A DNA stretch of 53,983 nucleotides, taken from a virus. Below the pieces are notes generated by a model. It saw only the letters and a program-made list of their open reading frames with translations. It was not told where the DNA came from and did not search any database. A program made the position numbers and the translations under genes. Below, one piece after another: positions 1-53,983 of this stretch. The DNA lies in the IMG/VR virus record IMGVR_UViG_3300027985_001102, positions 1 through 53,983 of that record; one strand, given 5' to 3'. Within the stretch, counting starts at the first letter, position 1; each line of letters starts with the position of its first letter.

Positions 1-144
1 ATGGCCGTGTTCTGGTCCAGCTCACGGTATTCCTTGATCTGCCTCAGTGCGCCGAATGTTTCGAGCGAAACACCGCCGGTTACTCCAGCGGGTGATGCGC
101 TCTTGGTCTCAACGCCAGCAATCGGAGGGTCCCAGAGAACCTCG
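1..144. repeat. Left copy of 144-bp terminal direct repeat
   Basis: The first 144 bases are identical to 53840-53983. A gene reads in frame through the join when the ends are merged, so this is most simply the overlap of a circular or circularly permuted genome of 53,839 bp. A true 144-bp packaged terminal repeat is a less likely alternative. Confidence 0.95.
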
Positions 145-440
145 GTTCCCGCGGGAATGTTTCCGCGCAAGCCTCCATGTACCGCGGAAACCGTCACAGT
201 CGTGCCCGTGTCTGTGACTGGCCACGACCCATCAGTGGTTGATGGATTCTTGTCTACACGCACAAGCGCATCCTCAGCGAGCGCATTACCAACAATTGGA
301 ACACCGTAGGAATGCGCGGGAACCGTGCCTGATGCCGCTGTCGAATGCACGAGCACAGAACCAGTGGCGGTTGCCCCCTGCAGCACGGACAGTGCGCACA
401 TGATTCCGCGTGAATGCTTGATGGAGGTAGGGGTGCTCAT
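1..440 (-). CDS. Mu gp37-like tail protein, N-terminal part (gene crosses the circular join)
   Basis: This is the 5' part of a 309-residue protein (930 nt) that continues at 53839 and stops at 53350. The ATG at 440 overlaps the stop of the gpG-like gene (ATGA). Residues 1 to about 135 are Gly/Thr/Val-rich and contain a stretch (VSAVHGGLRGNIPAGTEV) resembling the beta-domain of baseplate J-like proteins. The rest resembles the Mu gp37/DUF1834 family. The position between gpG-like and DUF2635 genes is exactly that of gp37 in Mu-like phages, where it is thought to act at the head-tail or tail-terminus junction. The J-like assignment of the N-terminus is my inference. Confidence 0.7.
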   Translation of the reverse strand, partial: MSTPTSIKHSRGIMCALSVLQGATATGSVLVHSTAASGTVPAHSYGVPIVGNALAEDALVRVDKNPSTTDGSWPVTDTGTTVTVSAVHGGLRGNIPAGTEVLWDPPIAGVETKSASPAGVTGGVSLETFGALRQIKEYRELDQNTA

Positions 441-856
441 CCGCCAACAACCTCGTCCACGAGTAGGTCGGCCACCTCGTCGAGCACGTCAGACTCGAAT
501 GGACCGAGATCGAACGGATTGCGCTTTGGAAGGTTCTTGTTCCCGGTCACGTGGTACTTGGCATAGGGGATAGTGGTCTTCGCCTTCGCCCAGTCCGCCC
601 CTGTCTCGCCAATGGTGGACGTCGCCATCAGACCCGTGTCCTGCAACAACTTTGCTGCTCCCATGTCACCACGGGCCCGAACGGTCGAAGCAGCGAATGG
701 ATCCCACCCTGGGCCCTGTGCTTGATAGACATCATCTACAGCGGAAACGAGGATGTCAGCGATCACAGGGAGAACCCGATCTAGATTGCGCGCCTTCGTT
801 TCGAAATTGAGCAGCGTGCCAACCAGCTCTTCGGCGTTCGCCGTCACAGCGGTCAT
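437..856 (-). CDS. Virion morphogenesis protein, Mu gpG-like
   Basis: 139 residues. The family (phage virion morphogenesis / tail completion, Mu gpG) is suggested by the alpha-helical N-terminus, a central segment with GWDPFAASTV, the later TGLMATSTIGETGAD and YAKYHVTG, and by its place between the DUF1320 and gp37-like genes. The start ATG at 856 overlaps the upstream stop (TGATG). The 3' end overlaps the gp37-like start by 4 nt, so the genes are probably translationally coupled. The protein probably completes the tail or head-tail joint. Confidence 0.7.
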   Translation of the reverse strand: MTAVTANAEELVGTLLNFETKARNLDRVLPVIADILVSAVDDVYQAQGPGWDPFAASTVRARGDMGAAKLLQDTGLMATSTIGETGADWAKAKTTIPYAKYHVTGNKNLPKRNPFDLGPFESDVLDEVADLLVDEVVGG

Positions 857-1329
857 CAATAGCCACCAGGGCGAGGCTTCGAGCGCGAACCTGCAAACAT
901 GTATTGCGGTTCACGCCGAACATTCATTCTGTTGTTGAATCGAGTGTTGGCACCCGCTGTTGCTTCTGACTCAGGTCGAGCCTTTGCCGATGCAACGTCC
1001 TCAAGCAGTTGAATGGCATCGGTGAGCGCCGTCCGAAGGATGGGACGCCCCTGCTGATCCAGCCACGCCAGGTTCCGCTTTGTGAGCTCATACATGGCGA
1101 TGTCTGCGACTGCAGCTTGAAGTGTCTCGTCATCGCCAACCAGCGTTTCGATGGCCTCATGGCTCCATCCTCCCTTGACGAGAATCATCTTGGCGCGCTT
1201 GGAAGCTGTGGCGATTGCTGTGGATAGGGAGATCCCAGGCTCGCCCGACCCGTCATCACACGCTGCATCACGAACTTGACGCGGTTTGTAGTGCGCCTCA
1301 AGAATCGCTTGTGTGATCAGGTCGGCCAT
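856..1329 (-). CDS. DUF1320 (Mu gp36-like) head-tail connector protein
   Basis: 157 residues. It begins MADLITQAILEAHY, followed by a helical region with serial Ala (TAIATASKRAKMIL), DIAMYELTKR and a helix ending in LLEDVASAKA. This is the usual DUF1320 pattern, a small helical adaptor lying between the capsid and tail genes of Mu-like phages. The C-terminus (MFAGSRSKPRPGGY) is the typical Arg/Gly-rich tail. The start is the ATG at 1329, 4 bases below the stop of the preceding gene. Confidence 0.75.
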   Translation of the reverse strand: MADLITQAILEAHYKPRQVRDAACDDGSGEPGISLSTAIATASKRAKMILVKGGWSHEAIETLVGDDETLQAAVADIAMYELTKRNLAWLDQQGRPILRTALTDAIQLLEDVASAKARPESEATAGANTRFNNRMNVRREPQYMFAGSRSKPRPGGY

Positions 1330-1332
1330 GGA

Positions 1333-1779
1333 TCAGGCTCGGAGCATGTCTTTGGTGTGAAGCTCGTCAAGCGTCTTGGGGGACACTGGATATGCTCGAT
1401 ATCCAGCGCCGAGCTTCTTTGTTACAGCGCGGCAGTCAGCCGGCCTATCGTCGGTGGACACAACGACAACGTCTCCCACCTTGCCATCGATCATTTTGCC
1501 GTCTGCCCCGCCAAACGTAACGGATTTGGTTAGAAGGTACGCCCCATCACCCAGTTCGGGTGGGGCGTCCTCGCGAAGCTTCTGCACCAACGAGCGCAGT
1601 TGACCGTTCTCTTGCTCCAGTCTCTCAGTCTTGGCTTGTTCTGCCTTGAGCCTAGCCAATGCTGTGTCCCGTGCCGAGTAGGCTCCATCACGCTCCTTTT
1701 TGAGCGCCTCAAGCTTCGGGTCAACAGTCTTCGATTCAGTCTTTGGTTCAGTCTTCGATTCAGTCTTTGGTTCTGCCAT
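1333..1779 (-). CDS. Unknown coiled-coil protein between capsid and DUF1320 genes
   Basis: 148 residues, not recognised as a named family. The N-terminus has four near-identical KTES/KTEP repeats (residues 4-19). Then comes a strongly charged predicted coiled coil (about 22-72), and then a compact domain with LTKSVTFGGADGKMIDGKVGD. The start ATG at 1779 has AAGGGG upstream. Its place just downstream of the major capsid gene fits a structural or assembly-helper protein. Confidence 0.6.
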   Translation of the reverse strand: MAEPKTESKTEPKTESKTVDPKLEALKKERDGAYSARDTALARLKAEQAKTERLEQENGQLRSLVQKLREDAPPELGDGAYLLTKSVTFGGADGKMIDGKVGDVVVVSTDDRPADCRAVTKKLGAGYRAYPVSPKTLDELHTKDMLRA

Positions 1780-1809
1780 GATGCCCCTTACGTGCTGTTG
1801 CTACGGGGG

Positions 1810-1840
1810 AAACCCCGCGCGGGCATTATCCGGTGCGGGG
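1810..1840 (-). terminator. Possible weak terminator below the capsid gene
   Basis: On the minus strand CCCCGC (1840-1835) can pair with GCGGGG (1818-1813), followed by TTTCC. It sits in the 81-bp gap between the major capsid gene and the coiled-coil gene, a common place for attenuation in phages. There is no long U-run, so it is weak if real. Confidence 0.3.
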
Positions 1841-1860
1841 CTGGACGGGGAAGGGAACTA

Positions 1861-2955
1861 TCAGGCAGCGGCTAGGACGTCGAAGATTGCTCCACCGGCG
1901 ATGTCGGAGATCATGATCTCATCATCCGAGTGCCCAACCTCGAGCATGGTCCCGCCATTGATGCCCTTGCCCTGCGGCTGGTACCGATTCGAGACGATAC
2001 CCGTCCCGCTTCGGCCACGATTTCGCCACGTGGCAGACGTCCCGATCTTGCGACCATTGCGACCAGCCGGGGGACGACAAAGAAGCAACACCGTGTCTCC
2101 CAGGATGTACGTCAACGATCCGCTCGAAAGGTACTTGGCCGGAGCGGTTGTGATCGGCGGGAATCCTGGGATGTTGAACGTGATCGGACCTTGTATGTCA
2201 GATGCACGCGCGACGTCAGGGGAAGGAGCCGAATCACCAAGCATCTGCTTCATGTGCTCGCGGACCTCGGAATCAGACAGGAACCAGAACGCAACATCCG
2301 GGTTCATGAGAACTTCGACCACCGGAGCAGCCGATGCCTTGATCCGATCGTGCAGGTTCTTGCGCGGGTTTGCGTTCGCTCCACCGTCCCACTGATACCC
2401 AGTGGTGAGGGTCGTGTAGTTGGCAGCATCCCAGTTGCCTGGAGTGCAAAGCAAGTTGAAGACCCGGTACTCACGAGCGAGCATAAGCTTGTCCATGAGC
2501 ATTTCGCCCGACTCCATCTCGACGTCATAGTTCCCGTCGTTCTGGGTCTGCCACGAGACCCAGCAGGACAGAGCGTGTTCCTGACAGTGGAAAGAAGCCG
2601 TCTCGCTCATGTGATCGATCTGGTTGATCGCACCCGATCGGCCAACTGCTGTCTGAACGAGCTCGAACACGTTCTCCTTCTTGAAGTCGCGACGCGTTCC
2701 CTGCTCTTTGTTCGCCAGGACAATGGGACTTGCACGGTCAGCCACGAACCCGAACTGGTCATATCCGCCCAGGTAGGTATCCAGCTCCTCGGTTGTGTTG
2801 GTCACGTCCGCGGGAGCCACGGCCATGAGGATTTGCTCTCCAGCTCTATGAATGAGCTTGTCGTCGACGATCATGTCCTCGGCGAGCGTGAACAGCATTT
2901 GGCCCGGCTTCCGTTCGAAGTGGGGGCGGGCAGTATCAAGGAGCTGAGTCTGCAT
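1861..2955 (-). CDS. Major capsid protein
   Basis: 364 residues with typical HK97-fold major head protein features of Mu-like/transposable-phage relatives. There is an N-terminal region with AEDMIVDDKLIHRAGEQIL, a central acidic helix (MESGEMLMDKLMLAREYRVFNLL), then NPDVAFWFLSDSEVREHM, and a C-terminal beta-rich part. Context is decisive: protease, decoration protein, then this gene. The start ATG at 2955 has GGAG 11-14 bases upstream. It forms the icosahedral shell. No cleavage site is evident, although a protease is encoded two genes upstream. Confidence 0.85.
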   Translation of the reverse strand: MQTQLLDTARPHFERKPGQMLFTLAEDMIVDDKLIHRAGEQILMAVAPADVTNTTEELDTYLGGYDQFGFVADRASPIVLANKEQGTRRDFKKENVFELVQTAVGRSGAINQIDHMSETASFHCQEHALSCWVSWQTQNDGNYDVEMESGEMLMDKLMLAREYRVFNLLCTPGNWDAANYTTLTTGYQWDGGANANPRKNLHDRIKASAAPVVEVLMNPDVAFWFLSDSEVREHMKQMLGDSAPSPDVARASDIQGPITFNIPGFPPITTAPAKYLSSGSLTYILGDTVLLLCRPPAGRNGRKIGTSATWRNRGRSGTGIVSNRYQPQGKGINGGTMLEVGHSDDEIMISDIAGGAIFDVLAAA

Positions 2956-2985
2956 ATCGTTTTATCTCCGTTGGTCCTTCAGTTA

Positions 2986-3993
2986 TCAGGTGGTCACCTG
3001 GACCACGGGGATGCAGGCGTACCCAGCGCCCGCGGTGAATGCCGAGGTGATTCGGTCGAATTGAATCTCCGACCCCTCGACCAAGAGCAATGCTTGGAAG
3101 CCTACGTTGTCGTTCAACTCTCCACCGAGCGTGCCAGCAACATCACCAGTCACGAGGGTGGCAGCGACATCACCAGATGCGCCGCCGAGCAAGTCACCTC
3201 CGGTCTCGTATCCGGTGATGTTCGTGGACAGGCCAATCGCACTGGCAGTGCCTCCGGTGAATCCCGTCTCGACCTCCCAGTACGGGAAGCCAGCGAGCCG
3301 CAGCGCGAACCCTGCTGGGATGGTCTCGATCGCCTCGCCATCCGTGTTGGCGTAGGAGATCGGAATCTTCATGATGAATGCCTTGTCAGCGCGCACCCAC
3401 CTACCCGTGCCAGCGGCAGGGACTTGCACGAGCTCATCAGCCGTATCCTCCGCTGCGGTACCATCTGCGTCGAACACCCAGTGCGAGTAATCGGACTGGA
3501 CAACGACCTCCATGCCCTCGTATCGATTGGCCGCTGCAATGGCCTTGAGGGCGGTTCTGGTGGCCACGGTAGACGCTGCTACGTAGGCCTTTCCACCGAT
3601 CTCAAGCTCGACTTCAACCTTGTCTCCCACGACGCCATGGGTCTTGATCGTTCCAAGAACATTCTCGAAGTTGGCAGCGGATGCGGCAGAGATAGCGACG
3701 GCCCGCGAGGTTGCGTCAGCCGTCACCTTCTGACCAGGTGTCAGCGTCTCACCAGCGAAAACCCAAGCCCTACCGTCGCACTGGTAGCTCTGGGTCATTC
3801 CGTTGGCAATAGTCTCAACCGAGACGCCGCAAATCGAATCTGTGGCAGCAGTGGCGAGCTCGATGCCATCAATGTTCGTGCCGTCATCCTTGAGGATGTA
3901 GCCAGCAGCGATATCAGAACCAGAGCCGTTGTATCCGTTTCGATCTAGGCTAGGGAATGTCTGTGTGCGTGGTTGCGTGACGTAGTTGGCCAT
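2986..3993 (-). CDS. Capsid decoration / head-fibre-like protein
   Basis: 335 residues. The N-terminal 130 residues (GYILKDDGTN, ICGVSVETIANG, GETLTPGQKVTAD) look like the DUF2190-type capsid-decoration fold found immediately before the major capsid gene. A middle segment (YEGMEVVVQSDYSHWVFDADG, about 160-200) resembles a short beta-structured fibre module. The C-terminus (VVQVTT) is also beta-rich. It lies between the protease and the capsid gene, so a minor head or decoration role is likely. Its size suggests two fused modules. Confidence 0.65.
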   Translation of the reverse strand: MANYVTQPRTQTFPSLDRNGYNGSGSDIAAGYILKDDGTNIDGIELATAATDSICGVSVETIANGMTQSYQCDGRAWVFAGETLTPGQKVTADATSRAVAISAASAANFENVLGTIKTHGVVGDKVEVELEIGGKAYVAASTVATRTALKAIAAANRYEGMEVVVQSDYSHWVFDADGTAAEDTADELVQVPAAGTGRWVRADKAFIMKIPISYANTDGEAIETIPAGFALRLAGFPYWEVETGFTGGTASAIGLSTNITGYETGGDLLGGASGDVAATLVTGDVAGTLGGELNDNVGFQALLLVEGSEIQFDRITSAFTAGAGYACIPVVQVTT

Positions 3994-4002
3994 GTCGATT
4001 CC

Positions 4003-5643
4003 TCAGTTGGAGCCCGCAAGCCACTTGCCGGCCGTTCGGACCTGGTTGATTCGATCGAGAGAAGCGAAGTCGGGCATTTCCTTCCGCAGGTACCCCATGG
4101 CCTTCTCGATATCGTTTGCCCCATGAAAATCTCGACACATCGCAATCCGCTCAGGACTGCGACCATCCGTGCGAGGAGGGGAAGAAAGCACCGGCTGTGA
4201 CAACGGCGCAGATTGCAAATTACCGTGTTGGTCGGCTTGGAGACCGAATTGCGATCCGCCTGAACCAGCGAAGATTCGACGAGTGAGTAGCGCCCGGTCT
4301 GCTGGCGGAAGGGGATATGTGTCACGGAACTCGGCGAGCTTTCGTTCCTGCTCCTTGGGGTCCTTGTCGATGCATCCCTTGCGCATCGCCAGAATCGCGG
4401 GTCGGAGCTCATCAGCAGCAACCTTTGCCGCGGATTTGCTGGGCAAATTCATCTTTGCGACGCGCGAAGCCACTACCGCCTCAGCCTCCGCTTCGGCGTC
4501 CTGCTCATCCACCTTGCCAATCCGCTCCATTGCAGCGGCAAGCTGGGTGACAATCTCGCCCATTCCGCTGGTCTTCTCGACCAAACCCTTGGCTGCAGCG
4601 ATTGCCGCCTGGAAGTCGGACGCGCCAAGGATATTCATCAGCGTATCCATTGCGTCTGCGCTTGCTTGCACCTTCTCGGCAGCCGCCAGGATGGTGTCGT
4701 CATGCTCGTTCACTCGGAATGTGGCTGCGAGTCGCTTGGTCAGTGGCATCTGAGTCTCCGCGCTGGTTCCCGCGCTAGTCGCGGGCTGCTGTGTACTTGG
4801 ATCATACGAGAGGGACGCAGTGGCTGTGCTCAGCACCTCATCGCGAGTCGATAGTGCAGGCATGGCAAACAGCCGCTTCAGACTTGCCAGCATGTAATCC
4901 AGGTCGACACCTTCGATCCCAACGCCGCCAGTGAGCAGTTCCCCAAACCGCTGCAGTTGCTCACCTACCGCCAACGCGTCAGCATCGAGCGGAAGCCCGA
5001 AGATCTCGCGCATGCCGATCAGCGCCTGCTCGGGTGTTTCGGCCTTGTCCACCCACACAGACATTGATGCCGCAATCGAGATAGGAACCATCCCCTGAAG
5101 GAACGGGTCGTTTGTGAATGCGATCGAGGTCAGTGTCGGCCCCATGTCCTCACCTGTCACGGGATGGTTCCAGTGGGGTTCCACAGCCACACTCGTCCAC
5201 TGGTATTCAGGCGGATCGGCGGTGATTTGCCCGAGGATTGTCTTGCCAAGCTTTGCGAGCGCCCAAAGCTGGACACCGTCTTCACCCTCTCGGATTTCAA
5301 GGTCCTGAACCCACGCTGGAGCCGGCACGCCCTTTTCTGGAATTGACCCAACCCGCGGGTCCAACTCGCTCGCGTGCTCATAATCAAAGTGCACGACATT
5401 GGCGGACCCAACACCATCATCTCCAGCCTTGAACGAAGGATGTGCACGAAAGTTCTTGATCAGGTGCTCGAACAGCGCCCGGTCAAACGTGATCGGTCGG
5501 CCACGGTAAACGAACTGCCCTTCGTAGGCCACTTGGATCCATCGCGGATTCTTTTCGGTGGCAGATTCAATTGCCGCAAGACGAACACCTCGACCGAATA
5601 GACGCGGAAACTGGCGAGAAGAAGGCATGCGCCGATCGTACAT
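4003..5643 (-). CDS. Head maturation protease/scaffold, Mu GpI-like
   Basis: 546 residues. The N-terminal about 200 residues match the Mu-like I-protein: a beta-strand start (IQVAYEGQFVYRGRPITFD), HFDYEHAS, WVQDLEIREGEDGVQLWALAKLG, EYQWTSVAVEPHWNHPVTG and LTSIAFTNDPFLQGM. The C-terminal half is helical and acidic (AQDAEAEAEAVVASRVAKM-like), as expected for a scaffold region. In Mu, the I gene makes both protease and scaffold. The start is uncertain: ATG 5643 or ATG 5628 (MPSSRQF); neither has an ideal ribosome site. Confidence 0.85.
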   Translation of the reverse strand: MYDRRMPSSRQFPRLFGRGVRLAAIESATEKNPRWIQVAYEGQFVYRGRPITFDRALFEHLIKNFRAHPSFKAGDDGVGSANVVHFDYEHASELDPRVGSIPEKGVPAPAWVQDLEIREGEDGVQLWALAKLGKTILGQITADPPEYQWTSVAVEPHWNHPVTGEDMGPTLTSIAFTNDPFLQGMVPISIAASMSVWVDKAETPEQALIGMREIFGLPLDADALAVGEQLQRFGELLTGGVGIEGVDLDYMLASLKRLFAMPALSTRDEVLSTATASLSYDPSTQQPATSAGTSAETQMPLTKRLAATFRVNEHDDTILAAAEKVQASADAMDTLMNILGASDFQAAIAAAKGLVEKTSGMGEIVTQLAAAMERIGKVDEQDAEAEAEAVVASRVAKMNLPSKSAAKVAADELRPAILAMRKGCIDKDPKEQERKLAEFRDTYPLPPADRALLTRRIFAGSGGSQFGLQADQHGNLQSAPLSQPVLSSPPRTDGRSPERIAMCRDFHGANDIEKAMGYLRKEMPDFASLDRINQVRTAGKWLAGSN

Positions 5644-5652
5644 CTCCGACGG

Positions 5653-8310
5653 CTACAGCTTCCCGCTCCCTTCCCAGCCATCATCTGGCAAGCCCACGGG
5701 CACGGGGCCAATCTTTGCCCCTGACTTCTCCACCCATGCAGCCGAGCGCGAAATCACGCGGCATCTGCAGTTGAAACCGAACGGCGGATAGGCATGATCC
5801 CAGAACGGGTCATCGGCAGGAAGGATCGTTCCAATCGCATCGTAGTGCGCGGGTCGGATGCGGTCATCCCTTACACCGCGGATTTGCCAGTAGGGGCGCG
5901 CCTTCAGCACGTCAGGCTGGGTCATCTCCGTCTTACGGCCGTGACCGTAGGCGGTCATGATGTTCGTCCGGTAAATGGTCTCGACATGGGAGGAATTGAC
6001 AGGCAGCCACCCAGCAGACTCAATACGAGCGGCGATGAACTGCTTGAACTGTCCAAGATCAGGGCCTTCGTGCGTACCGGGAACCATGGCGCGCCTACCC
6101 GCCTCCAGTTGCCGGTCAAGTTCGCCCTTTGCCACCGTCAGCAATTCCTTCGATGTCAGTCGCGCGATCGTGAATGCACGCCGCTTCGCCGCAGCGGTCA
6201 GCCGCTTGAACAGGTTCGGTTCGAGGATGTTCTTCGCCTGGAAGAACTTCAGAGCCGCCGCATAGGGTTGTTCGACGAACTTTGGCGAAGCTACGAGCGC
6301 CATCTTGATCCGTGAGAACGTTTCCAGCTGCACTTGCTCGTCGTTCTCGCGCTCCCACGCCGAATCGAGAGCGCCGAGCATGGCCCCGCGCATGATCTGT
6401 TCCTCAAGCAGCTGAGCAAACGCTTCGGTGTTGATCGACTTGCCAGCAGCGTTCAGCGCTTGGCGGATTGCTGGTGCAGTAGTCAGACCGTCGACGGACT
6501 TGCATAGCAATTCCGCCCACTTAGCCGTGATGACAGCACCCGCAGTCGTACCCTTCTCGGCAAGGGTATCAAGCGAACCAAACACCGAATCAGGAGGTCG
6601 AGCACAACACACATGGTCAAAAGGGCGAGCGGCCGCCCCCCTGACCGGCACAGACAGATTCTTCGGGATGGCTCGCCATGCGATCTTCCAAACTGGAGCG
6701 CCATTGACCATTTCGACGTCACGAACACGCTCGATTCCGCACAGCCGACAGCGATTCACCGCCCCGTGTTCGCATCGAGGAATCGCCAACTCAGTCATCT
6801 TCGTCGCTAGGGTAGACGCGGATTCATCCGTGGGAGGTTCACCGGGAATGCCGTCCCCATCGGGGTCATCGGCGGCCATGGTGGCGACAGCGGCTGGGTC
6901 AGTGGCGGCTAGAGCTGGGCGTGGGACAGGTGGGACATCCGGAGCTAGTCCACCGTCATCGCCCATCACCCCGATCTTTGCCCCGCTGGTTTTCGTTGGA
7001 TTGCCCATTGCGTCGATTCCAGTCGATTCGACAAGCTGGACCACCTCATCCCCCGGTTCTGGCTGCTCGGTTCCGCTTCGTTCGTAGATTTCGGTCAGCT
7101 TCACGGGCACGCCAAGCTTCAGTGTCTTGTCCAGCCTATCGATTTCCTCTGTCCTATTCGGGGGCGCCTCCGTTACGAACCTGATCCTGGGGGAGTACTT
7201 GAGCGCACCTTCACCGAGATTCATGAACACGATCTCACGAGCGATAGACGTGAAAACGGCAGACAGATTCCTACCGTCTGCGTTCACGACTCCGAGCTGC
7301 TCACCACTCGCGACTTCATCGGCAGAGGAGCCAAGGGCGCCCGGCTTAGCATCGGATGTGCGCTTGTTTCCCAGCACAAGCAGCGAGTTTTGGTCGTCTG
7401 CTTCTTGAGCGATGTCCTTGTGGAGTTGCCCCGAATCTGGGTGCGGTTGGTCCGTTTGCAGCGCGATCCCAGGGGGAAGGACACCAGTGGAATTCGACGC
7501 CATCTGGTCGATTGTTTGCTGTGCTTTGTCCAGTTGGTCTGGTTGGACCAAACCAAGGGAAGGGTCTGGCACCCACACAATCCTCCACGGGCGACCAAAC
7601 ACCTCGAGCAACACCATCCGTTCACGCCAACTGAGTCTCTTGAAGAGTGAGAAGTACAAACACCTCGGCGCCAACCCCTCGCGTTCCGGGTAGTCATTGA
7701 AAAGGCGTGGTTGAAAACAACTCCACTTGAACGGTATCGATCGAAGATCGAACCCCCGCTTCTCAAATGCCCCACCAGACCAATTCTCGTCGTTCAGCCT
7801 CAGCTCGCGCTCAGGGCCTAACGTCAGTCTTCTTGGGTGAATCCATGACAGCTCTGAGATCGTCCACGGGATCGGGTCGGAAGGGTCATAGGCCCACTGC
7901 TTCTCAGTCGCAGCTCGTCCGTCGAAATGCCCCCAGTCAAGTGATTGCACCGCTTCAGCCAGGTTTGAGATTCGAGCGAACGCCTGCCGGACCATGTCGG
8001 CTACCTCGGACGCTGGCTCTGGTTCGACCCCTGGGCCACTTACCGCGACAACATCACAATCGAGCGCGGCAATCGCGCGGAAACGCTTGCCGAGAATCGA
8101 ACCCAGATGCGGATCGATGGCGACCGTCTCGTAGGCGAGATCGGTTAGGTCCCGCATGTAGCCCATTTGTGCCGCACGTATGACGCCTTCCACCCGTTCC
8201 GGGCTCACGCCATTGCCGTAATACATGCGCCACTGCTCGGCCTCGGGGACCGTGCTTGAGCCGAACAGACGGGATTGAAGCGCGCGAACGTCTACTTGGA
8301 TGGCTGACAC
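5653..8310 (-). CDS. Portal fused to MuF-type head morphogenesis protein
   Basis: 885 residues. Residues about 1-470 match the DUF935/Mu gp29 portal (MRDLTDLAYETVAIDPHLGS, IPFKWSCFQPRLF, RMVLLEVFGRPWRIVWVPD). The remainder carries the MuF/SPP1 gp7 minor-head signature, with ETIYRTNIMTAYGHGRKT and, near the C-terminus, DRIRPAHYDAIG, then DPFWDHAYPPFGFNCRCRV. In Mu these are two genes (29 and 30); here they form one chain with a Pro/Ala/Asp-rich linker around residue 470-490. The portal forms the DNA gate; MuF is a few-copy internal head protein. The start is GTG at 8310, directly after the stop of an overlapping small frame. Confidence 0.88.
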   Translation of the reverse strand: MSAIQVDVRALQSRLFGSSTVPEAEQWRMYYGNGVSPERVEGVIRAAQMGYMRDLTDLAYETVAIDPHLGSILGKRFRAIAALDCDVVAVSGPGVEPEPASEVADMVRQAFARISNLAEAVQSLDWGHFDGRAATEKQWAYDPSDPIPWTISELSWIHPRRLTLGPERELRLNDENWSGGAFEKRGFDLRSIPFKWSCFQPRLFNDYPEREGLAPRCLYFSLFKRLSWRERMVLLEVFGRPWRIVWVPDPSLGLVQPDQLDKAQQTIDQMASNSTGVLPPGIALQTDQPHPDSGQLHKDIAQEADDQNSLLVLGNKRTSDAKPGALGSSADEVASGEQLGVVNADGRNLSAVFTSIAREIVFMNLGEGALKYSPRIRFVTEAPPNRTEEIDRLDKTLKLGVPVKLTEIYERSGTEQPEPGDEVVQLVESTGIDAMGNPTKTSGAKIGVMGDDGGLAPDVPPVPRPALAATDPAAVATMAADDPDGDGIPGEPPTDESASTLATKMTELAIPRCEHGAVNRCRLCGIERVRDVEMVNGAPVWKIAWRAIPKNLSVPVRGAAARPFDHVCCARPPDSVFGSLDTLAEKGTTAGAVITAKWAELLCKSVDGLTTAPAIRQALNAAGKSINTEAFAQLLEEQIMRGAMLGALDSAWERENDEQVQLETFSRIKMALVASPKFVEQPYAAALKFFQAKNILEPNLFKRLTAAAKRRAFTIARLTSKELLTVAKGELDRQLEAGRRAMVPGTHEGPDLGQFKQFIAARIESAGWLPVNSSHVETIYRTNIMTAYGHGRKTEMTQPDVLKARPYWQIRGVRDDRIRPAHYDAIGTILPADDPFWDHAYPPFGFNCRCRVISRSAAWVEKSGAKIGPVPVGLPDDGWEGSGKL

Positions 8311-8414
8311 TCAGCGATCATACGACGGGCGTGCATAGGGTCGGGTCGGGCTGAAGAAGTTAGGCGTTCCACCTCGGCCAGCAGCTCCTTCGCCACCTCG
8401 CGGGCTTCGATCAT
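8292..8414 (-). CDS. Small helical protein between terL and portal
   Basis: 40 residues: a charged amphipathic helix (MIEAREVAKELLAEVERL) followed by a short basic tail. It overlaps the portal start by 19 bases. A competing frame (8311-8433, starting TGATG after the previous gene) gives a Gly/Arg/Pro-rich peptide that looks less protein-like. Only one is likely real; I prefer this one on composition. Function unknown. Confidence 0.4.
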   Translation of the reverse strand: MIEAREVAKELLAEVERLTSSARPDPMHARRMIAECQPSK

Positions 8415-8432
8415 CCAACCGTTCGGGCGTCA

Positions 8433-8600
8433 TCACTTCTCTTTCGGTTTGATCCACCCACGAGCTTCGAATTCGCGTCGGGCTTCGTTCAGTCGAATCC
8501 TCAAACCGTCTTGTGTCAACTCAGTGGACAGCCGTTTGCGGATTTCTACACGAAGTTCGGACTTCAACTTTTCTAACGCCTCAGCCACCTTTTCAGCCAT
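8433..8600 (-). CDS. Small charged helical protein downstream of terL
   Basis: 55 residues, MAEKVAEALEKLKSELRVEI at the N-terminus, mostly charged heptad-like helix, ending in GWIKPKEK. The ATG at 8600 overlaps the terL stop (TGATG), so it is translationally coupled to the terminase. It lies where other phages encode small portal- or terminase-associated proteins; function unknown. Confidence 0.55.
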   Translation of the reverse strand: MAEKVAEALEKLKSELRVEIRKRLSTELTQDGLRIRLNEARREFEARGWIKPKEK

Positions 8601-10006
8601 CAAAAACCTCCAAGGCTTCGATTCTGTCTTGGGCCCGAAACCTTCACGTCGATCGTCTGCCCCCCGCCTGCCACAAGGGCATCAAAGGCGGCAGCCAGAG
8701 CGTCGACCTGGTCATCGTGCAGGTCCTTGACCCCTGTGAATCCAAGCACTTCCTTCAACAATTCTGCAACCCATGGCGCATCCCGTGGAACGAATATCTT
8801 GCCACGATTCCACGCTGCTGCAACTGGTTGTGCGCGGATGAGCTTGTCCACTGTTGCTGGAATCGCGCGTAACATCCTGGCCCCTTCGTTTCGAATGTGC
8901 TGAGCCACGCCCTTTTCGGGCCCGGCCATGTACCACCACATGGGCGATCCAGGCCATGCCACCGACATTCCATTGAGAATCTTGCTGAAAGCTGGGGAAT
9001 CTATCTGGACTCGGTGAACCAGCAGCACGTAGTACTGGGTGTCGACGATCCTTCCGGTGGTGTCCCGAATGTCGTAGGCAGCAAGAGCAAGCCCTACAGA
9101 ATAGTCAGATTTCTTGTTCTCGGAATATGCACAGTCCACACCGATCGCAACCCGGTACCCGCCTGGAGGCAGCTCGTCGTACAGATGAGCGTCACGGAAT
9201 ACTTTCGAGCCCTTAGGGCGTGGATTGCCCTGAAACAACGATTCCCAATCGTAGTCAGACTTTGCCCGTTTCGCTTCCCACCACGCAGCGGGACGCATCG
9301 ACTCCCACAGGTAGGTGCCGTCGAGAGCCAGTGCCGGAAGGTTGATAAGCTTCATCGGGGCATCCCCATCGGGATCCGACTGGCGGCCGATCAAGTCGTC
9401 TTCATGCCAACGATGGTGGTTGATGAAAGTGGACGAACCAGGATGAAGTCGTCCTTGGATCGAGGTGAACCATGAGTGGACTGCTTCCCGTCGGACGGGG
9501 GATTCCGCCTCGGCCCTGGACTTGTGTGGATCATCAATGACGATCCACCCGTCGATTCCCTCACCAGTGAGCGGACCACCAATCCCCGCCGCGATCACGC
9601 TCCCACCTTCCACCGTCTTCCAGTACCCGGAGGATTGGCACAAGGGATCGATGTGGGCCCTAGCACGCTTGGCATACTCGAGAATCGTGCGCGACTTCCG
9701 TTCAGCAATCGTCGCTGAATAGGAGATGTACGCGTTCTTCTTCGTGGGGTTCCGCGCTATGAAACGAGCGAAAGCCGAGAACAACGCCTCGGACTTTCCG
9801 ACCTGTGGAGGAGCTGAGAAGCAGGCCTCAACGGGTTCGTGGAACGCTCGTTCCACCTCATCAAGAATGGGGGAGAGATGATGGGGTCGCTCGTAGCTGG
9901 GGTTGATGTGTTGGACAAAATTGACCAACGGCATGCCGTCGATTTCGGCAAGCCTTCGTCGCAGTTCGAGCTCAGCTTCAGCTCTTGTCGCCAGATCCAC
10001 GAGCAA
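8600..10006 (-). CDS. terL: Terminase large subunit
   Basis: 468 residues. The Walker A motif SAPPQVGKS is at about 64-72 and Walker B WIVIDDP at 154-160 (packaging ATPase). The C-terminal RNase H-like nuclease has GVDCAYS with Asp291 and DLHDDQVDALAA with Asp431/432/435. It cuts and pumps DNA through the portal. The start is TTG at 10006 or GTG at 10000, both inside the terS 3' end, downstream of GAGG. Gene order terS-terL-portal is standard. Confidence 0.95.
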   Translation of the reverse strand: MLVDLATRAEAELELRRRLAEIDGMPLVNFVQHINPSYERPHHLSPILDEVERAFHEPVEACFSAPPQVGKSEALFSAFARFIARNPTKKNAYISYSATIAERKSRTILEYAKRARAHIDPLCQSSGYWKTVEGGSVIAAGIGGPLTGEGIDGWIVIDDPHKSRAEAESPVRREAVHSWFTSIQGRLHPGSSTFINHHRWHEDDLIGRQSDPDGDAPMKLINLPALALDGTYLWESMRPAAWWEAKRAKSDYDWESLFQGNPRPKGSKVFRDAHLYDELPPGGYRVAIGVDCAYSENKKSDYSVGLALAAYDIRDTTGRIVDTQYYVLLVHRVQIDSPAFSKILNGMSVAWPGSPMWWYMAGPEKGVAQHIRNEGARMLRAIPATVDKLIRAQPVAAAWNRGKIFVPRDAPWVAELLKEVLGFTGVKDLHDDQVDALAAAFDALVAGGGQTIDVKVSGPRQNRSLGGF

Positions 10007-10391
10007 TTGCCTCGAGCTCTTCGATAGTCAACGCCGCGAAGTCTATCTTTACTGGTCCTCCGCCAGCGCCAGTGTGCTCTACCGACATTCTTGTCTTGCC
10101 TCCGTGTCGCTCTGGGAATCGGCGTTCAAGCAGCCACTTAGCATGTTCTGGGCCATAACGCTTATCCGATGTCGCTCGCATCACAATCATGGAGAGCTCC
10201 GCTTCAAATTGCGCCTGTGCCTTCTCTATAGATTCAGTAAACGCCTTCCGTTTTGGGTCACTGAGCCACATATAGTAAGATGATCTCGATATTCCCACCA
10301 GGGCACAAGCAGTGGAAGCTGGCACTCCACTGGCGATTAGGGCGCATATGTTTTCTTGCATCTTAGGTGAGAGACGAGTTTTCCTTGCCAC
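9978..10391 (-). CDS. terS: Terminase small subunit
   Basis: 137 residues. The N-terminal helix-turn-helix (IASGVPASTACALVGISRS, about 18-37) is followed by SYYMWLSDPKR, a long helix (ESIEKAQAQFEAELSMIVMRA) and a C-terminal tail that could contact TerL. It recognises packaging DNA. It heads the late minus-strand block and is divergent from the HTH gene at 10439, only 47 bp away, so the late promoter should lie in or overlap that gap; no clear -35/-10 pair is visible there. Confidence 0.85.
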   Translation of the reverse strand: MARKTRLSPKMQENICALIASGVPASTACALVGISRSSYYMWLSDPKRKAFTESIEKAQAQFEAELSMIVMRATSDKRYGPEHAKWLLERRFPERHGGKTRMSVEHTGAGGGPVKIDFAALTIEELEAIARGSGDKS

Positions 10392-10438
10392 CGTTCGATC
10401 CTACCTTCCTCGGCCCACGAATTGCACCAGGATAGATC

Positions 10439-10714
10439 ATGAAGCGACAACCACGCGAAGGCTCTCTAGCCGTGGCTTTGGGGGCATGCTTGCGTGCGCC
10501 CGATGAACGTCTGGTGCAAGCAGCCATGCTGGTGATTGCGGAGGCGCTGGAGGGATCTGATGGGGTAGCCACCCGTGCTGCCGCGCGCCTAGGCGTACCG
10601 GAGCGCACGTTCCGAAAATGGTTGGCGCAAAGCCCCTCCTTGCAAGCGATGCGCAGCAAGATCCAGCAAAAACGCGACGGTAAGAACATATCCCACCGTG
10701 TGGTACCTCAATAA
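10439..10714 (+). CDS. Fis-like helix-turn-helix regulator A
   Basis: 91 residues. The C-terminal half has a Fis-type HTH (TRAAARLGVPERTFRKWLAQ, about 44-63). Residues 8-30 (GSLAVALGACLRAPDERLV) are clearly related to the protein encoded at 28712 (SALGVALGACLRSGDRLLV), so the two are paralogues. It diverges from terS, so control of the late operon is a reasonable guess; no direct evidence. Confidence 0.65.
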   Translation: MKRQPREGSLAVALGACLRAPDERLVQAAMLVIAEALEGSDGVATRAAARLGVPERTFRKWLAQSPSLQAMRSKIQQKRDGKNISHRVVPQ

Positions 10715-10865
10715 AACCAATACGTTACTGTATAGCTGTGCATGTTTTGCGGAACCCGTGACACCCATGTCATTGGTGTTACAGTGGGATTAGATGCCAT
10801 GAGCGAACTTACGAGAGGTTACACGACATGTCTAGCTAGGCATGGGTCATGCAGCTTCATGTGGC
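10715..10865 (+). promoter_or_regulatory. Palindrome-rich control region
   Basis: The gap of 151 bases holds four symmetric elements. These are GTGACACC/GGTGTTAC (10758-10765/10775-10782, one mismatch), GACATGTC (10825-10832), CTAGCTAG (10832-10839) and a perfect 8-bp inverted repeat GGTCATGC/GCATGACC (10845-10852/10864-10871) whose second arm contains the start codon of the next gene. They could be operators and an mRNA hairpin. No other gene is visible. Confidence 0.5.
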
Positions 10866-11171
10866 ATGACCATAACCATCACCATTACGAATGAAATCCG
10901 CAACCTGGCTGAATCCCTCACTGGAGCAAGTCTCGCGCGTCGTGATGGGCTTGTCTGGCATCACTCTGCCACTGTCCGTTTGGGAACACGATGCCCACTG
11001 GTTGTCGATCTGAGATGCTGTGTGGGGGTCAAGAAATGGGCTACAAATGTTGGGAAGGCGCTCTCCAACAAGGGGATGCGTGTCCATGTTGGCAAGTGCG
11101 TTCGGACCTACAGGGACCATTCAACCATGCCAGATGGATGGTGTTGCCTCGTTTCGATTCTAGGGCTCTGA
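10866..11171 (+). CDS. Unknown protein upstream of the TudS-like gene
   Basis: 101 residues, starting MTITITITNEIRNLAESLTG, with five Cys in the C-terminal part (TRCPLVVDLRCC, VGKCVRTY, WCCLVSILGL). Not recognised. The start ATG lies inside an inverted repeat and has no good ribosome site. It ends 11 bases before the TudS-like gene, so the two are probably co-transcribed. Confidence 0.45.
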   Translation: MTITITITNEIRNLAESLTGASLARRDGLVWHHSATVRLGTRCPLVVDLRCCVGVKKWATNVGKALSNKGMRVHVGKCVRTYRDHSTMPDGWCCLVSILGL

Positions 11172-11182
11172 AAGGATGGGCA

Positions 11183-11587
11183 ATGAAAACCGTAAAAAAC
11201 GAAACCGAAGACCGGCCTGCTGTACTCGTGTCCACGTGCCTCATGGGTGTAGCATGCCGCTACCACGGTCGACCATGCGCCACGCATAGCCGAATCCGAG
11301 GCATGCTTGACGCTGGCCGCGTGCGACTTGTGCCGGTATGCCCGGAGGTGTCGGGTGGGTTGCCTGTGCCTCGTCCGCCTACCCGCCCCAAGGATGGTCG
11401 GCTCTGGTGCGGCGGGGAGGACGTCACCGAGGCGTTTGAGGCGGGGGCGCAGGAAGCGCTTCGTGTTGCGGTGGAGTGCGGAGCGAAGAAAGCCTACCTG
11501 GTACGAGGGTCCCCTTCTTGTGACCGTGATAAGGGTGTAGCAGCAAGGCTGCTACAGGCGCATGGCATCAAAGTCATCCGGATTTAG
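11183..11587 (+). CDS. DUF523 / TudS-like iron-sulfur desulfurase
   Basis: 134 residues. The family hallmarks are STCLMGVACRYHG (Cys19, Cys25), the VPVCPEVSGGLPVPRPP block (Cys53) and RGSPSCD (Cys113). DUF523 includes TudS, a [4Fe-4S] enzyme that removes sulfur from thiouracil; three Cys bind the cluster. The start ATG at 11183 has AAAGGA at good spacing; the longer upstream frame is not needed. The gene overlaps tail-to-tail by 14 nt with the ParB-PAPS-reductase gene, placing a desulfurase beside a predicted sulfur-chemistry enzyme. The substrate here is unknown; thiolated nucleotide or nucleic acid is an inference. Confidence 0.85.
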   Translation: MKTVKNETEDRPAVLVSTCLMGVACRYHGRPCATHSRIRGMLDAGRVRLVPVCPEVSGGLPVPRPPTRPKDGRLWCGGEDVTEAFEAGAQEALRVAVECGAKKAYLVRGSPSCDRDKGVAARLLQAHGIKVIRI

Positions 11588-12845
11588 CCAACTTCTTCTG
11601 ACCACCCCGCACCAGATCATCGAATGAACGTGGCCCACTTCCGCCGTCTGGTTGCATAGGCCCGAGACGTTTTTCCCACCGGCGGATGTCATCAGCCAGC
11701 CCTGGGTAGTTGTGTTGCAAAGCAGCAGCCTGCAAGCCACATTGGCCGGGGCAGCACCAGCACGCCGTTCGAATGAAGCCGCGCTTGTATCCATCCCATA
11801 GCGGTACTCCACTGGATTCAATGATCTGGTCTTCTGTCGCCTTCTTGGTCGCAAAGCATGGCGCAAAGTGCTGGTACTTGTCACTCTTGGACCCAAGCGA
11901 CTGCAAAGCGCTTCGCTCTGTTTTTCGACTACCCAAATTGGCTTCTTCTGCTCGTGAACCAGTAAGCACCACCGTCGTTCCTTCGGGATGCTGTCGTACA
12001 TATGTACCGAAGGTGCGGTGGATCATGTCGTTGGCGCATGGCCGATAGATGATACTGGGCCATCGCCCCTCTTGCGCCAACCATGCCCACCAATCCCGCT
12101 GTGGCTTGAGTACTACACATTCCGCATGAAGGAATACTGCCACGTCGTACACATGCGCTGAAATGCCAGGGAATTCCACACCTGGATCCACGAATGCCAA
12201 CTGAAAACGTTTACCAGTCGCGTGTTTCGATGCCCAAAGCGCGGCGGCAGTGGAGTCTTTTCCACCGGAAAACTGGACGATTACGTCGGTTGCATTCTCC
12301 CATGTAGGCTCCAACCAAGCTGGCATGTCGAAGAAACCATCTGCGTCTTTCCACTCGTGCACATGTTGTCGTGGGAATGTCTGCCTCTGTTTTCGTATCT
12401 GCTCGAGCAACTTCGCGGTGGCGCTTGCATCGTGTCCAGTCCCACGCAAGTCTCCCCTTTGTGCCTGTATCTCTGCTAGTAGCTCATGCAATCGCTCCGG
12501 ATCGGGCTTGGCTCTGGCTGCTGTGGCATTGTCGGCCACCATAATGCGAATGGCAGTGTCGTCGTCAACGTCTACGTAATCGACATCGATTTCTGTCAAT
12601 CCCTCAGCCTTCGCAGCCATGTAGCGGTGGTTTCCAACCAGCACATGCCCAGAGCTCTGCTGCACCACGATCGACCCGTAGAAGCCGTTCTCTACCACTG
12701 ATTCCCTTACCGAATCCACATCTCCTTTGTTGTAGTTTCGCGGGTGAAGACTTATCAAGTCCAAGCCTACTCTCGCATGGCTCACATTCACGACACTGGC
12801 CTTCGCGTGTTGTGTGTCCAGTTTGTTCGGTTTATGCCCTACCAT
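11574..12845 (-). CDS. ParB-like nuclease domain fused to PAPS-reductase/PP-loop domain
   Basis: 423 residues. Residues 25-110 are a ParB/sulfiredoxin-like domain (LISLHPRNYNKGD, VLVGNHRYMAAKAEG). Residues 185-375 are a PAPS-reductase-like PP-loop domain: FSGGKDSTAA (193-200), a FVDPGVEFPGI strand, SRAEEANLGSRKTERS and the Cys cluster CWCCPGQC (362-369). IbrB/IbrA and some phosphorothioation-linked enzymes pair the same two domain types as separate proteins. The PP-loop domain should adenylate or handle sulfur; the ParB domain may bind or nick DNA. The start ATG at 12845 has GGAGG with 5-nt spacing. It is the last gene of the early minus operon. Confidence 0.88.
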   Translation of the reverse strand: MVGHKPNKLDTQHAKASVVNVSHARVGLDLISLHPRNYNKGDVDSVRESVVENGFYGSIVVQQSSGHVLVGNHRYMAAKAEGLTEIDVDYVDVDDDTAIRIMVADNATAARAKPDPERLHELLAEIQAQRGDLRGTGHDASATAKLLEQIRKQRQTFPRQHVHEWKDADGFFDMPAWLEPTWENATDVIVQFSGGKDSTAAALWASKHATGKRFQLAFVDPGVEFPGISAHVYDVAVFLHAECVVLKPQRDWWAWLAQEGRWPSIIYRPCANDMIHRTFGTYVRQHPEGTTVVLTGSRAEEANLGSRKTERSALQSLGSKSDKYQHFAPCFATKKATEDQIIESSGVPLWDGYKRGFIRTACWCCPGQCGLQAAALQHNYPGLADDIRRWEKRLGPMQPDGGSGPRSFDDLVRGGQKKLAKSG

Positions 12846-12895
12846 TTACGCCTCCATCTCAGTCTCCAACCGGAGAATGTCACGTTCATCCCACC

Positions 12896-13120
12896 TCACG
12901 CCTCCGAATCCCTACCAGCCAAGTCGTCAAGAGCGTCCGCCTGCTCCCGCGGCTTAGGGTCGAACGGGGACCACTCGGCCCCTGGTGGTGCCACTGCTTT
13001 GCCAACCACGTATCCAAGCACCGCACGGTCCGCCACGCGTACGATTTCGGCTCCAACAGGGAATCGCTCCGGGTACCGCTTGGATGCCGAACGAGCGGCC
13101 GAATGCGACGGAGCGAACAT
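12896..13120 (-). CDS. Unknown small protein
   Basis: 74 residues. The ATG at 13120 overlaps the upstream stop (TGATG). It has a beta-type segment VGAEIVRVADRAVLGYVVGKAV and an acidic tail. A longer frame to 13249 exists but would overlap the upstream gene by 130 bases. Not recognised. Confidence 0.55.
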   Translation of the reverse strand: MFAPSHSAARSASKRYPERFPVGAEIVRVADRAVLGYVVGKAVAPPGAEWSPFDPKPREQADALDDLAGRDSEA

Positions 13121-13548
13121 CAGGAGCCTACCACCCGCAACGACGATGACTGGCCCATGGGCTGGGAGTCGGCCGTCGAGTATCTCGCCCCGCAGGTGTT
13201 CCCTGTCTTGACGATTTGGCCTCGCTCCAACAGCCGACGCAACGACCATTCCAAGCGTGATCGCGGGATCTCCGGCATGTTCAGCTCGCGCTCGAGCTCG
13301 GCAACGCTCGTCCCAGGCCTGGATTCGAGCATCTCTATCACTTTCTCGTCGAGCTCGTTCGGCTTCCTCCCGCCTTGCCGCCTCGGCTTCTGCCTCTCGA
13401 CTGGCTTGGTCTGCGGACGGGATTCCCCTAAAGGGCTGGGCACCTCGCGTTCTGTTGGGCGGACCACCTCCAGGACGTAGGAAATCGATGTCGCCAAAGC
13501 CAGCTGTGCGCGGGCCAAGACGTGGAGTGTCTCGTTTGAATCAGCCAT
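13120..13548 (-). CDS. Winged-helix-like protein
   Basis: 142 residues. The N-terminal helix is followed by a basic linker (RQKPRRQGGRKPN) and a domain (about 65-125, LDEKVIEMLESRPGTSVAEL through LRRLLERGQIVKTGN) with the helix-turn-helix-wing pattern seen in MarR/IclR-like DNA-binding domains. It starts inside the end of the upstream gene. Probably a DNA-binding accessory protein; target unknown. Confidence 0.6.
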   Translation of the reverse strand: MADSNETLHVLARAQLALATSISYVLEVVRPTEREVPSPLGESRPQTKPVERQKPRRQGGRKPNELDEKVIEMLESRPGTSVAELERELNMPEIPRSRLEWSLRRLLERGQIVKTGNTCGARYSTADSQPMGQSSSLRVVGS

Positions 13549-13891
13549 GTTTCCTCGCCTTCACCAACTCAGGCCACAACCCAAGGTCCCAAATCGCCGC
13601 TCGACTTGCTTCTTCGCAGTATCCCATGCGAGCAGCAATCAGGGTCACTATGCCGCCGAACAGCCAGATGGATTTGAGCCACTGGTCGCGCTCCGCCAAT
13701 AGACGTTGTCTGCGCTCGCGACAGATTGCCATTCTAGCACCCCACTTCAGAAGTGCTTTCCTGGACTGCTTTCGTGGCCTGGACTGCTTTCGTGGCTTGG
13801 ACTTTTTCGGTTTGGCATACTTCGCCTGGATACGCATCGCGATGGCCGCACACCGTTCACTCGGAGACATGCTCCTTTCGACAGTAAGCAT
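13541..13891 (-). CDS. Basic protein with repeated KPRKQSR motif
   Basis: 116 residues. A Lys/Arg-rich stretch contains two tandem copies of a PRKQSR motif (about 35-45), followed by KALLKWGARM, a helical region and one hydrophobic segment (IWLFGGIVTLIAARMGY, about 72-88) that could be a membrane helix. The start ATG at 13891 follows GAGG. Unrecognised. Confidence 0.5.
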   Translation of the reverse strand: MLTVERSMSPSERCAAIAMRIQAKYAKPKKSKPRKQSRPRKQSRKALLKWGARMAICRERRQRLLAERDQWLKSIWLFGGIVTLIAARMGYCEEASRAAIWDLGLWPELVKARKHG

Positions 13892-13893
13892 CC

Positions 13894-14097
13894 TCACCTC
13901 GCCTCGATTGGTTTGTGCACTGGAACCGGATCGGCCGCGGCACCATGGACATGCACGCGAATCACATGTTTTGGCGTTACCGCCTCGACGTTACCCCTTG
14001 GTCGGGCCGTGCCAAGCGCGGATGTCAGATATCCCGCTGTGTCGTGATCCACATGAAGGTCCACAGAGCCGTCATGGCATTGGATGAGCCGAATCAT
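13894..14097 (-). CDS. Unknown small protein
   Basis: 67 residues, starting MIRLIQCHDGSVDLHVDHDT, with a His/Val-rich middle (KHVIRVHVHG). The ATG at 14097 is preceded by AAGGAAGG. It sits between the antirepressor-like gene and the basic protein in the same operon. Not recognised. Confidence 0.55.
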   Translation of the reverse strand: MIRLIQCHDGSVDLHVDHDTAGYLTSALGTARPRGNVEAVTPKHVIRVHVHGAAADPVPVHKPIEAR

Positions 14098-14108
14098 CGT
14101 TGCCTTCC

Positions 14109-15479
14109 TTACGCTGCTTGTGTGCGCATCTTGCAGTACGCCATTGCCCAATCTGCTGGTGCCAGATAGCTATGAGGGATCGGCTTCCCCTGCATCCACT
14201 CAATGATCCCCCGCTTCGTTTTCTTGTCACGCAGATAGACCTTGATCTCATAATAGGCACCTACTGACTGCATGACCATTTTCCCCTTCAGGTCGAGCGC
14301 ACTTCTTGTCCAAGATTGGGCTAGACCATCCGCCCAAGTGATGAGTCGCGGGTCTGGTTCGTCCGTCAACTCTCGCGCACACTCAAACGCCAGTTGCCGA
14401 CGAATGGCAGTGATGTCGGCCTCGCGCTGGTCGCCCATGACCTTCGTTCCATCCTCCGAGAACATGGGGATTTGGTCTGGACTTGGCCTTGGTGGGCAAC
14501 GGAACTTCCTTGTCGCAACGGACTCGTACAGGTCCATTTTGGCCTTACGAATCGCCTCTTCCGTCGCCAGCTGCGTGGCCTCGTCCCGCTCCTTCGCTTC
14601 ACGTTCAATCCGCTCTTGCTCGGTGAGCAGATTGGTTGCTAGATTGTCTACGTTGGCGAGCTTCGCGCTCAGGGAAGCGATCTTTGCGTCGGTGTGCTTC
14701 GCCAGGATCATCACCAGCGAGTCGTCATCTTCGACGATGGGCTTGGTCGGCCCGTGCCGGTAAGCGAGATACACCGCGATGACCTCGTCCATGATGTCGT
14801 CGGCCTTGTCAGTCTCGCACCGGCGGATGACTCTCAGGGCGTTTCGTTCGTCCAGGTAGTAGGCGGTGACCTCACGCTCTTCGATGCCCTTCACAGCCCC
14901 ACGTTTTTCGATGCGATCCATATGGATCGCATGCAAAACCCCTGGGATTTTGCCACTTTCGTCGAGTCGCTTGATGAGCTTCCGGATGCTTCGTGGCTGG
15001 TCGAACCCGAGCCGTTCCGCCAACACGATATCCAAGATCCTCGGTTCTGGGTCGCCCTCGAACTGCTCCATGTGCCAGCCGTTCAGCACGATGGCTTTGG
15101 AGGTGGGGGCTGTAGCCTCCACTGGCTCAACCACTTCCGCTTCGACAGGCGCTTCGACAGTCTTCGATTGTGTCTTCATTGCCTCTTTACCTCCCAGCCA
15201 ACGAATCACCTTGCTGATGTCGACCACGTTGCCCTTGCTCTTCGCCACGACGTGGATGAGCGGCAGGTGCCACCCTGACACCATCGCAGCGATAGTGTTC
15301 TCGTTGCCATTGATGCCTACGGTGTTTAGGATTGCCACCTCGGCACCCTCGTGGATAGCCTGGTGGAGCTCGCAGTACCGCACCCACGAGACCACCTTGA
15401 TGCCCTCAGCGCCAAGCCTGTTGGCGAGTAGGCGCTTGGCCGATCCGATGTCATTGGCGATTACGATTGCTCTACACAT
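14109..15479 (-). CDS. Rossmann-like module joined in frame to an antirepressor-like protein
   Basis: 456 residues from ATG 15479. Residues 1-100 look like a small alpha/beta domain (IVIANDIGSAKRLLANRLG, VAILNTVGINGNENTIAAMV, HLPLIHVVA). After a Glu/Val/Pro linker, residues about 125-235 match the N-terminal domain of phage antirepressor/Rha-type proteins (ILDIVLAERLGFDQPRSIRKLI, YYLDERNALRVIRRCETDKA, VYLAYRHG). A long charged coiled coil and a C-terminal domain follow. An internal ATG at 15179 with GGGAGG and GAGG upstream could start the antirepressor alone. One extra G in CTGGGAGG would end the first module at a TAA at 15187, so a lost stop or sequence error is possible. Antirepressors trigger lytic growth by binding repressors. 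Confidence 0.65.
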   Translation of the reverse strand: MCRAIVIANDIGSAKRLLANRLGAEGIKVVSWVRYCELHQAIHEGAEVAILNTVGINGNENTIAAMVSGWHLPLIHVVAKSKGNVVDISKVIRWLGGKEAMKTQSKTVEAPVEAEVVEPVEATAPTSKAIVLNGWHMEQFEGDPEPRILDIVLAERLGFDQPRSIRKLIKRLDESGKIPGVLHAIHMDRIEKRGAVKGIEEREVTAYYLDERNALRVIRRCETDKADDIMDEVIAVYLAYRHGPTKPIVEDDDSLVMILAKHTDAKIASLSAKLANVDNLATNLLTEQERIEREAKERDEATQLATEEAIRKAKMDLYESVATRKFRCPPRPSPDQIPMFSEDGTKVMGDQREADITAIRRQLAFECARELTDEPDPRLITWADGLAQSWTRSALDLKGKMVMQSVGAYYEIKVYLRDKKTKRGIIEWMQGKPIPHSYLAPADWAMAYCKMRTQAA

Positions 15480-16067
15480 GTTGTTTCGCGCTCCTTGCGA
15501 TAGAGATAAGCAGATCCCTGAACTCTGTTGGTGTGGCCGCTGCCTGTTTCGGGGATAGCCTCTGACGCTCGTCGTCTGTTTGGGTTCGGTTTCGGCACAG
15601 GGATACGAGCGCATTTGTCCGAAGCCCAGATCCCCACCGCATCGATGGCAGGTCGACACCATTCGCGTACACGTTGCCTTGCGGGCTGGATGCCCGTACC
15701 GGCCTTGCTCGACGTGACATGTCCATCCTCCCAGATAGTCCGCGTTCACCCATCCGCCTGTGGCCGGAGGCACATTCAGACCGTACGTCCCCCACGCGTC
15801 GGAATATGCTGGGTGCTCCAAGACGCCGCCCCACCTACGCACGGAGTCCAACGCCGACGCAAAACACCCACCGTCTACTCCTCGCAGGTACCCATAGCGT
15901 GCCTCCACGAGCCCCGCCAGACGGCACCACCGCGTGCATGGGGGGTGCGCTACGACAGGATGGGGACCAGGATACAATCGCGCGTCCCTGGATTCGTCCC
16001 ATAGGTCCACCCCAGTTAGGCCGGAGTATGACCCTTTTGGATCGACGAAGAGAGCGGCTACAAGCAT
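15472..16067 (-). pseudogene. Conserved phage protein with PPC motif, frameshifted
   Basis: Residues 1 to about 133 follow a conserved phage family of unknown function (ALFVDPKGSYSGLTGVDLWD, VVAHPPCTRWCRLAG, GGVLEHPAYSDAWGTYGLN, GWTCHVEQGRYGHPARKAT). At 15669-15671 the expected continuation moves to another frame (YANGVDLPSMRWG through TPTEFRDLLISIARS), which ends correctly at 15472. One base, or four, is missing there. In this sequence the first frame runs on uninterrupted into the downstream gene, making a false 652-residue ORF. The gene is either truly broken, recoded, or carries a sequencing error. Restored length is about 198 residues. Confidence 0.75.
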
Positions 16068-16160
16068 CTACCGATCCGTAAACGGCCCCGTGCTGCCACG
16101 GAACCGCCCCAAGAACGCGTTCGACGTCCAGGCCCGCATGCTCGACTCCGAAAGCGTCAC
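16068..16160 (-). CDS. Possible 30-residue peptide
   Basis: The GTG at 16160 overlaps the stop of the upstream gene (GTGA). The peptide ends at TAG directly before the ATG of the frameshifted gene. It is Arg/Gly/Ser-rich (AWTSNAFLGRFRGSTG). Tight coupling on both sides is the only support. Confidence 0.35.
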   Translation of the reverse strand: MTLSESSMRAWTSNAFLGRFRGSTGPFTDR

Positions 16161-16303
16161 CTTGCCCCCGTACGCTTGGCGCACGCCCGATGTTCGGCTA
16201 GCCATGTCCAGCCATCTCGGACGTCACCCGTACATGTCACAGGATGCACGGCCCCGCAGACCGAGCATTCCCACCGACGTGGTAGAGCCAGCACCGTGGG
16301 CAT
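16157..16303 (-). CDS. Small zinc-ribbon-like protein
   Basis: 48 residues from ATG 16303. WECSVCGAVHPVTCTGD carries a CxxC pair, and HRAC near the end offers a further ligand pair, suggesting zinc binding. The frame is open much further upstream through the palindrome array, but that part is low-complexity and repeats non-coding sites, so the short start is preferred. No strong ribosome site. Confidence 0.45.
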   Translation of the reverse strand: MPTVLALPRRWECSVCGAVHPVTCTGDVRDGWTWLAEHRACAKRTGAR

Positions 16304-16410
16304 CGGGTCAACCGTCCGAGTGTCGATCTGGCGTTTCCGGCCGGGATCGTTTCCTTGACTACATGTAACGCCTATTGTGCGACGACTGCCTACGTGTTGG
16401 GCCCGCCTTC

Positions 16411-16768
16411 GAACTGGTCCGGCCCAGGAATGTGGGGCGCCCATCGAAACTGGATGCTTCCCCGGGGGGGGGCCTTTTAAGGCCCCCCCGGGAACCAGTT
16501 CGTGGGCCACTTCCAAACCGGTTCCGGTGGGCCAGTTGGGAACCAGTTGGGAACCAGTTCGAGCGAAACGTGATTTCGCTTGGAATATTGCAGTTTCGTG
16601 TGTCGAACTGGTTCCCGAGTTGAGTGGACCACTTCGACGTCCTAGGTCTTTTTGGCTCGCGAAGTGGTTCCCAAACTTCGGGAACCAGTTCGACAGTGGA
16701 AACGATTGTGATTCCGTGGGGTTGCAAAACTGACCCGCGAACTGGTTCCCGCTCCATGGGCCAGTTCG
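16411..16768. repeat. Array of about ten GAACCAGTTC palindromic sites
   Basis: Five exact copies of GAACCAGTTC or its complement lie at 16492-16501, 16551-16560, 16605-16614, 16682-16691 and 16739-16748. Near copies are at 16411, 16515, 16540, 16661 and 16758. Each is a GAAC-N2-GTTC palindrome, often followed by CG or preceded by GG. An AGCGAAA/TTTCGCT inverted repeat lies inside (16562-16580). It adjoins the replicative helicase gene, so iterons of a replication origin are most likely; a multi-operator for a dimeric repressor is the alternative. Confidence 0.75.
16461..16492. other. Very GC-rich perfect hairpin inside the palindrome array
   Basis: CCC-G9-CC is followed by TTTTAA and GG-C7-GGG, giving a stem of about 13 bp. 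It has no U-run, so it is not a typical intrinsic terminator. It could pause polymerases, extrude as a cruciform or mark the origin. The long G and C runs are also prone to sequencing error. Confidence 0.6.
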
Positions 16769-16778
16769 AGTATGGAAT

Positions 16779-18338
16779 TCATACATCATCGTTGGCCTCC
16801 GTAGTGAGCTGCCAAGAGTCTCCGCCGCCTCTTCCAGCCTCCCGCTTGCTCTTCGTCACGATTCCCTCGCGGAGCATGTAATCGAGCGTCGCACCAACTG
16901 TCTGGCGTCGAATCTTCAGTGCCTCGGCGAGCTCACGACCGGACATTCCTGGATCGAGTCGCAGTGCGTGCGCGATCTTGCTTGCGTTGTCTGTTCGGAT
17001 GACGCTGGGCGCCTTCGGGGGGTCGACTTGTTCAAGGGTCATCTGCTGACACTCGAGACCCCAACGTTCCTGTCCCTCTTCCGAAAGAACATCATCGATC
17101 TTGAGAGCAAATGGTTGCAGCGCGGCACCAGCTGCTTCGGCTCCAGTCTTGGTCATTTCGACCTTGACGATGGTTGATCCGTCGTCGTTTACGCTGCCAC
17201 GGAAGGCCAAGACCGTGCCGCATGCTGCGTAGATTGCAGCACTCCCACGAGCACGCTCCTTTGCTTCCTTGTCCTTTCCACCCTTCCCGTCATGGTGGAG
17301 AAGGACGAACGCACACCCTGTTCGATCGCTTACGTTGAGGAGCTTCGAGACGTGGTCACTGATGGCCGCGTCGTTCTCGTCGACTCCAGGGGTGGCCGCG
17401 TGAAGGGAGTCTAGAGCGCATATGGTCACTCCATCGCATGCCTGTTCGAGTATGTCCTCTGCGTCAGGGCTGGACAGGCGAAACTTTCGAGGTAGGCAGC
17501 ACACGTCCAGGTTTGCTGCGAGTTCGTCGTAGTCACTCACAGCGAGCGCGCGAGACAAACGCTGGTATCTGAGAAGCGTTGCGCGCTTCCCTTGCTCGTG
17601 GTCGATGTGCAGGACGCGCCCAGGTCGTGCTACACGATACCTGCCCCAAACGTGCTTTCCCGTGGCAACGGCGATGAGTAGCGCCTGCAGTGCCACCGTC
17701 TTTCCGCTGTATCCGTAGCCTGACACCATGGTGGGTCTGCCTGGTGCGACATACAGTTCTGGGATGACGAACGGGATCGGTGGCATTGGCGCAAACAACT
17801 CGTGTTTCGGTACCAACTCCAAAGCTGTTGTTTGCTGCGTTTCAATCTTGGCGAGGAGACTCTTGGATGACGCAACAAACGCGACTGCATCCGTGGCCGA
17901 GTATCCCTCAGCGGCTATGCGTTGCGCCGTCGAGATCACCTGACGTAGGGCGTGCTTCTCGACGATTCTGCGGCAGTAGTCAGGAATGTTTGCTACCGTT
18001 GGGACGGTGGTCAGATCGAGAAGGGCATTCACACCCCCAACTCGCTGCAATTGTCCCAAGTCGTTGAGCCGGCCTTTGAGGGTGACGATGTCGAGACCGC
18101 CCGTCAGCTCGACGGCCACACACGCATCGAAAATTAGCTTGTGTGGATGCGAGTAGAGGTGTTCGGACCGAAGCAGCCCACGAACGGACTTGGTTGACCC
18201 ACCAACTATGACTGATCCCAAGACCGCTCGCTCGGCCTCTAGGTCATTCGGTGGGATTCGTGTTGGCAAAGGACGCAAGTTGCCATTCCCGCCGTCGTCA
18301 TCGAAGTAGTCGTCAGGGGGTAGAGCCACCACGGTCAC
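16779..18338 (-). CDS. DnaB-like replicative helicase with C-terminal winged helix
   Basis: 519 residues. Residues 30-150 are a DnaB N-terminal domain (PPNDLEAERAVLGSVIV, VGGVNALLDLT). Residues 185-440 are a RecA-fold ATPase with Walker A SGYGYSGKT (206-213), Walker B ICALDSLH (306-313) and LLHHDGKGG (347-354), closer to RepA/AAA_25 than to classical DnaB. Residues about 450-505 form a winged helix (MSGRELAEALKIRRQTVGATLDYML). That added DNA-binding domain could recognise the adjacent palindromes. The start GTG at 18338 overlaps the nuclease stop. Confidence 0.85.
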   Translation of the reverse strand: MTVVALPPDDYFDDDGGNGNLRPLPTRIPPNDLEAERAVLGSVIVGGSTKSVRGLLRSEHLYSHPHKLIFDACVAVELTGGLDIVTLKGRLNDLGQLQRVGGVNALLDLTTVPTVANIPDYCRRIVEKHALRQVISTAQRIAAEGYSATDAVAFVASSKSLLAKIETQQTTALELVPKHELFAPMPPIPFVIPELYVAPGRPTMVSGYGYSGKTVALQALLIAVATGKHVWGRYRVARPGRVLHIDHEQGKRATLLRYQRLSRALAVSDYDELAANLDVCCLPRKFRLSSPDAEDILEQACDGVTICALDSLHAATPGVDENDAAISDHVSKLLNVSDRTGCAFVLLHHDGKGGKDKEAKERARGSAAIYAACGTVLAFRGSVNDDGSTIVKVEMTKTGAEAAGAALQPFALKIDDVLSEEGQERWGLECQQMTLEQVDPPKAPSVIRTDNASKIAHALRLDPGMSGRELAEALKIRRQTVGATLDYMLREGIVTKSKREAGRGGGDSWQLTTEANDDV

Positions 18339-18745
18339 CTCGCCTCGGTCAGTCTCCGGGCGTCATTGAGGGCTGCTGCGAGTTCGGCAACGGAATGAAA
18401 CTCGTACACAAGAGCACCGAACTTCCTTGCCTCTGCGATCCAGGCTCGTTGGGATGGACGAAGCTTCCCCTTGCCGGTCTTTGCTTCAAAGCATACCCAG
18501 CGACCTCGAGGAGCGAGCATCCCGCAGATATCTGGGATGCCGTTGGGGGCAGCGCGACCAGGCATCCCGTCGATGAAAGGCTGGATCTTCCAGCCCCAAA
18601 AGTCGGGCTGCTGGGCCAAGAACTGGAGCCCTTCGCGCACCAGCACAGTGTGCCTTCGGTTGCGGCAAGACCTGCACGGGCAGCCGTTTGGGTGGATGCG
18701 ATCGGCTCGTGTTCGGCGGATAGGGCTTACTGTTGTGCCGTTCAT
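18335..18745 (-). CDS. VRR-NUC domain nuclease
   Basis: 136 residues. NGIPDICGML followed by GRWVCFEAKTGKGKLRPSQRAWI is the PD-(D/E)xK signature of VRR-NUC enzymes (Asp, then Glu-x-Lys), followed by a helix and LVYEFHSVAELAAAL. An N-terminal NGCPCRSCRNRRH could bind zinc. Such nucleases, often next to an SF2 helicase in phages, act as structure-specific endonucleases (Holliday junctions or flaps). ATGA overlap with the helicase gene upstream. Confidence 0.85.
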   Translation of the reverse strand: MNGTTVSPIRRTRADRIHPNGCPCRSCRNRRHTVLVREGLQFLAQQPDFWGWKIQPFIDGMPGRAAPNGIPDICGMLAPRGRWVCFEAKTGKGKLRPSQRAWIAEARKFGALVYEFHSVAELAAALNDARRLTEAR

Positions 18746-20103
18746 AGCCCTTGCCATCCTCCGGCTCGTTCCACGAGCGCGTTTGAGGGGTAGTGGTGAA
18801 ACTGAGAGAGGAACCGCATCTGGACAATCTTTCGTCCGTTGCGCTTCCCAGTCTTCGATACGGTCCGCTTTGCTGACTGAATCGCTTCAGCAACGAACCG
18901 AACCACTTGCGGCGGGTACTTCGCCGCTCGCGAGGCTTTGGCGAGCTCAACAGCGCGATCCTGGACGCGCCGGTCGACCTTGCCGCGTTTGATTGCCCCG
19001 CATGACGGGCAGACGTTGTCTGTGAATTCGTTCGCTCGAAATACCCGCCCGCAAGCGTCGCAGGTCACCTGCGCTGGAAGCTTCGATCCCGTCGCCATGG
19101 CCTTGCCTGAGAGCGAGAAGTCACGGTCGTCATCTGGCAATCCGTGGAGGTGAGTCGCTCCCATCAGGTCGAGGACGCGAGCGAACGTCTTGCCTGGTGC
19201 GGGTCGGAGGACGCGGCCTGTCTTTTGCACGAGGCTCCCTGGGGACGCGCACCTGGTGCCGAGGATGGCTAGGAATGCGTCGGGTACGTCGAGCCCTTCG
19301 GTCAGCACGTGCACGCCAACGAGCACACGGAGCGACCCAAGTCGGAATCGCTCAATGAGGATGGCTCGGACTGCGGAGGGCGTGCTCTGTGTGATGCACG
19401 CCGATGGGACACCAAGCCGGTCGAGCCGGTGGGCAATGTCGTTTCCTGCCTTGATCGATCCTGGAAACACGATTGCCTTACGTTTTTCGCCATCAACGAC
19501 GCCGAACTTCAGGTAGCCTTTGACCGGATCCATGGCGAGCGTCTTGCTGACCGAATCAGGACGGTAGACCTCGACGGGGACGAGGTAACCCTGGTCGATT
19601 AGCTCGCGAGGCTGGGCAACGACGATCAAGTCCTCGAACTGCTCAAGCCCGGAGCCATCACCACGTTCGGGGGTGGCGGTGAACCCGAAGATGGTGGCGC
19701 CCTTGTAGGCCGCAACAAGGCTCCCCCATTCCGTGTCCTCGCGCGGATAGTGGTGCGCCTCGTCTACGATCACGAACGATGCTGTGGGGAGCTCCCGGCC
19801 GAGCAAGGTCTGCGTGCTGGCGACCTGGATCCGTGCGCCGGGCTTGGGGGTGACGCCGGCCTTGATGATCCCGACATCAAGCCCTAGAGCCCTCAGCTTG
19901 TCGGCAGCCTGGTCGACGAGCTCTGTGCGGTGGGCCAGCACAAGCCCTCGACCGCCCTTGCTTATGGCGGATTCTGCAAGGGCCGAAAACATAACAGTCT
20001 TGCCCGCACCGGTCGGAGCCACGAGCAGGATCGCACGGTTGCCCTTAGCGTAGCTATCGCGAGCCATCTCGATAGCCCTGACCTGGTATGGGCGGAGCTG
20101 CAC
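18742..20103 (-). CDS. SF2 DEAH-type helicase with zinc finger
   Basis: 453 residues. Q-like start LRPYQVRAI, Walker A APTGAGKT (29-36), DEAH (114-117), FGFTATPERGDG, and motif VI QKTGRVLRPAPG. A CxxC-CxxC zinc finger follows (CDACGRVFRANEF and NVCPSCG, about 343-365). It resembles the UvrB/RecG-like/RadD family of phage ATP-dependent helicases. It pairs with the downstream VRR-NUC nuclease. The start GTG at 20103 has GGAGGG upstream. Confidence 0.9.
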   Translation of the reverse strand: MQLRPYQVRAIEMARDSYAKGNRAILLVAPTGAGKTVMFSALAESAISKGGRGLVLAHRTELVDQAADKLRALGLDVGIIKAGVTPKPGARIQVASTQTLLGRELPTASFVIVDEAHHYPREDTEWGSLVAAYKGATIFGFTATPERGDGSGLEQFEDLIVVAQPRELIDQGYLVPVEVYRPDSVSKTLAMDPVKGYLKFGVVDGEKRKAIVFPGSIKAGNDIAHRLDRLGVPSACITQSTPSAVRAILIERFRLGSLRVLVGVHVLTEGLDVPDAFLAILGTRCASPGSLVQKTGRVLRPAPGKTFARVLDLMGATHLHGLPDDDRDFSLSGKAMATGSKLPAQVTCDACGRVFRANEFTDNVCPSCGAIKRGKVDRRVQDRAVELAKASRAAKYPPQVVRFVAEAIQSAKRTVSKTGKRNGRKIVQMRFLSQFHHYPSNALVERAGGWQGL

Positions 20104-20106
20104 TAA

Positions 20107-20643
20107 TCAGCCCTCCGCCGCGAAAGGAAGTGCTTCCTGGGAGTCGTCCAGCTCGAGCGCGCGGTGAGTCTTGGCGATTGTATCGAGTTGGGTGGTCAAC
20201 GACTCCAGTTCCCCTGGGTCGTCACATTCGGAGATCCAGCGAATCACGTCCTCAGCAAGAGACACCTTGCTGTTGTGCACAAGATAGACCTGTCCGCGTG
20301 AGCGATCGAACACCTCAGTGTGAGTGAGCTTCTCGAGCGCGTTGATGTTGTCGTCGAGTACCGCTTTGACGGTCTTGATTCGCTTGCTGAAGTCGGCCTT
20401 GATGGTGGCGAACTCGGCCTCTAGCTCCGATTGAGTGCGCTTGATGTCTGTGATGTTCTCCTCGACACGCTGGATATCCTGCAATCCGTCATAGATTGCT
20501 GTGATGTCGAGGTCTGGAGACACAGGACGAGATGGCGTTGCCTCCATTGGTTCATCACTCTCAAAGTCATCGTCGAGCGGCTCCACCACGTGGATAGGGC
20601 TGTCAGTCTTCGGCTTGTTCTTCGATCCCTTCGGTCTTCCCAT
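20107..20643 (-). CDS. Coiled-coil protein with AT-hook-like N-terminus
   Basis: 178 residues. GRPKGSKNKPK at residues 2-12 resembles an AT-hook. Then come an acidic linker, a long coiled coil (about 50-105, ERVEENITDIKRTQSELEAE-like pattern) and a compact C-terminal region. It lies between the Cro-like and helicase genes. It may be a DNA-binding accessory factor for replication or recombination; family not recognised. Confidence 0.6.
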   Translation of the reverse strand: MGRPKGSKNKPKTDSPIHVVEPLDDDFESDEPMEATPSRPVSPDLDITAIYDGLQDIQRVEENITDIKRTQSELEAEFATIKADFSKRIKTVKAVLDDNINALEKLTHTEVFDRSRGQVYLVHNSKVSLAEDVIRWISECDDPGELESLTTQLDTIAKTHRALELDDSQEALPFAAEG

Positions 20644-20645
20644 GT

Positions 20646-20891
20646 TCAGTCTCCCAGTTCAGAGTTAAGTGGCTCCCACAGTTCGGCTGCCAGTCGACCA
20701 TTCGTTATGTGAGCGAGAACGTTCGCCGACTGTCGAGCGGGCAGGCGAACGGCATGCCTCCACCGAGAAATCATCGTCGAATGAAAACGTGAGCGAATAG
20801 CGCGTGCTTCCGCCCCATTTTCCCGGAGAATTGCATCCAAAACGTCACACGCAGGGGGCCGCTGTTCAGGTGTCAACCTCTGTTCAGCCAT
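20646..20891 (-). CDS. Cro-like small HTH protein
   Basis: 81 residues. The segment ARAIRSRFHSTMISRWRHAVRLPARQ (about 29-54) has the helix-turn-helix pattern of Cro/YdaS-like repressors. It is the first gene of the minus-strand early arm, divergent from the repressor gene, in the classical Cro position. The ATG at 20891 lies only 7 bases beyond the predicted -10 box, so the message would be leaderless. Confidence 0.65.
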   Translation of the reverse strand: MAEQRLTPEQRPPACDVLDAILRENGAEARAIRSRFHSTMISRWRHAVRLPARQSANVLAHITNGRLAAELWEPLNSELGD

Positions 20892-20897
20892 TGCGCG

Positions 20898-20926
20898 ACG
20901 GTAGCCGCGTGGCTAACGTTAGTCAA
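20898..20926 (-). promoter_or_regulatory. Left early promoter with double-palindrome operator
   Basis: On the minus strand, TTGACT (20926-20921) and TACCGT (20903-20898) are separated by 17 bases. The spacer contains CTAACGTTAG (perfect palindrome) and TAGCCACGCGGCTA (one mismatch). The same arrangement recurs at 22232-22260 pointing the other way, strongly suggesting a shared repressor. Confidence 0.75.
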
Positions 20927-20960
20927 GTGGATATCGTCAGGCGCGAAAAGGATGTGGTGA

Positions 20961-21563
20961 ATGGGTTGTCCAGCTGACTATTCTTTTTGGATGGCGACCT
21001 TGGGTGACCGTGTTTGGTATGCGATTCACTGCCTGCCCAGACGTGACGAAGGGCAGGTGCCGGACATGAAATCGTTGGAGCTGAGGGCTGGGATCTCGAA
21101 CGGGACCATCGGTAAGCTCGTGAAGGGAGCGCGAACGCGACCTGCAGCCAAAACCGTGTCGTCTCTGGCGGCTGTTCTCGGTGTTGGGGTGCCATGGCTT
21201 CTCGATGGTGTCGGCGTTTCCCCTACGCTCACCGGACCGCTCCCCCCTAGGCCTGGGGCGGAAGATTTGGACGCATGGCAACCGGATTCGGACACCGGGG
21301 TTTTCGTGAGGGAGATGATCGATCCGTACCCGTCGAGAGCCCCTGTGATTGCAGCACTTCGAAGCCGAGGGACGGACCGAGCTGTGATCGACGCGATGTT
21401 GGCCGAGTCCCATCTGACAGGGGACCCCGGCATTGATCGAGAAGACTATTGGTGGGAGCGTGTCCGTTTCTACTCGTCGAAGATCGAGAAGTTTTTGGGA
21501 ACGGACATTGACGGATCAGCGCTCGACTTTGTCCCTGGTACGAAGCCAAAGCGGAAGCGGTAG
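20961..21563 (+). CDS. Prophage repressor (HTH, CI-like)
   Basis: 200 residues from ATG 20961 (AAGGA 8 bases upstream); ATG 20991 is the alternative. Residues about 35-75 form an HTH_3/XRE-type domain (LELRAGISNGTIGKLVKGARTRP, then TVSSLAAVLGVGVPWLLDG). The C-terminus has no recognisable S24 peptidase motif. An ImmA-type peptidase gene faces it, so cleavage of this protein by that enzyme, as with ImmR/ImmA, is the likely induction route. It should bind the operators at 20901 and 22235. Confidence 0.75.
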   Translation: MGCPADYSFWMATLGDRVWYAIHCLPRRDEGQVPDMKSLELRAGISNGTIGKLVKGARTRPAAKTVSSLAAVLGVGVPWLLDGVGVSPTLTGPLPPRPGAEDLDAWQPDSDTGVFVREMIDPYPSRAPVIAALRSRGTDRAVIDAMLAESHLTGDPGIDREDYWWERVRFYSSKIEKFLGTDIDGSALDFVPGTKPKRKR

Positions 21564-22181
21564 CTATTCTTCGTCGAACACGAGCAACCCGCCACGGGAC
21601 GGTTCGTCAGTGATTCGGACACGCTTCCCATGTGGGACCTCGCCTGTCCTGACAAACCGGCGAAGCGTATCCGTATCTGGCCATACGATTTCACCACGTG
21701 CGACGGTTCGGGAAGGGGTGGCGAGAGCTGTGCCACTCACGACACCGATCTCGCCCAGTCGAAGCAGTGCAACCGATTCGGTCACGCCGACGTATTTCGC
21801 GATGGCCCTTGGGTTGTTTCCATGGACACGGAACGCTGCCTGAACAACGCATCGGGGGGCACACAAGATGGCGCCGAGCAAGTCGCACATAGCCTCTAGG
21901 TTTGCGCCAACATATCCAATCCGCTGATAGTAGAAGTGACCGAGCTCATGGCCGCACACCCACCGCTGACGTGTCGGGGACAAGCGGGAAGATACAGCCA
22001 CACGGATGACTCTGTTGATGCTGGATAGCTGTCCTTGAGATCCGAACATCGGGACGACAAGTGGTGGGTACCCTGTGAGGCCTATGCACAGTGCACGAAT
22101 CGAGTGCGGTTCGCTGGGGTCGAGACCAGCCATTTGGATGAGGGCACGAGCGTCACCTTCCACTTCAGCGAGGTTCACCAC
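21564..22181 (-). CDS. immA: ImmA/IrrE-type metallopeptidase
   Basis: 205 residues with the zinc motif HELGH at 78-82 and a third ligand Glu in NLEAMCD (about 96), the pattern of ImmA/IrrE enzymes. These cleave partner repressors. Its stop abuts the repressor stop (21564/21563), the two genes being convergent instead of in the usual tandem order. Tandem GTG codons at 22181/22178 follow a TTTACC-N17-TATAGT promoter within a few bases, so the transcript may be leaderless. Confidence 0.85.
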   Translation of the reverse strand: MVNLAEVEGDARALIQMAGLDPSEPHSIRALCIGLTGYPPLVVPMFGSQGQLSSINRVIRVAVSSRLSPTRQRWVCGHELGHFYYQRIGYVGANLEAMCDLLGAILCAPRCVVQAAFRVHGNNPRAIAKYVGVTESVALLRLGEIGVVSGTALATPSRTVARGEIVWPDTDTLRRFVRTGEVPHGKRVRITDEPSRGGLLVFDEE

Positions 22182-22184
22182 GGA

Positions 22185-22213
22185 ACTATACGGTCCTTTT
22201 ATGAGGTGGTAAA
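22185..22213 (-). promoter_or_regulatory. Probable promoter of the immA gene
   Basis: On the minus strand, TTTACC and TATAGT (22190-22185) are separated by 17 bases, directly before the GTG start codons of the peptidase. It lacks the palindromes present in the two early promoters, so it may escape repressor control. Confidence 0.5.
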
Positions 22214-22231
22214 AAATCTTTCGATAGCGGC

Positions 22232-22260
22232 TTGACTAATGTTAGCCGCGCGGCTATTGA
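22232..22260 (+). promoter_or_regulatory. Right early promoter with double-palindrome operator
   Basis: TTGACT (22232-22237), a 17-base spacer and TATTGA (22255-22260). The spacer holds CTAATGTTAG (one mismatch) and TAGCCGCGCGGCTA (perfect). It is the mirror copy of the 20898-20926 site. The first start codon (22268) lies 8 bases beyond the -10 box. Confidence 0.75.
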
Positions 22261-22267
22261 TAGACGC

Positions 22268-22555
22268 ATGACACAGCGCGACTTTAGACCATGTTCTCTT
22301 TGCGGTGGGACTGGGACCGATGAGCCGTGTCCAGAGTGCGGCAAGAAGCTGCCGCGGGACGACGTGGCGCGGGCCATTGGGTTCGCTCGGGAAATGCTGG
22401 AGCAAGCATTCCCTGGCAAATGCCCCACGATCGTCACATCTGACAACTCGGCCCGTGTTCGAGTTGGCGGTGATGTGGTCTCAAACGTGAAGGCGTCCGA
22501 TGTCATGACGGCCATAAACATCGCTGTAATTCGAGCGATTCGGAGGGCAGCATGA
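22268..22555 (+). CDS. Zinc-ribbon protein, first gene of right early arm
   Basis: 95 residues. CSLCGGTGTDEPCPECGKKL (15-34) is a DnaJ-type CxxC...CxxC zinc ribbon. The rest is alpha/beta with no recognised family. The start at ATG 22268 is chosen by promoter distance; no Shine-Dalgarno is needed if leaderless. ATGA overlap with the next gene. Confidence 0.65.
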   Translation: MTQRDFRPCSLCGGTGTDEPCPECGKKLPRDDVARAIGFAREMLEQAFPGKCPTIVTSDNSARVRVGGDVVSNVKASDVMTAINIAVIRAIRRAA

Positions 22556-22734
22556 ACCCCATCCACAAGTGCTCATGCGGGAGAAAGTACACGGCAATCG
22601 AATGGGCTATGCTCCGATTGCTAGGGACAGAGTGCTACGAGTGGGGTGAGATCCACGAGCTGCGGAAGTGTGTATGCGGATCGACTCGAGTCGTCCTTAT
22701 CTCCGAGGGTGAGTGCGAGGAGGAGGCAGCGTGA
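22552..22734 (+). CDS. Small zinc-ribbon protein
   Basis: 60 residues with two CxC motifs (KCSCGRKYTAIEW and RKCVCGSTR), consistent with one zinc site, and an acidic C-terminus. It overlaps both neighbours by 4 nt. Role unknown. Confidence 0.6.
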   Translation: MNPIHKCSCGRKYTAIEWAMLRLLGTECYEWGEIHELRKCVCGSTRVVLISEGECEEEAA

Positions 22735-22877
22735 TCGGCGACACGCTTCGTGTCTGGGAGTACGTGCACCCATCCAAGAGGGCTGGTGAGGCAGAGCGCC
22801 TCACCAGGCACGTGTCTCGGTGCTGGCGAGGTCGAGTCAGACGACTGGCGTTGGATGCCATATGGAGGACAGTATGA
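22731..22877 (+). CDS. Small basic protein
   Basis: 48 residues from GTG 22731 (GTGA overlap with the previous stop) to TGA 22877 (ATGA overlap with the next gene). Arg-rich C-terminus (CWRGRVRRLALDAIWRTV). Supported mainly by tight coupling on both sides. Confidence 0.5.
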   Translation: MIGDTLRVWEYVHPSKRAGEAERLTRHVSRCWRGRVRRLALDAIWRTV

Positions 22878-23032
22878 CCCCCGAAGCAATGGTCGCCAAG
22901 TACCTGGCAGCCTGCCGAATGCGCAGGGATCTGGCATCTATTCTTGGAGATGAGGAATGGGAGATGGACGCCCGTGACGCTGAGATGGACGCGGTACTGG
23001 CACTACAGCTTATAGCCGCTGGGCTTTGGTAG
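22874..23032 (+). CDS. Small acidic helical protein
   Basis: 52 residues, starting MTPEAMVAKYLAACRMRRDL, ending in an acidic helix (DARDAEMDAVLALQLIAAGLW). The start ATG at 22874 follows GGAGG. It precedes the tRNA-like element. Not recognised. Confidence 0.55.
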   Translation: MTPEAMVAKYLAACRMRRDLASILGDEEWEMDARDAEMDAVLALQLIAAGLW

Positions 23033-23052
23033 AGGGGTGGCTCCAGATCTTT

Positions 23053-23094
23053 GCCCCGAATGGTGACGCGGTTCGATTCCGCAACGGGGCACCA
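23053..23094 (+). ncRNA. tRNA-like acceptor/T-arm minihelix ending in CCA
   Basis: GCCCCG (23053-23058) can pair with CGGGGC (23085-23090). Nested inside is a T-arm: stem GCGG/CCGC (23068-23071/23079-23082) around the loop TTCGATT. Position 91 is a discriminator A, followed by CCA (92-94). The stacked geometry is 7+5 bp as in tRNA, with A-A and C-A mismatches at the junction, but only about 8 bases replace the D and anticodon arms. It may be a tRNA remnant, a tRNA-derived attachment-site core, or a structured mRNA leader for the next gene. Confidence 0.5.
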
Positions 23095-23145
23095 ACAGGC
23101 GTGTGACCAACTAGGTCGCGGACGCCAAAACGAAAGGGAACAGTC

Positions 23146-24708
23146 ATGCGTAAAATCAGCAAGATCACCGTTCGCAACTACCGAGGAATCGAAGAGCTCG
23201 ACCTGGACGTTTCGCCAGCAGGAGCAATCGCCAAAGGACGTAACGGTGCAGGGAAAACCACCCTACTGAAGGCCGTGAAGGCGTGCTTGCTCGCTCAGGA
23301 TGTGGGCTCCGACGCAATTCGAAAGGGGGCTAACAAGTCCGAGATCCTGGTGGACATTGATGACCTGCAGGTTAGGAGGGTCATTACCGAAAAAGGGAGC
23401 CGTCTCGACGTCGGTAAGGGCGAATTCCTTGTCAAGGCACCCCAAACGTACCTGAAGGAGCTGTTGGGGACTTCGACCTTGGATCCGATGGATCTGCTCA
23501 TGTTGAAGGGCAAAGAGCGCCGAGCAAAGGTCCTTGCAGCCCTTCCAGTAACAGTGACAGTGGAGCAGCTCCGCAAGTGGTGGGACAAGTGTCCAGACAA
23601 CTACGACTGCAGTGGACATGGACTCGACGTGATCGCGACGGTGCGCGACATGGCCTACAGAAAGAGAACGGACACGAACAGGGTCGTAAAAGAAGCAGAG
23701 CAAGCCTTGCGTCAGGCTCGTCGGGTGGCCGAATCTATTGTGGCTCCGGACGCCGAACCCAACCTTGACCACTTGCAGAATGTGGCCGACGCCGCTCGAG
23801 CAGCGGCGACAGGGCTCCGGTCCAGGCATGCCGAGGCTGAGCGTCAGATCGAGGCTATGTCTGGCAATAGGTCCAAAGTGGAATCGCTTCGAGCCAAGGC
23901 GGATGCTATTCGCGCCGAGGCCAAACCCGTTGCTGAAGAAGAAATTGAACATGCGACCGAAGCGGTTCACGAGTCGCGCGATGCGGTGGCAAGGCTTCGC
24001 GCGCAGCTCGAGTCCGCCGAAATCACGCTACGCAATTGCGAGCGTGCTGCAATCGGGCTGCACGCGGAAAATGAGAGATACGAGTCGGCTATTGAGCAGG
24101 CTAGGGGGATTGAGCAACAAGCCGATGAGCTTGAGTCGGCCATTGAATCGGCGATGATCCGACCCGTCGCAGGGGTCGAGATTGCAGCTGCAGAGCTTGA
24201 AGCCCATACCGCACAAGACGCTCTCGCCCAAGCCAGAGCGGATGCCGCTCGGATCCGTGAGGCAAGTGCAGCCAAGAAGGTGCTGCTTCTCGCAGAGGAA
24301 AACGCGAGCAAGGCAAAAGGGGAGGCCGAAAGGCTTGACTCCATTGTCAAAGCGCTTACCAACGATGCGCCAGCCGAACTGCTTGCGGCCGCAGACGGGA
24401 TCCAAGGTCTCACCATCGATGGGGACGAGGTGCTCCTTGATGGGGTTCGGCTCGACGCTTTGTGCGGCGCGGAGCAGATCCGTTTCTGCGTTGAGGTCGC
24501 TCGACGCGCAAATGAAAAGTCAAAGATTCTGATCTGCGATGGTCTCGAACGGCTCGACCCTGAAGCTATGGACGTGTTTGTTCAGGAAGCAACTCGTGGT
24601 GGGTACCAGTTGCTTGCCACCCGTGTGGACAGGGGGGACGTGGTCATTGAAGCAATCGAATCTGGACCGGTCGAGTCGGAAGCTACAGAAGAAAGGGCGG
24701 TGGCGTGA
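23146..24708 (+). CDS. Rad50/SbcC-like SMC-type ATPase
   Basis: 520 residues. N-terminal KITVRNYRGIEELDLD and Walker A GRNGAGKT (31-38). A long charged coiled-coil region spans about 190-400 with no obvious zinc hook. C-terminal signature-like LCGAEQIRFCVEVA and Walker B ILICDGLERLD. The residue after the Walker B Asp is Gly, and a Glu comes two positions later, unlike the usual DE. It leads the recombination genes (nuclease, DNA-binding protein), so DNA-end processing is likely. ATG 23146 follows GAAAGGGA. Confidence 0.85.
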   Translation: MRKISKITVRNYRGIEELDLDVSPAGAIAKGRNGAGKTTLLKAVKACLLAQDVGSDAIRKGANKSEILVDIDDLQVRRVITEKGSRLDVGKGEFLVKAPQTYLKELLGTSTLDPMDLLMLKGKERRAKVLAALPVTVTVEQLRKWWDKCPDNYDCSGHGLDVIATVRDMAYRKRTDTNRVVKEAEQALRQARRVAESIVAPDAEPNLDHLQNVADAARAAATGLRSRHAEAERQIEAMSGNRSKVESLRAKADAIRAEAKPVAEEEIEHATEAVHESRDAVARLRAQLESAEITLRNCERAAIGLHAENERYESAIEQARGIEQQADELESAIESAMIRPVAGVEIAAAELEAHTAQDALAQARADAARIREASAAKKVLLLAEENASKAKGEAERLDSIVKALTNDAPAELLAAADGIQGLTIDGDEVLLDGVRLDALCGAEQIRFCVEVARRANEKSKILICDGLERLDPEAMDVFVQEATRGGYQLLATRVDRGDVVIEAIESGPVESEATEERAVA

Positions 24709-25598
24709 TGTCTGTCACCTTCCTGAAACGCATCACCATACCAGAGTACAATGCAATCGATGCGGTCAACTACTCAACGTTGAAGCACATTCTGAAGTCG
24801 CCGAGACACTTTCGACACGTTCGCACCGCGGGGACAGCACAGACCGAGGCGATGTCCCTCGGGTTGGCATGTCACAGCGCCACACTTGAGCCAGACAAGT
24901 TCGAATCAGACTACTCCGTGTGGAATCAACGCACCAAATCAGGACGAACATCGCCACGTAACGGTAAGTCGTGGGATCACTTCCTGCGATGCAACATAGG
25001 TAAAACTGTCATCACTGAGAAGCAGTACGAGATCGCCACCGTCATGCGTGACTCGGTTCGGTCAGACCCTACCTCAATGCAGTTTCTGGTCGCGGGGGAG
25101 GCGGAAGTCGCAATGGTTTGGGTCGACCCTATTACGGGTCTCCTGTGCAAGGGGAGAGTGGACTGGCTTGCCAGGATAGATCTGGAACCAGTGATTGTTG
25201 GTCTCAAGACCGCCGTTGAATCAGGGTTGGACGCATTCTCTAGGCAGTCCAATCGCCTGTTGTATCACCTACAGTGGGCCATGTACCGCGAGGGGTTCGT
25301 TGCGCTCACAGGAGAAATCCCGCGCGTCGTGGAAATCGCTGTCGAATCAAAGCCTCCACACGATCCGGTGGTCTACGAGATTGGACCAGACGTGATCGAA
25401 CCAGGTATTGTTCTGTTTCGTCAGGCCATGGGCGAGGTTGCGAAGTGCCGGCGGACCAATACGTGGCCAGGTCAAGGCCGAGGAGAGATCGTCTCGCTAA
25501 CGCTCCCATCCTGGGCAGCAGGGGTGCCGAGTGACGAGGATGTTTCCCTGGACATGACCGGAATCGACATGTCTGCGCTCGAAGGATTGGAGGCCTAA
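24708..25598 (+). CDS. RecE-like PD-(D/E)xK exonuclease
   Basis: 296 residues. Family features are LGLACHSATLEPDKF (His56), GEAEVAMVWVDPITGLLCKGRVDW (acidic residue near 132, Asp152), VIVGLKTAVESGLDAF (Lys167) and YHLQWAMY. This is the DUF3799/RecE C-terminal nuclease pattern. The usual core is D-x-K; here the residue two before Lys is Gly165 (codon GGT), a single base from GAT. If real, this should damage metal binding. The stop-start TGATG couples it to the ATPase gene. Confidence 0.82.
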   Translation: MSVTFLKRITIPEYNAIDAVNYSTLKHILKSPRHFRHVRTAGTAQTEAMSLGLACHSATLEPDKFESDYSVWNQRTKSGRTSPRNGKSWDHFLRCNIGKTVITEKQYEIATVMRDSVRSDPTSMQFLVAGEAEVAMVWVDPITGLLCKGRVDWLARIDLEPVIVGLKTAVESGLDAFSRQSNRLLYHLQWAMYREGFVALTGEIPRVVEIAVESKPPHDPVVYEIGPDVIEPGIVLFRQAMGEVAKCRRTNTWPGQGRGEIVSLTLPSWAAGVPSDEDVSLDMTGIDMSALEGLEA

Positions 25599-25600
25599 CA

Positions 25601-26260
25601 ATGGCACGCGTTCCACACATCTCAGAGCTATCACTCGATGTTATGTTTCCGGATAAGTTCCTGAAAGCAGCACACCTACAGGGACATACTCCGATTGTTA
25701 CGATCGAAAACATCAAGGTCGATATCGTCCCAATGTCAGGGGGAAAGAAGTCGGCAGCAACCATCATCACGTTCAAGAACAAGCAGAAGGAGTTCATTTG
25801 CAACAAAACGAACGGTTTTGCCATCGGTGTACTGCTCGGGTCACAGCGCCCAATCGATTGGATTGGAAAACGGATCCAGCTAACTGCAGACATAGAAGAT
25901 GACCGTAAAACACGTCAGGAAGTGCCATGTATTCGGGTACTTGGCAGCCCTGATGCCTCACCGGAACAAGCCGCCGAATACCGCCAGTGTTGGCGCGGGC
26001 AGCGGAAAGGGGGTGCGTTGTGCGCCAGGCTCAAGATGGCAGTGCAGCGAATGCTCACAGCTGGAAGAATCGCTCCGGTTGAGCCCGCTCCTGACGTCGT
26101 TGTTGATGATGATGACGGTCCGGAGATTGAGCCGATTCCAGAGGATGACTGGTCGGACGATGACATCCCGACGGATGCCCAGACGGAACCCAAAACGAGC
26201 GCACCCGCACAAGCGAGTGAGCAGATCGACGAAACCCACCTTTCACCAAGCGGGAAGTAA
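25601..26260 (+). CDS. Conserved phage DNA-binding-like protein with acidic tail
   Basis: 219 residues. Residues 12-115 match a widespread phage family (PDKFLKAAHLQGHTPIVTIENIK, FICNKTNGFAIGVLLG, DWIGKRIQLTADIE, VPCIRVLG). The C-terminal 60 residues are Asp/Glu-rich (VVVDDDDGPEIEPIPEDDW), as in single-stranded DNA-binding proteins. It follows the nuclease by 2 bases. A role in recombination or protecting single strands is inferred from context. Confidence 0.65.
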   Translation: MARVPHISELSLDVMFPDKFLKAAHLQGHTPIVTIENIKVDIVPMSGGKKSAATIITFKNKQKEFICNKTNGFAIGVLLGSQRPIDWIGKRIQLTADIEDDRKTRQEVPCIRVLGSPDASPEQAAEYRQCWRGQRKGGALCARLKMAVQRMLTAGRIAPVEPAPDVVVDDDDGPEIEPIPEDDWSDDDIPTDAQTEPKTSAPAQASEQIDETHLSPSGK

Positions 26261-26263
26261 GCC

Positions 26264-26329
26264 ATGGACCGGATTCTCATTCTCGACACAGCATGCGGAC
26301 CAATACTATCCGTTAGAGGTGGATCTTGA
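26264..26329 (+). CDS. Possible 21-residue peptide
   Basis: ATG 26264 with GGAAG upstream, reading MDRILILDTACGPILSVRGG and one more residue. Its stop overlaps the TTG start of the next gene (TTGA). It could be a coupled leader peptide; weak support. Confidence 0.3.
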   Translation: MDRILILDTACGPILSVRGGS

Positions 26330-26508
26330 ATCACACAGTAAGAAATGCATTTCGTGGATACCGAAAGACTGGCGGAAAGTTGTCCCTTCGAGCTTGGGTG
26401 CGTGATGCGCTGCCAGATGGGGATCGTGTCCGAACCTCATTTCGTGAATGGGCTGAAAGGAAAGGCATCCGAGCACGGACGCTGGCTCGGAGGGGAGCGA
26501 ATGCCTAG
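26326..26508 (+). CDS. Small basic protein
   Basis: 60 residues from TTG 26326 (GAGGTGG just upstream). Arg-rich, with SLRAWVRDALPDGDRVRTSF and a basic end (IRARTLARRGANA). Its end overlaps the start of the methylase gene. Function unknown. Confidence 0.45.
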   Translation: MNHTVRNAFRGYRKTGGKLSLRAWVRDALPDGDRVRTSFREWAERKGIRARTLARRGANA

Positions 26509-26976
26509 GGCCGTCCCCCCCCCCAGAAGCCCGCTACTTCGAAGCAGGACTACCAGACGGACCCAGCGTTCATCCGGGCCGTTGTGCGCCGCTGGGGGCC
26601 GTTGGCGTTCGATCTGGCCGCCCATGGGCGGAACACGCAGTGCGAGCGGTACTTCTCAAAGGAGCAGAACTCGCTGGTTCAGGACTGGGGCAGCATCGGC
26701 GGGAACCTGTGGCTCAACCCGCCGTTCGCCAATATCGATCCGTGGGCCGCCAAGTGTGCCCGGACGACGTTGCAACCTGGGTCTAGGATCCTTTTCCTGA
26801 CACCGGCAGCGGTGTCCACAAACTGGTTTGCCGATCACGTCTACGGCCGAGCTCGCGTGTTCGCGATTCGACCTCGGCTGGTTTTCGTGGGGCACATTAT
26901 TGGATTCCCCAAGGACATGATCCTGAGCGTCTACGGGGAACCGCCGGCGTTCTGCTTATGGAGGTGGGACCGATGA
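26501..26976 (+). pseudogene. Phage Dam-type DNA adenine methyltransferase, out of frame at C10 tract
   Basis: The coding part (KQDYQTDPAFIRAVVRRWGP, then LAFDLAAHGRNTQCERYF, LWLNPPFANIDPWAAKC with the catalytic NPPF, and LTPAAVSTNWF) matches phage N6-adenine methyltransferases. The natural start ATG 26501, preceded by GGAGGGG, is one base out of phase because of a run of ten C at 26515-26524; eleven (or eight) C would restore a protein of about 158 residues. An internal GTG at 26584 would lack the conserved N-terminus. The 3' end is intact and overlaps the next gene by ATGA, which supports a recent or reversible change. Confidence 0.75.
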
Positions 26977-27158
26977 GCGTTCAGACGATACCCGCCCGCG
27001 AGCTGGTCTGCGACCGATGCAAGCGCGGGATTGCCCACCCTGACGCGACGTTTATAGCAAGCGCACGCCAGGACGTGGATGACTTGCTGTCTGAGATAGA
27101 CAGGCTGACTGCGGAACTGGCACGAGTGAGCACGATCGCAACGAAGCTACTCGGGTGA
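26973..27158 (+). CDS. Small protein with CxxC and coiled coil
   Basis: 61 residues. LVCDRCKRGIAH offers zinc ligands; the C-terminus is a leucine-rich coiled coil (VDDLLSEIDRLTAELARV). ATGA overlap with the methylase gene. Function unknown. Confidence 0.6.
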   Translation: MSVQTIPARELVCDRCKRGIAHPDATFIASARQDVDDLLSEIDRLTAELARVSTIATKLLG

Positions 27159-27171
27159 GAAAGGTGGGAGC

Positions 27172-27435
27172 GTGTACAAAACAATTGAGGAAGCAGCCAA
27201 GGAGCTGAGGATGTCCCCCGACGCGCTTCGGCGTCGATGCGCTCGAGCGGCGCGCAAGATCGGGAGAGACATCACCGCGCAGCTGGGAGACGGCGTAGTT
27301 GCTGTGAAATTTGGCAGGAGTTGGCGTGTCAGATTCGGGTCGGGTAACCTCTCAGGAGCATGTCCGACCGCTCAGAGGAGATCCCATGAGCGTTCGCAAA
27401 ACAAAGAAGAACGGCAAGCCCATCCTGCTCATTGA
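27172..27435 (+). CDS. Excisionase-like HTH protein
   Basis: 87 residues from GTG 27172 with GGTGGGAG upstream. YKTIEEAAKELRMSPDALRRRC (2-23) is a MerR/Xis-type helix-turn-helix, followed by the wing VAVKFGRSWRVRFG. The last 17 codons overlap the integrase gene. The position directly before int fits a recombination directionality factor, though any small HTH regulator is possible. Confidence 0.65.
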   Translation: MYKTIEEAAKELRMSPDALRRRCARAARKIGRDITAQLGDGVVAVKFGRSWRVRFGSGNLSGACPTAQRRSHERSQNKEERQAHPAH

Positions 27436-28468
27436 CTTTCGATACACAGACCCAACCGGAACACCGAGACGGTTTCGCAAGGTGGCCGACGTGCAGACCA
27501 TGGCCGCTGCCAAGGCAGAGGAGCAACGTTTGCGGATGCACGCCGCCGAGACAGGTGAGCCATATTCGGTTAGTGGGAGCAAGTGTCCAACGTTCGCCGA
27601 ATTCATCGCTGGACAGTGGCAGAATTGGACCCGTACACACCACAAACCCAGCACGCGCGAGAGGTACCAAGCGCTACTCGATCAAGGCGTGCTGTCCGCA
27701 TTTGGAGCCTATCAACTGGACGAGATAGACGCTGCTGCTGTAACCGAATACGCGGCCTATCTGACAGCCGACAACGTTCAGGCATGGCCCCATGTTTCTT
27801 TCGTCTCTTCTGTTCTTCGTGCCGCTGTAGCTCTCGGCGTGCTCGCAGAGATGCCTCGATTACCACCATCGCGAAGGAAGAAACGCAAGCTGCCTAGCTG
27901 CCCAGACCACGACGAGATCGTTACGATGCTCTCATTCGCTCGATCATGGGTGAGGCTTGCGATTGCGCTTGCTGCCTACGCTGGGTTGCGTTCCGGAGAA
28001 GTACGAGCGCTCGAAGTGGCTGACATTGACCTGAAGCATGGAATCATTCTTGTGCGACGATCGCTTAGCGCCGATCAGGTCACGACCACGAAGGGCGACG
28101 AGGAGCGTGTGGTCCCAATAGCGCCGGAGCTCGACATACTTCTGCGGGCGTCGATCAAGGGGAAGCGTGCCAAGGATCGAATCGTGGTGATGCGCGACGG
28201 ATCGACCCCATCGAGGCAAAAGATCTGGTCGAGGGTGGATCGGCTACAGCAACGCCACGGGCTGCGACACCGATCGTTCCATTCGATCCGACACTTTTTC
28301 TGTACGTCGCTCTTGCAGCGAGGAGCGGACATAGAGCTCGTTCGCACCGTGGCAGGTCACCAGGATATCGAGACGACCTGGCAGTACCTGCACAGCAACA
28401 ACGAGGATGCTCGCGTTGTGATGTCGAGGCCCTATACGGGCCCTGTCCTTGTGTCCGGTTCGAAGTAG
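27386..28468 (+). CDS. int: Tyrosine-family phage integrase
   Basis: 360 residues from ATG 27386 (AGAGGAG upstream). N-terminal arm-binding type beta segment (PILLIDFRYTDPTGTPRRF), core-binding SAM-like domain (about 68-160) and the catalytic domain with Arg202 (AGLRSGEVRALE), Lys about 236, His299 and Arg302 (HSIRHFF), His325 (GHQDIETT) and nucleophile Tyr334 (WQYLHS). It shows that the phage integrates site-specifically, not by Mu-type transposition. Confidence 0.95.
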   Translation: MSVRKTKKNGKPILLIDFRYTDPTGTPRRFRKVADVQTMAAAKAEEQRLRMHAAETGEPYSVSGSKCPTFAEFIAGQWQNWTRTHHKPSTRERYQALLDQGVLSAFGAYQLDEIDAAAVTEYAAYLTADNVQAWPHVSFVSSVLRAAVALGVLAEMPRLPPSRRKKRKLPSCPDHDEIVTMLSFARSWVRLAIALAAYAGLRSGEVRALEVADIDLKHGIILVRRSLSADQVTTTKGDEERVVPIAPELDILLRASIKGKRAKDRIVVMRDGSTPSRQKIWSRVDRLQQRHGLRHRSFHSIRHFFCTSLLQRGADIELVRTVAGHQDIETTWQYLHSNNEDARVVMSRPYTGPVLVSGSK

Positions 28469-28711
28469 CCTACAAAACAAGGCGTATTCGCGTCATCTGT
28501 CGGGGAAGGGGGATTTGAAGTGGAGGATTCAGCACACGCGGTCAGACATGCTGTTTCCAACGAATTCGCCACTTTATCCCACACAACTGAACGGACGCGC
28601 ACGGACGCGACCGGACACTAAAGGGCCCACCGTGGGCCCTACCTGGGCCCTACCCTTGTGCCTACAGAAGTCCAACATTACTCTTGGCACGTCTCGTGCG
28701 AAGGATGTGGC
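28469..28711. other. Gap after int: candidate attP region with GGGCCC hairpin
   Basis: The gap of 243 bases has no convincing gene. It contains a perfect inverted repeat GGGCCCAC/GTGGGCCC (about 28622-28638) followed by another TGGGCCCTA copy, and repeated ACGGACGCG motifs at 28590-28610. Phage attachment sites usually flank int, so attP may lie here; no tRNA 3' end is recognisable in it. The end of the gap carries AAGGA before the next gene. Confidence 0.4.
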
Positions 28712-28993
28712 ATGCCCAAATCCGACGAAATCGCTCGCCGTCTACGCGACCGACGGCAGGCAGGTGAACACGGCTCCCCTTCGGCGCTAGGCGTGGCGCT
28801 GGGCGCGTGTCTCCGGTCCGGTGATAGGCTCCTAGTACTGGCAGCGACGGAGCGGATACAGGAGGCGCTGCGGGGGAGGACGCGCACAGCAGCAGCAGCA
28901 GCGCTGGGGGTGTCGTACCGCTCGCTTGCCCGATGGCTGGCCGACTACCCTGACATAGTTGCGGACGACTATGACTCGGATGTCATAGTGTAG
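28712..28993 (+). CDS. Fis-like helix-turn-helix regulator B
   Basis: 93 residues. TAAAAALGVSYRSLARWLAD (about 58-77) is a Fis-type HTH. SALGVALGACLRSGDRLLVL aligns with the protein at 10439, so the two are paralogues sharing an N-terminal motif and HTH. AAGGA lies 8 bases before the ATG. It precedes a control region and the small-gene operon, which it may regulate. Acidic C-terminus. Confidence 0.65.
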   Translation: MPKSDEIARRLRDRRQAGEHGSPSALGVALGACLRSGDRLLVLAATERIQEALRGRTRTAAAAALGVSYRSLARWLADYPDIVADDYDSDVIV

Positions 28994-29181
28994 CATGTCT
29001 TGGTTTATAGAGTTTATAGCGTGTTCAGCGCTGTTCAGTATGACTCACGTGACAGCGTGAGCGTAGGATTGGATGGGGCTGTGATAGTAATTACGAGCAC
29101 TTACGAACATGACTCGCGTGGCATATCATGTGCATTGACTTAGGTCACGCCGCAAGGGGCGGCCCAATTGAAGGAGACACA
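28994..29181 (+). promoter_or_regulatory. Leader/control region of the small-gene operon
   Basis: Contains CTCACG/CGTGAG (29044-29049/29056-29061), ACATGA/TCATGT (29107-29112/29126-29131) and a GCCGC/GCGGC hairpin (29149-29163), ending in AAGGAG before the ATG at 29182. TATAG occurs twice at 29006-29022. No clear -35/-10 pair can be assigned, and no gene is seen. Confidence 0.45.
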
Positions 29182-29457
29182 ATGGAAACTACAATCACAA
29201 CAGTCGCAACGTCAGTGGCAATCTGGTGGGACACGCAGGACCCTCAGTCCGAGGGATGGACGTGGCGCGTGTGGTACTCCGCCGGCGATGGGTACTACGA
29301 TTCTGACTCCGGCCAAGTCGACGCCCCCCGTGACGCAGAGCTCGCGGATCTACTCGAGCTGGTAGCAGCAGACACAGTTGTGGATCTTGGTCCGTACGCG
29401 GACGCAGACGCGTACGGACCAAACAGAAACGCTGAAGGGTGGGAAGCGGGCAAGTAG
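29182..29457 (+). CDS. Unknown protein, first of the small-gene operon
   Basis: 91 residues, acidic and aromatic (VAIWWDTQDPQSEGWTWRVW, then YYDSDSGQVDAP, DADAYGPNRNAEGWE). The strong AAGGAG ribosome site fits high early expression. Acidic Trp-rich proteins of this size are often DNA mimics or host inhibitors, but that is speculation; no family recognised. Confidence 0.65.
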   Translation: METTITTVATSVAIWWDTQDPQSEGWTWRVWYSAGDGYYDSDSGQVDAPRDAELADLLELVAADTVVDLGPYADADAYGPNRNAEGWEAGK

Positions 29458-29476
29458 CCACCACGAGCTGAAACAC

Positions 29477-29495
29477 CGGACGGTACCACCGTCCG
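29477..29495 (+). other. Intercistronic hairpin
   Basis: CGGACGGT (29477-29484) and ACCGTCCG (29488-29495) form a perfect 8-bp stem with a 3-base loop between two genes. No U-run follows, so mRNA processing or stabilisation is more likely than termination. Confidence 0.5.
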
Positions 29496-29511
29496 TGAAA
29501 GGCTGGATAGA

Positions 29512-29748
29512 ATGAACTCTGACATCGAAAACACCAATCTGGAGATCCTAGCAGAAGCTGCAACATACGTTGCGGTTGCTGGCGATCAGATGCCCGTCGA
29601 GATTCGTCTTGACGGGCATACATTCCAGCCTCCTGCGGATCGTAAGGTCCACGTCGTCCAGGGGAACCGTGGGCAACCCCCCACGGAATGGACCGGCCCC
29701 CTACGCCTGTGGCACGACGCCGTCAAGAAGGCGGCGTCAAAACTCTAG
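29512..29748 (+). CDS. Unknown small protein
   Basis: 78 residues, start ATG 29512 with GAAAGG upstream. Contains QMPVEIRLDGHTFQPPADRK and a basic C-terminus (HDAVKKAASKL). Not recognised. Confidence 0.6.
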   Translation: MNSDIENTNLEILAEAATYVAVAGDQMPVEIRLDGHTFQPPADRKVHVVQGNRGQPPTEWTGPLRLWHDAVKKAASKL

Positions 29749-29765
29749 CCAGTGGAAGAGGTACG

Positions 29766-30263
29766 ATGATCGTCCCCGCCGAATTCCGGAGACTGCTTGC
29801 GGGTGCGTACGGAGACGTACGTGCTCGCCTCGAGTGGACCGATGACGGTCGCCTGACCTGGGAGGGTCACGGCACGATGTCGCGAGCTCAGACCGATCGC
29901 TGGATCGCCATGTGGTGGCGATTCGTCGAGCACAAAGGAGAGCTCCGCTATCGCTCCGAGTGCGTCTGCTCCGCGAGGAGAGCGCACGATGGTGAAAGGT
30001 ATTGGCTGCGCGCCTATACCCCCGATGGCTGGCCCCCTATACCTCCCCCTGTGCTGGCATTGCTCGAAGCTCAGCTCACGCATAGGCACTCGCGTGAGTG
30101 GGCAGAGGATACTCTACGGTGGGTCGCACGCGCGGAGGCGGATCCCCAGTGCCAGGAATTGGATCGCCGTAGCAGAGGCCGCGCCTGCGCGCGGTGGGAC
30201 GAGCGCGACGAAGCGCTCGCGGTGCTCGGCACCACGCTGACAGAGAGGCAGGGGGCGCTATGA
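29766..30263 (+). CDS. Unknown protein
   Basis: 165 residues from ATG 29766 (AGAGG upstream). Trp-rich central part (WIAMWWRFVEHKGELRY), CVCSARRAHDGERYW and a charged helical C-terminus. Overlaps the next gene by ATGA. Not recognised. Confidence 0.6.
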   Translation: MIVPAEFRRLLAGAYGDVRARLEWTDDGRLTWEGHGTMSRAQTDRWIAMWWRFVEHKGELRYRSECVCSARRAHDGERYWLRAYTPDGWPPIPPPVLALLEAQLTHRHSREWAEDTLRWVARAEADPQCQELDRRSRGRACARWDERDEALAVLGTTLTERQGAL

Positions 30264-30535
30264 ACATCGATACACTGACCCGCCTATTGCTCTTGGTCCG
30301 GCCTGAAACCTATCGCCGCCACGGCTGGCGCGGCACGTCTGGCGCGTATGTCGGACTGCATGCCATTATGGGGTCTGCATATGACCATAACGGCCTAGCG
30401 GGCTCTGGATCTGTGGAGGTGACCGTCCGCCGGCCTAACGACCCGGAAGGTTGGCACAACCCAGCGTTCGTGGCACCACGGAATTCGCCGGTCTACCGGA
30501 GAATGGTCCGAGAGTGGGAGCGGAGGCATCCCTAG
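30260..30535 (+). CDS. Unknown small protein
   Basis: 91 residues. Begins MNIDTLTRLLLLVRPETYRR; Gly-rich middle (GTSGAYVGLHAIMGSAYDHN); basic C-terminus. ATGA overlap with the previous gene. Confidence 0.6.
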   Translation: MNIDTLTRLLLLVRPETYRRHGWRGTSGAYVGLHAIMGSAYDHNGLAGSGSVEVTVRRPNDPEGWHNPAFVAPRNSPVYRRMVREWERRHP

Positions 30536-30556
30536 GCAGGAAACTGGCTCATTGGT

Positions 30557-30582
30557 GCCCCGTAGCCCTCGCGGTTCGGGGC
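30557..30582 (+). other. GCCCCG/CGGGGC hairpin in intergenic gap
   Basis: A 6-bp perfect stem with a 14-base loop containing CGCGGTT. The stem and part of the loop resemble the minihelix at 23053. It is followed by GGAGA and the next start codon, so it could influence translation or RNA stability. Confidence 0.35.
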
Positions 30583-30603
30583 TTGAGGCCGTAGGAGACA
30601 AAA

Positions 30604-30834
30604 ATGAAAATGTATACACTCTTGAAAGACCAGGGCCAGGTCGTGGAAGTCAGCTACGGGTATGGAGGCGACGGCACTGCCTACCGTCGTCGCCACGACA
30701 GGTCTGATGGATCGACCACCTGGGAGGTGGGGGATCTCGATTGGGACCTCGAGCCGGAGGGCGTCAGCACAGAGCGTATCCCGTGCGTGATTGAATGGGT
30801 CCCCTGTGATCCTCCAGCGGAGGAGGCGGAATGA
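30604..30834 (+). CDS. Unknown small acidic protein
   Basis: 76 residues, MKMYTLLKDQGQVVEVSYGY, then an acidic part (WEVGDLDWDLEPEGVSTERI) and CVIEWVPCDPP. The start has GGAGA upstream. ATGA overlap with the next gene. No family recognised. Confidence 0.6.
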   Translation: MKMYTLLKDQGQVVEVSYGYGGDGTAYRRRHDRSDGSTTWEVGDLDWDLEPEGVSTERIPCVIEWVPCDPPAEEAE

Positions 30835-31115
30835 ACACCCCGTACGAGGTAGTCGTCGCCCCCGGCTGTCACGACAGGCCGATCGCGCCTGTCATCTCGC
30901 GCCATCGCACCCTACGCGGTGCCGTGCGCTCGGCACGCAGGTCTGACCGACTGCAGGTCGAACCCGCTACGAGCTCGGTGTGCCTGTACCGCGCGAAATC
31001 GCGCCAACCGACCCAGCATGGCTACGGCGCCTATGGCGGGCCGGACACGCGGCCGCTGGCCGTGTGCTACGCGGAAGCAGAGGCGGCGGAAGCGGCGTGG
31101 AGGAACGAGCAATGA
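30831..31115 (+). CDS. Unknown small protein
   Basis: 94 residues. Arg-rich centre (RGAVRSARRSDRLQ), then YGAYGGPDTRPLAVCYAEAE. Coupled by ATGA overlaps at both ends. Not recognised. Confidence 0.55.
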   Translation: MNTPYEVVVAPGCHDRPIAPVISRHRTLRGAVRSARRSDRLQVEPATSSVCLYRAKSRQPTQHGYGAYGGPDTRPLAVCYAEAEAAEAAWRNEQ

Positions 31116-31642
31116 ACCCCATCGTGAGGCACGAAGACGATCGCCTTAGCGACCTCGCGCCGCTGGTCGACGTAGACATGTTCGGTGCGGTCGCAGCTCA
31201 TATCCTAGGATACGTCGGAGGGTCGCATCGGATGCTATACTGCGTCCGGGGGCGACCCAATAGCGGCATGGTCCGCGTATGTGGATTCCCATTCCGCTAC
31301 GATACGGGAACCCGGGCAGGGGAGGTGGAGATCCGCACCTCAGATGACACAAGATACCCTTGCCGGGCGCTGTTTCGCGACGGCCCCAATCGTTTCGAAG
31401 TAAACGAAGAAGTCCAGGTGAGCGGACTGTGGGATGCGGGACTCGCCGATATGCATGCCGCTGCTATGCGTCAGCGGGAGGCGTGCCATCGCGGCGACAT
31501 TGTGCTCGTCACTCGTCCAGGATGCGGCGACATCTGGACTCCAGCTGGGGATTTGCCACCGTACGTGCGGACGTATGAGGATCACGGATTCGACATTCGA
31601 GTCGCAGCCGATGGGCGACGCTGGACGGAGGGGCCGCAATGA
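31112..31642 (+). CDS. Unknown protein
   Basis: 176 residues from ATG 31112. Contains MLYCVRGRPNSGMVRVCGFP, EVNEEVQVSGLWDAGLADMH and CHRGDIVLVTRPGCGDIW, a beta-rich pattern. Coupled to both neighbours. Not recognised. Confidence 0.6.
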   Translation: MNPIVRHEDDRLSDLAPLVDVDMFGAVAAHILGYVGGSHRMLYCVRGRPNSGMVRVCGFPFRYDTGTRAGEVEIRTSDDTRYPCRALFRDGPNRFEVNEEVQVSGLWDAGLADMHAAAMRQREACHRGDIVLVTRPGCGDIWTPAGDLPPYVRTYEDHGFDIRVAADGRRWTEGPQ

Positions 31643-32124
31643 CCGCGTACGTAAAATGCGCAGTGTGCGGGTGGGCTCAGGAGTCGCGCTATCGGGGCCC
31701 CAGTCCGTGGCCTGATTCAGCGTCAGAGCTTCCGGCGGCGCTGCGCCTCCACGCTGGCATGTACTTTGATGTAGATTGCGGCGGGTGGCACAAGGGGCTC
31801 CCGTGCACGAACCGCATCCACTGGATACGCTGCACGAAGGCGTATTACGATCTGCCGCGCTGGCGAGCGGAGCTCGATCGGCAGATCTGGTACCTGGAGC
31901 AGACCCACGCCATGCTCGAGCGAGCGCGGCAAGGGTTGCGCGAGGCGGGCGAATTCGAGCTTTCGTGTGCGCAGTGGGTCGAGGATATTCATCGCACTCT
32001 GGAGGTGCGGCTGCCTGCCAAGGCGGCGCGCGAGAAAGAAGCGATCGCGCGCTGCAAAGCGCGTATCGCCGAACTGGAGCGAGAGCTCGCCCACACCCCT
32101 GAGGGGGAGAGGATCACATTTTGA
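31639..32124 (+). CDS. Unknown protein with Cys-rich N-terminus and coiled coil
   Basis: 161 residues. N-terminal CAVCGWAQES and later DCGGWHKGLPCTNRIHWIRC could bind zinc; the C-terminal half is a charged coiled coil (KAAREKEAIARCKARIAELE). Coupled ATGA/TTGA at its ends. Role unknown. Confidence 0.6.
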   Translation: MTAYVKCAVCGWAQESRYRGPSPWPDSASELPAALRLHAGMYFDVDCGGWHKGLPCTNRIHWIRCTKAYYDLPRWRAELDRQIWYLEQTHAMLERARQGLREAGEFELSCAQWVEDIHRTLEVRLPAKAAREKEAIARCKARIAELERELAHTPEGERITF

Positions 32125-32384
32125 TCTACGACACCCACGCGGCCCACAAGGGCGGCCTGCCGTACGGCCTCATCGAGCGCTCATCGCTGCTGTCTACGCG
32201 AGCGGGTGTGTCGATGGGGGCACCCGATGACGAGATCCGAGCGCTGTCGACATGGCAGCTCCAGCAGCTCCGTCGGGTCGCTCATTGCCACGCCCGTATG
32301 GGCTGGCGAGACAATCAGATTCGTGCTGAACAGGTGCTATCGCTCACGTGGGTGGAGCTGACCCGTAGAGGGGCGTGCCAGTGA
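32121..32384 (+). CDS. Unknown small protein, TTG start
   Basis: 87 residues. The TTG at 32121 overlaps the previous stop (TTGA). Contains SLLSTRAGVSMGAPDDEIRA and a helical C-terminus with ALSTWQLQQLRRVAHCHARM. Not recognised. Confidence 0.55.
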   Translation: MIYDTHAAHKGGLPYGLIERSSLLSTRAGVSMGAPDDEIRALSTWQLQQLRRVAHCHARMGWRDNQIRAEQVLSLTWVELTRRGACQ

Positions 32385-32401
32385 AGATAGGAGTTAGCAA
32401 A

Positions 32402-32461
32402 ATGAAACACGATCTATGGCGCGACGATCACTACGAGATCTCGTGGGAGGCCATGCTATGA
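32402..32461 (+). CDS. 19-residue peptide
   Basis: MKHDLWRDDHYEISWEAML, with GGAG upstream and an ATGA overlap with the next gene. Good coupling signals but too short to classify; may serve as a leader peptide. Confidence 0.4.
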   Translation: MKHDLWRDDHYEISWEAML

Positions 32462-32742
32462 CCGACCATTACGGCCCCTACCGCGTGGGCATTCGCGCGG
32501 GTCTGGACGTGGACGAGAAGTTGGGCATATTTCGCCCAATTGACCTGTACGTGGTGGAAAACCGCTGGGGGAGAGCGGTACAGTTCACTACCACGCGCAA
32601 CCGTCGCGAAGCCGAGGCGTGGTGTGAGAGGCGGAACACCGACCACTCACACCCAGGGTGCGCGGGAGTGTGCATGGGTGAGCCCTCCCCAGATGACCCT
32701 AGCACTGTGACGTGCCCTGACTGTTTGGAATTGCTGCTGTAA
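32458..32742 (+). CDS. Unknown small Cys-containing protein
   Basis: 94 residues. PIDLYVVENRWGRAVQFTTT, then HPGCAGVCMGEP and TCPDCLELLL, giving two CxxC-like pairs that could hold zinc. Overlaps both neighbours. Not recognised. Confidence 0.6.
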   Translation: MTDHYGPYRVGIRAGLDVDEKLGIFRPIDLYVVENRWGRAVQFTTTRNRREAEAWCERRNTDHSHPGCAGVCMGEPSPDDPSTVTCPDCLELLL

Positions 32743-33353
32743 TGGCGTACGCAAAGGCTACCCTACACAAGGACGGGACGGCCAGCTATGGCGACATCGA
32801 CCACGCAATCACCCTGACACGGGAGCAGCTCGACGCTATCCCGATCCGGGAGGCTCGCCGGATCGCTCTACACCTCGCCAGCCGTGGCGACGAGGTTGCC
32901 CGGGAGTGGATGGATGCGTACCGTGGTCGCGCTCGCAAGTCGGACTGGTACTCGACACCATCCGACCTGCGCAATCGTCGCCACGTGTCGCTTACGTTGA
33001 GCGACGAGGCACGCGCTAGGCTTGCCTCGATCGCAAAGAACAAAGGGACGACAAGGTCCCAAGTAGTGGAGGAGTGGATCATGTCGCAAGCGATTGGGCC
33101 CTGGTACATCACCGACACCGCAGTGAGGCAGTACGCCACTCTGCGAGGCGCGGATAGGGCCGACGCGATCGAAGAGCTTCGCTCGATCGCCAAGGACGCG
33201 GCCGAACGCAAATCGCCTAGGCGCACGGCAGGAGGGCTGCTGTGCTACCGCGTACGCAAGCCGATCGATGTCCAGCTGCTCGTGAGCGACAGCGCGCGCG
33301 ATGAGGGGACGCTGCCACAGCTTGTGGCAGTGGTGGCTGGATTCAGAAAGTGA
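32742..33353 (+). CDS. Ribbon-helix-helix domain protein
   Basis: 203 residues. RRHVSLTLSDEARARLASIA followed by KNKGTTRSQVVEEWIM (about 85-120) is a MetJ/Arc-type ribbon-helix-helix. The C-terminus has beta strands (GGLLCYRVRKPIDVQLLV). It may be an autoregulator of the small-gene operon, whose last member it is. Start TAATG overlaps the previous stop. Confidence 0.65.
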   Translation: MAYAKATLHKDGTASYGDIDHAITLTREQLDAIPIREARRIALHLASRGDEVAREWMDAYRGRARKSDWYSTPSDLRNRRHVSLTLSDEARARLASIAKNKGTTRSQVVEEWIMSQAIGPWYITDTAVRQYATLRGADRADAIEELRSIAKDAAERKSPRRTAGGLLCYRVRKPIDVQLLVSDSARDEGTLPQLVAVVAGFRK

Positions 33354-33357
33354 TGGG

Positions 33358-33513
33358 ACCACCAGTTGACACCCCAGCGCGAACAGGTACACTCCACTTG
33401 TTCGCGAACAATTCCTGCCTTCGGGCAGGCCCCATTGACGCAAACACGAACGCGAACACGAACACGAACTACGCAGTCCACTTGGCTGCGTTTTCGTTTT
33501 GTTGGGGGGAGAA
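33358..33513 (+). promoter_or_regulatory. Control region with CGAACA repeats, palindrome and UUCG hairpin
   Basis: TTGTTCGCGAACAA is a perfect palindrome at 33398-33411. CCTGCC-TTCG-GGCAGG (33414-33429) is a stable tetraloop hairpin, perhaps a terminator for the operon though it lacks a U-run. ACGAAC/GCGAAC hexamers recur four times in tandem at about 33447-33470. Probably operators and promoter of the LITAF-like gene. Confidence 0.55.
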
Positions 33514-33735
33514 ATGAACCAGTACCCACAGCAGTACCAGCATCAGCCAACAGCTATGTGGAGGTGTCCATTTTGCGGGTATTATGGGGAGCCGATACAG
33601 GGATCAAGTGTGTCTACTGGTGGTGTGATAGTGGCAATTGTGTTTCTGTTTATGTGCTTCCCGCTGTTCTGGATTGGTCTGCTCATGAAGGACTACCACG
33701 AATTTTGCCCGTCATGTCGAGTACGTCTGGGGTGA
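33514..33735 (+). CDS. LITAF-like zinc-ribbon membrane protein
   Basis: 73 residues from ATG 33514 (GGGGGAG upstream). WRCPFCGYYGEP, then a hydrophobic segment (GGVIVAIVFLFMCFPLFWIGLLM, about 38-58) and FCPSCRVRLG reproduce the LITAF-type split zinc ribbon with a hydrophobic insertion that dips into membranes. It converges with and overlaps the lysis-region gene by 24 bases. It may act on the host envelope, for example in superinfection exclusion; that role is speculative. Confidence 0.7.
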   Translation: MNQYPQQYQHQPTAMWRCPFCGYYGEPIQGSSVSTGGVIVAIVFLFMCFPLFWIGLLMKDYHEFCPSCRVRLG

Positions 33736-34368
33736 CTCACGCGGCAACATCCACATGCGATGAGGCACGAGCTCGCCCACCCGAAGCACGCCAATGATCT
33801 CGCGAGGCCCAAGCCCGTCTGCCAGGTAGACCTTGCCATTCGATCGCACGATTGAGCGCTCAGTTTCGTGGATCGCGCATCGAAAACCACCATCCACAGA
33901 CGTGATTCGGTGCTCGCCAACCTCTACTACGGTGAGAGCGTGCGTGAGCAATCCAGTGCCGATGATGGCGATTTCGCCTGGTATAGGGAGCCTCGACTTG
34001 TGCTCGAATCCTCCCATCACCTGAAGTCGAACCATTGGGTCGACGGGTCTGCGAGGTGGCGACTTGGCGAATGCCCATGCTGCTGGCGTCGAGAGCTCGT
34101 AGTGGTCGAATCCAAAGCACCGAAGTAGACCACCAGCCACGTGAGCGCACCCGTGTTGTTTTTGAGCCATCCCAGCGGCAACAGCGGGGTCATCGTGCGG
34201 GTAGCACAGCTCCAGATATCTCGGCTCGTCGAAGCGAATCCCGACGCACGCACGAGCGATCTGGACCATGGTCGCGCGCTTTTGTTCCGGTGTCCATCCA
34301 GGGTCACCGAGCCATTGGCCTTGCCCTTGCCATCCTGGTGGTGGGGGAGGCCATCCTGGTGCTTTCAC
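33712..34368 (-). CDS. NlpC/P60- or CHAP-like hydrolase (endolysin candidate)
   Basis: 218 residues. A Pro/Trp/Gly-rich N-terminus (WPPPPPGWQGQGQW) precedes a papain-like fold: helix ATMVQIARACVGIRF, Cys74 in HGCAHVAGGLLR and His143 in LTHALTVVEV followed by beta strands. This Cys-His arrangement is that of NlpC/P60 or CHAP cell-wall hydrolases. It is the last gene of the late operon, behind holin- and spanin-like genes, supporting a lysis role. Confidence 0.6.
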   Translation of the reverse strand: MKAPGWPPPPPGWQGQGQWLGDPGWTPEQKRATMVQIARACVGIRFDEPRYLELCYPHDDPAVAAGMAQKQHGCAHVAGGLLRCFGFDHYELSTPAAWAFAKSPPRRPVDPMVRLQVMGGFEHKSRLPIPGEIAIIGTGLLTHALTVVEVGEHRITSVDGGFRCAIHETERSIVRSNGKVYLADGLGPREIIGVLRVGELVPHRMWMLPRESPQTYST

Positions 34369-34565
34369 AATTCACCTCGATTCAACGGTGGTGCATCGAC
34401 AACAAGGGCGTCTTCGGTGAGCTTCTTCCATGCGGCTCGCCCCCTGCGAACGCCTTCAAGAAACGGGTCCGAATTGGGATAGCCGTTCTCTGGCTCAAGG
34501 ACACCTGTAGCGGCATCGATGATTCCTGTGAGCAGACCTTGCTCGTATTGCTCGGCAGGTGTCAT
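34365..34565 (-). CDS. Unknown small protein
   Basis: 66 residues from ATG 34565, MTPAEQYEQGLLTGIIDAAT, with a helical start and charged end. Overlaps both neighbours by 4 nt. In the lysis cluster; function unknown. Confidence 0.55.
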   Translation of the reverse strand: MTPAEQYEQGLLTGIIDAATGVLEPENGYPNSDPFLEGVRRGRAAWKKLTEDALVVDAPPLNRGEL

Positions 34566-34840
34566 TGCTCGCACCGAACCCCGCACGCACGCACCGATTC
34601 GACGTCACCCGCCACGCTCACGCAATCGGAGAACGGGCGCATGTAGCCGACGGAGTGATACGTCTCGCACCAATCCTGGCACTCGCTATCCCCCTCAGGA
34701 CACTGCAGAGCGGCGAGCTGAGCGCACGCACCTGGACATCCTGGGTCTGGCTGTGGAGCGATGGGGGCTTGGGTACAGGCGACGAATCCGATTGCCCACG
34801 CCCAATTCGCAACAACCAACGCGATCCAAAAACGTCTCAT
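34562..34840 (-). CDS. Cys-rich lipoprotein
   Basis: 92 residues. Signal peptide MRRFWIALVVANWAWAIGF ending in the lipobox FVAC (Cys22). The mature part has many Cys (PGCPGACAQLAALQC, CQDWC, FSDC, RACGVRC), suggesting disulfides in the periplasm. It could be an outer-membrane spanin partner or a superinfection-exclusion lipoprotein. Confidence 0.65.
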   Translation of the reverse strand: MRRFWIALVVANWAWAIGFVACTQAPIAPQPDPGCPGACAQLAALQCPEGDSECQDWCETYHSVGYMRPFSDCVSVAGDVESVRACGVRCEQ

Positions 34841-34980
34841 GCCGCCCTCCGTCTGTCCAAGAAACTGAGGTATTTGCCGACCCACAACCACCAGTCGTGA
34901 CCCCCTCTTGTTCGACTTAGCGCCAACGCTTCTGCTTTGACTTTCCTCGCAGCCTTCTTCTTTGCAGTTCTGGCTTTCAT
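34837..34980 (-). CDS. Small basic protein
   Basis: 47 residues, beginning MKARTAKKKAARKVKAEALA, then a Trp-rich segment (GGHDWWLWVGKYLSFL). ATGA overlaps at both ends. Basic amphipathic character with a Trp patch could make it membrane-active, but this is a guess. Confidence 0.5.
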   Translation of the reverse strand: MKARTAKKKAARKVKAEALALSRTRGGHDWWLWVGKYLSFLDRRRAA

Positions 34981-35759
34981 CGCATCACCCTTTCCGGGTC
35001 AATGTCCGGCGTTGCGAGGTACGAGACTCGACTCGACGCCATCTCCGAACGAGCGATCTGATGGAGGCCTCCAGCGCCGTAGTCAGATCCCCACGAGCCG
35101 ATCGCCCAGCACGACTCTCGATCGGCGTGCACGAAGCACAGGTAGTGCCCACCCTTGCGCGGCCCACGGTAGCGCCACGGGCCTTGACTCGGCGTCCAGT
35201 CCAGCAGTCCCTGGTCGACGGTCACGGCGCCGACAACAGGGCGTCCTGTGCCGAGCAGGGCATCCAAATCGGTGAGCCTCGAATCGTCATCGAGTAGCCA
35301 GTGATAGTGGAGCCAGTCGCGATCGATTGAGCGTCGGTAGATCGAAGGCGACGGGGCATCGTCCACCTTCGATGCGTCGAAAGGGAGCGCATCGTACTCG
35401 ACGATACCAAGTGGATCGCGTAGGCACTCCCACCCAGCGACTGGATTCGAACCGATGTCGACCACGTTCTTCCAGCCGTGCCTGGAAGCGCGCGCGCGGT
35501 AGTAGATGTCCCGATCTGAGGGGGCAATTCGCTTGCCGATGGGGATGCCGAGCATCGCCTGCCGAATCCATACTGCTTGCCGAATCGCCTGCCCCACGCA
35601 CGATTCGGTGCTAAATTGGTCGGGCCAGCCATCGGGTGCGTGGACGTGGTCTACCATCGGTCCGGACACGGGGGAGCCAATCCCGATCAGGTCAGACGCC
35701 GGGTAGCGCTCGGTCCGTGGGTCGTGTGGCTCGTAGACGACTCCCAGACCGTGACTCAT
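34977..35759 (-). CDS. Papain-like cysteine peptidase
   Basis: 260 residues from ATG 35759. Gln/Cys motif DQFSTESCVGQAI (Cys54), His205 in GGHYLCFVHAD and GSWGSDYGAGG (221-231) correspond to the papain-family C1 pattern C...GH...NSWG. The Asn position of NSWG is Gly here, so the third catalytic residue may differ. Location between the spanin-like and lipoprotein genes suggests action during lysis or on the host envelope; an endolysin role is less usual for C1 enzymes. Confidence 0.75.
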   Translation of the reverse strand: MSHGLGVVYEPHDPRTERYPASDLIGIGSPVSGPMVDHVHAPDGWPDQFSTESCVGQAIRQAVWIRQAMLGIPIGKRIAPSDRDIYYRARASRHGWKNVVDIGSNPVAGWECLRDPLGIVEYDALPFDASKVDDAPSPSIYRRSIDRDWLHYHWLLDDDSRLTDLDALLGTGRPVVGAVTVDQGLLDWTPSQGPWRYRGPRKGGHYLCFVHADRESCWAIGSWGSDYGAGGLHQIARSEMASSRVSYLATPDIDPERVMR

Positions 35760-36163
35760 TGCGCTTCCTTCCACACAATGGGATCGGCAATCGCTGGCGT
35801 CCCCTCACCTCCAATCAGCGCCACGAATGGTCTCAGGATGGTCCATGCGTCCACGATCATGTCGACGTACTCGGACGAATCGGAGCACGCTTTGCTCGCC
35901 AGCGCTGTCGACTGGACCGCGAGAGAGTAGCCTTCCTTGAGCCGCTCCAACGCGGTGTCGTAGGTGGCCTGCTGATCGGTTGTGAGTCGATCTCGAATGC
36001 CACTCTTGTCCAGGTCGCCGATCGCCCGCTGGACGTCGGCTAGGCGTGAGTTGACAGCTGGGGTGTTTGCCTCGATTTGGTCGCAGATCGTGACGCATCC
36101 GATCGCCAACAGCGACACAATGAAGATGGCAAAGGCTAGGATTGTGCGTTTGAATTTGGTCAT
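35756..36163 (-). CDS. Lipoprotein, spanin-like
   Basis: 135 residues. N-terminus MTKFKRTILAFAIFIVSLLA then lipobox IGC (Cys23), so it is lipid-anchored. The mature part is helical (NSRLADVQRAIGDLDKSGIRD, LERLKEGYSLAVQS). Its place in the lysis cluster suggests an outer-membrane spanin or structural lipoprotein. ATGA overlap with the peptidase. Confidence 0.6.
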   Translation of the reverse strand: MTKFKRTILAFAIFIVSLLAIGCVTICDQIEANTPAVNSRLADVQRAIGDLDKSGIRDRLTTDQQATYDTALERLKEGYSLAVQSTALASKACSDSSEYVDMIVDAWTILRPFVALIGGEGTPAIADPIVWKEAQ

Positions 36164-36166
36164 TGA

Positions 36167-36391
36167 CTATTCCTCCACAGGAGTGATGTCGATGAAGTAC
36201 TCCTTCAAGATTTTGAACTTGCCCTTCGCTTTCGGGTTGCTGATCATCAACTTCAGACTGCCGTCAGGCGTGAACTTCGCCCACGTCTTGTTCGTCTCTT
36301 TCTCATCCGATACGGCGTCTAGGCATACAACCTCGTTGTCGTAGCCATCGTCCGAAGTAATCCTAGTACAATGAAACTTTGCTCTGATCAT
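36167..36391 (-). CDS. Conserved small phage protein
   Basis: 74 residues, MIRAKFHCTRITSDDGYDNE, then KTWAKFTPDGSLKLMISNPK and FKILKEYFIDITPVEE. The pattern is familiar from many phages (a small beta protein near lysis genes), without known function. Good GAGGAAG ribosome site. Confidence 0.6.
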   Translation of the reverse strand: MIRAKFHCTRITSDDGYDNEVVCLDAVSDEKETNKTWAKFTPDGSLKLMISNPKAKGKFKILKEYFIDITPVEE

Positions 36392-36398
36392 GTCTTCC

Positions 36399-36875
36399 TC
36401 ACTTCAGTAACGGAATCAGCGCTGCAGCTGCAGCAATTACGGTCGCGATACCTGTGCATACGGCGGCAATCAGCGCCTTGCGAGCCTTTGCACGTTCGCG
36501 AATGAGCTCGACTTCAGCCGCAGTCTTGGCCTCGATTGCCATCCCAGCTCGGCCCTTCCAGAGCCGTGCGGACTCGTCTTCGTTGCCCGGGTACGTGGGT
36601 TCGTTTAGGTCCCAACCAATCGACGGAAGAGGTTGTCTTGCCTCCGGTGTTTGGGCAGGGACAACAGCGCCGATCTTGATCCCTTCGAGAAGGCGATCGA
36701 CCTTCGTTCCCACCTTTTTTATCTCCGAGAACATTGCAATGAGTTGCTCGGTGTTGCGTTGGTTTGCGCGGTTGTGCTCAATCTCATGCTGGCGTTGCCA
36801 GACTTCGACCGTCTCAATCCGATCATCTTGCGACGCGCAAAATCCTGTCGGATGGGTGCCGTTCCCCCCGGCCAT
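36399..36875 (-). CDS. Coiled-coil protein with C-terminal membrane helix (holin-associated)
   Basis: 158 residues. Central coiled coil (EIKKVGTKVDRLLEGIKIG), a Pro-rich middle, a second charged helix, and a C-terminal hydrophobic helix (ALIAAVCTGIATVIAAAAAL, about 133-153) followed by one Lys. Tail-anchored topology resembles XhlA/holin-like lysis proteins. The start TAATG overlaps the previous stop. Confidence 0.55.
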   Translation of the reverse strand: MAGGNGTHPTGFCASQDDRIETVEVWQRQHEIEHNRANQRNTEQLIAMFSEIKKVGTKVDRLLEGIKIGAVVPAQTPEARQPLPSIGWDLNEPTYPGNEDESARLWKGRAGMAIEAKTAAEVELIRERAKARKALIAAVCTGIATVIAAAAALIPLLK

Positions 36876-37183
36876 TACGCACCAGCTTTCGGAGGCAACG
36901 TGGGAGTGTCCTTGGTAGTGGGAGCCTCACGAATCCACTCGTCAGGGGACGGCGACACGATGCCGAGCGCCTTTGCCTTGCCTCCCCAGCGATCCCACGA
37001 CAACACCATTACGCGCTCTGCGATAGACCACAACGCGAACAGTGCGCGACCTTTTGGGGGAGTGCGAGGAATAATGTTCCAAGCGACGTAGACCAGAATT
37101 GGGACCACGATCTCTGGGTGCGCGAGACACCAAAACCACGCTGCAACAAGCCACATCCACACTTTGAGCAGGTATTCAGTCAT
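36875..37183 (-). CDS. Small membrane protein, holin candidate
   Basis: 102 residues. Two closely spaced hydrophobic segments near the N-terminus (LLKVWMWLVAAWFWCLAHPE and IVVPILVYVAWNII) followed by a charged soluble tail ending in Pro/Lys. Length and topology suit a class II holin. It starts inside the upstream gene. Confidence 0.6.
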   Translation of the reverse strand: MTEYLLKVWMWLVAAWFWCLAHPEIVVPILVYVAWNIIPRTPPKGRALFALWSIAERVMVLSWDRWGGKAKALGIVSPSPDEWIREAPTTKDTPTLPPKAGA

Positions 37184-37547
37184 CGGCTTTCACCTTCGTC
37201 GTTGAGGATTCTTTCGCGTAGTCCGACGGCAAGTCTTTGGCCTTCGGAAGCTTCTTGTCCTTGTCCGCGATCTCCGCCGCGGAAGAGTCATCGACCGGAT
37301 AGGCAAACGTCCCGTCGGTCCCCTCAAGAATCAGTTCCTCGAGCGCTGTAACGCATGGGCACGACGTGTCTACCTCGGTATCAGTGCACGTGCATTCAGC
37401 GACACGGCCACCACCTCGATTGACACCTCGACCGTGCGCAGGGCAGTCGCATGCTGGGTATCCACGAAATGCTGTGTCGATAGCTTGCGCTGCAATCGCT
37501 TCTGCTTCGGTGCCGATAACAGCCTTGGTTTTCTTCGTGCGAGCCAT
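37176..37547 (-). CDS. Unknown Cys-rich protein
   Basis: 123 residues from ATG 37547 (TGATG overlap). Basic N-terminus MARTKKTKAV, then a Cys cluster (CDCPAHGRG, ECTCTDTE, SCPC) that could bind metal, and a Lys/Asp-rich C-terminus. A longer frame to 37619 overlaps the fibre gene and is not preferred. Confidence 0.5.
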   Translation of the reverse strand: MARTKKTKAVIGTEAEAIAAQAIDTAFRGYPACDCPAHGRGVNRGGGRVAECTCTDTEVDTSCPCVTALEELILEGTDGTFAYPVDDSSAAEIADKDKKLPKAKDLPSDYAKESSTTKVKADD

Positions 37548-38311
37548 CACAGCCCCCTTCGAGCAATCATGTCTGCCCGAACCATACCTTCTTCGTCGGA
37601 AGACAATGCCCTTGTCCACGCAGCGATCTCAGCAACGCGAATGTTTGCGTAGTTGCCAACGGTAGCCAAGTACCTTGCAGCGCCGATTGTGAACATGTCG
37701 AAGGTGACAGTGCCAACGTCGCACGCAACGCCATCAATGCCGATAGACGCCCCGTTTCGCAGCATTGTAAGCGACGTTCCGGTGAACATGTGGCTCAGTA
37801 CGTGACGACTCGTGTTTGCCGCACTGGTACCAGCTACGTTGACCCCAGTACCAGTATCGTCTCGTCTGTAGACTCGATGTGCAAGCGTGCTGGCAGCAAG
37901 TGTCTGTCCGTAGTACGGAGTGGATGTAGCCGAATTCCCAAGGTGGAACATGTAACGATCGACAGTGGTGCTCACCCACTGAAAGAGCATGATCAGTGTC
38001 AACGACTTGTCTGCTCCAGACAGGCATGCAGCGCAAGCCTCAGACGTGAGAAAGTCACTGGAACCATCGAGAAGCATCGAAGGTCCACCATCAACCCAAC
38101 CGCTCGACTCAAACGTTGGTCTAGAGCCAGCAATTGACTGAACGAGCGGGTGACCAAGACCTCCCTGACTGGCAATCGCGGACACCGCCCCTGATACAGT
38201 TGTCACACCCTGATCAAGGCGCCACCATGCGGCCATGTCGGGAATGGACGCAAGTGTCCATGGAGGCTTCCCACCTCGACCCATTCCCAACCCAAGTCTA
38301 AGTCCAGGCAT
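37547..38311 (-). CDS. LamG/concanavalin-like lectin protein, receptor-binding candidate
   Basis: 254 residues from ATG 38311. Gly-rich start (MPGLRLGLGMGRGGKP), then the jelly-roll pattern: LASIPDMAAWWRLDQGVTTV, MLLDGSSDFLTSE, KSLTLIMLFQWVST, NGASIGIDGVA, FDMFTIGAARYLATVGNYAN and the typical end IRVAEIAAWTRALSSDEEG. Such domains bind sugars and often cap phage tail fibres. It lies last in the fibre block. No catalytic residues are apparent. Confidence 0.7.
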   Translation of the reverse strand: MPGLRLGLGMGRGGKPPWTLASIPDMAAWWRLDQGVTTVSGAVSAIASQGGLGHPLVQSIAGSRPTFESSGWVDGGPSMLLDGSSDFLTSEACAACLSGADKSLTLIMLFQWVSTTVDRYMFHLGNSATSTPYYGQTLAASTLAHRVYRRDDTGTGVNVAGTSAANTSRHVLSHMFTGTSLTMLRNGASIGIDGVACDVGTVTFDMFTIGAARYLATVGNYANIRVAEIAAWTRALSSDEEGMVRADMIARRGL

Positions 38312-38315
38312 GTCG

Positions 38316-38696
38316 TCACCGTGCCGCAGACAGCCCCGTGGCCGTAGTTGCCGCTGTGACCTTCCAAATTCGAAGATCGCCAATCCGTTCACCGGCAGCG
38401 ATTGGAAGAGTCAGTGTGTTGCCAGTGGTTTGGTCCTCATACAGAACGACTGTGATGTTCCCCGCTCCAGTCGCCACGATCAGACGCAGTGGGGGATCGT
38501 AGGTCGTAGCGTCCGAGGCAGTGATTGTGCCATCTGCTGAAGCTGATTCCGAAGCACCACTGATGAGCGCGTCTTCCACTGCCAGCCCACCATCAGCGCC
38601 AGCCTTCAGGTTCATACCCTTCGTTGGATCGCTTGGGTCCTCAACAAGCGGAATGAACTTGGCGAATCTGCCCCATGCGTCGTTGAACCACGTCAT
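38316..38696 (-). CDS. Fibre-associated protein
   Basis: 126 residues. Helical start (MTWFNDAWGRFAKFIPLVED) followed by Gly/Ala/Thr-rich beta strands (LRLIVATGAGNITVVLYEDQ). Small trimeric or joining fibre component by context. ATGA overlap with the preceding gene. Confidence 0.55.
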   Translation of the reverse strand: MTWFNDAWGRFAKFIPLVEDPSDPTKGMNLKAGADGGLAVEDALISGASESASADGTITASDATTYDPPLRLIVATGAGNITVVLYEDQTTGNTLTLPIAAGERIGDLRIWKVTAATTATGLSAAR

Positions 38697-39580
38697 ACCA
38701 CGATCTCCGTTCCAGTGATGATGCCCTTAGCCACAAGGGCTGACATGAGCGCCCGCAGCGTTGCTGTGTCGGTGTTGTACCAATTGACGGTTGCTCGTGC
38801 GGAGGCAGTCTGCCCGTGGAATCCGAGTAGCCCCGTTCCACCAACCCCGCTTGAATTGATGGTTACGAGAATGTTCCCACTACCATCTTTCAGGTACAGA
38901 ACACCATCATCCTCGCCAGGATTCCCGGCCCCTGGCGCTATGGTCAGGTTCTTGCCGTTGCCAGATGTCACAGGAGCGACATCAATCACTCTGTGGTCGG
39001 TGTTCGGGAGCCTGATATCCGAAGTCGCAATCCAGCCTGAGGAATAGGTAATGAACTGGTTTGCACTGCCAACTGGCATCGTGGCAGCCGCATAGGCCTC
39101 CACCAACTCGTTCTGGGCATCGGCCCAGCCACGCGGACTGTATTGTGTTCCTTCGGTACCGATGATCTTGCGCAAACCGGCACCAGAGCGAATGGCAACG
39201 AGACGCTCAAACACGTAGTCTGAGTTGGCAGACCCGTCTGGATTTACTCCATCATTCACCTTGCATCGAACGATGTAACTGTCTTGTCCAGATGCCGGCC
39301 ATGTGGTCGTTACTACACCATCAACCGAGGAAGCATTCACTGATGTCCCAGTTGCCCAAGCGCCGTTGTCGAGCGTGAGCGTCGGAGCATCTTTGCTTGC
39401 CATGGGGGCGTTCACATCGGAGCTATCAGCAACGGAAAAGGTGACCTTCCAAACCTCGGATGTTGGCGTCTCGAGCGCAAACGTCCCAGTAGCGCCATTG
39501 ATAGCGTCGTATCCACGGCTGCCAAACGCGTCACTGGCAGGGTCCCCATCGATGGTGAATCGTGCGAGGTTCGTTGTCAT
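38693..39580 (-). CDS. Tail fibre-like protein
   Basis: 295 residues from ATG 39580 (AGGAG upstream). Beta-rich Thr/Val/Asp sequence (VVTTTWPASGQDSYIVRCKV), RSGAGLRKIIGTEG, then repeated Gly turns (APGAGNPGEDDGVLYLKDGS) and a C-terminus ending in GTEIVV. Typical of distal tail-fibre stems; no endosialidase or peptidase motif seen. Confidence 0.6.
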   Translation of the reverse strand: MTTNLARFTIDGDPASDAFGSRGYDAINGATGTFALETPTSEVWKVTFSVADSSDVNAPMASKDAPTLTLDNGAWATGTSVNASSVDGVVTTTWPASGQDSYIVRCKVNDGVNPDGSANSDYVFERLVAIRSGAGLRKIIGTEGTQYSPRGWADAQNELVEAYAAATMPVGSANQFITYSSGWIATSDIRLPNTDHRVIDVAPVTSGNGKNLTIAPGAGNPGEDDGVLYLKDGSGNILVTINSSGVGGTGLLGFHGQTASARATVNWYNTDTATLRALMSALVAKGIITGTEIVV

Positions 39581-39924
39581 GAGATTGAATCTCCTGCGAC
39601 ATTGACAGCAAGCTTGCCCCACCACCGATTGTGCGCTGCCTCACGCAAGAGCAAGCGATGAGCGCCACCTTCCTGCGGTGTTATCACGATCGATTTCGGT
39701 GGAGTTCGGCGGAAGATTCGACGCTGGTAGCTCTGCTGACTAGGACCAATCACCTCAAATATGAGCGGAAGCACAACGTACTGTGGCAGCGTGCGCGCAT
39801 ACGATACCGAAACCACAAAGGAACGCAGCGCAGATGGTACCGCATCAGGATCGTCCCGAGTCAGATCGATACGATCCTCTCGTAGATACCTGGGAGAAAT
39901 CTCATCCTGCCAAGGATTGCCCAT
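39577..39924 (-). CDS. Unknown fibre-region protein
   Basis: 115 residues. Contains LRSFVVSVSYARTLPQYVVL and RRTPPKSIVITPQEGGAHRL, a beta pattern. Overlaps neighbours. Not recognised; a structural part of the tail tip is likely from position. Confidence 0.55.
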   Translation of the reverse strand: MGNPWQDEISPRYLREDRIDLTRDDPDAVPSALRSFVVSVSYARTLPQYVVLPLIFEVIGPSQQSYQRRIFRRTPPKSIVITPQEGGAHRLLLREAAHNRWWGKLAVNVAGDSIS

Positions 39925-40331
39925 CAGGGAACCTCCACGTCGATGTGGACAATAACCGTGCCACCAGCCGCCCGCGCCATCGCTATCGAGTAATGCCCCT
40001 CCGTGGTAGGCGTGAACTTCTGTTGTGCACTCTTGCCAACCGTGGAAGTGAACACGACAGGGCCAGGCTGTGGATGCTCAACAGCCCATGCCGTGAACAG
40101 CCTTCCTCCTAGAGAAAAGTCGAATGGAAGTGACCCTGCAATCTGAGCAGAGATCGTTATTTGAGTCCCAACAACACCAATCCAACGGAGGTGCGGCCGT
40201 CCAACGTGAGGATTCAGTCTCGATGGAGCACCTGGATCCAGCGGCCCAATAGTGCCAGAAGGACGTGCTGGGTCCAGCCACGTTGATTGAGTGACACCGG
40301 AGATCCCGATCGTAAACTCTTGCCCGCTCAT
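39924..40331 (-). CDS. Unknown beta-rich fibre-region protein
   Basis: 135 residues. IGVVGTQITISAQIAGSLPF and TTEGHYSIAMARAAGGTVIV have the alternating strands of an immunoglobulin-like or jelly-roll fold (the end resembles a 'lets-you-see' Ig repeat: G-x-Y/S-I...). Possibly a fibre side domain. Confidence 0.55.
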   Translation of the reverse strand: MSGQEFTIGISGVTQSTWLDPARPSGTIGPLDPGAPSRLNPHVGRPHLRWIGVVGTQITISAQIAGSLPFDFSLGGRLFTAWAVEHPQPGPVVFTSTVGKSAQQKFTPTTEGHYSIAMARAAGGTVIVHIDVEVP

Positions 40332-41008
40332 GGATAGTTTCTTGTGACTGTCATCACCGTGTTGAAGCTGTGCACTTGTAGGCCCACTACAGCATTCGCC
40401 CCCGCCTCTCCCAATATGATTAGTCTGTACAAGTTGTTTGGTGAAACAGATTCAGAAAAGCCTGTTAGCGTAATCAAATGTGCTGATTCGTAAGCACCTA
40501 CAGCCGGAGATGGGTCATTGGCGGTGGCCACAAGCACGCCAACCGCAGCACCCACATCTCTGTACAATGACACATTCGGAATTGTCGCTGGGAGAGCCCC
40601 ATGCCCACCTGCTCCGGTCACAATCACATTCAGCTCTGTCAACGTCCCAACGTGCGGGAGACAGACGAATGGCAGCTCGGCAGATGAGGCGCTGGTCACA
40701 TCATCCTGATAGATGTACCTAGACCCATAGACGAAATGATCTAGGTATGGGGCATTCGTGACTGGATATGTCCTACCAGATGAGTAACTCGCATGCTCAA
40801 CGTACGGCTCTTGGAAAATGAGATCTCCAGCTCCAGGCTGAGCTCGCAGCTTATCAGCTCCAAAGATCACAGGATTCGTCGGGTTGTAGGTTCCACCCGC
40901 AGCGCCATCGATGGCGTTCGCGTGGTCGATATCCAACGCGTTCATCTGTGCCGAGGTCAAAACCTCGTACAGCGCCCACCCGAGAACATTTGCCCGCGAA
41001 AAGCTCAT
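40328..41008 (-). CDS. Tail fibre-like protein
   Basis: 226 residues from ATG 41008, the ATGA-coupled start. N-terminal SRANVLGWALYEVLTSAQMN and NPTNPVIFGADKLRAQPGAG resemble the virion-attachment end of many fibre proteins. The rest is beta-rich (LTELNVIVTGAGGHGALP, YRLIILGEAGANAVV). Confidence 0.6.
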   Translation of the reverse strand: MSFSRANVLGWALYEVLTSAQMNALDIDHANAIDGAAGGTYNPTNPVIFGADKLRAQPGAGDLIFQEPYVEHASYSSGRTYPVTNAPYLDHFVYGSRYIYQDDVTSASSAELPFVCLPHVGTLTELNVIVTGAGGHGALPATIPNVSLYRDVGAAVGVLVATANDPSPAVGAYESAHLITLTGFSESVSPNNLYRLIILGEAGANAVVGLQVHSFNTVMTVTRNYP

Positions 41009-41361
41009 ACCAAGTCCTCCAGTTGGACCATCTTGGGGGCAGAAACTGGACGAGCGTACACACGCCACCCTCGCCACCCAGGATTTGACTGATCAGCGTC
41101 CGAGCGATCACGCTGAACAACGGGCCGTCGAAGACAATCGGTCACATCAAACAGCCCATTTCGCCCCATATCGCGCAGAAAACGACGCTGGACAAGCCCC
41201 TTCACTGCTTCGGTCACCTGCGACGCAGATACAATGAACCCGTTCGTTGCAGCCCATCCAGACAACATGAGCTCGATTTCGCCAAGCGTTCTGGCCCCAC
41301 CCCCGGTGGCGAGTAGGTTGTAGATCGTCATTGCGACGGTCGATGTTGCTACGCCTCTCAT
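41005..41361 (-). CDS. Unknown small protein with winged-helix-like pattern
   Basis: 118 residues. TIYNLLATGGGARTLGEIEL, VSASQVTEAVKGLVQRRFLR and a strand GRNGLFDVTD follow a winged-helix order. It is odd in a fibre cluster. Coupled to both neighbours by ATGA. Function unknown. Confidence 0.5.
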   Translation of the reverse strand: MRGVATSTVAMTIYNLLATGGGARTLGEIELMLSGWAATNGFIVSASQVTEAVKGLVQRRFLRDMGRNGLFDVTDCLRRPVVQRDRSDADQSNPGWRGWRVYARPVSAPKMVQLEDLV

Positions 41362-42047
41362 ACTCCAAACCCCGTCAGATCAAGGGAAGAAAGATCGAGA
41401 ATGAACCCGACCTCGGTCACCACGACGAACGAGCACCACGACGGAAGAACACCGCGCAGGTACGCATGGATGCGCTCAATTGTCCGCTCCTCGGACGTGG
41501 TAGGAGGACCAGAATGCCCAACATCAAAGAGCACATAGAGAACGAAGTCGGTCGAGTAGTTGGGCACAATGCTGGCTACCATCGGGGGGGACTCAAGGCT
41601 CGCATGCAGAGGCCCGAACGCCCGTCCGTGCTGGGTAGTGGTACTGGCACCCGGTTCAAGGATCTCGATCCGAGAATCGATTGCCTTCAGATCGGCATCC
41701 ATATGCGGACAATCCGAGCGAATCGACGCCACAAACGCGGCCCACAGCCGAATCCTGTATGCGGACTCGCACTCACCCTTCGCACGCACCAAGCCTGTGA
41801 GCCCCTCGTAGTACGGGATCCCATCAGTTGCCAGGTGCGGGAAGAACTGTAGGACAGCCCTTTCCTTTGCGGACCAGATTGCGGCGAGCCCCTTGGCCCG
41901 AGAACGCCTCCACAACCCATCAAGACCCGTGTCGTCCTTGGCAGAGCCACCGCGGCCCACAGACCGCCTCATGGCGTAATACACGCGTGCAGACGGAGGA
42001 GGGCCACCACCGACCCTAAATGGGCAGGGATTGAGGGCTCCAATCAT
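41358..42047 (-). CDS. Baseplate/tail protein, Mu gp48-like (YmfQ family)
   Basis: 229 residues from ATG 42047 (GGAGG upstream, ATGA overlap). Central LAAIWSAKERAVLQFFPHLA, YEGLTGLVRAKGECESAYRIRLWAAFVAS and the C-terminus (VVVTEVGFILDLSSLDLTGF) fit the place and size of Mu gp48, which joins baseplate and fibres. Family match is moderate. Confidence 0.6.
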   Translation of the reverse strand: MIGALNPCPFRVGGGPPPSARVYYAMRRSVGRGGSAKDDTGLDGLWRRSRAKGLAAIWSAKERAVLQFFPHLATDGIPYYEGLTGLVRAKGECESAYRIRLWAAFVASIRSDCPHMDADLKAIDSRIEILEPGASTTTQHGRAFGPLHASLESPPMVASIVPNYSTDFVLYVLFDVGHSGPPTTSEERTIERIHAYLRGVLPSWCSFVVVTEVGFILDLSSLDLTGFGV

Positions 42048-42547
42048 GCGACCTCCAGCAGGAACTTTGCATCGGCGGCAAGTCCTGTTGCTGGGTTCCA
42101 CGTTGTGACGTTCACGACCAATGGGTTCGTGGTGTCGACCCACGCGTACGCTTCACGACGTGCTGCATACGTTGCCACAGCAGCGAGTGACATCGCACGC
42201 GCCCATGGAAGTTGAGTCGTTACACTCGCACCTGACTCGTCCAAGTAGGATGAGGCAAACGTGACCGTGTAGACACCTGTCCCAGTACGCGCGACCACCG
42301 GATGTGCCTGCTCGCCATTCGGATTCCATGCCTCGGCCTGATATGCGACACGCATGGTACTGACACCATCGTATTCCGCTACGACCACGGCCCTGGTCAC
42401 GTTCGAAACATTCAACCCGCCCACCTGATGGAACAGCAGATTGAAGGCTTGAGCGGAGATGTCTGATTCTGGATTCTCAACGGGGTACAAATCCCGCAGA
42501 GTAGGTCCGAACGTGTCCCGTGATACCCGAAGAGGAAAGCCACTCAT
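42044..42547 (-). CDS. Unknown baseplate-region protein
   Basis: 167 residues. VSNVTRAVVVAEYDGVSTMR, GVYTVTFASSYLDESGASVT and VTTWNPATGLAADAKFLLEV; a beta-rich protein with a Gly/Thr pattern. It lies between the J-like and gp48-like genes. Possibly a baseplate-fibre connector. Confidence 0.55.
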   Translation of the reverse strand: MSGFPLRVSRDTFGPTLRDLYPVENPESDISAQAFNLLFHQVGGLNVSNVTRAVVVAEYDGVSTMRVAYQAEAWNPNGEQAHPVVARTGTGVYTVTFASSYLDESGASVTTQLPWARAMSLAAVATYAARREAYAWVDTTNPLVVNVTTWNPATGLAADAKFLLEVA

Positions 42548-44136
42548 AGCTGGTAGACTCCTACTCTGTTGATCGTGAGCATGTTGGGTCCGTCAGCCAC
42601 GTCTGCCGGATAGCTTGGGAGTGAAGGCGTCGGGTATCCTGAAGGCACAAGACCATCCGAAGCGCTGGCGCCGAGTGCCTCCATGATGCGCACCGCAAGC
42701 ACTCCACCAGCACGGGATGGGTATGCGTCGAGCGTGTCTGGAAATCGGCGGCATCGGGTACCACGTGGGTCTGTTGTCACGTCGAACAGATCGCCTGGGC
42801 CGAGTTCGTCGAAGTACTCCTCTACGGTGTCCGATATGATCTCATGCCTGGCGATCAATGGACTGACAATGTCGCCTGCGCTGATGTCGTCATTCGCTGT
42901 GGAAAGGACAACGGCAAATGTATGCGTGCCAGTCTGCTGAATCGACGCTAGCTCCAGCTCCACGAACAGGGATCGGGAAGAGTCCCAGAACATGAGCGAT
43001 GGGCAATCAGCGCCTGTGAGTGTCGACATCGCCGGCACGCCGGGAAGGGTTGTGTCTCCTGTAGACGTTAGTTCGAACTCGGTGGAGCTTGTCCATGTAG
43101 ACACGTACGGTCGAGTAGAGTTGTAGGTCGGCCAGGGAGATGCGTCGGCAAATCCCGCATCGGACCCAACCGCCAAACCAAGCTGTAGGGCAAACTCCAC
43201 TGGCTCGGAAACGGAAGAGACAACGAGCACCAACACGCGACCAGGCACAACCACGGAAGCGGGTGGTGTCAGGTAGGAAGTGCCGGCCGAAATCGTGGAC
43301 GTTGAAGGAATGCGAGCCAACGGCCCCACTGCCCCCGCTCGTTTCTGTGTGAGCGCAACAATGGTTGTACCTGCATGCAAAGCGCATGGGTAAATGAAGG
43401 CATCCTCGATTGAATTAGACGCAGCACGAGTCCAGGCTCGGAAGTGTGCATCATTCCCGGCTGCCTGCTTCTTTTGAACGTCAGACTCTATTCGAGAGGC
43501 GTATTCGCCATCTGTTTCGGTATTCGTGCCACCACCGAAGTTGGTTGCCACCGTGGCGACCGGGCCCATGCTCGGGTCGCGAGTCACCCATGTCAGCTTT
43601 GCGCCAGCCTCGAGGTTTGTCGCAGCACCCGTGTTGATCGCCTTCATGGAGACTGTGGCAGACCCGCCGGCCGGGGTCGTTACAGTCGAAAACACCTGGT
43701 ACTTGTTTCCAGCAGCATCTCTGGCCTGATACGCGAGCGCATCGGGAATCGTGCTTGATCCGACAATGATCGTTCCAACTGTCGCTGGAACTGTGACAGT
43801 CCCGCTTCCGCCAGTCGCCGCAAGTCGAGTCTTACCCCAAAGACGCCCGTGGTACCCCTCGAGCCACGCTGTGTTCGCGCGATTGATCCGAGACTGGTCC
43901 GACAGGAACGCTGCCCTTCGCTGGTCCCCTTGTCCCATCAAATCGATGCCGTTAGCTTCGTTCCACCAACGACTACCTGGTTGTGTTGCCCGCTGGATCT
44001 CGTCTTCCGTGAACAGGGCGCCCGTCTCTGGATTGATTTGACGACGGAGTCCTTCACGCCAATTGGGCATGATAATTCGGTCGCGGACCTGTCCGCGAGC
44101 GAGCAGCTCGAACTCTCTGTCCACGGGGGCCGTCAT
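42544..44136 (-). CDS. Baseplate J-like protein (Mu gp47)
   Basis: 530 residues. N-terminal part RQINPETGALFTEDEIQRAT, ARWLEGYHGRLWG-type helix, a beta domain (SGTVTVPATVGTIIVGSSTI, YQVFSTVTTPAGGSATVSMK) and the characteristic TETDGEYASRIESDVQKKQAAGNDAHFR helix of baseplate J/gp47 proteins. It forms the wedge of the contractile-tail baseplate. ATGA overlaps with both neighbours. Confidence 0.85.
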   Translation of the reverse strand: MTAPVDREFELLARGQVRDRIIMPNWREGLRRQINPETGALFTEDEIQRATQPGSRWWNEANGIDLMGQGDQRRAAFLSDQSRINRANTAWLEGYHGRLWGKTRLAATGGSGTVTVPATVGTIIVGSSTIPDALAYQARDAAGNKYQVFSTVTTPAGGSATVSMKAINTGAATNLEAGAKLTWVTRDPSMGPVATVATNFGGGTNTETDGEYASRIESDVQKKQAAGNDAHFRAWTRAASNSIEDAFIYPCALHAGTTIVALTQKRAGAVGPLARIPSTSTISAGTSYLTPPASVVVPGRVLVLVVSSVSEPVEFALQLGLAVGSDAGFADASPWPTYNSTRPYVSTWTSSTEFELTSTGDTTLPGVPAMSTLTGADCPSLMFWDSSRSLFVELELASIQQTGTHTFAVVLSTANDDISAGDIVSPLIARHEIISDTVEEYFDELGPGDLFDVTTDPRGTRCRRFPDTLDAYPSRAGGVLAVRIMEALGASASDGLVPSGYPTPSLPSYPADVADGPNMLTINRVGVYQL

Positions 44137-44573
44137 GATCCCACCACGAACGAAGAAGAGCGTCGACGGTTCTGCGCCTTGTTGACGTAGGTCACTTGGA
44201 CTTCAGCCCAGTCGTTTTCGACCAATGGGGTGACCTTCTCAAGCTTGATCCGTCCGTCGCGTACCAGGTCGCCAAGCGCCCGTTGAGTCTCGGCGACAAT
44301 GAACCCAGGTGCAGACGGGTCGAGAATCTTCAGATCACCGAAGCGGTGACCAACGCTTTCGACTGCGGCACCACTTCCGCGTTCGATACCAAGCGCGGCA
44401 AGCACAGCGGCATCAGTAGGCTCAAACCCACGAGAGATCGAAAGATACTCCCCAGTGCTTGGGTCGATCGCGTCCGCAAGGATCCCAGGCGGGACTGTCT
44501 CGTCCACAAAGCGCTCTTCGAGGAAGAATCCGGCTAGGGAAGTTCCCGCAGGTGGGACGACTGGCAGAGGCAT
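44133..44573 (-). CDS. Baseplate wedge protein, Mu gp46-like (DUF-GP46 / gp25-like)
   Basis: 146 residues. Segments STGEYLSISRGFEPTDAAVL, RFGDLKILDPSAPGFIVAET and VENDWAEVQVTYVNKAQNRR match the gp46 order (central helix, then DGRI...V). It precedes the J-like gene as in Mu. The upstream side is occupied by the opposite-strand lipoprotein gene, so transcription must cross it. Confidence 0.75.
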   Translation of the reverse strand: MPLPVVPPAGTSLAGFFLEERFVDETVPPGILADAIDPSTGEYLSISRGFEPTDAAVLAALGIERGSGAAVESVGHRFGDLKILDPSAPGFIVAETQRALGDLVRDGRIKLEKVTPLVENDWAEVQVTYVNKAQNRRRSSSFVVGS

Positions 44574-44632
44574 GCCTGATCGTACCGTGCGAGACTGTTG
44601 CCTCGGCGAATGGGTTGGTTCATGCTTGCAGG

Positions 44633-45433
44633 ATGTGGTTCATATGGCTTGCCATCGTGGTTGTTGGATGCTCGAGCACATCGGAATCGAGTATGTCGAG
44701 CGACGCAGGCGCGGACACGTTCGATGCCACCGCCGAAGCAGATGGGGACGCTGCCGCCGAAGACGCTGCCGCCGATGAAGATGTCCAGGCAGATGTCTCA
44801 ATTGAGTCCGCCAATTACGACGTGAATCCAGACGGATACGTCCAAGACTCACACGAAGATGTCCCGCAAGATGTCCAAACAGATGTCCCGATGGATGCCA
44901 AGCTGGATACCCAACCGGATGTCGACCCGACGATCGACCCATGCGATCCACCAAGCCAAGAAGTGCGTCGGTGCACAGACGCTTGTGGGGACGCTGGAAC
45001 GGGAACCTCGACATCAACATGCGCAAGCTACCTCACATGCAGTTCAGACGAACCAAAGGAAGCCGAGCAAGCCGACTGGTCCGTGATTCTCCCGCCTGAA
45101 TCCCTGGTGCACCCAGGGCTGGACGGGAACGGTGTTGCATGTGACCGGATCTGCGACGGGTTCATTTCGTACGCGTTTCATGTTCCGTTTGGCAAATGCG
45201 CCCGACTCACATCGTCTGGGGAACGATCGTTCGTAATTGAACCGCAGACATCTGTGGTTGACTGCTCACAGGCAGCGGAATGCCTCATTGTGCGGAGCAA
45301 TCCAGGCAATCCGCCAAGCATTCCCAGTGGTGACGTGGTGCTCGTGATCGGTGCGGGTGACAGTCCTTCGTGGGTCCGTGTCGAAACCGAGGACGACTGG
45401 TCTCAGGACCCATGCGCGCTCACGTGTCCCTAG
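44633..45433 (+). CDS. Asp/Ala-rich lipoprotein, likely moron gene
   Basis: 266 residues from ATG 44633. Signal WFIWLAIVVVGC (lipobox VVGC, Cys13), then a long low-complexity linker rich in Asp, Ala and Val (for example DVPQDVQTDVPMDAKLDTQP), then a Cys-rich domain (RRCTDACGDAGTG, CDRICDGFISYAFHVPFGKC, CSQAAECLIVRS). This architecture is typical of myxobacterial surface lipoproteins. It is the only plus-strand gene inside the late tail block. TTG 44615 is an alternative start that would add a positive charge. It may be expressed in the lysogen to alter the host surface. Confidence 0.75.
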   Translation: MWFIWLAIVVVGCSSTSESSMSSDAGADTFDATAEADGDAAAEDAAADEDVQADVSIESANYDVNPDGYVQDSHEDVPQDVQTDVPMDAKLDTQPDVDPTIDPCDPPSQEVRRCTDACGDAGTGTSTSTCASYLTCSSDEPKEAEQADWSVILPPESLVHPGLDGNGVACDRICDGFISYAFHVPFGKCARLTSSGERSFVIEPQTSVVDCSQAAECLIVRSNPGNPPSIPSGDVVLVIGAGDSPSWVRVETEDDWSQDPCALTCP

Positions 45434-45735
45434 TCGAGGGGACAGAAGAGCGCTGGGATCGATGGCAGCGAAGGCAGCCCAAAGGGAGGTAGTCCTACGC
45501 TCGGCCACGGCCACGCCAATGACGGCATGCCTGGCAGGTTCGGCAACGACGGCACAGCGGGAAGCGAAGGAACTCCGAACGAAGGCAATCCCACCGTAGG
45601 CCACGGCCAAGATAGCGTTGGCATCCCGGGGAGCGCTGGCAACGACGGCACCGAAGGAAGCCCTGGCACAGCAAACGACGGAATCCCAAACAGCGACCAG
45701 GACCAGTCGAGCAGGGGGAACGCGCAGTTGCTCAT
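45430..45735 (-). CDS. Proline/leucine repeat protein next to the spike gene
   Basis: 101 residues from ATG 45735 (ATGA overlap with the spike gene). About 30-residue units repeat (GIPSFAVPGLPSVPSLPALP, GLPSFGVPSLPAVPSLPNLP, GLPPFGLPSLPSIP), each ending in a WPWP motif after GMPxL. Extended PxLP helices could form a rod or wrap the spike. Ends in FCPLD. Its stop overlaps the lipoprotein stop by 4 bases. No known family assigned. Confidence 0.6.
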   Translation of the reverse strand: MSNCAFPLLDWSWSLFGIPSFAVPGLPSVPSLPALPGMPTLSWPWPTVGLPSFGVPSLPAVPSLPNLPGMPSLAWPWPSVGLPPFGLPSLPSIPALFCPLD

Positions 45736-46457
45736 GGGGTTGCTACCATCAGCGATACCGACGGCAGACCCGGCGAGGGCCCACACAAGACCGGCACGCC
45801 AACCGCAGCGGGCACCAGTGGATTCACGCCTACCACCATCCCGCCAACAACCGTAACGTTGCCAACGATCGTAATGCTACCGTTTGTGATCTCAATACGA
45901 GCGGAGCCGTCTGGGGATCGAATGATTGCACCTTTCGAATCGAGAATGACCGAGGACCCATCTCCCTGAACAATGGTGACCGTTTCCTCTTCGGGATCGA
46001 GAGTGATCGAATGGCACTTCCCCGCCACCCCCCCGGAGAATGCATATGGGCAATACAAGACCTGGATGGTTCCATTGGTGCTCCCGTCGACGTCATCGAA
46101 GGACAAGAACCCACCTCCGTACCCAACGAGCGCGATCGTTCCTGGTTTTGGGCTCGGGAAAGCTCGGTTCCACCGAAGGTCCCGATACGACACAGGAATC
46201 AGATCGTCTGACACTCGTACGGCTTCGCACTCGGTACCAATCGTTTCGTTGTTGATCTCCTCTGGCACTCGTGGACGCCACACAATGCCTGGAGCACCGT
46301 AGGCCTCAATGTCCTGTCCCACTTCACCATCGTCGGAATCGAATCCACCGATCCCACTTCCGCCTAGCAAGACTGCGTTGTGGGGCCCACTCGTGGTCGA
46401 ACCTTCAATCAGAAGCAAGGCCGTGGCCCAGTTGCCGATCGTTGTTGGGTACATCAT
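45732..46457 (-). CDS. Baseplate spike protein, Mu gp45/gpV-like
   Basis: 241 residues. An N-terminal OB-like part (ATALLLIEGSTTSGPHNAVL, GTIALVGYGGGFLSFDDVDG) is followed by a beta-helix-like stretch (ITLDPEEETVTIVQGDGSSV, SARIEITNGSITIVGNVTVV) typical of trimeric membrane-piercing spikes. The start is ATG 46457 or 46454, both after GGAGG; the longer TTG start would include the ribosome site. It is the tip of the tail tube. Confidence 0.8.
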   Translation of the reverse strand: MMYPTTIGNWATALLLIEGSTTSGPHNAVLLGGSGIGGFDSDDGEVGQDIEAYGAPGIVWRPRVPEEINNETIGTECEAVRVSDDLIPVSYRDLRWNRAFPSPKPGTIALVGYGGGFLSFDDVDGSTNGTIQVLYCPYAFSGGVAGKCHSITLDPEEETVTIVQGDGSSVILDSKGAIIRSPDGSARIEITNGSITIVGNVTVVGGMVVGVNPLVPAAVGVPVLCGPSPGLPSVSLMVATP

Positions 46458-47587
46458 ATCCTCCAAAGCCCCTTCGCTACCAGGTCAAGATTTGTTGTGT
46501 ATCCGGAGTCTGCATCGCCTCGCAGCGAACACCGTGTGACCAAGTACGGTCCGGATGCCGGCCCACCGATGAGATCGCACCGAACATCAGCCACAGTGTC
46601 GACCCCCCATGGCACCCGTTCTTCCCCGTTCCAGTAGGACAGCCCATCACACTCGATTCGCCATGTGTCCTTTTGCCTTGATCGAAGCGACATTTCGCGA
46701 GCCGCTCTAGATTCTGCCTGCCCTTGAGTTTTCATGGCGTCATCGATAACGATGACCGGACGATGCAATGTCGCATCCACGAGGGTTGTGTCACGTTCGA
46801 GTGCGCGAACCTTTGCTTTCGTGTATTCCTTCCCTCCGCCTACACCAAACACCGCTAGATGTGTTGGAACCTGTTCGAAGTCTTGGGTCCGCTCGGCCTT
46901 TATCACGTTGTTGGACTTGCCGGCTGGGGGCTGTAACGCCTGTAAGGTGTATACGGGAGACTGCCCGTCGTCCGGTGCGCCGACCACAATGCGACCGTCT
47001 ACTGCGTCCCAATGACTCAGATGGAAGCGGCTCAGGTGACGCTCTACGAAGTTGTAGATCGTTTCAGGAGGGGCAACCTTCGCCTGATCCTCTTTGATGT
47101 CATCAAGCACGACTGTCCTTGAGCCTTTGCCCTGTCCAGTCATCAGATCGACGGCCAGATCGGCATCAAGGATAAAATCGGCCTCGGTCAGTCCAAGAGG
47201 CTCATACGCCGAAAGCAACACGTCCTTGAGCGTACCCTTTCGAATATTCACCGTCGGGGAACATGAGGCAAACGACGCATCTGCCAGGACCGAACGAATC
47301 GTAAGCTGCACCGTTGCACCCGTCGACGCACTGAGAGGCATACGGGGAGCAATCATTCGTCCCTTCATACGTGGCCTACCGTTGACCCATACGACGAACT
47401 TGCCCCCCACACGAATCGCGTCAGCCGCTGCCTTCCAAGTGCCATCGTCGCCAATCTCAACCAAGCACTGCGCAGGTTGAAGCAGATCATTGATGAATTC
47501 GAACGATGTCACCCGGTCGCACTGGAACGCTGCACCAGAGCGGTCCGCGCTCGCGATCACCACCTCATCGTTGGGTCGTGTACTCAC
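46454..47587 (-). CDS. Baseplate hub protein, Mu gpP (gp44)-like
   Basis: 377 residues. SADRSGAAFQCDRVTSFEF, ADAIRVGGKFVVWVNGRPRM, a middle domain with GQGKGSRTVVLDD and ETIYNFVERHLSRF, and the C-terminal KDTWRIECDGLSYWNGEERV and TRCSLRGDADSGYTT fit the gp27/gpD-type hub family. It sits between the N- and gp45-like genes as in Mu, forming the hub that joins tube and spike. Confidence 0.8.
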   Translation of the reverse strand: MSTRPNDEVVIASADRSGAAFQCDRVTSFEFINDLLQPAQCLVEIGDDGTWKAAADAIRVGGKFVVWVNGRPRMKGRMIAPRMPLSASTGATVQLTIRSVLADASFASCSPTVNIRKGTLKDVLLSAYEPLGLTEADFILDADLAVDLMTGQGKGSRTVVLDDIKEDQAKVAPPETIYNFVERHLSRFHLSHWDAVDGRIVVGAPDDGQSPVYTLQALQPPAGKSNNVIKAERTQDFEQVPTHLAVFGVGGGKEYTKAKVRALERDTTLVDATLHRPVIVIDDAMKTQGQAESRAAREMSLRSRQKDTWRIECDGLSYWNGEERVPWGVDTVADVRCDLIGGPASGPYLVTRCSLRGDADSGYTTNLDLVAKGLWRI

Positions 47588-48486
47588 AAATACACCTTGA
47601 TCGGCGTTCGTGGTGGAATGTAGGTCGGGTCCTCTAGCTGTGTGTTGAGCTGAAGCAGATCGCCTACCTTCTGACCGCGTTCCGATGCCACGGAATACAG
47701 GTCAGTCTCGTGGTCGTAGGTTCGAGTTGTGATTCGCCTCGACCTCGAACGAGCTTGTGACGATGCTCGAGCAGCGGAATCACGGATCTCCAGCAGCTTT
47801 CGCTGTATTGGAGCGGATTCCGGATCAGTCAGACCGAGCGTTCGCTCAATCGACTCGGCCGCTCGTGTGACTTGTCCGGCCTTCATTTCTACGTCCGCGA
47901 CCATCTCGCCTGGAGCGTTCGCCATACCTTCAAGCTCGGCCGCTGCCTCAGTCAGTTCGGAGAAATCGCCGTCCCACTCGCCAAGCGAATCCGCATCGAA
48001 CTCCGCTTCCTCGACTGTGCGACTGGTCGAGCCTCCAACCCACTCGGTGATCTCACTTGGATCAAGACTGTCTTCGTTGTCGCGAACGAATGTGATGCTC
48101 ATCCGTTCGGCATTCCGCATCGAGGTGTCTGCGGATCGGGTCCAGTCCTGGGCACGGACACGAATATTTCGCTCCCATGGAAGGTGAAGTGTGGCAGTCA
48201 AGGAGGTACGCAATGCTGCATCGAGTAGGCTGATTCGGTCGGGCCAAAGCAAAGTATCGTTACCTAGGCGCGGCTCATCGATGGTGTTGCAGAACAACGC
48301 TACAACTGTGAACGTGTCTGCCTTCTCACCGGTGTTGTCAAGTTTGGCTCCCGGTCGATAGGGCCTCTCGCGAGGCACTATGCGATTCCCACTCTGTTTC
48401 TCGCGCGATATGACTGGAAAGATGATCTCCTCCCCATCGTCTGGCACAAACGATGCGGGAGAAGTGCTGTTCCATTCGTCCGTCAT
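47584..48486 (-). CDS. Mu gpN-like tail protein with LysM-like C-terminus
   Basis: 300 residues. N-terminal FPVISREKQSGNRIVPRERP, NTGEKADTFTVVALF and SLLDAALRTSLTATLHLPWE match the DNA-circularisation/gpN family domain. A helical middle (VADVEMKAGQVTRAAESIER) and C-terminal ETDLYSVASERGQKVGDLLQ then YIPPRTPIKVYL look like a LysM-type module. ATGA overlap with the tape-measure gene. Confidence 0.75.
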   Translation of the reverse strand: MTDEWNSTSPASFVPDDGEEIIFPVISREKQSGNRIVPRERPYRPGAKLDNTGEKADTFTVVALFCNTIDEPRLGNDTLLWPDRISLLDAALRTSLTATLHLPWERNIRVRAQDWTRSADTSMRNAERMSITFVRDNEDSLDPSEITEWVGGSTSRTVEEAEFDADSLGEWDGDFSELTEAAAELEGMANAPGEMVADVEMKAGQVTRAAESIERTLGLTDPESAPIQRKLLEIRDSAARASSQARSRSRRITTRTYDHETDLYSVASERGQKVGDLLQLNTQLEDPTYIPPRTPIKVYL

Positions 48487-50414
48487 CCGCTTGCTCCTGG
48501 ACCGTTCGGCGGTGTTGGTGGGAGTCCGTTCGATCCTGTCGGTTTGCCCTTTACCTTCGCAAGCTCAACCGCTGCCTTTCGAGCATTCTCCCCTACAGAT
48601 CGGAATGCTTCGGCAGCCGCTTTGGCTTCTTCGCCCGCACCACCCAGTTGCCCCTCAAGGACACGGGTCATCTTAGCCCCTTCCTTGCTGGCAGAAAGCG
48701 AGCGAGCCTCCGGGTTAAGCGATTCATCACCTGTTACAAAGGCGGCAGCCTTTCCAAACACAGCCGTGGCCGCGGACATGGGCTTCCTATTGTGGGCGTT
48801 TCTGGCAGAGCGAAGCTCTTCCAGTGCCTTCTTCTTTTCGGAGGTGGACGCTCCAGGATCGCCCGCCACTTGTTCTGCCCTTGCCGTTGCCGTACGTAGA
48901 TCACGTTGGGCCTTGTCATCCCCCTCCAAAGCGTCATCGATAGCTTTCTCTCCGATCTCGTAAGCAATCAATGCCGCTGCAGCAACGCCAATTGCCTTGC
49001 CAGCCGTGGCCCATCCACCGCTCTTGGCAGCGTCCGCAGCGATCATGGAACCGACACCGGCGAACGCCTTCTTGCTTACTGTCAACGCAGCTGTCTGCGT
49101 TCCAGCGCTGAGAGCCGCGCCACCGACTCGCCCCCCCACATACAGCCCACCAGCCAGTGCGGGATTGCGAGTTACAAACTCGACGATCTTGCTCATGCCC
49201 TCTGCCAGTTTGGGAAGAGATTTTGCCAACTCATCCATGGCCGAAAGCATCTCTGGTTTGGTGAACGACTGGTAAAACGTCTCCATGGCCTGCTGGAGCT
49301 TGCGCTGTGGTTCCTCTTGCCGTCTCTTTGATTCTTCGGCGATCTTTGCGGCTGTGAGGGATGAGCTACCGGCTTCACCCATGGCTCGATCAAACGCCCT
49401 TAGTCCCGCCTCCGTAGCTTCCTTCGCGCTCTTTCCACTCGCCTTCGCTTTTACCACTGCTTCATCAAATGGCTTGGCGAGTTCGTCAAACACGGTCCTG
49501 GAATCGCCGGTTAGCGAGGCCTCGATTGCGGTTCGACCTTTGCCTCCGAGCATTGATCGGATCTTATCGAACGCGGTTGAGTCCGCATCAAACTTGATTC
49601 CACTCTTTTTTGATAGGTTCTTCAGATCTGATGAACCACGTTTGAACCTCTCCAGAAGCATCTTGAGACCTGGGGAGGCCTTCTCACCAACACGCGAGTC
49701 GAGCGCTACCATCACACCAAGCAAGGTGGACATGCCCTCTTTGCCCTTGAGCCCTGCCGCTGCCGCCTCGCCTGCCATCAAGGCGAACTTCGGGCCCATC
49801 GCATCAATTGAGGCTCCGCCAACTCCAACCTTCTCCACAAACGCAGCCATCATATCAGGCAGATCCTTGGAGGTGGCACCAAACTTGCGTTGCATGAGTT
49901 GAGCCGCATTTGCCAAGTGGTCAACAGAGTAACCGGTAGCATTGGCTGCGTTTGCAATCGACTCTAACGAAGCTTTGGTGTATTCGGAATCGCCCGTCGC
50001 CTCGAACACGCTCTTGAATGCTCCCGCCATCTCGCTCGCACTACGGCTCGTCTGTAATGCCACCGGCTCGATCTGGCTCTGAATCTGCTGCCATGTGACA
50101 GCCTCTTTCCCCGTCTTTGAAATGTTGAACGCAAGGTCGGAGTAGACCGAGCGCATCTCAAGAGCTGACTTCAAACCAGCACCCACTCCGATCGCACCGC
50201 CAAGTGTGGTGGCTGCTTTGAGAGCACCCTTGATGTCGTTCATGAGCGCTCCAGCCGCATCGCGCCCAGCCTTGAACCCAGCCTTCATCGGTTCGGATAA
50301 CGCCTTGCCGATCTGGGACCCCACTCGTCCAGCTTGCCGCGCCACGTCCCGCATGCCACCAGCGAATGAGCCGGCGTTCAACGTCAGACGGACAGATGCG
50401 TCACGTGTCGCCAT
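48483..50414 (-). CDS. Tail tape-measure protein
   Basis: 643 residues from ATG 50414 (AGGA 9 bases upstream; TTG 50420 is poorer). Helical, Ala/Gly/Lys-rich, with conserved-type segments GRVGSQIGKALSEPMKAGFK, VDHLANAAQLMQRKFGATSK and KFALMAGEAAAAGLKG. Hydrophobic stretches lie at about 435-500 (LAGGLYVGGRVGGAALSAG, WATAGKAIGVAAAALIAYEI). Its length sets tail length; at about 0.15 nm per residue this implies a tail near 95 nm. Its start overlaps the frameshifted chaperone end by 14 nt. Confidence 0.88.
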   Translation of the reverse strand: MATRDASVRLTLNAGSFAGGMRDVARQAGRVGSQIGKALSEPMKAGFKAGRDAAGALMNDIKGALKAATTLGGAIGVGAGLKSALEMRSVYSDLAFNISKTGKEAVTWQQIQSQIEPVALQTSRSASEMAGAFKSVFEATGDSEYTKASLESIANAANATGYSVDHLANAAQLMQRKFGATSKDLPDMMAAFVEKVGVGGASIDAMGPKFALMAGEAAAAGLKGKEGMSTLLGVMVALDSRVGEKASPGLKMLLERFKRGSSDLKNLSKKSGIKFDADSTAFDKIRSMLGGKGRTAIEASLTGDSRTVFDELAKPFDEAVVKAKASGKSAKEATEAGLRAFDRAMGEAGSSSLTAAKIAEESKRRQEEPQRKLQQAMETFYQSFTKPEMLSAMDELAKSLPKLAEGMSKIVEFVTRNPALAGGLYVGGRVGGAALSAGTQTAALTVSKKAFAGVGSMIAADAAKSGGWATAGKAIGVAAAALIAYEIGEKAIDDALEGDDKAQRDLRTATARAEQVAGDPGASTSEKKKALEELRSARNAHNRKPMSAATAVFGKAAAFVTGDESLNPEARSLSASKEGAKMTRVLEGQLGGAGEEAKAAAEAFRSVGENARKAAVELAKVKGKPTGSNGLPPTPPNGPGASG

Positions 50415-51068
50415 CGCCAAGCATCCTGTCGAGGGTGTCCCTCAGTTCGGGCCAAGACGCGCTCCCGCGCAAGATCGACATCAGCTCGCCGGTCCCGAGG
50501 GTGCCAGCGTCGAGTTCGCGCACGATCGCAACCATGCAAGCACTGTCGGACAGGTCGCGGCTAGCTCCGCCATAGAAACGATGAAGCTGGGCTGCTCGAA
50601 CCCAGCGATACCGGTCAAAGGGAGGCAGTGGCCCGCCCGTGCCACTTCGATGAGTTTCCGGTAGACGTCGTCCTCGGACATGATGCGCTCGCGCGGGTCA
50701 AGCATGTCCCGATAGACACGAATCCGCCCGAGTATGTCCTGAAGCGTGCCCTCATCAAACCGAGACTTGAGCTCGTCAGGCTCGCACATCTGTGCCTCAG
50801 TCTCCGGGTCTCGAATGCACTTTGCGAGCAGACACAGTTGCTCAAATTCCTCGAACATGTCTCGATCGGCGGCGGGATCCAACTTCTCACGAGCGAACAT
50901 CGCCTTGACGTCGATTCTCGCCTGAAGCAACTCTGCCGGTCGTGGAACTCGCACCTTGATAGGCACATCCACAAACGCCTTCGTGCGCGGGTCGAACTCG
51001 CGCAACTTGTCGGAAATGACCACGTGGCCCTTCGCGCCTCGCTCCATCTCCAGCTCTGACCAGTCCAT
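50401..51068 (-). CDS. Tail assembly chaperone, -1 frameshift product (GT-like)
   Basis: Reading from ATG 51068 and slipping -1 at CCCTTTG (50622-50616) gives a 222-residue product ending at TGA 50403-50401. The downstream frame (DRYRWVRAAQLHRFYGG, then SACMVAIVRELDAG, LMSILRGSASWPEL) is open and protein-like well before any start codon, and overlaps the 0 frame by about 130 nt. Lambda G/GT and the Mu tail genes show the same logic: the minor long form recruits the tape measure. Confidence 0.8.
50481..51068 (-). CDS. Tail assembly chaperone, 0-frame product (G-like, Mu gp41 position)
   Basis: 195 residues from ATG 51068 with the strong site GGGAGGA 5 bases upstream; the TTG at 51080 would lie within it. 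Acidic helical protein (LREFDPRTKAFVDVPIKVRV, EEFEQLCLLAKCIRDPETEA). It lies between tube and tape-measure genes, where tail chaperones always occur. It stops at 50481, about 135 bases after the slippery site. Confidence 0.8.
   Translation of the reverse strand: MDWSELEMERGAKGHVVISDKLREFDPRTKAFVDVPIKVRVPRPAELLQARIDVKAMFAREKLDPAADRDMFEEFEQLCLLAKCIRDPETEAQMCEPDELKSRFDEGTLQDILGRIRVYRDMLDPRERIMSEDDVYRKLIEVARAGHCLPLTGIAGFEQPSFIVSMAELAATCPTVLAWLRSCANSTLAPSGPAS
50616..50622 (-). other. Slippery heptamer C CCT TTG for -1 frameshifting
   Basis: On the minus strand the codons CTC-CCT-TTG place CCCTTTG exactly as X XXY YYZ, so both tRNAs re-pair after slipping back one base (CCC, TTT). Downstream, both frames look coding. 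No obvious pseudoknot was checked. Confidence 0.75.
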
Positions 51069-51099
51069 GATTCCTCCCAAATGGTGTTCAAATAGTTGA

Positions 51100-51130
51100 G
51101 GCCCGGACCGGGGAGGAACGGTTCCGGGCC
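51100..51130 (-). terminator. Strong hairpin between tube and chaperone genes
   Basis: GGCCCGGACCG (51100-51110) and CGGTTCCGGGCC (51119-51130) pair in an 11-bp stem with one bulge and an 8-base loop, in the 93-bp gap. No U-run follows. It may attenuate transcription or protect the abundant sheath/tube mRNA so that chaperone and tape measure are made in lower amounts. Confidence 0.55.
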
Positions 51131-51161
51131 CCGGACCCGAGGGGCATCGAGTCCTTTCCGT

Positions 51162-51536
51162 CTACTTGTTCTTCCCGATAATCTTCGCCGAGAACTCGAT
51201 CGCGCCTGACATGTTGGTCGTGTACTCCAGATCGTCGATCTCTCCGGTAATAGCCACGACAAGACCAGGAAGCTTGAGACGATATTGGGAAACCTTGTCC
51301 TTGTCGTACTCTTCCTTCCAGTCACGCTCGAATCCGTTCGCGTCAATGACCGCCTTGAAGGTCATTTCGTTGGCCGACTCACCACGGGTTACACCCGCCT
51401 CAGGATCGCGAAGGGTACCCTGGAGTTTCTTTCCCTTGCTCAGCCGAACTGTGACGTCGGTCACCTGAATCAGATCGCCAGCGCCCTTGCTTACACGGCC
51501 TCGCGGATACTTGAGGACTTCGTCACCCATGCTCAA
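51162..51536 (-). CDS. Tail tube protein, Mu gpM-like
   Basis: 124 residues. EVLKYPRGRVSKGAGDLIQV, GKKLQGTLRDPEAGVTRGES, EMTFKAVIDANGFERDW and the closing TTNMSGAIEFSAKIIG match the gpM tube family. It forms the inner tube of the contractile tail. ATGA overlap with the sheath gene. Confidence 0.85.
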   Translation of the reverse strand: MSMGDEVLKYPRGRVSKGAGDLIQVTDVTVRLSKGKKLQGTLRDPEAGVTRGESANEMTFKAVIDANGFERDWKEEYDKDKVSQYRLKLPGLVVAITGEIDDLEYTTNMSGAIEFSAKIIGKNK

Positions 51537-53053
51537 CCTGCCTTTGCTACGTAGACGCCGAACTTGCTAAGGATCTTGAACGGTACGGCCGGGATGAAGA
51601 TGTTGACCTGTGTTGGGTCAGTCGAATCGACCGCAACGACATACGACCCGTCAACCACGGCGGATTCGAACGCATCCCCGTCAATGACCCCCTTGGGCAC
51701 CCAGTAGCCTATGGTGCGCGCTGAAATGAACGTCTTGACGTCAGACTCTTCAACGACGCCCTCAGGCAGCGGATTGTCGCCAACCACACGGTCCTTAGCA
51801 ATCTTGGCCTGCTTGAACTCGTTGGGGAGCGCCGAGCGGATGTCCTTTGCATAGTCGTACAGGGCATCCACTTCGTTGACGTCGAAACATCGCACATCTG
51901 GATTCCCACTCTCGTCCTGTGAGTGAGTGGTGATCGGGCGCATGAGCTGCAGCGTGCCGGTCGCCGAGTAGCACATCAGCGATACGCCGTTGGTCATGGC
52001 ATCAATGGCCTCGGGGTCCGTCGGGTTGTCCCCAAGGATGTCCGCGCTCGGGTACAGCCCCTTGAGTTCAGTCCCGATGCGGTTCGAGTTGGGGTTCAGC
52101 TTGCGCCGTCGCATGCGATCGCCAGCTTCTGCGCCTGCGAGCTCGCACGGGAGGGACTCAAGTCCTACACCGCACAAATGCTCAATCACTTCAGCATTTC
52201 GTCCAATTGCACCCGTCTTTGCGGCCGCGATTGTTGAAGTGCTAGCGATCACGCCTTGCTGCAGTTTCGCCGAAAGCCCAGTGTTGAGTCCTTCAATGTG
52301 GGCCTGAAGACTCGCCGGGTTGTTACCGGACGCCGCATTGGTGTCTGCGTTGCTGCAGCACAAAACGATCAAGTCGTACTCGGTTCCCTGCGCAGATGCG
52401 AGCGCCGTAGTGAATACTGGCTCGGTCGTGCCACCAGTAAGGTTTGCACCCGAAACGGCAACAGACCCTCCGGCACATCCCAAAATGATTCGTGCGCGAA
52501 GTGTCACATCGTTACCGGCTGGCCCCTTCCCCTTTGCGGTGAGATCAACGTCTCCAGCCGCAACAGCATCCGTGGCAGTTACAAAAAGGTCGTCAGCCAA
52601 TCGGTTGATGTAGGAGACTGCCTTCGTCACCAAATCGTCGGCAGATTCACCAACATTCCACGGCACGTCGATGATTCGACCCTGGATCCAGTGACGGACA
52701 GTGCCGTTGGTAGTGATTGTTCCCGTGTAGGTAATGGTCCCCGTGGCCGCTGCCCCGGCGCTTGCTGTTGGACAAAGAAGGTCAACTCGCGCAGTCGCAT
52801 CGTTCGCGAACAATGCCTTGTAGGCCAAGTGAGGAAGCGATCCCTGACCGGCCGCTGTCTTGACGTCGTCGGGGCTGTTGACCGTGCGAATCTCCGTGTC
52901 GACGGTCATGTCTCCGCCGGTGGTGTTCTTCGGGCCCACAAGCAATGCACGGATCTGCCCAGACCCTGGAGAGGCCGAGCCGTAGAGCAGATCGACAACC
53001 AAATGAAGCCCGGGAACCGGGTTGGATGGCGCGACAGCCAGGGGGATTCCCAT
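51533..53053 (-). CDS. Tail sheath protein, Mu gpL-like
   Basis: 506 residues. N-terminal IRALLVGPKNTTGGDMTVDT, KALFANDATARVDLLCPTAS; central beta domain; then EYDLIVLCCSNADTNAASGN and the C-terminal sheath domain (DVNEVDALYDYAKDIRSALP, RTIGYWVPKGVIDGDAFESA, PAVPFKILSKFGVYVAKAG). This establishes a contractile tail (myovirus). It overlaps the DUF2635 gene by one base. Confidence 0.92.
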   Translation of the reverse strand: MGIPLAVAPSNPVPGLHLVVDLLYGSASPGSGQIRALLVGPKNTTGGDMTVDTEIRTVNSPDDVKTAAGQGSLPHLAYKALFANDATARVDLLCPTASAGAAATGTITYTGTITTNGTVRHWIQGRIIDVPWNVGESADDLVTKAVSYINRLADDLFVTATDAVAAGDVDLTAKGKGPAGNDVTLRARIILGCAGGSVAVSGANLTGGTTEPVFTTALASAQGTEYDLIVLCCSNADTNAASGNNPASLQAHIEGLNTGLSAKLQQGVIASTSTIAAAKTGAIGRNAEVIEHLCGVGLESLPCELAGAEAGDRMRRRKLNPNSNRIGTELKGLYPSADILGDNPTDPEAIDAMTNGVSLMCYSATGTLQLMRPITTHSQDESGNPDVRCFDVNEVDALYDYAKDIRSALPNEFKQAKIAKDRVVGDNPLPEGVVEESDVKTFISARTIGYWVPKGVIDGDAFESAVVDGSYVVAVDSTDPTQVNIFIPAVPFKILSKFGVYVAKAG

Positions 53054-53340
53054 CAGTCCTCACTCTCCGCGGGGGTGGCCGCGATTGATGCTTCGTATTC
53101 CGCGGCGGATACCTCAACCAGATCACCGCGTCGCACTGCCGCATTGAGCTCACGCACGTATCGCCCGCAGTAAATCTCGGTTAGTGGCGTGATCTTCGCC
53201 GTATCCCAAACGACTTCGCGCCCGTTCCGGACCGCTCCAATAAGCTCACACGCACGCGACGGGGAGCCGGAGTCATACCGCGCTACAGCTCGGCCTTCTA
53301 CAGAGCGAAAAAACCGCGTGAACTTAGGGGCATCAGCCAT
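53053..53340 (-). CDS. DUF2635 protein (Mu gp38-like)
   Basis: 95 residues. RFFRSVEGRAVARYDSGSPS, EVVWDTAKITPLTEIYCGRY and RRGDLVEVSAAEYEASI resemble DUF2635, a small protein always encoded directly before the sheath gene in Mu-like phages. It ends in an acidic tail. Role unknown, probably assembly of the sheath. Confidence 0.7.
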   Translation of the reverse strand: MADAPKFTRFFRSVEGRAVARYDSGSPSRACELIGAVRNGREVVWDTAKITPLTEIYCGRYVRELNAAVRRGDLVEVSAAEYEASIAATPAESED

Positions 53341-53349
53341 GTCTAGATC

Positions 53350-53983
53350 CTACGTCATGGGGATGGTGGCGTCGGGAACGTCGATTTCGGATGGATGTGT
53401 GCCAGCCGCATAGAACGAGCGGTACCGCGTGGCGATCCAGTCGCTGAACGTCTGTGAATCCCGATGAACCAACGCGTATCCAGTCGTGAATCGCACTATG
53501 TCTACAAACGACGTCGGGGTCGTTCCGTATGGGCGAGCATCGAGAATCTCTATCCCTTGCGGATGGCTCAGTACCTGCCCACGCACTGCAGTCAAATCGG
53601 TGAGTACCTCAAGCACATCATCACGAAGCGTCGCCCCTTCACGGAGCCGAATCGCGAGGTCAGATTGCCTGGTAGTGACCAGGAACAGTGCCCACTCGTT
53701 CTTGAATAGACGCCGCCCCCGTCCTGCCCTGTCCTGGGTCACACCGTAGGCTGCCGACACAGACCCATTCACAGGGGTAGCAGCGAGCCACGACAGCACA
53801 GCCGCTGGGGTATCAACCGCTTGAGCGCGGAACAGTGAAATGGCCGTGTTCTGGTCCAGCTCACGGTATTCCTTGATCTGCCTCAGTGCGCCGAATGTTT
53901 CGAGCGAAACACCGCCGGTTACTCCAGCGGGTGATGCGCTCTTGGTCTCAACGCCAGCAATCGGAGGGTCCCAGAGAACCTCG
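53350..53983 (-). CDS. Mu gp37-like (DUF1834) tail protein, C-terminal part
   Basis: This is the 3' part of the gene that starts at 440 on the other side of the join; the frame is open throughout. It contains the segment WALFLVTTRQSDLAIRLREG and a later RPYGTTPTSFVDIVRFTTGY, matching the pattern of gp37-type tail proteins. It ends with TAG at 53352-53350, ten bases before the DUF2635 gene. On the unmerged window it would be wrongly called as a short ORF from a GTG at 53799. Confidence 0.7.
   Translation of the reverse strand, partial: EVLWDPPIAGVETKSASPAGVTGGVSLETFGALRQIKEYRELDQNTAISLFRAQAVDTPAAVLSWLAATPVNGSVSAAYGVTQDRAGRGRRLFKNEWALFLVTTRQSDLAIRLREGATLRDDVLEVLTDLTAVRGQVLSHPQGIEILDARPYGTTPTSFVDIVRFTTGYALVHRDSQTFSDWIATRYRSFYAAGTHPSEIDVPDATIPMT
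53840..53983. repeat. Right copy of 144-bp terminal direct repeat
   Basis: Exact copy of bases 1-144. Merging the two copies restores one open minus-strand gene running from 440 through base 1 to 53350. Confidence 0.95.

Follow-up and report, generated by a model that had tools for sequence, protein, structure and literature searches.

A virus-borne ParB/PP-loop fusion protein paired with a short TudS-family protein: a predicted viral sulfur-modification system

Why should a virus carry a predicted desulfidase gene and a predicted sulfur-inserting gene that overlap tail to tail? The window analysed here, a 53,983-base virus record from IMG/VR, has the gene content of a tailed phage, with genes for a contractile-tail sheath and a baseplate as well as an integrase. 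A preliminary description had placed a DUF523/TudS gene and a ParB-PAPS-reductase fusion gene on opposite strands of this record, and both lie where it had put them (Table 1). Their overlap follows from the stop codons, tag at 11585-11587 on the + strand for TudS and tga at 11576-11574, read on the − strand, for the fusion. The TudS frame is open from an ATG at 10991, with homology beginning only near 11222. We considered whether either frame might be a chance antisense ORF and ruled this out, since both proteins are conserved across many other viruses.

Table 1. Coordinates of the paired genes, their domains and motifs, and the adjoining terminase genes in the window.
Feature	Position	Strand	Details
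TudS-family (DUF523, PF04463) gene, short form	11183..11587	+	134 aa; PF04463 85.4 bits
ParB-like/PAPS-reductase-like PP-loop fusion gene	11574..12845	−	423 aa; PF01507, PHROG ParB, PHROG PAPSR
Tail-to-tail overlap of both coding regions	11574..11587		14 nt, from stop codon positions
ParB-like domain, residues 20-113, GNHR motif	12507..12788	−	structural match 7bnr; ParB/Noc sequence matches
PP-loop ATP-pyrophosphatase (PAPS-reductase-like) domain, residues 160-415	11601..12368	−	structural matches
PP-loop motif SGGKDS, residues 193-198	12252..12269	−	S, G, G, D, S invariant in 29 homologues
Cys270, presumed first Fe-S ligand	12036..12038	−	invariant, 29/29 homologues
Cys362-x-x-Cys365 (CWCC), presumed Fe-S ligands	11751..11762	−	outer Cys invariant, 29/29
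Terminase small subunit, context	9978..10391	−	PHROG 4102, E 4e-22
Terminase large subunit, context	8600..10006	−	PHROG 38, E 2e-62

The pair is located just upstream of the terminase genes, and scans for promoters and terminators gave signals no better than those of shuffled sequence. A small Fis-like helix-turn-helix gene (10439-10714, + strand; HTH_8, 24 bits) lies ~470 nt upstream of TudS on the same strand, opposed to the direction of the surrounding late genes, and could be a regulator of TudS. On the other side of the pair, a gene on the − strand (14109-16067) encodes a protein of 652 aa that matches PHROG 12600, a family of unknown function, over its initial 138 residues (E 1e-44); no match was obtained for the remainder.

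The fusion assignment is borne out at several levels, with the GNHR, SGGKDS and CWCCPGQC motifs of the preliminary description all present. The protein matches PF01507 PAPS_reduct (32.4 bits; cut-off 22.5) and the PHROG families for ParB (105 bits) and PAPS reductase (97 bits), while its match to PF02195 ParB_N falls just under the cut-off (23.1 versus 26.3 bits). In an AF2 model (pLDDT 84), the N-terminal domain superimposes on ParB 7bnr (Z 13.6, rmsd 1.9 over 90 residues), and the PP-loop domain matches APS reductase 2goy (Z 14.7), the tRNA thiolase NcsA 6scy (Z 13.3) and TtuA (Z 12.6). A match to this ParB domain is also seen in phage DNA methyltransferases, and fusions of ParB with an N6_N4 methylase are present in two of the loci that carry the pair (L019 and L050). 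A further virus (L051) encodes the ParB, PP-loop and TudS parts separately, in three genes arranged in tandem. We also note that NC_074642.1 gp05 (L008:1242-2486), which consists of a methylase-type ParB part and a PP-loop domain, bears the GenBank name 'DNA modification methylase'; misnaming of such fusions as methylases may be common.

Whether the PP-loop domain is a true PAPS reductase bears directly on what the pair does. PAPS reductase (CysH) has a C-terminal catalytic motif, ECGxH; there is no ECG in the 423-aa fusion and none conserved in its alignment. Nor does the fusion have the four-cysteine [4Fe-4S] site of APS reductase (CC...CxxC), as its conserved cysteines are Cys270 followed by Cys362xxCys365; the intervening position 364 is cysteine in 17/29 homologues, and Cys364 is thus not conserved. 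Reports of viral 'sulfur metabolism' genes very often concern genes annotated as cysH or PAPS reductase, and viral cysH is widely read in this way (PMC9301287, PMC8879888); on that precedent the pair would have an ordinary role in auxiliary sulfur metabolism, combining a genuine PAPS reductase with a thiouracil scavenger. We regard this as highly improbable, the least likely of the readings considered here, given the missing ECGxH motif, the fused ParB, the loss from TudS of the loop that binds free nucleotides, the position beside terminase and a host range that includes methanogens. The link to both a DNA-methyltransferase-type ParB and a desulfidase subfamily instead makes it very likely that this class of fusions performs nucleic-acid chemistry rather than sulfate assimilation. 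We initially took the three-cysteine pattern as a mark special to the fusion and dropped this idea, as three cysteines also follow the PP-loop in 103/104 control phage PAPS-reductase-like proteins. In DndC, three cysteines hold the cluster (PMC10853773), and the pattern shared by DndC and the phage PAPS-reductase-like proteins would therefore denote Fe-S thiolation chemistry generally, not this pair alone.

The assignment of the partner to TudS also stands, its PF04463 (2-thiouracil desulfurase) score lying well above the gathering cut-off of 34.7 bits. Its cluster cysteines, Cys19, Cys53 and Cys113, align with Cys17/49/114 of RudS and Cys10/43/104 of TudS_A, and we further identify catalytic residues (Glu55, Arg64, Ser110 and Ser112) and base- or phosphate-binding residues (Arg26, Tyr27 and Pro111). 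The cluster cysteines and catalytic residues of the paired proteins correspond to the set that mutagenesis has shown RudS to require, namely Cys17, Cys49, Cys114, Glu51, Arg60, Ser111 and Ser113 (PMC11417400). Cys19, Cys53, Glu55, Arg64 and Ser110 are found in 32/32 homologues and Cys113 in 31/32, the base-stacking Tyr/Trp27 and Pro111 are conserved, and most paired proteins read CR[YW]HG; Ser112 is substituted in 8/32. The one paired protein without the third cysteine (L015:4722-5126) has glycine in its place (SPSGD) beside an intact fusion. An AF2 model of the window protein (pLDDT 94.5) matches TudS 6z96 with a TM score of 0.80 (E 6e-12, 34% identity). From these residues and this fold, the partner is a predicted desulfidase with a putative [4Fe-4S] cluster.

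The paired TudS proteins nevertheless appear to form a clade of their own, on one side of a branch with 99/97 support that was tested against a small outgroup of five canonical TudS proteins from phage records. As a single query, the window TudS sequence recovered no relatives in IMG/VR, and a profile was needed to find them. They differ in a 14-residue segment, the IYDGTFxG loop, which is present in the 5 canonical proteins and absent from the window protein and all paired homologues. This segment includes Tyr110 of TudS_A, which docking places against the sugar (PMC10611767).

These features bear on two further alternatives. The known substrates of TudS and RudS are 4-thio-UMP and tRNA s4U (PMC10611767, PMC11417400), and tRNA is also the target of NcsA and TtuA, the closest PP-loop thiolases; the pair might on these grounds act on host tRNA or thio-nucleotides to steer translation or to defeat a tRNA-based defence, for example by removing 4-thiouridine and rebuilding another mark. 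This seems rather unlikely, as neither TudS nor the fusion matched a tRNA-binding domain such as THUMP or DUF1722, the loop that bears the sugar-stacking Tyr in mononucleotide TudS has been lost, the targeting domain that is retained is ParB, and the pair adjoins terminase genes. We consider it very unlikely that the pair serves counter-defence, with TudS stripping sulfur from host phosphorothioate or other thio-marked DNA systems and the fusion mimicking the host mark. Such a role would fit the match of the PP-loop domain to the PADLOC SspD profile (48 bits) and the phosphorothioate-forming PP-loop enzymes of Dnd, Ssp and type-4 BREX. Speaking against it are the thiocarbonyl-base chemistry of TudS, with the base-stacking Tyr/Trp27 and Pro111 conserved here, and a host range from methanogens to Akkermansia.

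How firmly the two genes are linked was examined in IMG/VR with the fusion as the sole query, so that the co-occurrence test was unbiased by TudS. With the single sequence as query, five relatives that include the PP-loop part were recovered, each on a contig with PF04463 (5/5), and one ParB-only match on a contig without it. A profile search gave 28 loci, 27 with the PP-loop part, and in every one of these (27/27) a TudS-type ORF lies within 1.6 kb of the fusion, usually touching it. In Methanoculleus virus Blf4/L4768, the only GenBank phage record type that covers the whole fusion, TudS (gp06) directly follows the fusion (gp05) at a distance of 45 nt, and TudS also adjoins the fusion on all five fusion-bearing contigs in GTDB genomes (Methanosarcinales, Akkermansia and Planctomycetota), one of these five pairs being cut by a contig end. 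By comparison, no TudS was found near other phage PAPS-reductase-like genes (0/32 and 0/80 loci, 0/112 in total), and no GenBank phage with an unfused PAPS-reductase-like gene is among the TudS-bearing records. TudS is present in 1/18 ParB-methyltransferase control loci, and that one is a pair-bearing contig used as query. When the first searches are reduced to clusters at 80% identity, TudS accompanies 18/18 fusions versus 0/61 controls (Fisher p = 4e-18). The enrichment within about 3 kb that the preliminary description had proposed as a check is thus very clear (27/27 versus 0/112), with two exceptions in a wider search, and the pairing is not a matter of chance. Mere relatedness of the phages was rejected as its cause, as the surrounding terminase and portal families differ and gene orientation changes.

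The wider search took in a second clade and recovered 15 fusion loci, of which 13 have TudS on the same contig. The remaining two are L317, a divergent form, and L310, where a main-type fusion (5977-7218) lies directly upstream of the large terminase gene on a 61.8-kb contig that has no TudS. We had first thought the pairing absolute and dropped this idea when these two loci appeared, since they show that TudS is not strictly required. Viewed from TudS, the fusion was shown in 36/41 loci. L042 is not an orphan TudS, as it had seemed, its fusion being near the other end of the same contig, and two contigs (L075 and L081) end at the TudS gene. Two TudS genes on contigs that have no fusion (L060:5962-6417 and L061:5962-6417) encode proteins that have lost the third cluster cysteine (SPSN) and have an unalignable C-terminus, as if decaying after loss of the partner.

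The preliminary description drew attention to the tail-to-tail arrangement, which is the commonest layout and is not fixed. Among ~30 distinct pairs (30 clusters), 21 are convergent, 8 are tandem with the fusion first and 1 is divergent, such that TudS lies directly 3′ of the fusion in 29/30; L303 is a further divergent case outside these clusters. The pairs usually adjoin terminase genes, although the terminase and portal families vary among the viruses, and a common order is fusion> <TudS, terminase small>, terminase large>, which the window matches when read on the − strand. In two otherwise different viruses, homologous clamp-loader-like AAA+ proteins are encoded 4-10 nt upstream of TudS and on its strand (L005:1927-2580, −; L054:5119-5946, +). 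A second terminase-linked class of PAPS-reductase-like genes is represented by an unfused gut-phage gene located exactly between the terminase large subunit and portal genes (L158:2980-3756) and its relatives (L178-L209), which have the same three-cysteine pattern and no TudS.

Within the pair, the PP-loop and TudS distances correlate modestly (Mantel r 0.25, p 0.001), whereas the ParB and PP-loop distances of the fusion do not (Mantel r 0.01, p 0.43). The ParB part therefore looks exchangeable and appears to have been swapped among fusions, as expected of a targeting module. ParB-superfamily proteins such as DpdB and DndB are recurrent partners of DNA modification (PMC12839542, PMC10853773).

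The reading that we favor, to which we assign a probability of roughly 45%, is that the fusion writes sulfur at the expense of ATP and is directed to DNA by its ParB domain, and that the short TudS serves as a dedicated desulfidase for the product of this writer. In the mechanism that we infer, the ParB-like domain would bring the enzyme to DNA, and the PP-loop domain would spend ATP to adenylate an oxygen on the target, presumably a base oxygen. A putative Fe-S cluster on Cys270, Cys362 and Cys365 would then supply the sulfur, as in the PP-loop thiolases NcsA, TtuA and DndC. TudS would hydrolyze the product, most likely a thiocarbonyl base, and by removing sulfur from wrongly or untimely modified nucleic acid would make the mark reversible or proofread. 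The likely benefit would be the shielding of viral DNA from host nucleases around packaging. A thio-base is a more likely product than phosphorothioate, judging from the residues for thiocarbonyl chemistry conserved in TudS, and DNA a more likely target than tRNA, judging from the DNA-methyltransferase type of the ParB domain and its retention, in L051 as a separate gene. The substitution of Ser112 in 8/32 TudS proteins and the missing Cys113 in L015 count against a writer and eraser, and regulatory or nuclease functions also occur among ParB-like domains. More tentative is the narrower proposal that the viruses mark DNA bases reversibly with sulfur, through a ParB-guided thio-base writer and a dedicated DNA desulfidase that removes the mark.

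The near-universal pairing and the co-variation of the PP-loop and TudS trees could also signify a two-protein thiolase, in which the short TudS donates sulfur to a target activated by the PP-loop protein. Its cluster would bind sulfide as [4Fe-5S], an intermediate known for TudS (PMC10611767), and would take the place that a cysteine desulfurase has in Dnd, Ssp and type-4 BREX. Cysteine desulfurase PF00266 is absent from the 19 virus records considered (the window and 18 others, many of them fragments), although sulfide or a cysteine desulfurase could come from the host. The 8/30 tandem pairs would be co-expressed and therefore fit a two-protein enzyme equally well. We consider this arrangement possible but doubtful. 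The mostly opposite strands of the two genes, the full conservation of the water-activating Glu55, Arg64 and Ser110 expected of a hydrolytic desulfidase, and an asymmetry drawn from two or three viruses, in which the fusion survives alone and TudS alone decays, weakly favor an eraser over a donor.

Each family is known by itself; what is new, as far as we have checked, is the coupling of the two, together with the short TudS subfamily and how widely it is distributed. In agreement with the preliminary description, no account of the pair was found in the literature searched, most subscription papers and preprints lying outside it. The Blf4 paper has no mention of ParB, PAPS or methylase, and the Blf4 GenBank record names the fusion 'DNA modification methylase' and the TudS gene hypothetical. 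The pair recurs in many bacterial and archaeal viruses that are unrelated to one another, and so points to a viral sulfur-modification system, of predicted chemistry, that has yet to be described; Blf4, an archaeal virus that can be cultivated, offers it in compact form as two genes. If sulfur is indeed added to and removed from viral DNA bases, this would be a new DNA modification, with the first dedicated DNA desulfidase and the first known thio-base writer/eraser pair, common to unrelated viruses of bacteria and archaea.

When compared to known systems, the viral TudS resembles the TudS/RudS [4Fe-4S] desulfidases (PDB 6Z92-6Z96) in its fold, three cluster cysteines, catalytic Glu/Ser/Arg and base-pocket Arg with an aromatic residue, and differs in being a separate clade that lacks the 14-residue loop with Tyr110, has no DUF1722 and is genetically tied to a PP-loop/ParB protein. 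With Dnd, Ssp and type-4 BREX (DndC, SspD and BrxP), the fusion shares a PAPS-reductase-like PP-loop enzyme with three conserved cysteines, and Dnd also has a ParB-superfamily partner (DndB). In the viral pair, however, ParB is fused to the PP-loop protein, the system is virus-borne, and TudS is found where those systems have a cysteine desulfurase, which the host can supply in known cases; no partner of the DndD, DndE, SspB or BrxC type was seen next to the pair. IbrA/IbrB likewise combine a PAPS-reductase-like with a ParB-like protein, but as two separate genes rather than fused and paired with TudS. Several phage loci (L325, L329-L331 and L333-L335) resemble IbrA/IbrB, with a PAPS-reductase-like gene of ~400 aa flanked by ParB-like genes, and no TudS occurs in these IbrAB-like loci (L325-L335). 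The tRNA thiolases NcsA and TtuA share the PP-loop fold and a presumed three-cysteine [4Fe-4S] cluster; they have RNA-binding domains where the fusion has ParB, and their cysteines are ordered CxxC...C, as in NcsA, versus C...CxxC. Finally, the phage ParB-DNA methyltransferase fusions have the same type of N-terminal ParB-like domain and the same genome neighborhood, with an N6/N4 methylase as the catalytic domain in place of the PP-loop enzyme.

Follow-up and report, generated by a model that had tools for sequence, protein, structure and literature searches.

A repeat array directly behind a RepA-type helicase gene as a likely replication origin of a temperate myovirus

The repeat array and the helicase gene beside it

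The window, i.e., the whole viral record of 53,983 bases analysed here, carries a 144-bp direct terminal repeat (1–144 and 53840–53983) and is therefore likely to be complete, as a genome of 53,839 bp that is circular or terminally redundant. Head, tail-sheath and baseplate genes occur together with an integrase gene, a gene content that marks the virus as a temperate myovirus. The genome also encodes a protein with a ParB-like N-terminal half fused to a PAPS-reductase-like half (11574–12845, minus strand). The protein encoded at 23146–25598 (plus strand) matches phrog_1499 and weakly SbcC, and with the product of the exonuclease VIII-like gene that comes after it perhaps forms a phage recombination pair.

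An iteron array occupies one 360-bp stretch (16409–16769), with 11 sites of GGGAACCAGTTCGA in both orientations at up to 4 of 14 mismatches, compared with 5 sites in the best of 100 shuffles. At up to 2 mismatches, 7 sites remain against a shuffle maximum of 2. The pattern GAACNNGTTC occurs 10 times in the window where 1.11 occurrences are expected, and none of 100 shuffles reached 10. Exact iterons matching GGGAACCAGTTCG lie at 16490–16502, 16549–16561 and 16680–16692 on the plus strand and, inverted, at 16604–16616 and 16738–16750 on the minus strand; allowing one mismatch, the record holds seven copies, every one within 16490–16750, and the same pattern read backwards has zero occurrences in the record. 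Near copies with 2 of 14 mismatches are found at 16538–16551 (plus) and 16659–16672 (minus), with 3 at 16409–16422 (minus) and 16624–16637 (plus), and with 4 at 16513–16526 (minus) and 16756–16769 (plus). The first-pass annotation had described five exact and about five near copies in 360 bp, and the comparison with shuffles confirms this array at 11 sites. Its expectation that the motif would be rare elsewhere holds in this genome: the exact core GAACCAGTTC/GAACTGGTTC has five copies, starting at 16492, 16551, 16605, 16682 and 16739, and none in the rest of the 53,983-base record. A blind repeat score, defined as the best 10-mer with one mismatch on both strands in the 300 bp behind the helicase gene, gives 8 copies here, a count not matched in any of 530 other windows within the record (best 6).

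The array contains two folded elements, both anticipated by the first-pass annotation. A hairpin, CCCGGGGGGGGGCC-TTTTAA-GGCCCCCCCGGG, with pure G/C arms around a TTTTAA centre, lies at 16461–16492; the iterons on both of its flanks point outwards, and no T-run follows it. A long inverted repeat spans 16593–16703, with 44-nt arms (16593–16636 and 16660–16703) that are 80% complementary around a centre at 16637–16659, and the stretch 16590–16706 has a folding z of −8.1 as a single DNA strand. A clear AT-rich melting region is lacking, the lowest G+C of any 40 bp being 0.45. Open frames span the array on both strands (e.g., 16157–16789 on the minus and 16377–16733 on the plus strand), with a third-position G+C of 0.55–0.59 that falls within the range of confident genes (0.53–0.72), a value at which they may or may not be coding.

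Base composition shows a modest signal around the same place. With the genome circularised, cumulative GC skew reaches its minimum at 17,288, inside a flat basin spanning 16.5–17.5 kb; this minimum lies within about 1 kb of the array, as a check proposed at first pass had envisaged. In five minus-strand genes on the left of the array (4003–16067), plus-strand third-position skew lies between 0 and −0.11, and in six of seven genes on its right, which are minus-strand genes too, between +0.10 and +0.29; two head genes (1861–3993) are exceptions to this pattern.

The gene for a replicative helicase, P0001 (519 aa; 16779–18338, minus strand), has its stop codon only 9 bp from the array, so that the iterons lie directly downstream of the gene, in agreement with the earlier statement that they adjoin a DnaB-like helicase gene. 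P0001 combines, all on the minus strand, a DnaB N-terminal domain (residues 29–126, 17961–18254; PF00772, E 2.7e-16), an AAA_25 ATPase domain of RepA type (residues 174–354, 17277–17819; Pfam E 4.8e-22) and a modelled C-terminal winged helix (residues 444–511, 16806–17009) that is MarR_2-like by Pfam, the MarR_2 match (residues 455–501) being slightly below the curated cutoff. AAA_25 is the best ATPase match, and the DnaB C-terminal ATPase family is absent from the nine Pfam families listed. Among solved structures, the N-terminal part is related to DnaB and the ATPase part to RSF1010 RepA, with structure 1g8y matching at E 7.4e-7 by sequence profile and ranking first in Foldseek at 8.0e-7. 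The structure model has a mean pLDDT of 48.9 and can be trusted only for the winged helix and some of the ATPase core; over residues 451 to 500 the mean pLDDT is 81–88 per 10-residue block. The modelled winged helix consists of helices 444–461, 467–474 and 478–490 and strands 494–498 and 507–511, and helix 478–490 (RQTVGATLDYMLR; 16869–16907, minus strand) is the predicted recognition helix. Pfam finds no primase family in P0001, and PHROG primase/helicase matches cover residues 146–404, which is the ATPase part. The general domain scan names no separate RepC or primase RepB' among 40 window ORFs.

Recurrence of the layout in other helicase lineages

Close relatives of P0001 are lacking among the viral contigs covered by helicase scans and a peptide-pattern scan. 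None of nine loci from the latter contains a P0001 relative by tblastn, and another candidate, L009, was rejected as it matches only the DnaB N-terminal part. At E ≤ 1e-12, a class-wide search matched 22 of 298 genomes, namely that of L008 itself and 21 others that were set aside, with matches restricted to the ATPase part. L008, a contig from a Phycisphaerales bin, is the only relative found at 39–42% identity (42% over residues 166–509), and its protein has no DnaB_N domain. Immediately behind its stop codon lie 8 copies of a different repeat (CCACCGAAGTCG and similar) around a G/C hairpin, GGGGGGCTTATAGCCCCCC.

The same arrangement, with other letters, is found behind more distant helicases. 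In L070, which came from the motif scan described below, the array begins at the stop codon of a 443-aa AAA_25 protein, and a hairpin, CCCCCCCCTAAAGGGGGGG, separates GAACTGGTTCC and AACCGGTTCC from GGAACCAGTTC and GGAACCGG. In E. coli prophages, AAAGTGRGS repeats run from the stop codon of a 'helicase RepA family protein', and the module has matches with at least 80% cover in 541 of 5,426 complete E. coli genomes. Most of the Streptococcus phages tested share the layout; the Javan phages among them, like Dulem virus 35, have repeats with still different letters behind the helicase. The S. thermophilus phage Sfi21 has a non-coding origin. In L165 (1–187), obtained from a control palindrome scan, GGACAYRTGTCC palindromes lie directly behind the gene of a 655-aa RepA-like protein. 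The window helicase is 23–24% identical to the L070 lineage, and its link to that lineage and to the E. coli family is remote.

How exceptional these arrays are was scored at 32 loci with the blind repeat score, each against the other windows of its own locus. At 19 of the 32, no other window of the locus equals the score behind the helicase: the window, L008, L070, nine E. coli loci, six Streptococcus phages and Dulem virus 35. The remaining 13 are unexceptional, i.e., L152, L165, L193, L200 and nine phage or plasmid records without a significant array by this score (L010, L172–L177, L179 and L181), although arrays are recognisable by eye or alignment in L152, L165 and L200. These counts are not all independent, since it was repeats that led to L070 and L165, and the E. 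coli loci, like the Streptococcus loci, are close kin among themselves. A shuffle test of the 15 loci first taken, with 40 shuffles each, agrees with the survey: the observed count was reached by no shuffle for the window, L008, L150 and L180, by one for L178, and by 3 to 40 for the other ten. On this comparison of sequences, several lineages commonly have the layout, while others lack it or have it in a different form. The recurrence with other repeat letters behind relatives' helicases lends support to the first-pass suggestion that the array is a candidate replication origin.

A motif-first scan gave 105 stretches, of which 80 loci were examined, and a helicase lies within 2.5 kb of the motif at 4 of the 80 (L056, L058, L070 and L092, the last two being one lineage). 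In a control scan with a rearranged palindrome the corresponding figure is 1 of 18 loci (L165), and thus the window's letter string is not enriched at helicases relative to the rearranged palindrome. L165 itself has an array behind a RepA-like helicase, and therefore the palindrome control is no true negative. The bare string of the 14-mer is also not diagnostic, because in L075 (700–1040) it recurs every 30 bp as part of a coding repeat (MGTSSMGPKP) in a 242-aa ORF.

The scan yielded further repeat loci. Pfam was run on 20 of the 80 motif-covering ORFs, picked by eye, with the helicase itself submitted for L070, where it gave AAA_25. Winged-helix or Lin1244-type domains were found in five (L058, L074, L083, L107 and L111); the other scanned ORFs had no match or unrelated ones (capsid, protease, collagen and others), and the L056 ORF, initiator-like by eye, had no Pfam match. 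Repeats of the GAACCAGTTC type lie within genes resembling winged-helix replication initiators in L056 (5400–5476; the resemblance is by eye only), L058 (3260–3380), L107 (4295–4365), L083 (near 2548) and L111 (near 2884), and in L056 and L058 a DnaB-like gene comes after. Unrelated phage initiators may read the GAACCAGTTC-type half-site. Irregularly spaced repeats around TCGAACCAGTTCCATCCACAGCGTGCGG, flanked by longer repeats, occur in L114 (1040–1310), L116 (4820–5217) and L045 (near 4780).

Joint change of winged helix and repeats in two groups of relatives

Four contigs represent the L070 lineage (L150–L153, where L150 is the contig of L070 itself and L151 that of L092), with helicases 93–100% identical to that of L070. 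A single array is common to L150 and L151. Its units are altered in concert in L152 and for the most part in L153, from AACCGGTTCC to AACCGGTATC, from GGAACCGG to GATACCGG and from ACGGTTCC to ACGGTACC, with one repeat unit of L153 still in the L150 form. Over the overlap of residues 241–443, eight fixed differences distinguish L152 and L153 from L150 and L151 (Y354F, A412N, V414I, L415I, E416A, T417E, K435R and L437A), and seven of them fall in the recognition helix (412–417) and wing (435–437) as assigned by alignment. Between L150 and L152, 69 synonymous and 6 nonsynonymous codon differences lie outside the last 64 residues, and 11 and 8 lie inside them (Fisher p 0.001); the corresponding figures are 48/6 and 10/8 for L151 and L152 (p 0.004) and 16/4 and 7/11 for L150 and L153 (p 0.019). 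The winged helix of this lineage thus has an excess of nonsynonymous change.

A second case comes from E. coli prophages, in which 12 loci with RepA-family helicases (L180, L182–L187 and L195–L199) were picked by identity from ranked lists. Their presumed recognition helix has one of three sequences, YEMKN, YEMKH or YDTKH. Where it has Asn (six loci), A follows GTG at all 31 scored AARGTG sites, and where it has His (six loci), G follows at all 37; one AARGCG site each in L180 and L199 was left out of the count, as was Salmonella L200 (55–57% identical) with one scored site. On a tree of the E. coli helicases built without the last 75 residues, the Asn/His label changes five times, at least three of which are forced by well-supported branches. 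L180 and L182 are 98% identical outside the last 60 columns, yet residue and array differ together, with Asn and GTGAGG in L180 and His and GTGGGG in L182, and the same joint difference separates L184 from L185 (97%) and L187 from L199 (95%). A second change goes in the same direction at two loci, with FRRWLY accompanying GTGGGG and LKRWLA accompanying GTGGGC.

L199 (119–1740) combines a backbone like that of L187 with a winged helix and array like those of L180, and this winged helix and array look like a cassette exchanged between prophages with differing helicase backbones. From this mosaic, cassette exchange would account for at least part of the label changes, and joint exchange of reader and array would itself mean that the two belong together. 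As read from sequence comparison, both natural experiments link the winged helix with the repeats, and both concern relatives outside the window's own lineage. They favour the earlier proposal that the C-terminal winged helix could recognise the repeats, in that repeat letters and recognition helix change together in both groups. Given the Asn/His switch, a single amino-acid exchange in E. coli prophage modules would be a direct test of origin specificity.

Origin reading, alternatives and known systems

We consider it likely that this temperate phage starts its replication at the array, which the adjacent helicase P0001 would read. For the window, helicase binding and origin function are inferred, the covariation being that of relatives outside its own lineage. 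In such a scheme, the winged helices of several P0001 subunits would bind the iterons flanking the hairpin, which would put helicase rings at the site, assembled around the hairpin, while the hairpin or the long inverted repeat would supply single-stranded DNA for loading. The DnaB-type N-terminal domain would recruit host primase, and initiator and helicase would be one protein, without a separate O-type initiator. Replication forks would depart from the array, and the position of the skew minimum at 17,288 fits such a departure.

Several other functions were weighed against this one. A large operator or termination region for genes downstream of the helicase, such as that of the weakly MarR-like protein encoded 3 kb off (13120–13548), would explain a palindrome suited to a dimeric winged-helix regulator. 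However, neither a sigma-70-like promoter nor a T-run terminator was found at 16000–16850, in a search confined to that promoter type, and the array recurs behind helicases in lineages where the repeat letters follow the helicase, leaving an operator unlikely. The same attachment of the layout to helicases in other phages argues against a partition or incompatibility (parS-like) site. The genome does encode a ParB-like domain that might read one (11574–12845), but its PAPS-reductase-like half, the presence of an integrase and the lack of a named ParA among the ORFs scanned make this function highly improbable.

The GAAC...GTTC halves are similar to those of Gram-positive SOS boxes, and LexA or another host regulator might thus be the reader; an SOS box has four central bases (GAAC-N4-GTTC), whereas the array core is GAAC-N2-GTTC and the window's three GAAC-N4-GTTC strings (137, 9842 and 45221) all lie outside the array. 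We regard this as the least probable of the alternatives, with hardly any chance of being correct. Repeats and hairpins occur at packaging sites too, but the large terminase gene (8600–10006) is 6 kb distant and in other phages it is the helicase that recurs beside the array, so that a pac/cos or recombination site is very doubtful.

An origin read by its own helicase has a wider bearing, as DnaB/RepA-type replicative helicases normally depend on other proteins to locate the origin and gain entry to it. We lean, by a narrow margin, towards a broad class of phage replicons, both environmental and in common E. coli and Streptococcus prophages, in which a RecA-fold helicase would read its own origin through a C-terminal winged helix that recognises iterons right behind the gene. 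Reader and array would shift together as a specificity cassette with a residue-to-base code (Asn–A, His–G), and the window's motor, with its DnaB_N domain, may recruit itself to the origin without initiator or loader. If helicases do read their own origin, initiation has collapsed into one protein, and origins in many unannotated prophages could be located by looking behind the helicase stop codon. Among the entries listed by a literature search whose coverage excluded most subscription papers, there was no account of iterons behind RepA-like phage helicases.

Known systems offer partial parallels. SaPI Rep is an AAA+ protein. According to PMC7581432, the C-terminal domain of SaPI Rep and of SCCmec Cch2, the latter a 3'-5' helicase, recognises iterons directly downstream of its own gene; the likeness to the window lies in a C-terminal DNA-binding domain (here a predicted winged helix) and several short repeats behind the gene. 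The motor differs, as P0001 is of the RecA-fold RepA/DnaB type with DnaB_N and belongs to a different helicase family. In pRN1, as far as the consulted portion of PMC4234260 goes, ORF904 joins a PrimPol and an SF3 helicase to a C-terminal winged helix and requires a stem-loop immediately 3' of the replication gene, and the same authors describe a similar layout for phage BIP-1. The window likewise has a replication protein with a C-terminal winged helix, and a hairpin and a long inverted repeat lie 3' of its gene as possible counterparts of the stem-loop, whereas pRN1 has no iterons and specific binding was not found there, to the extent covered by that portion (PMC4234260). The α protein of satellite phage P4 binds origin repeats with a winged helix and unwinds with the same protein, a union of reader and unwinding that P0001 would share, but it carries a Toprim-type primase and another helicase, unlike P0001 (PMC4234260, in part).

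The closest structural match of the ATPase domain is RSF1010 RepA. RSF1010 replicates with RepA, RepC and RepB', and its iterons are read by the separate RepC, whereas in P0001 the reader appears fused to the helicase (PMC4234260, same portion). PLE RepA resembles the groups examined here in a DNA-binding domain that changes along with the origin iterons and is exchanged as a module; its reader is the RepA_N domain of an initiation factor, with no helicase fusion described in the part of PMC8263062 consulted. The precedents of SaPI Rep/Cch2 and pRN1 make a helicase that reads its own origin a natural reading, and by analogy P0001 and its array are best read as resembling the SaPI Rep/SCCmec Cch2 scheme, built here on a RecA-fold (RepA/DnaB) helicase.
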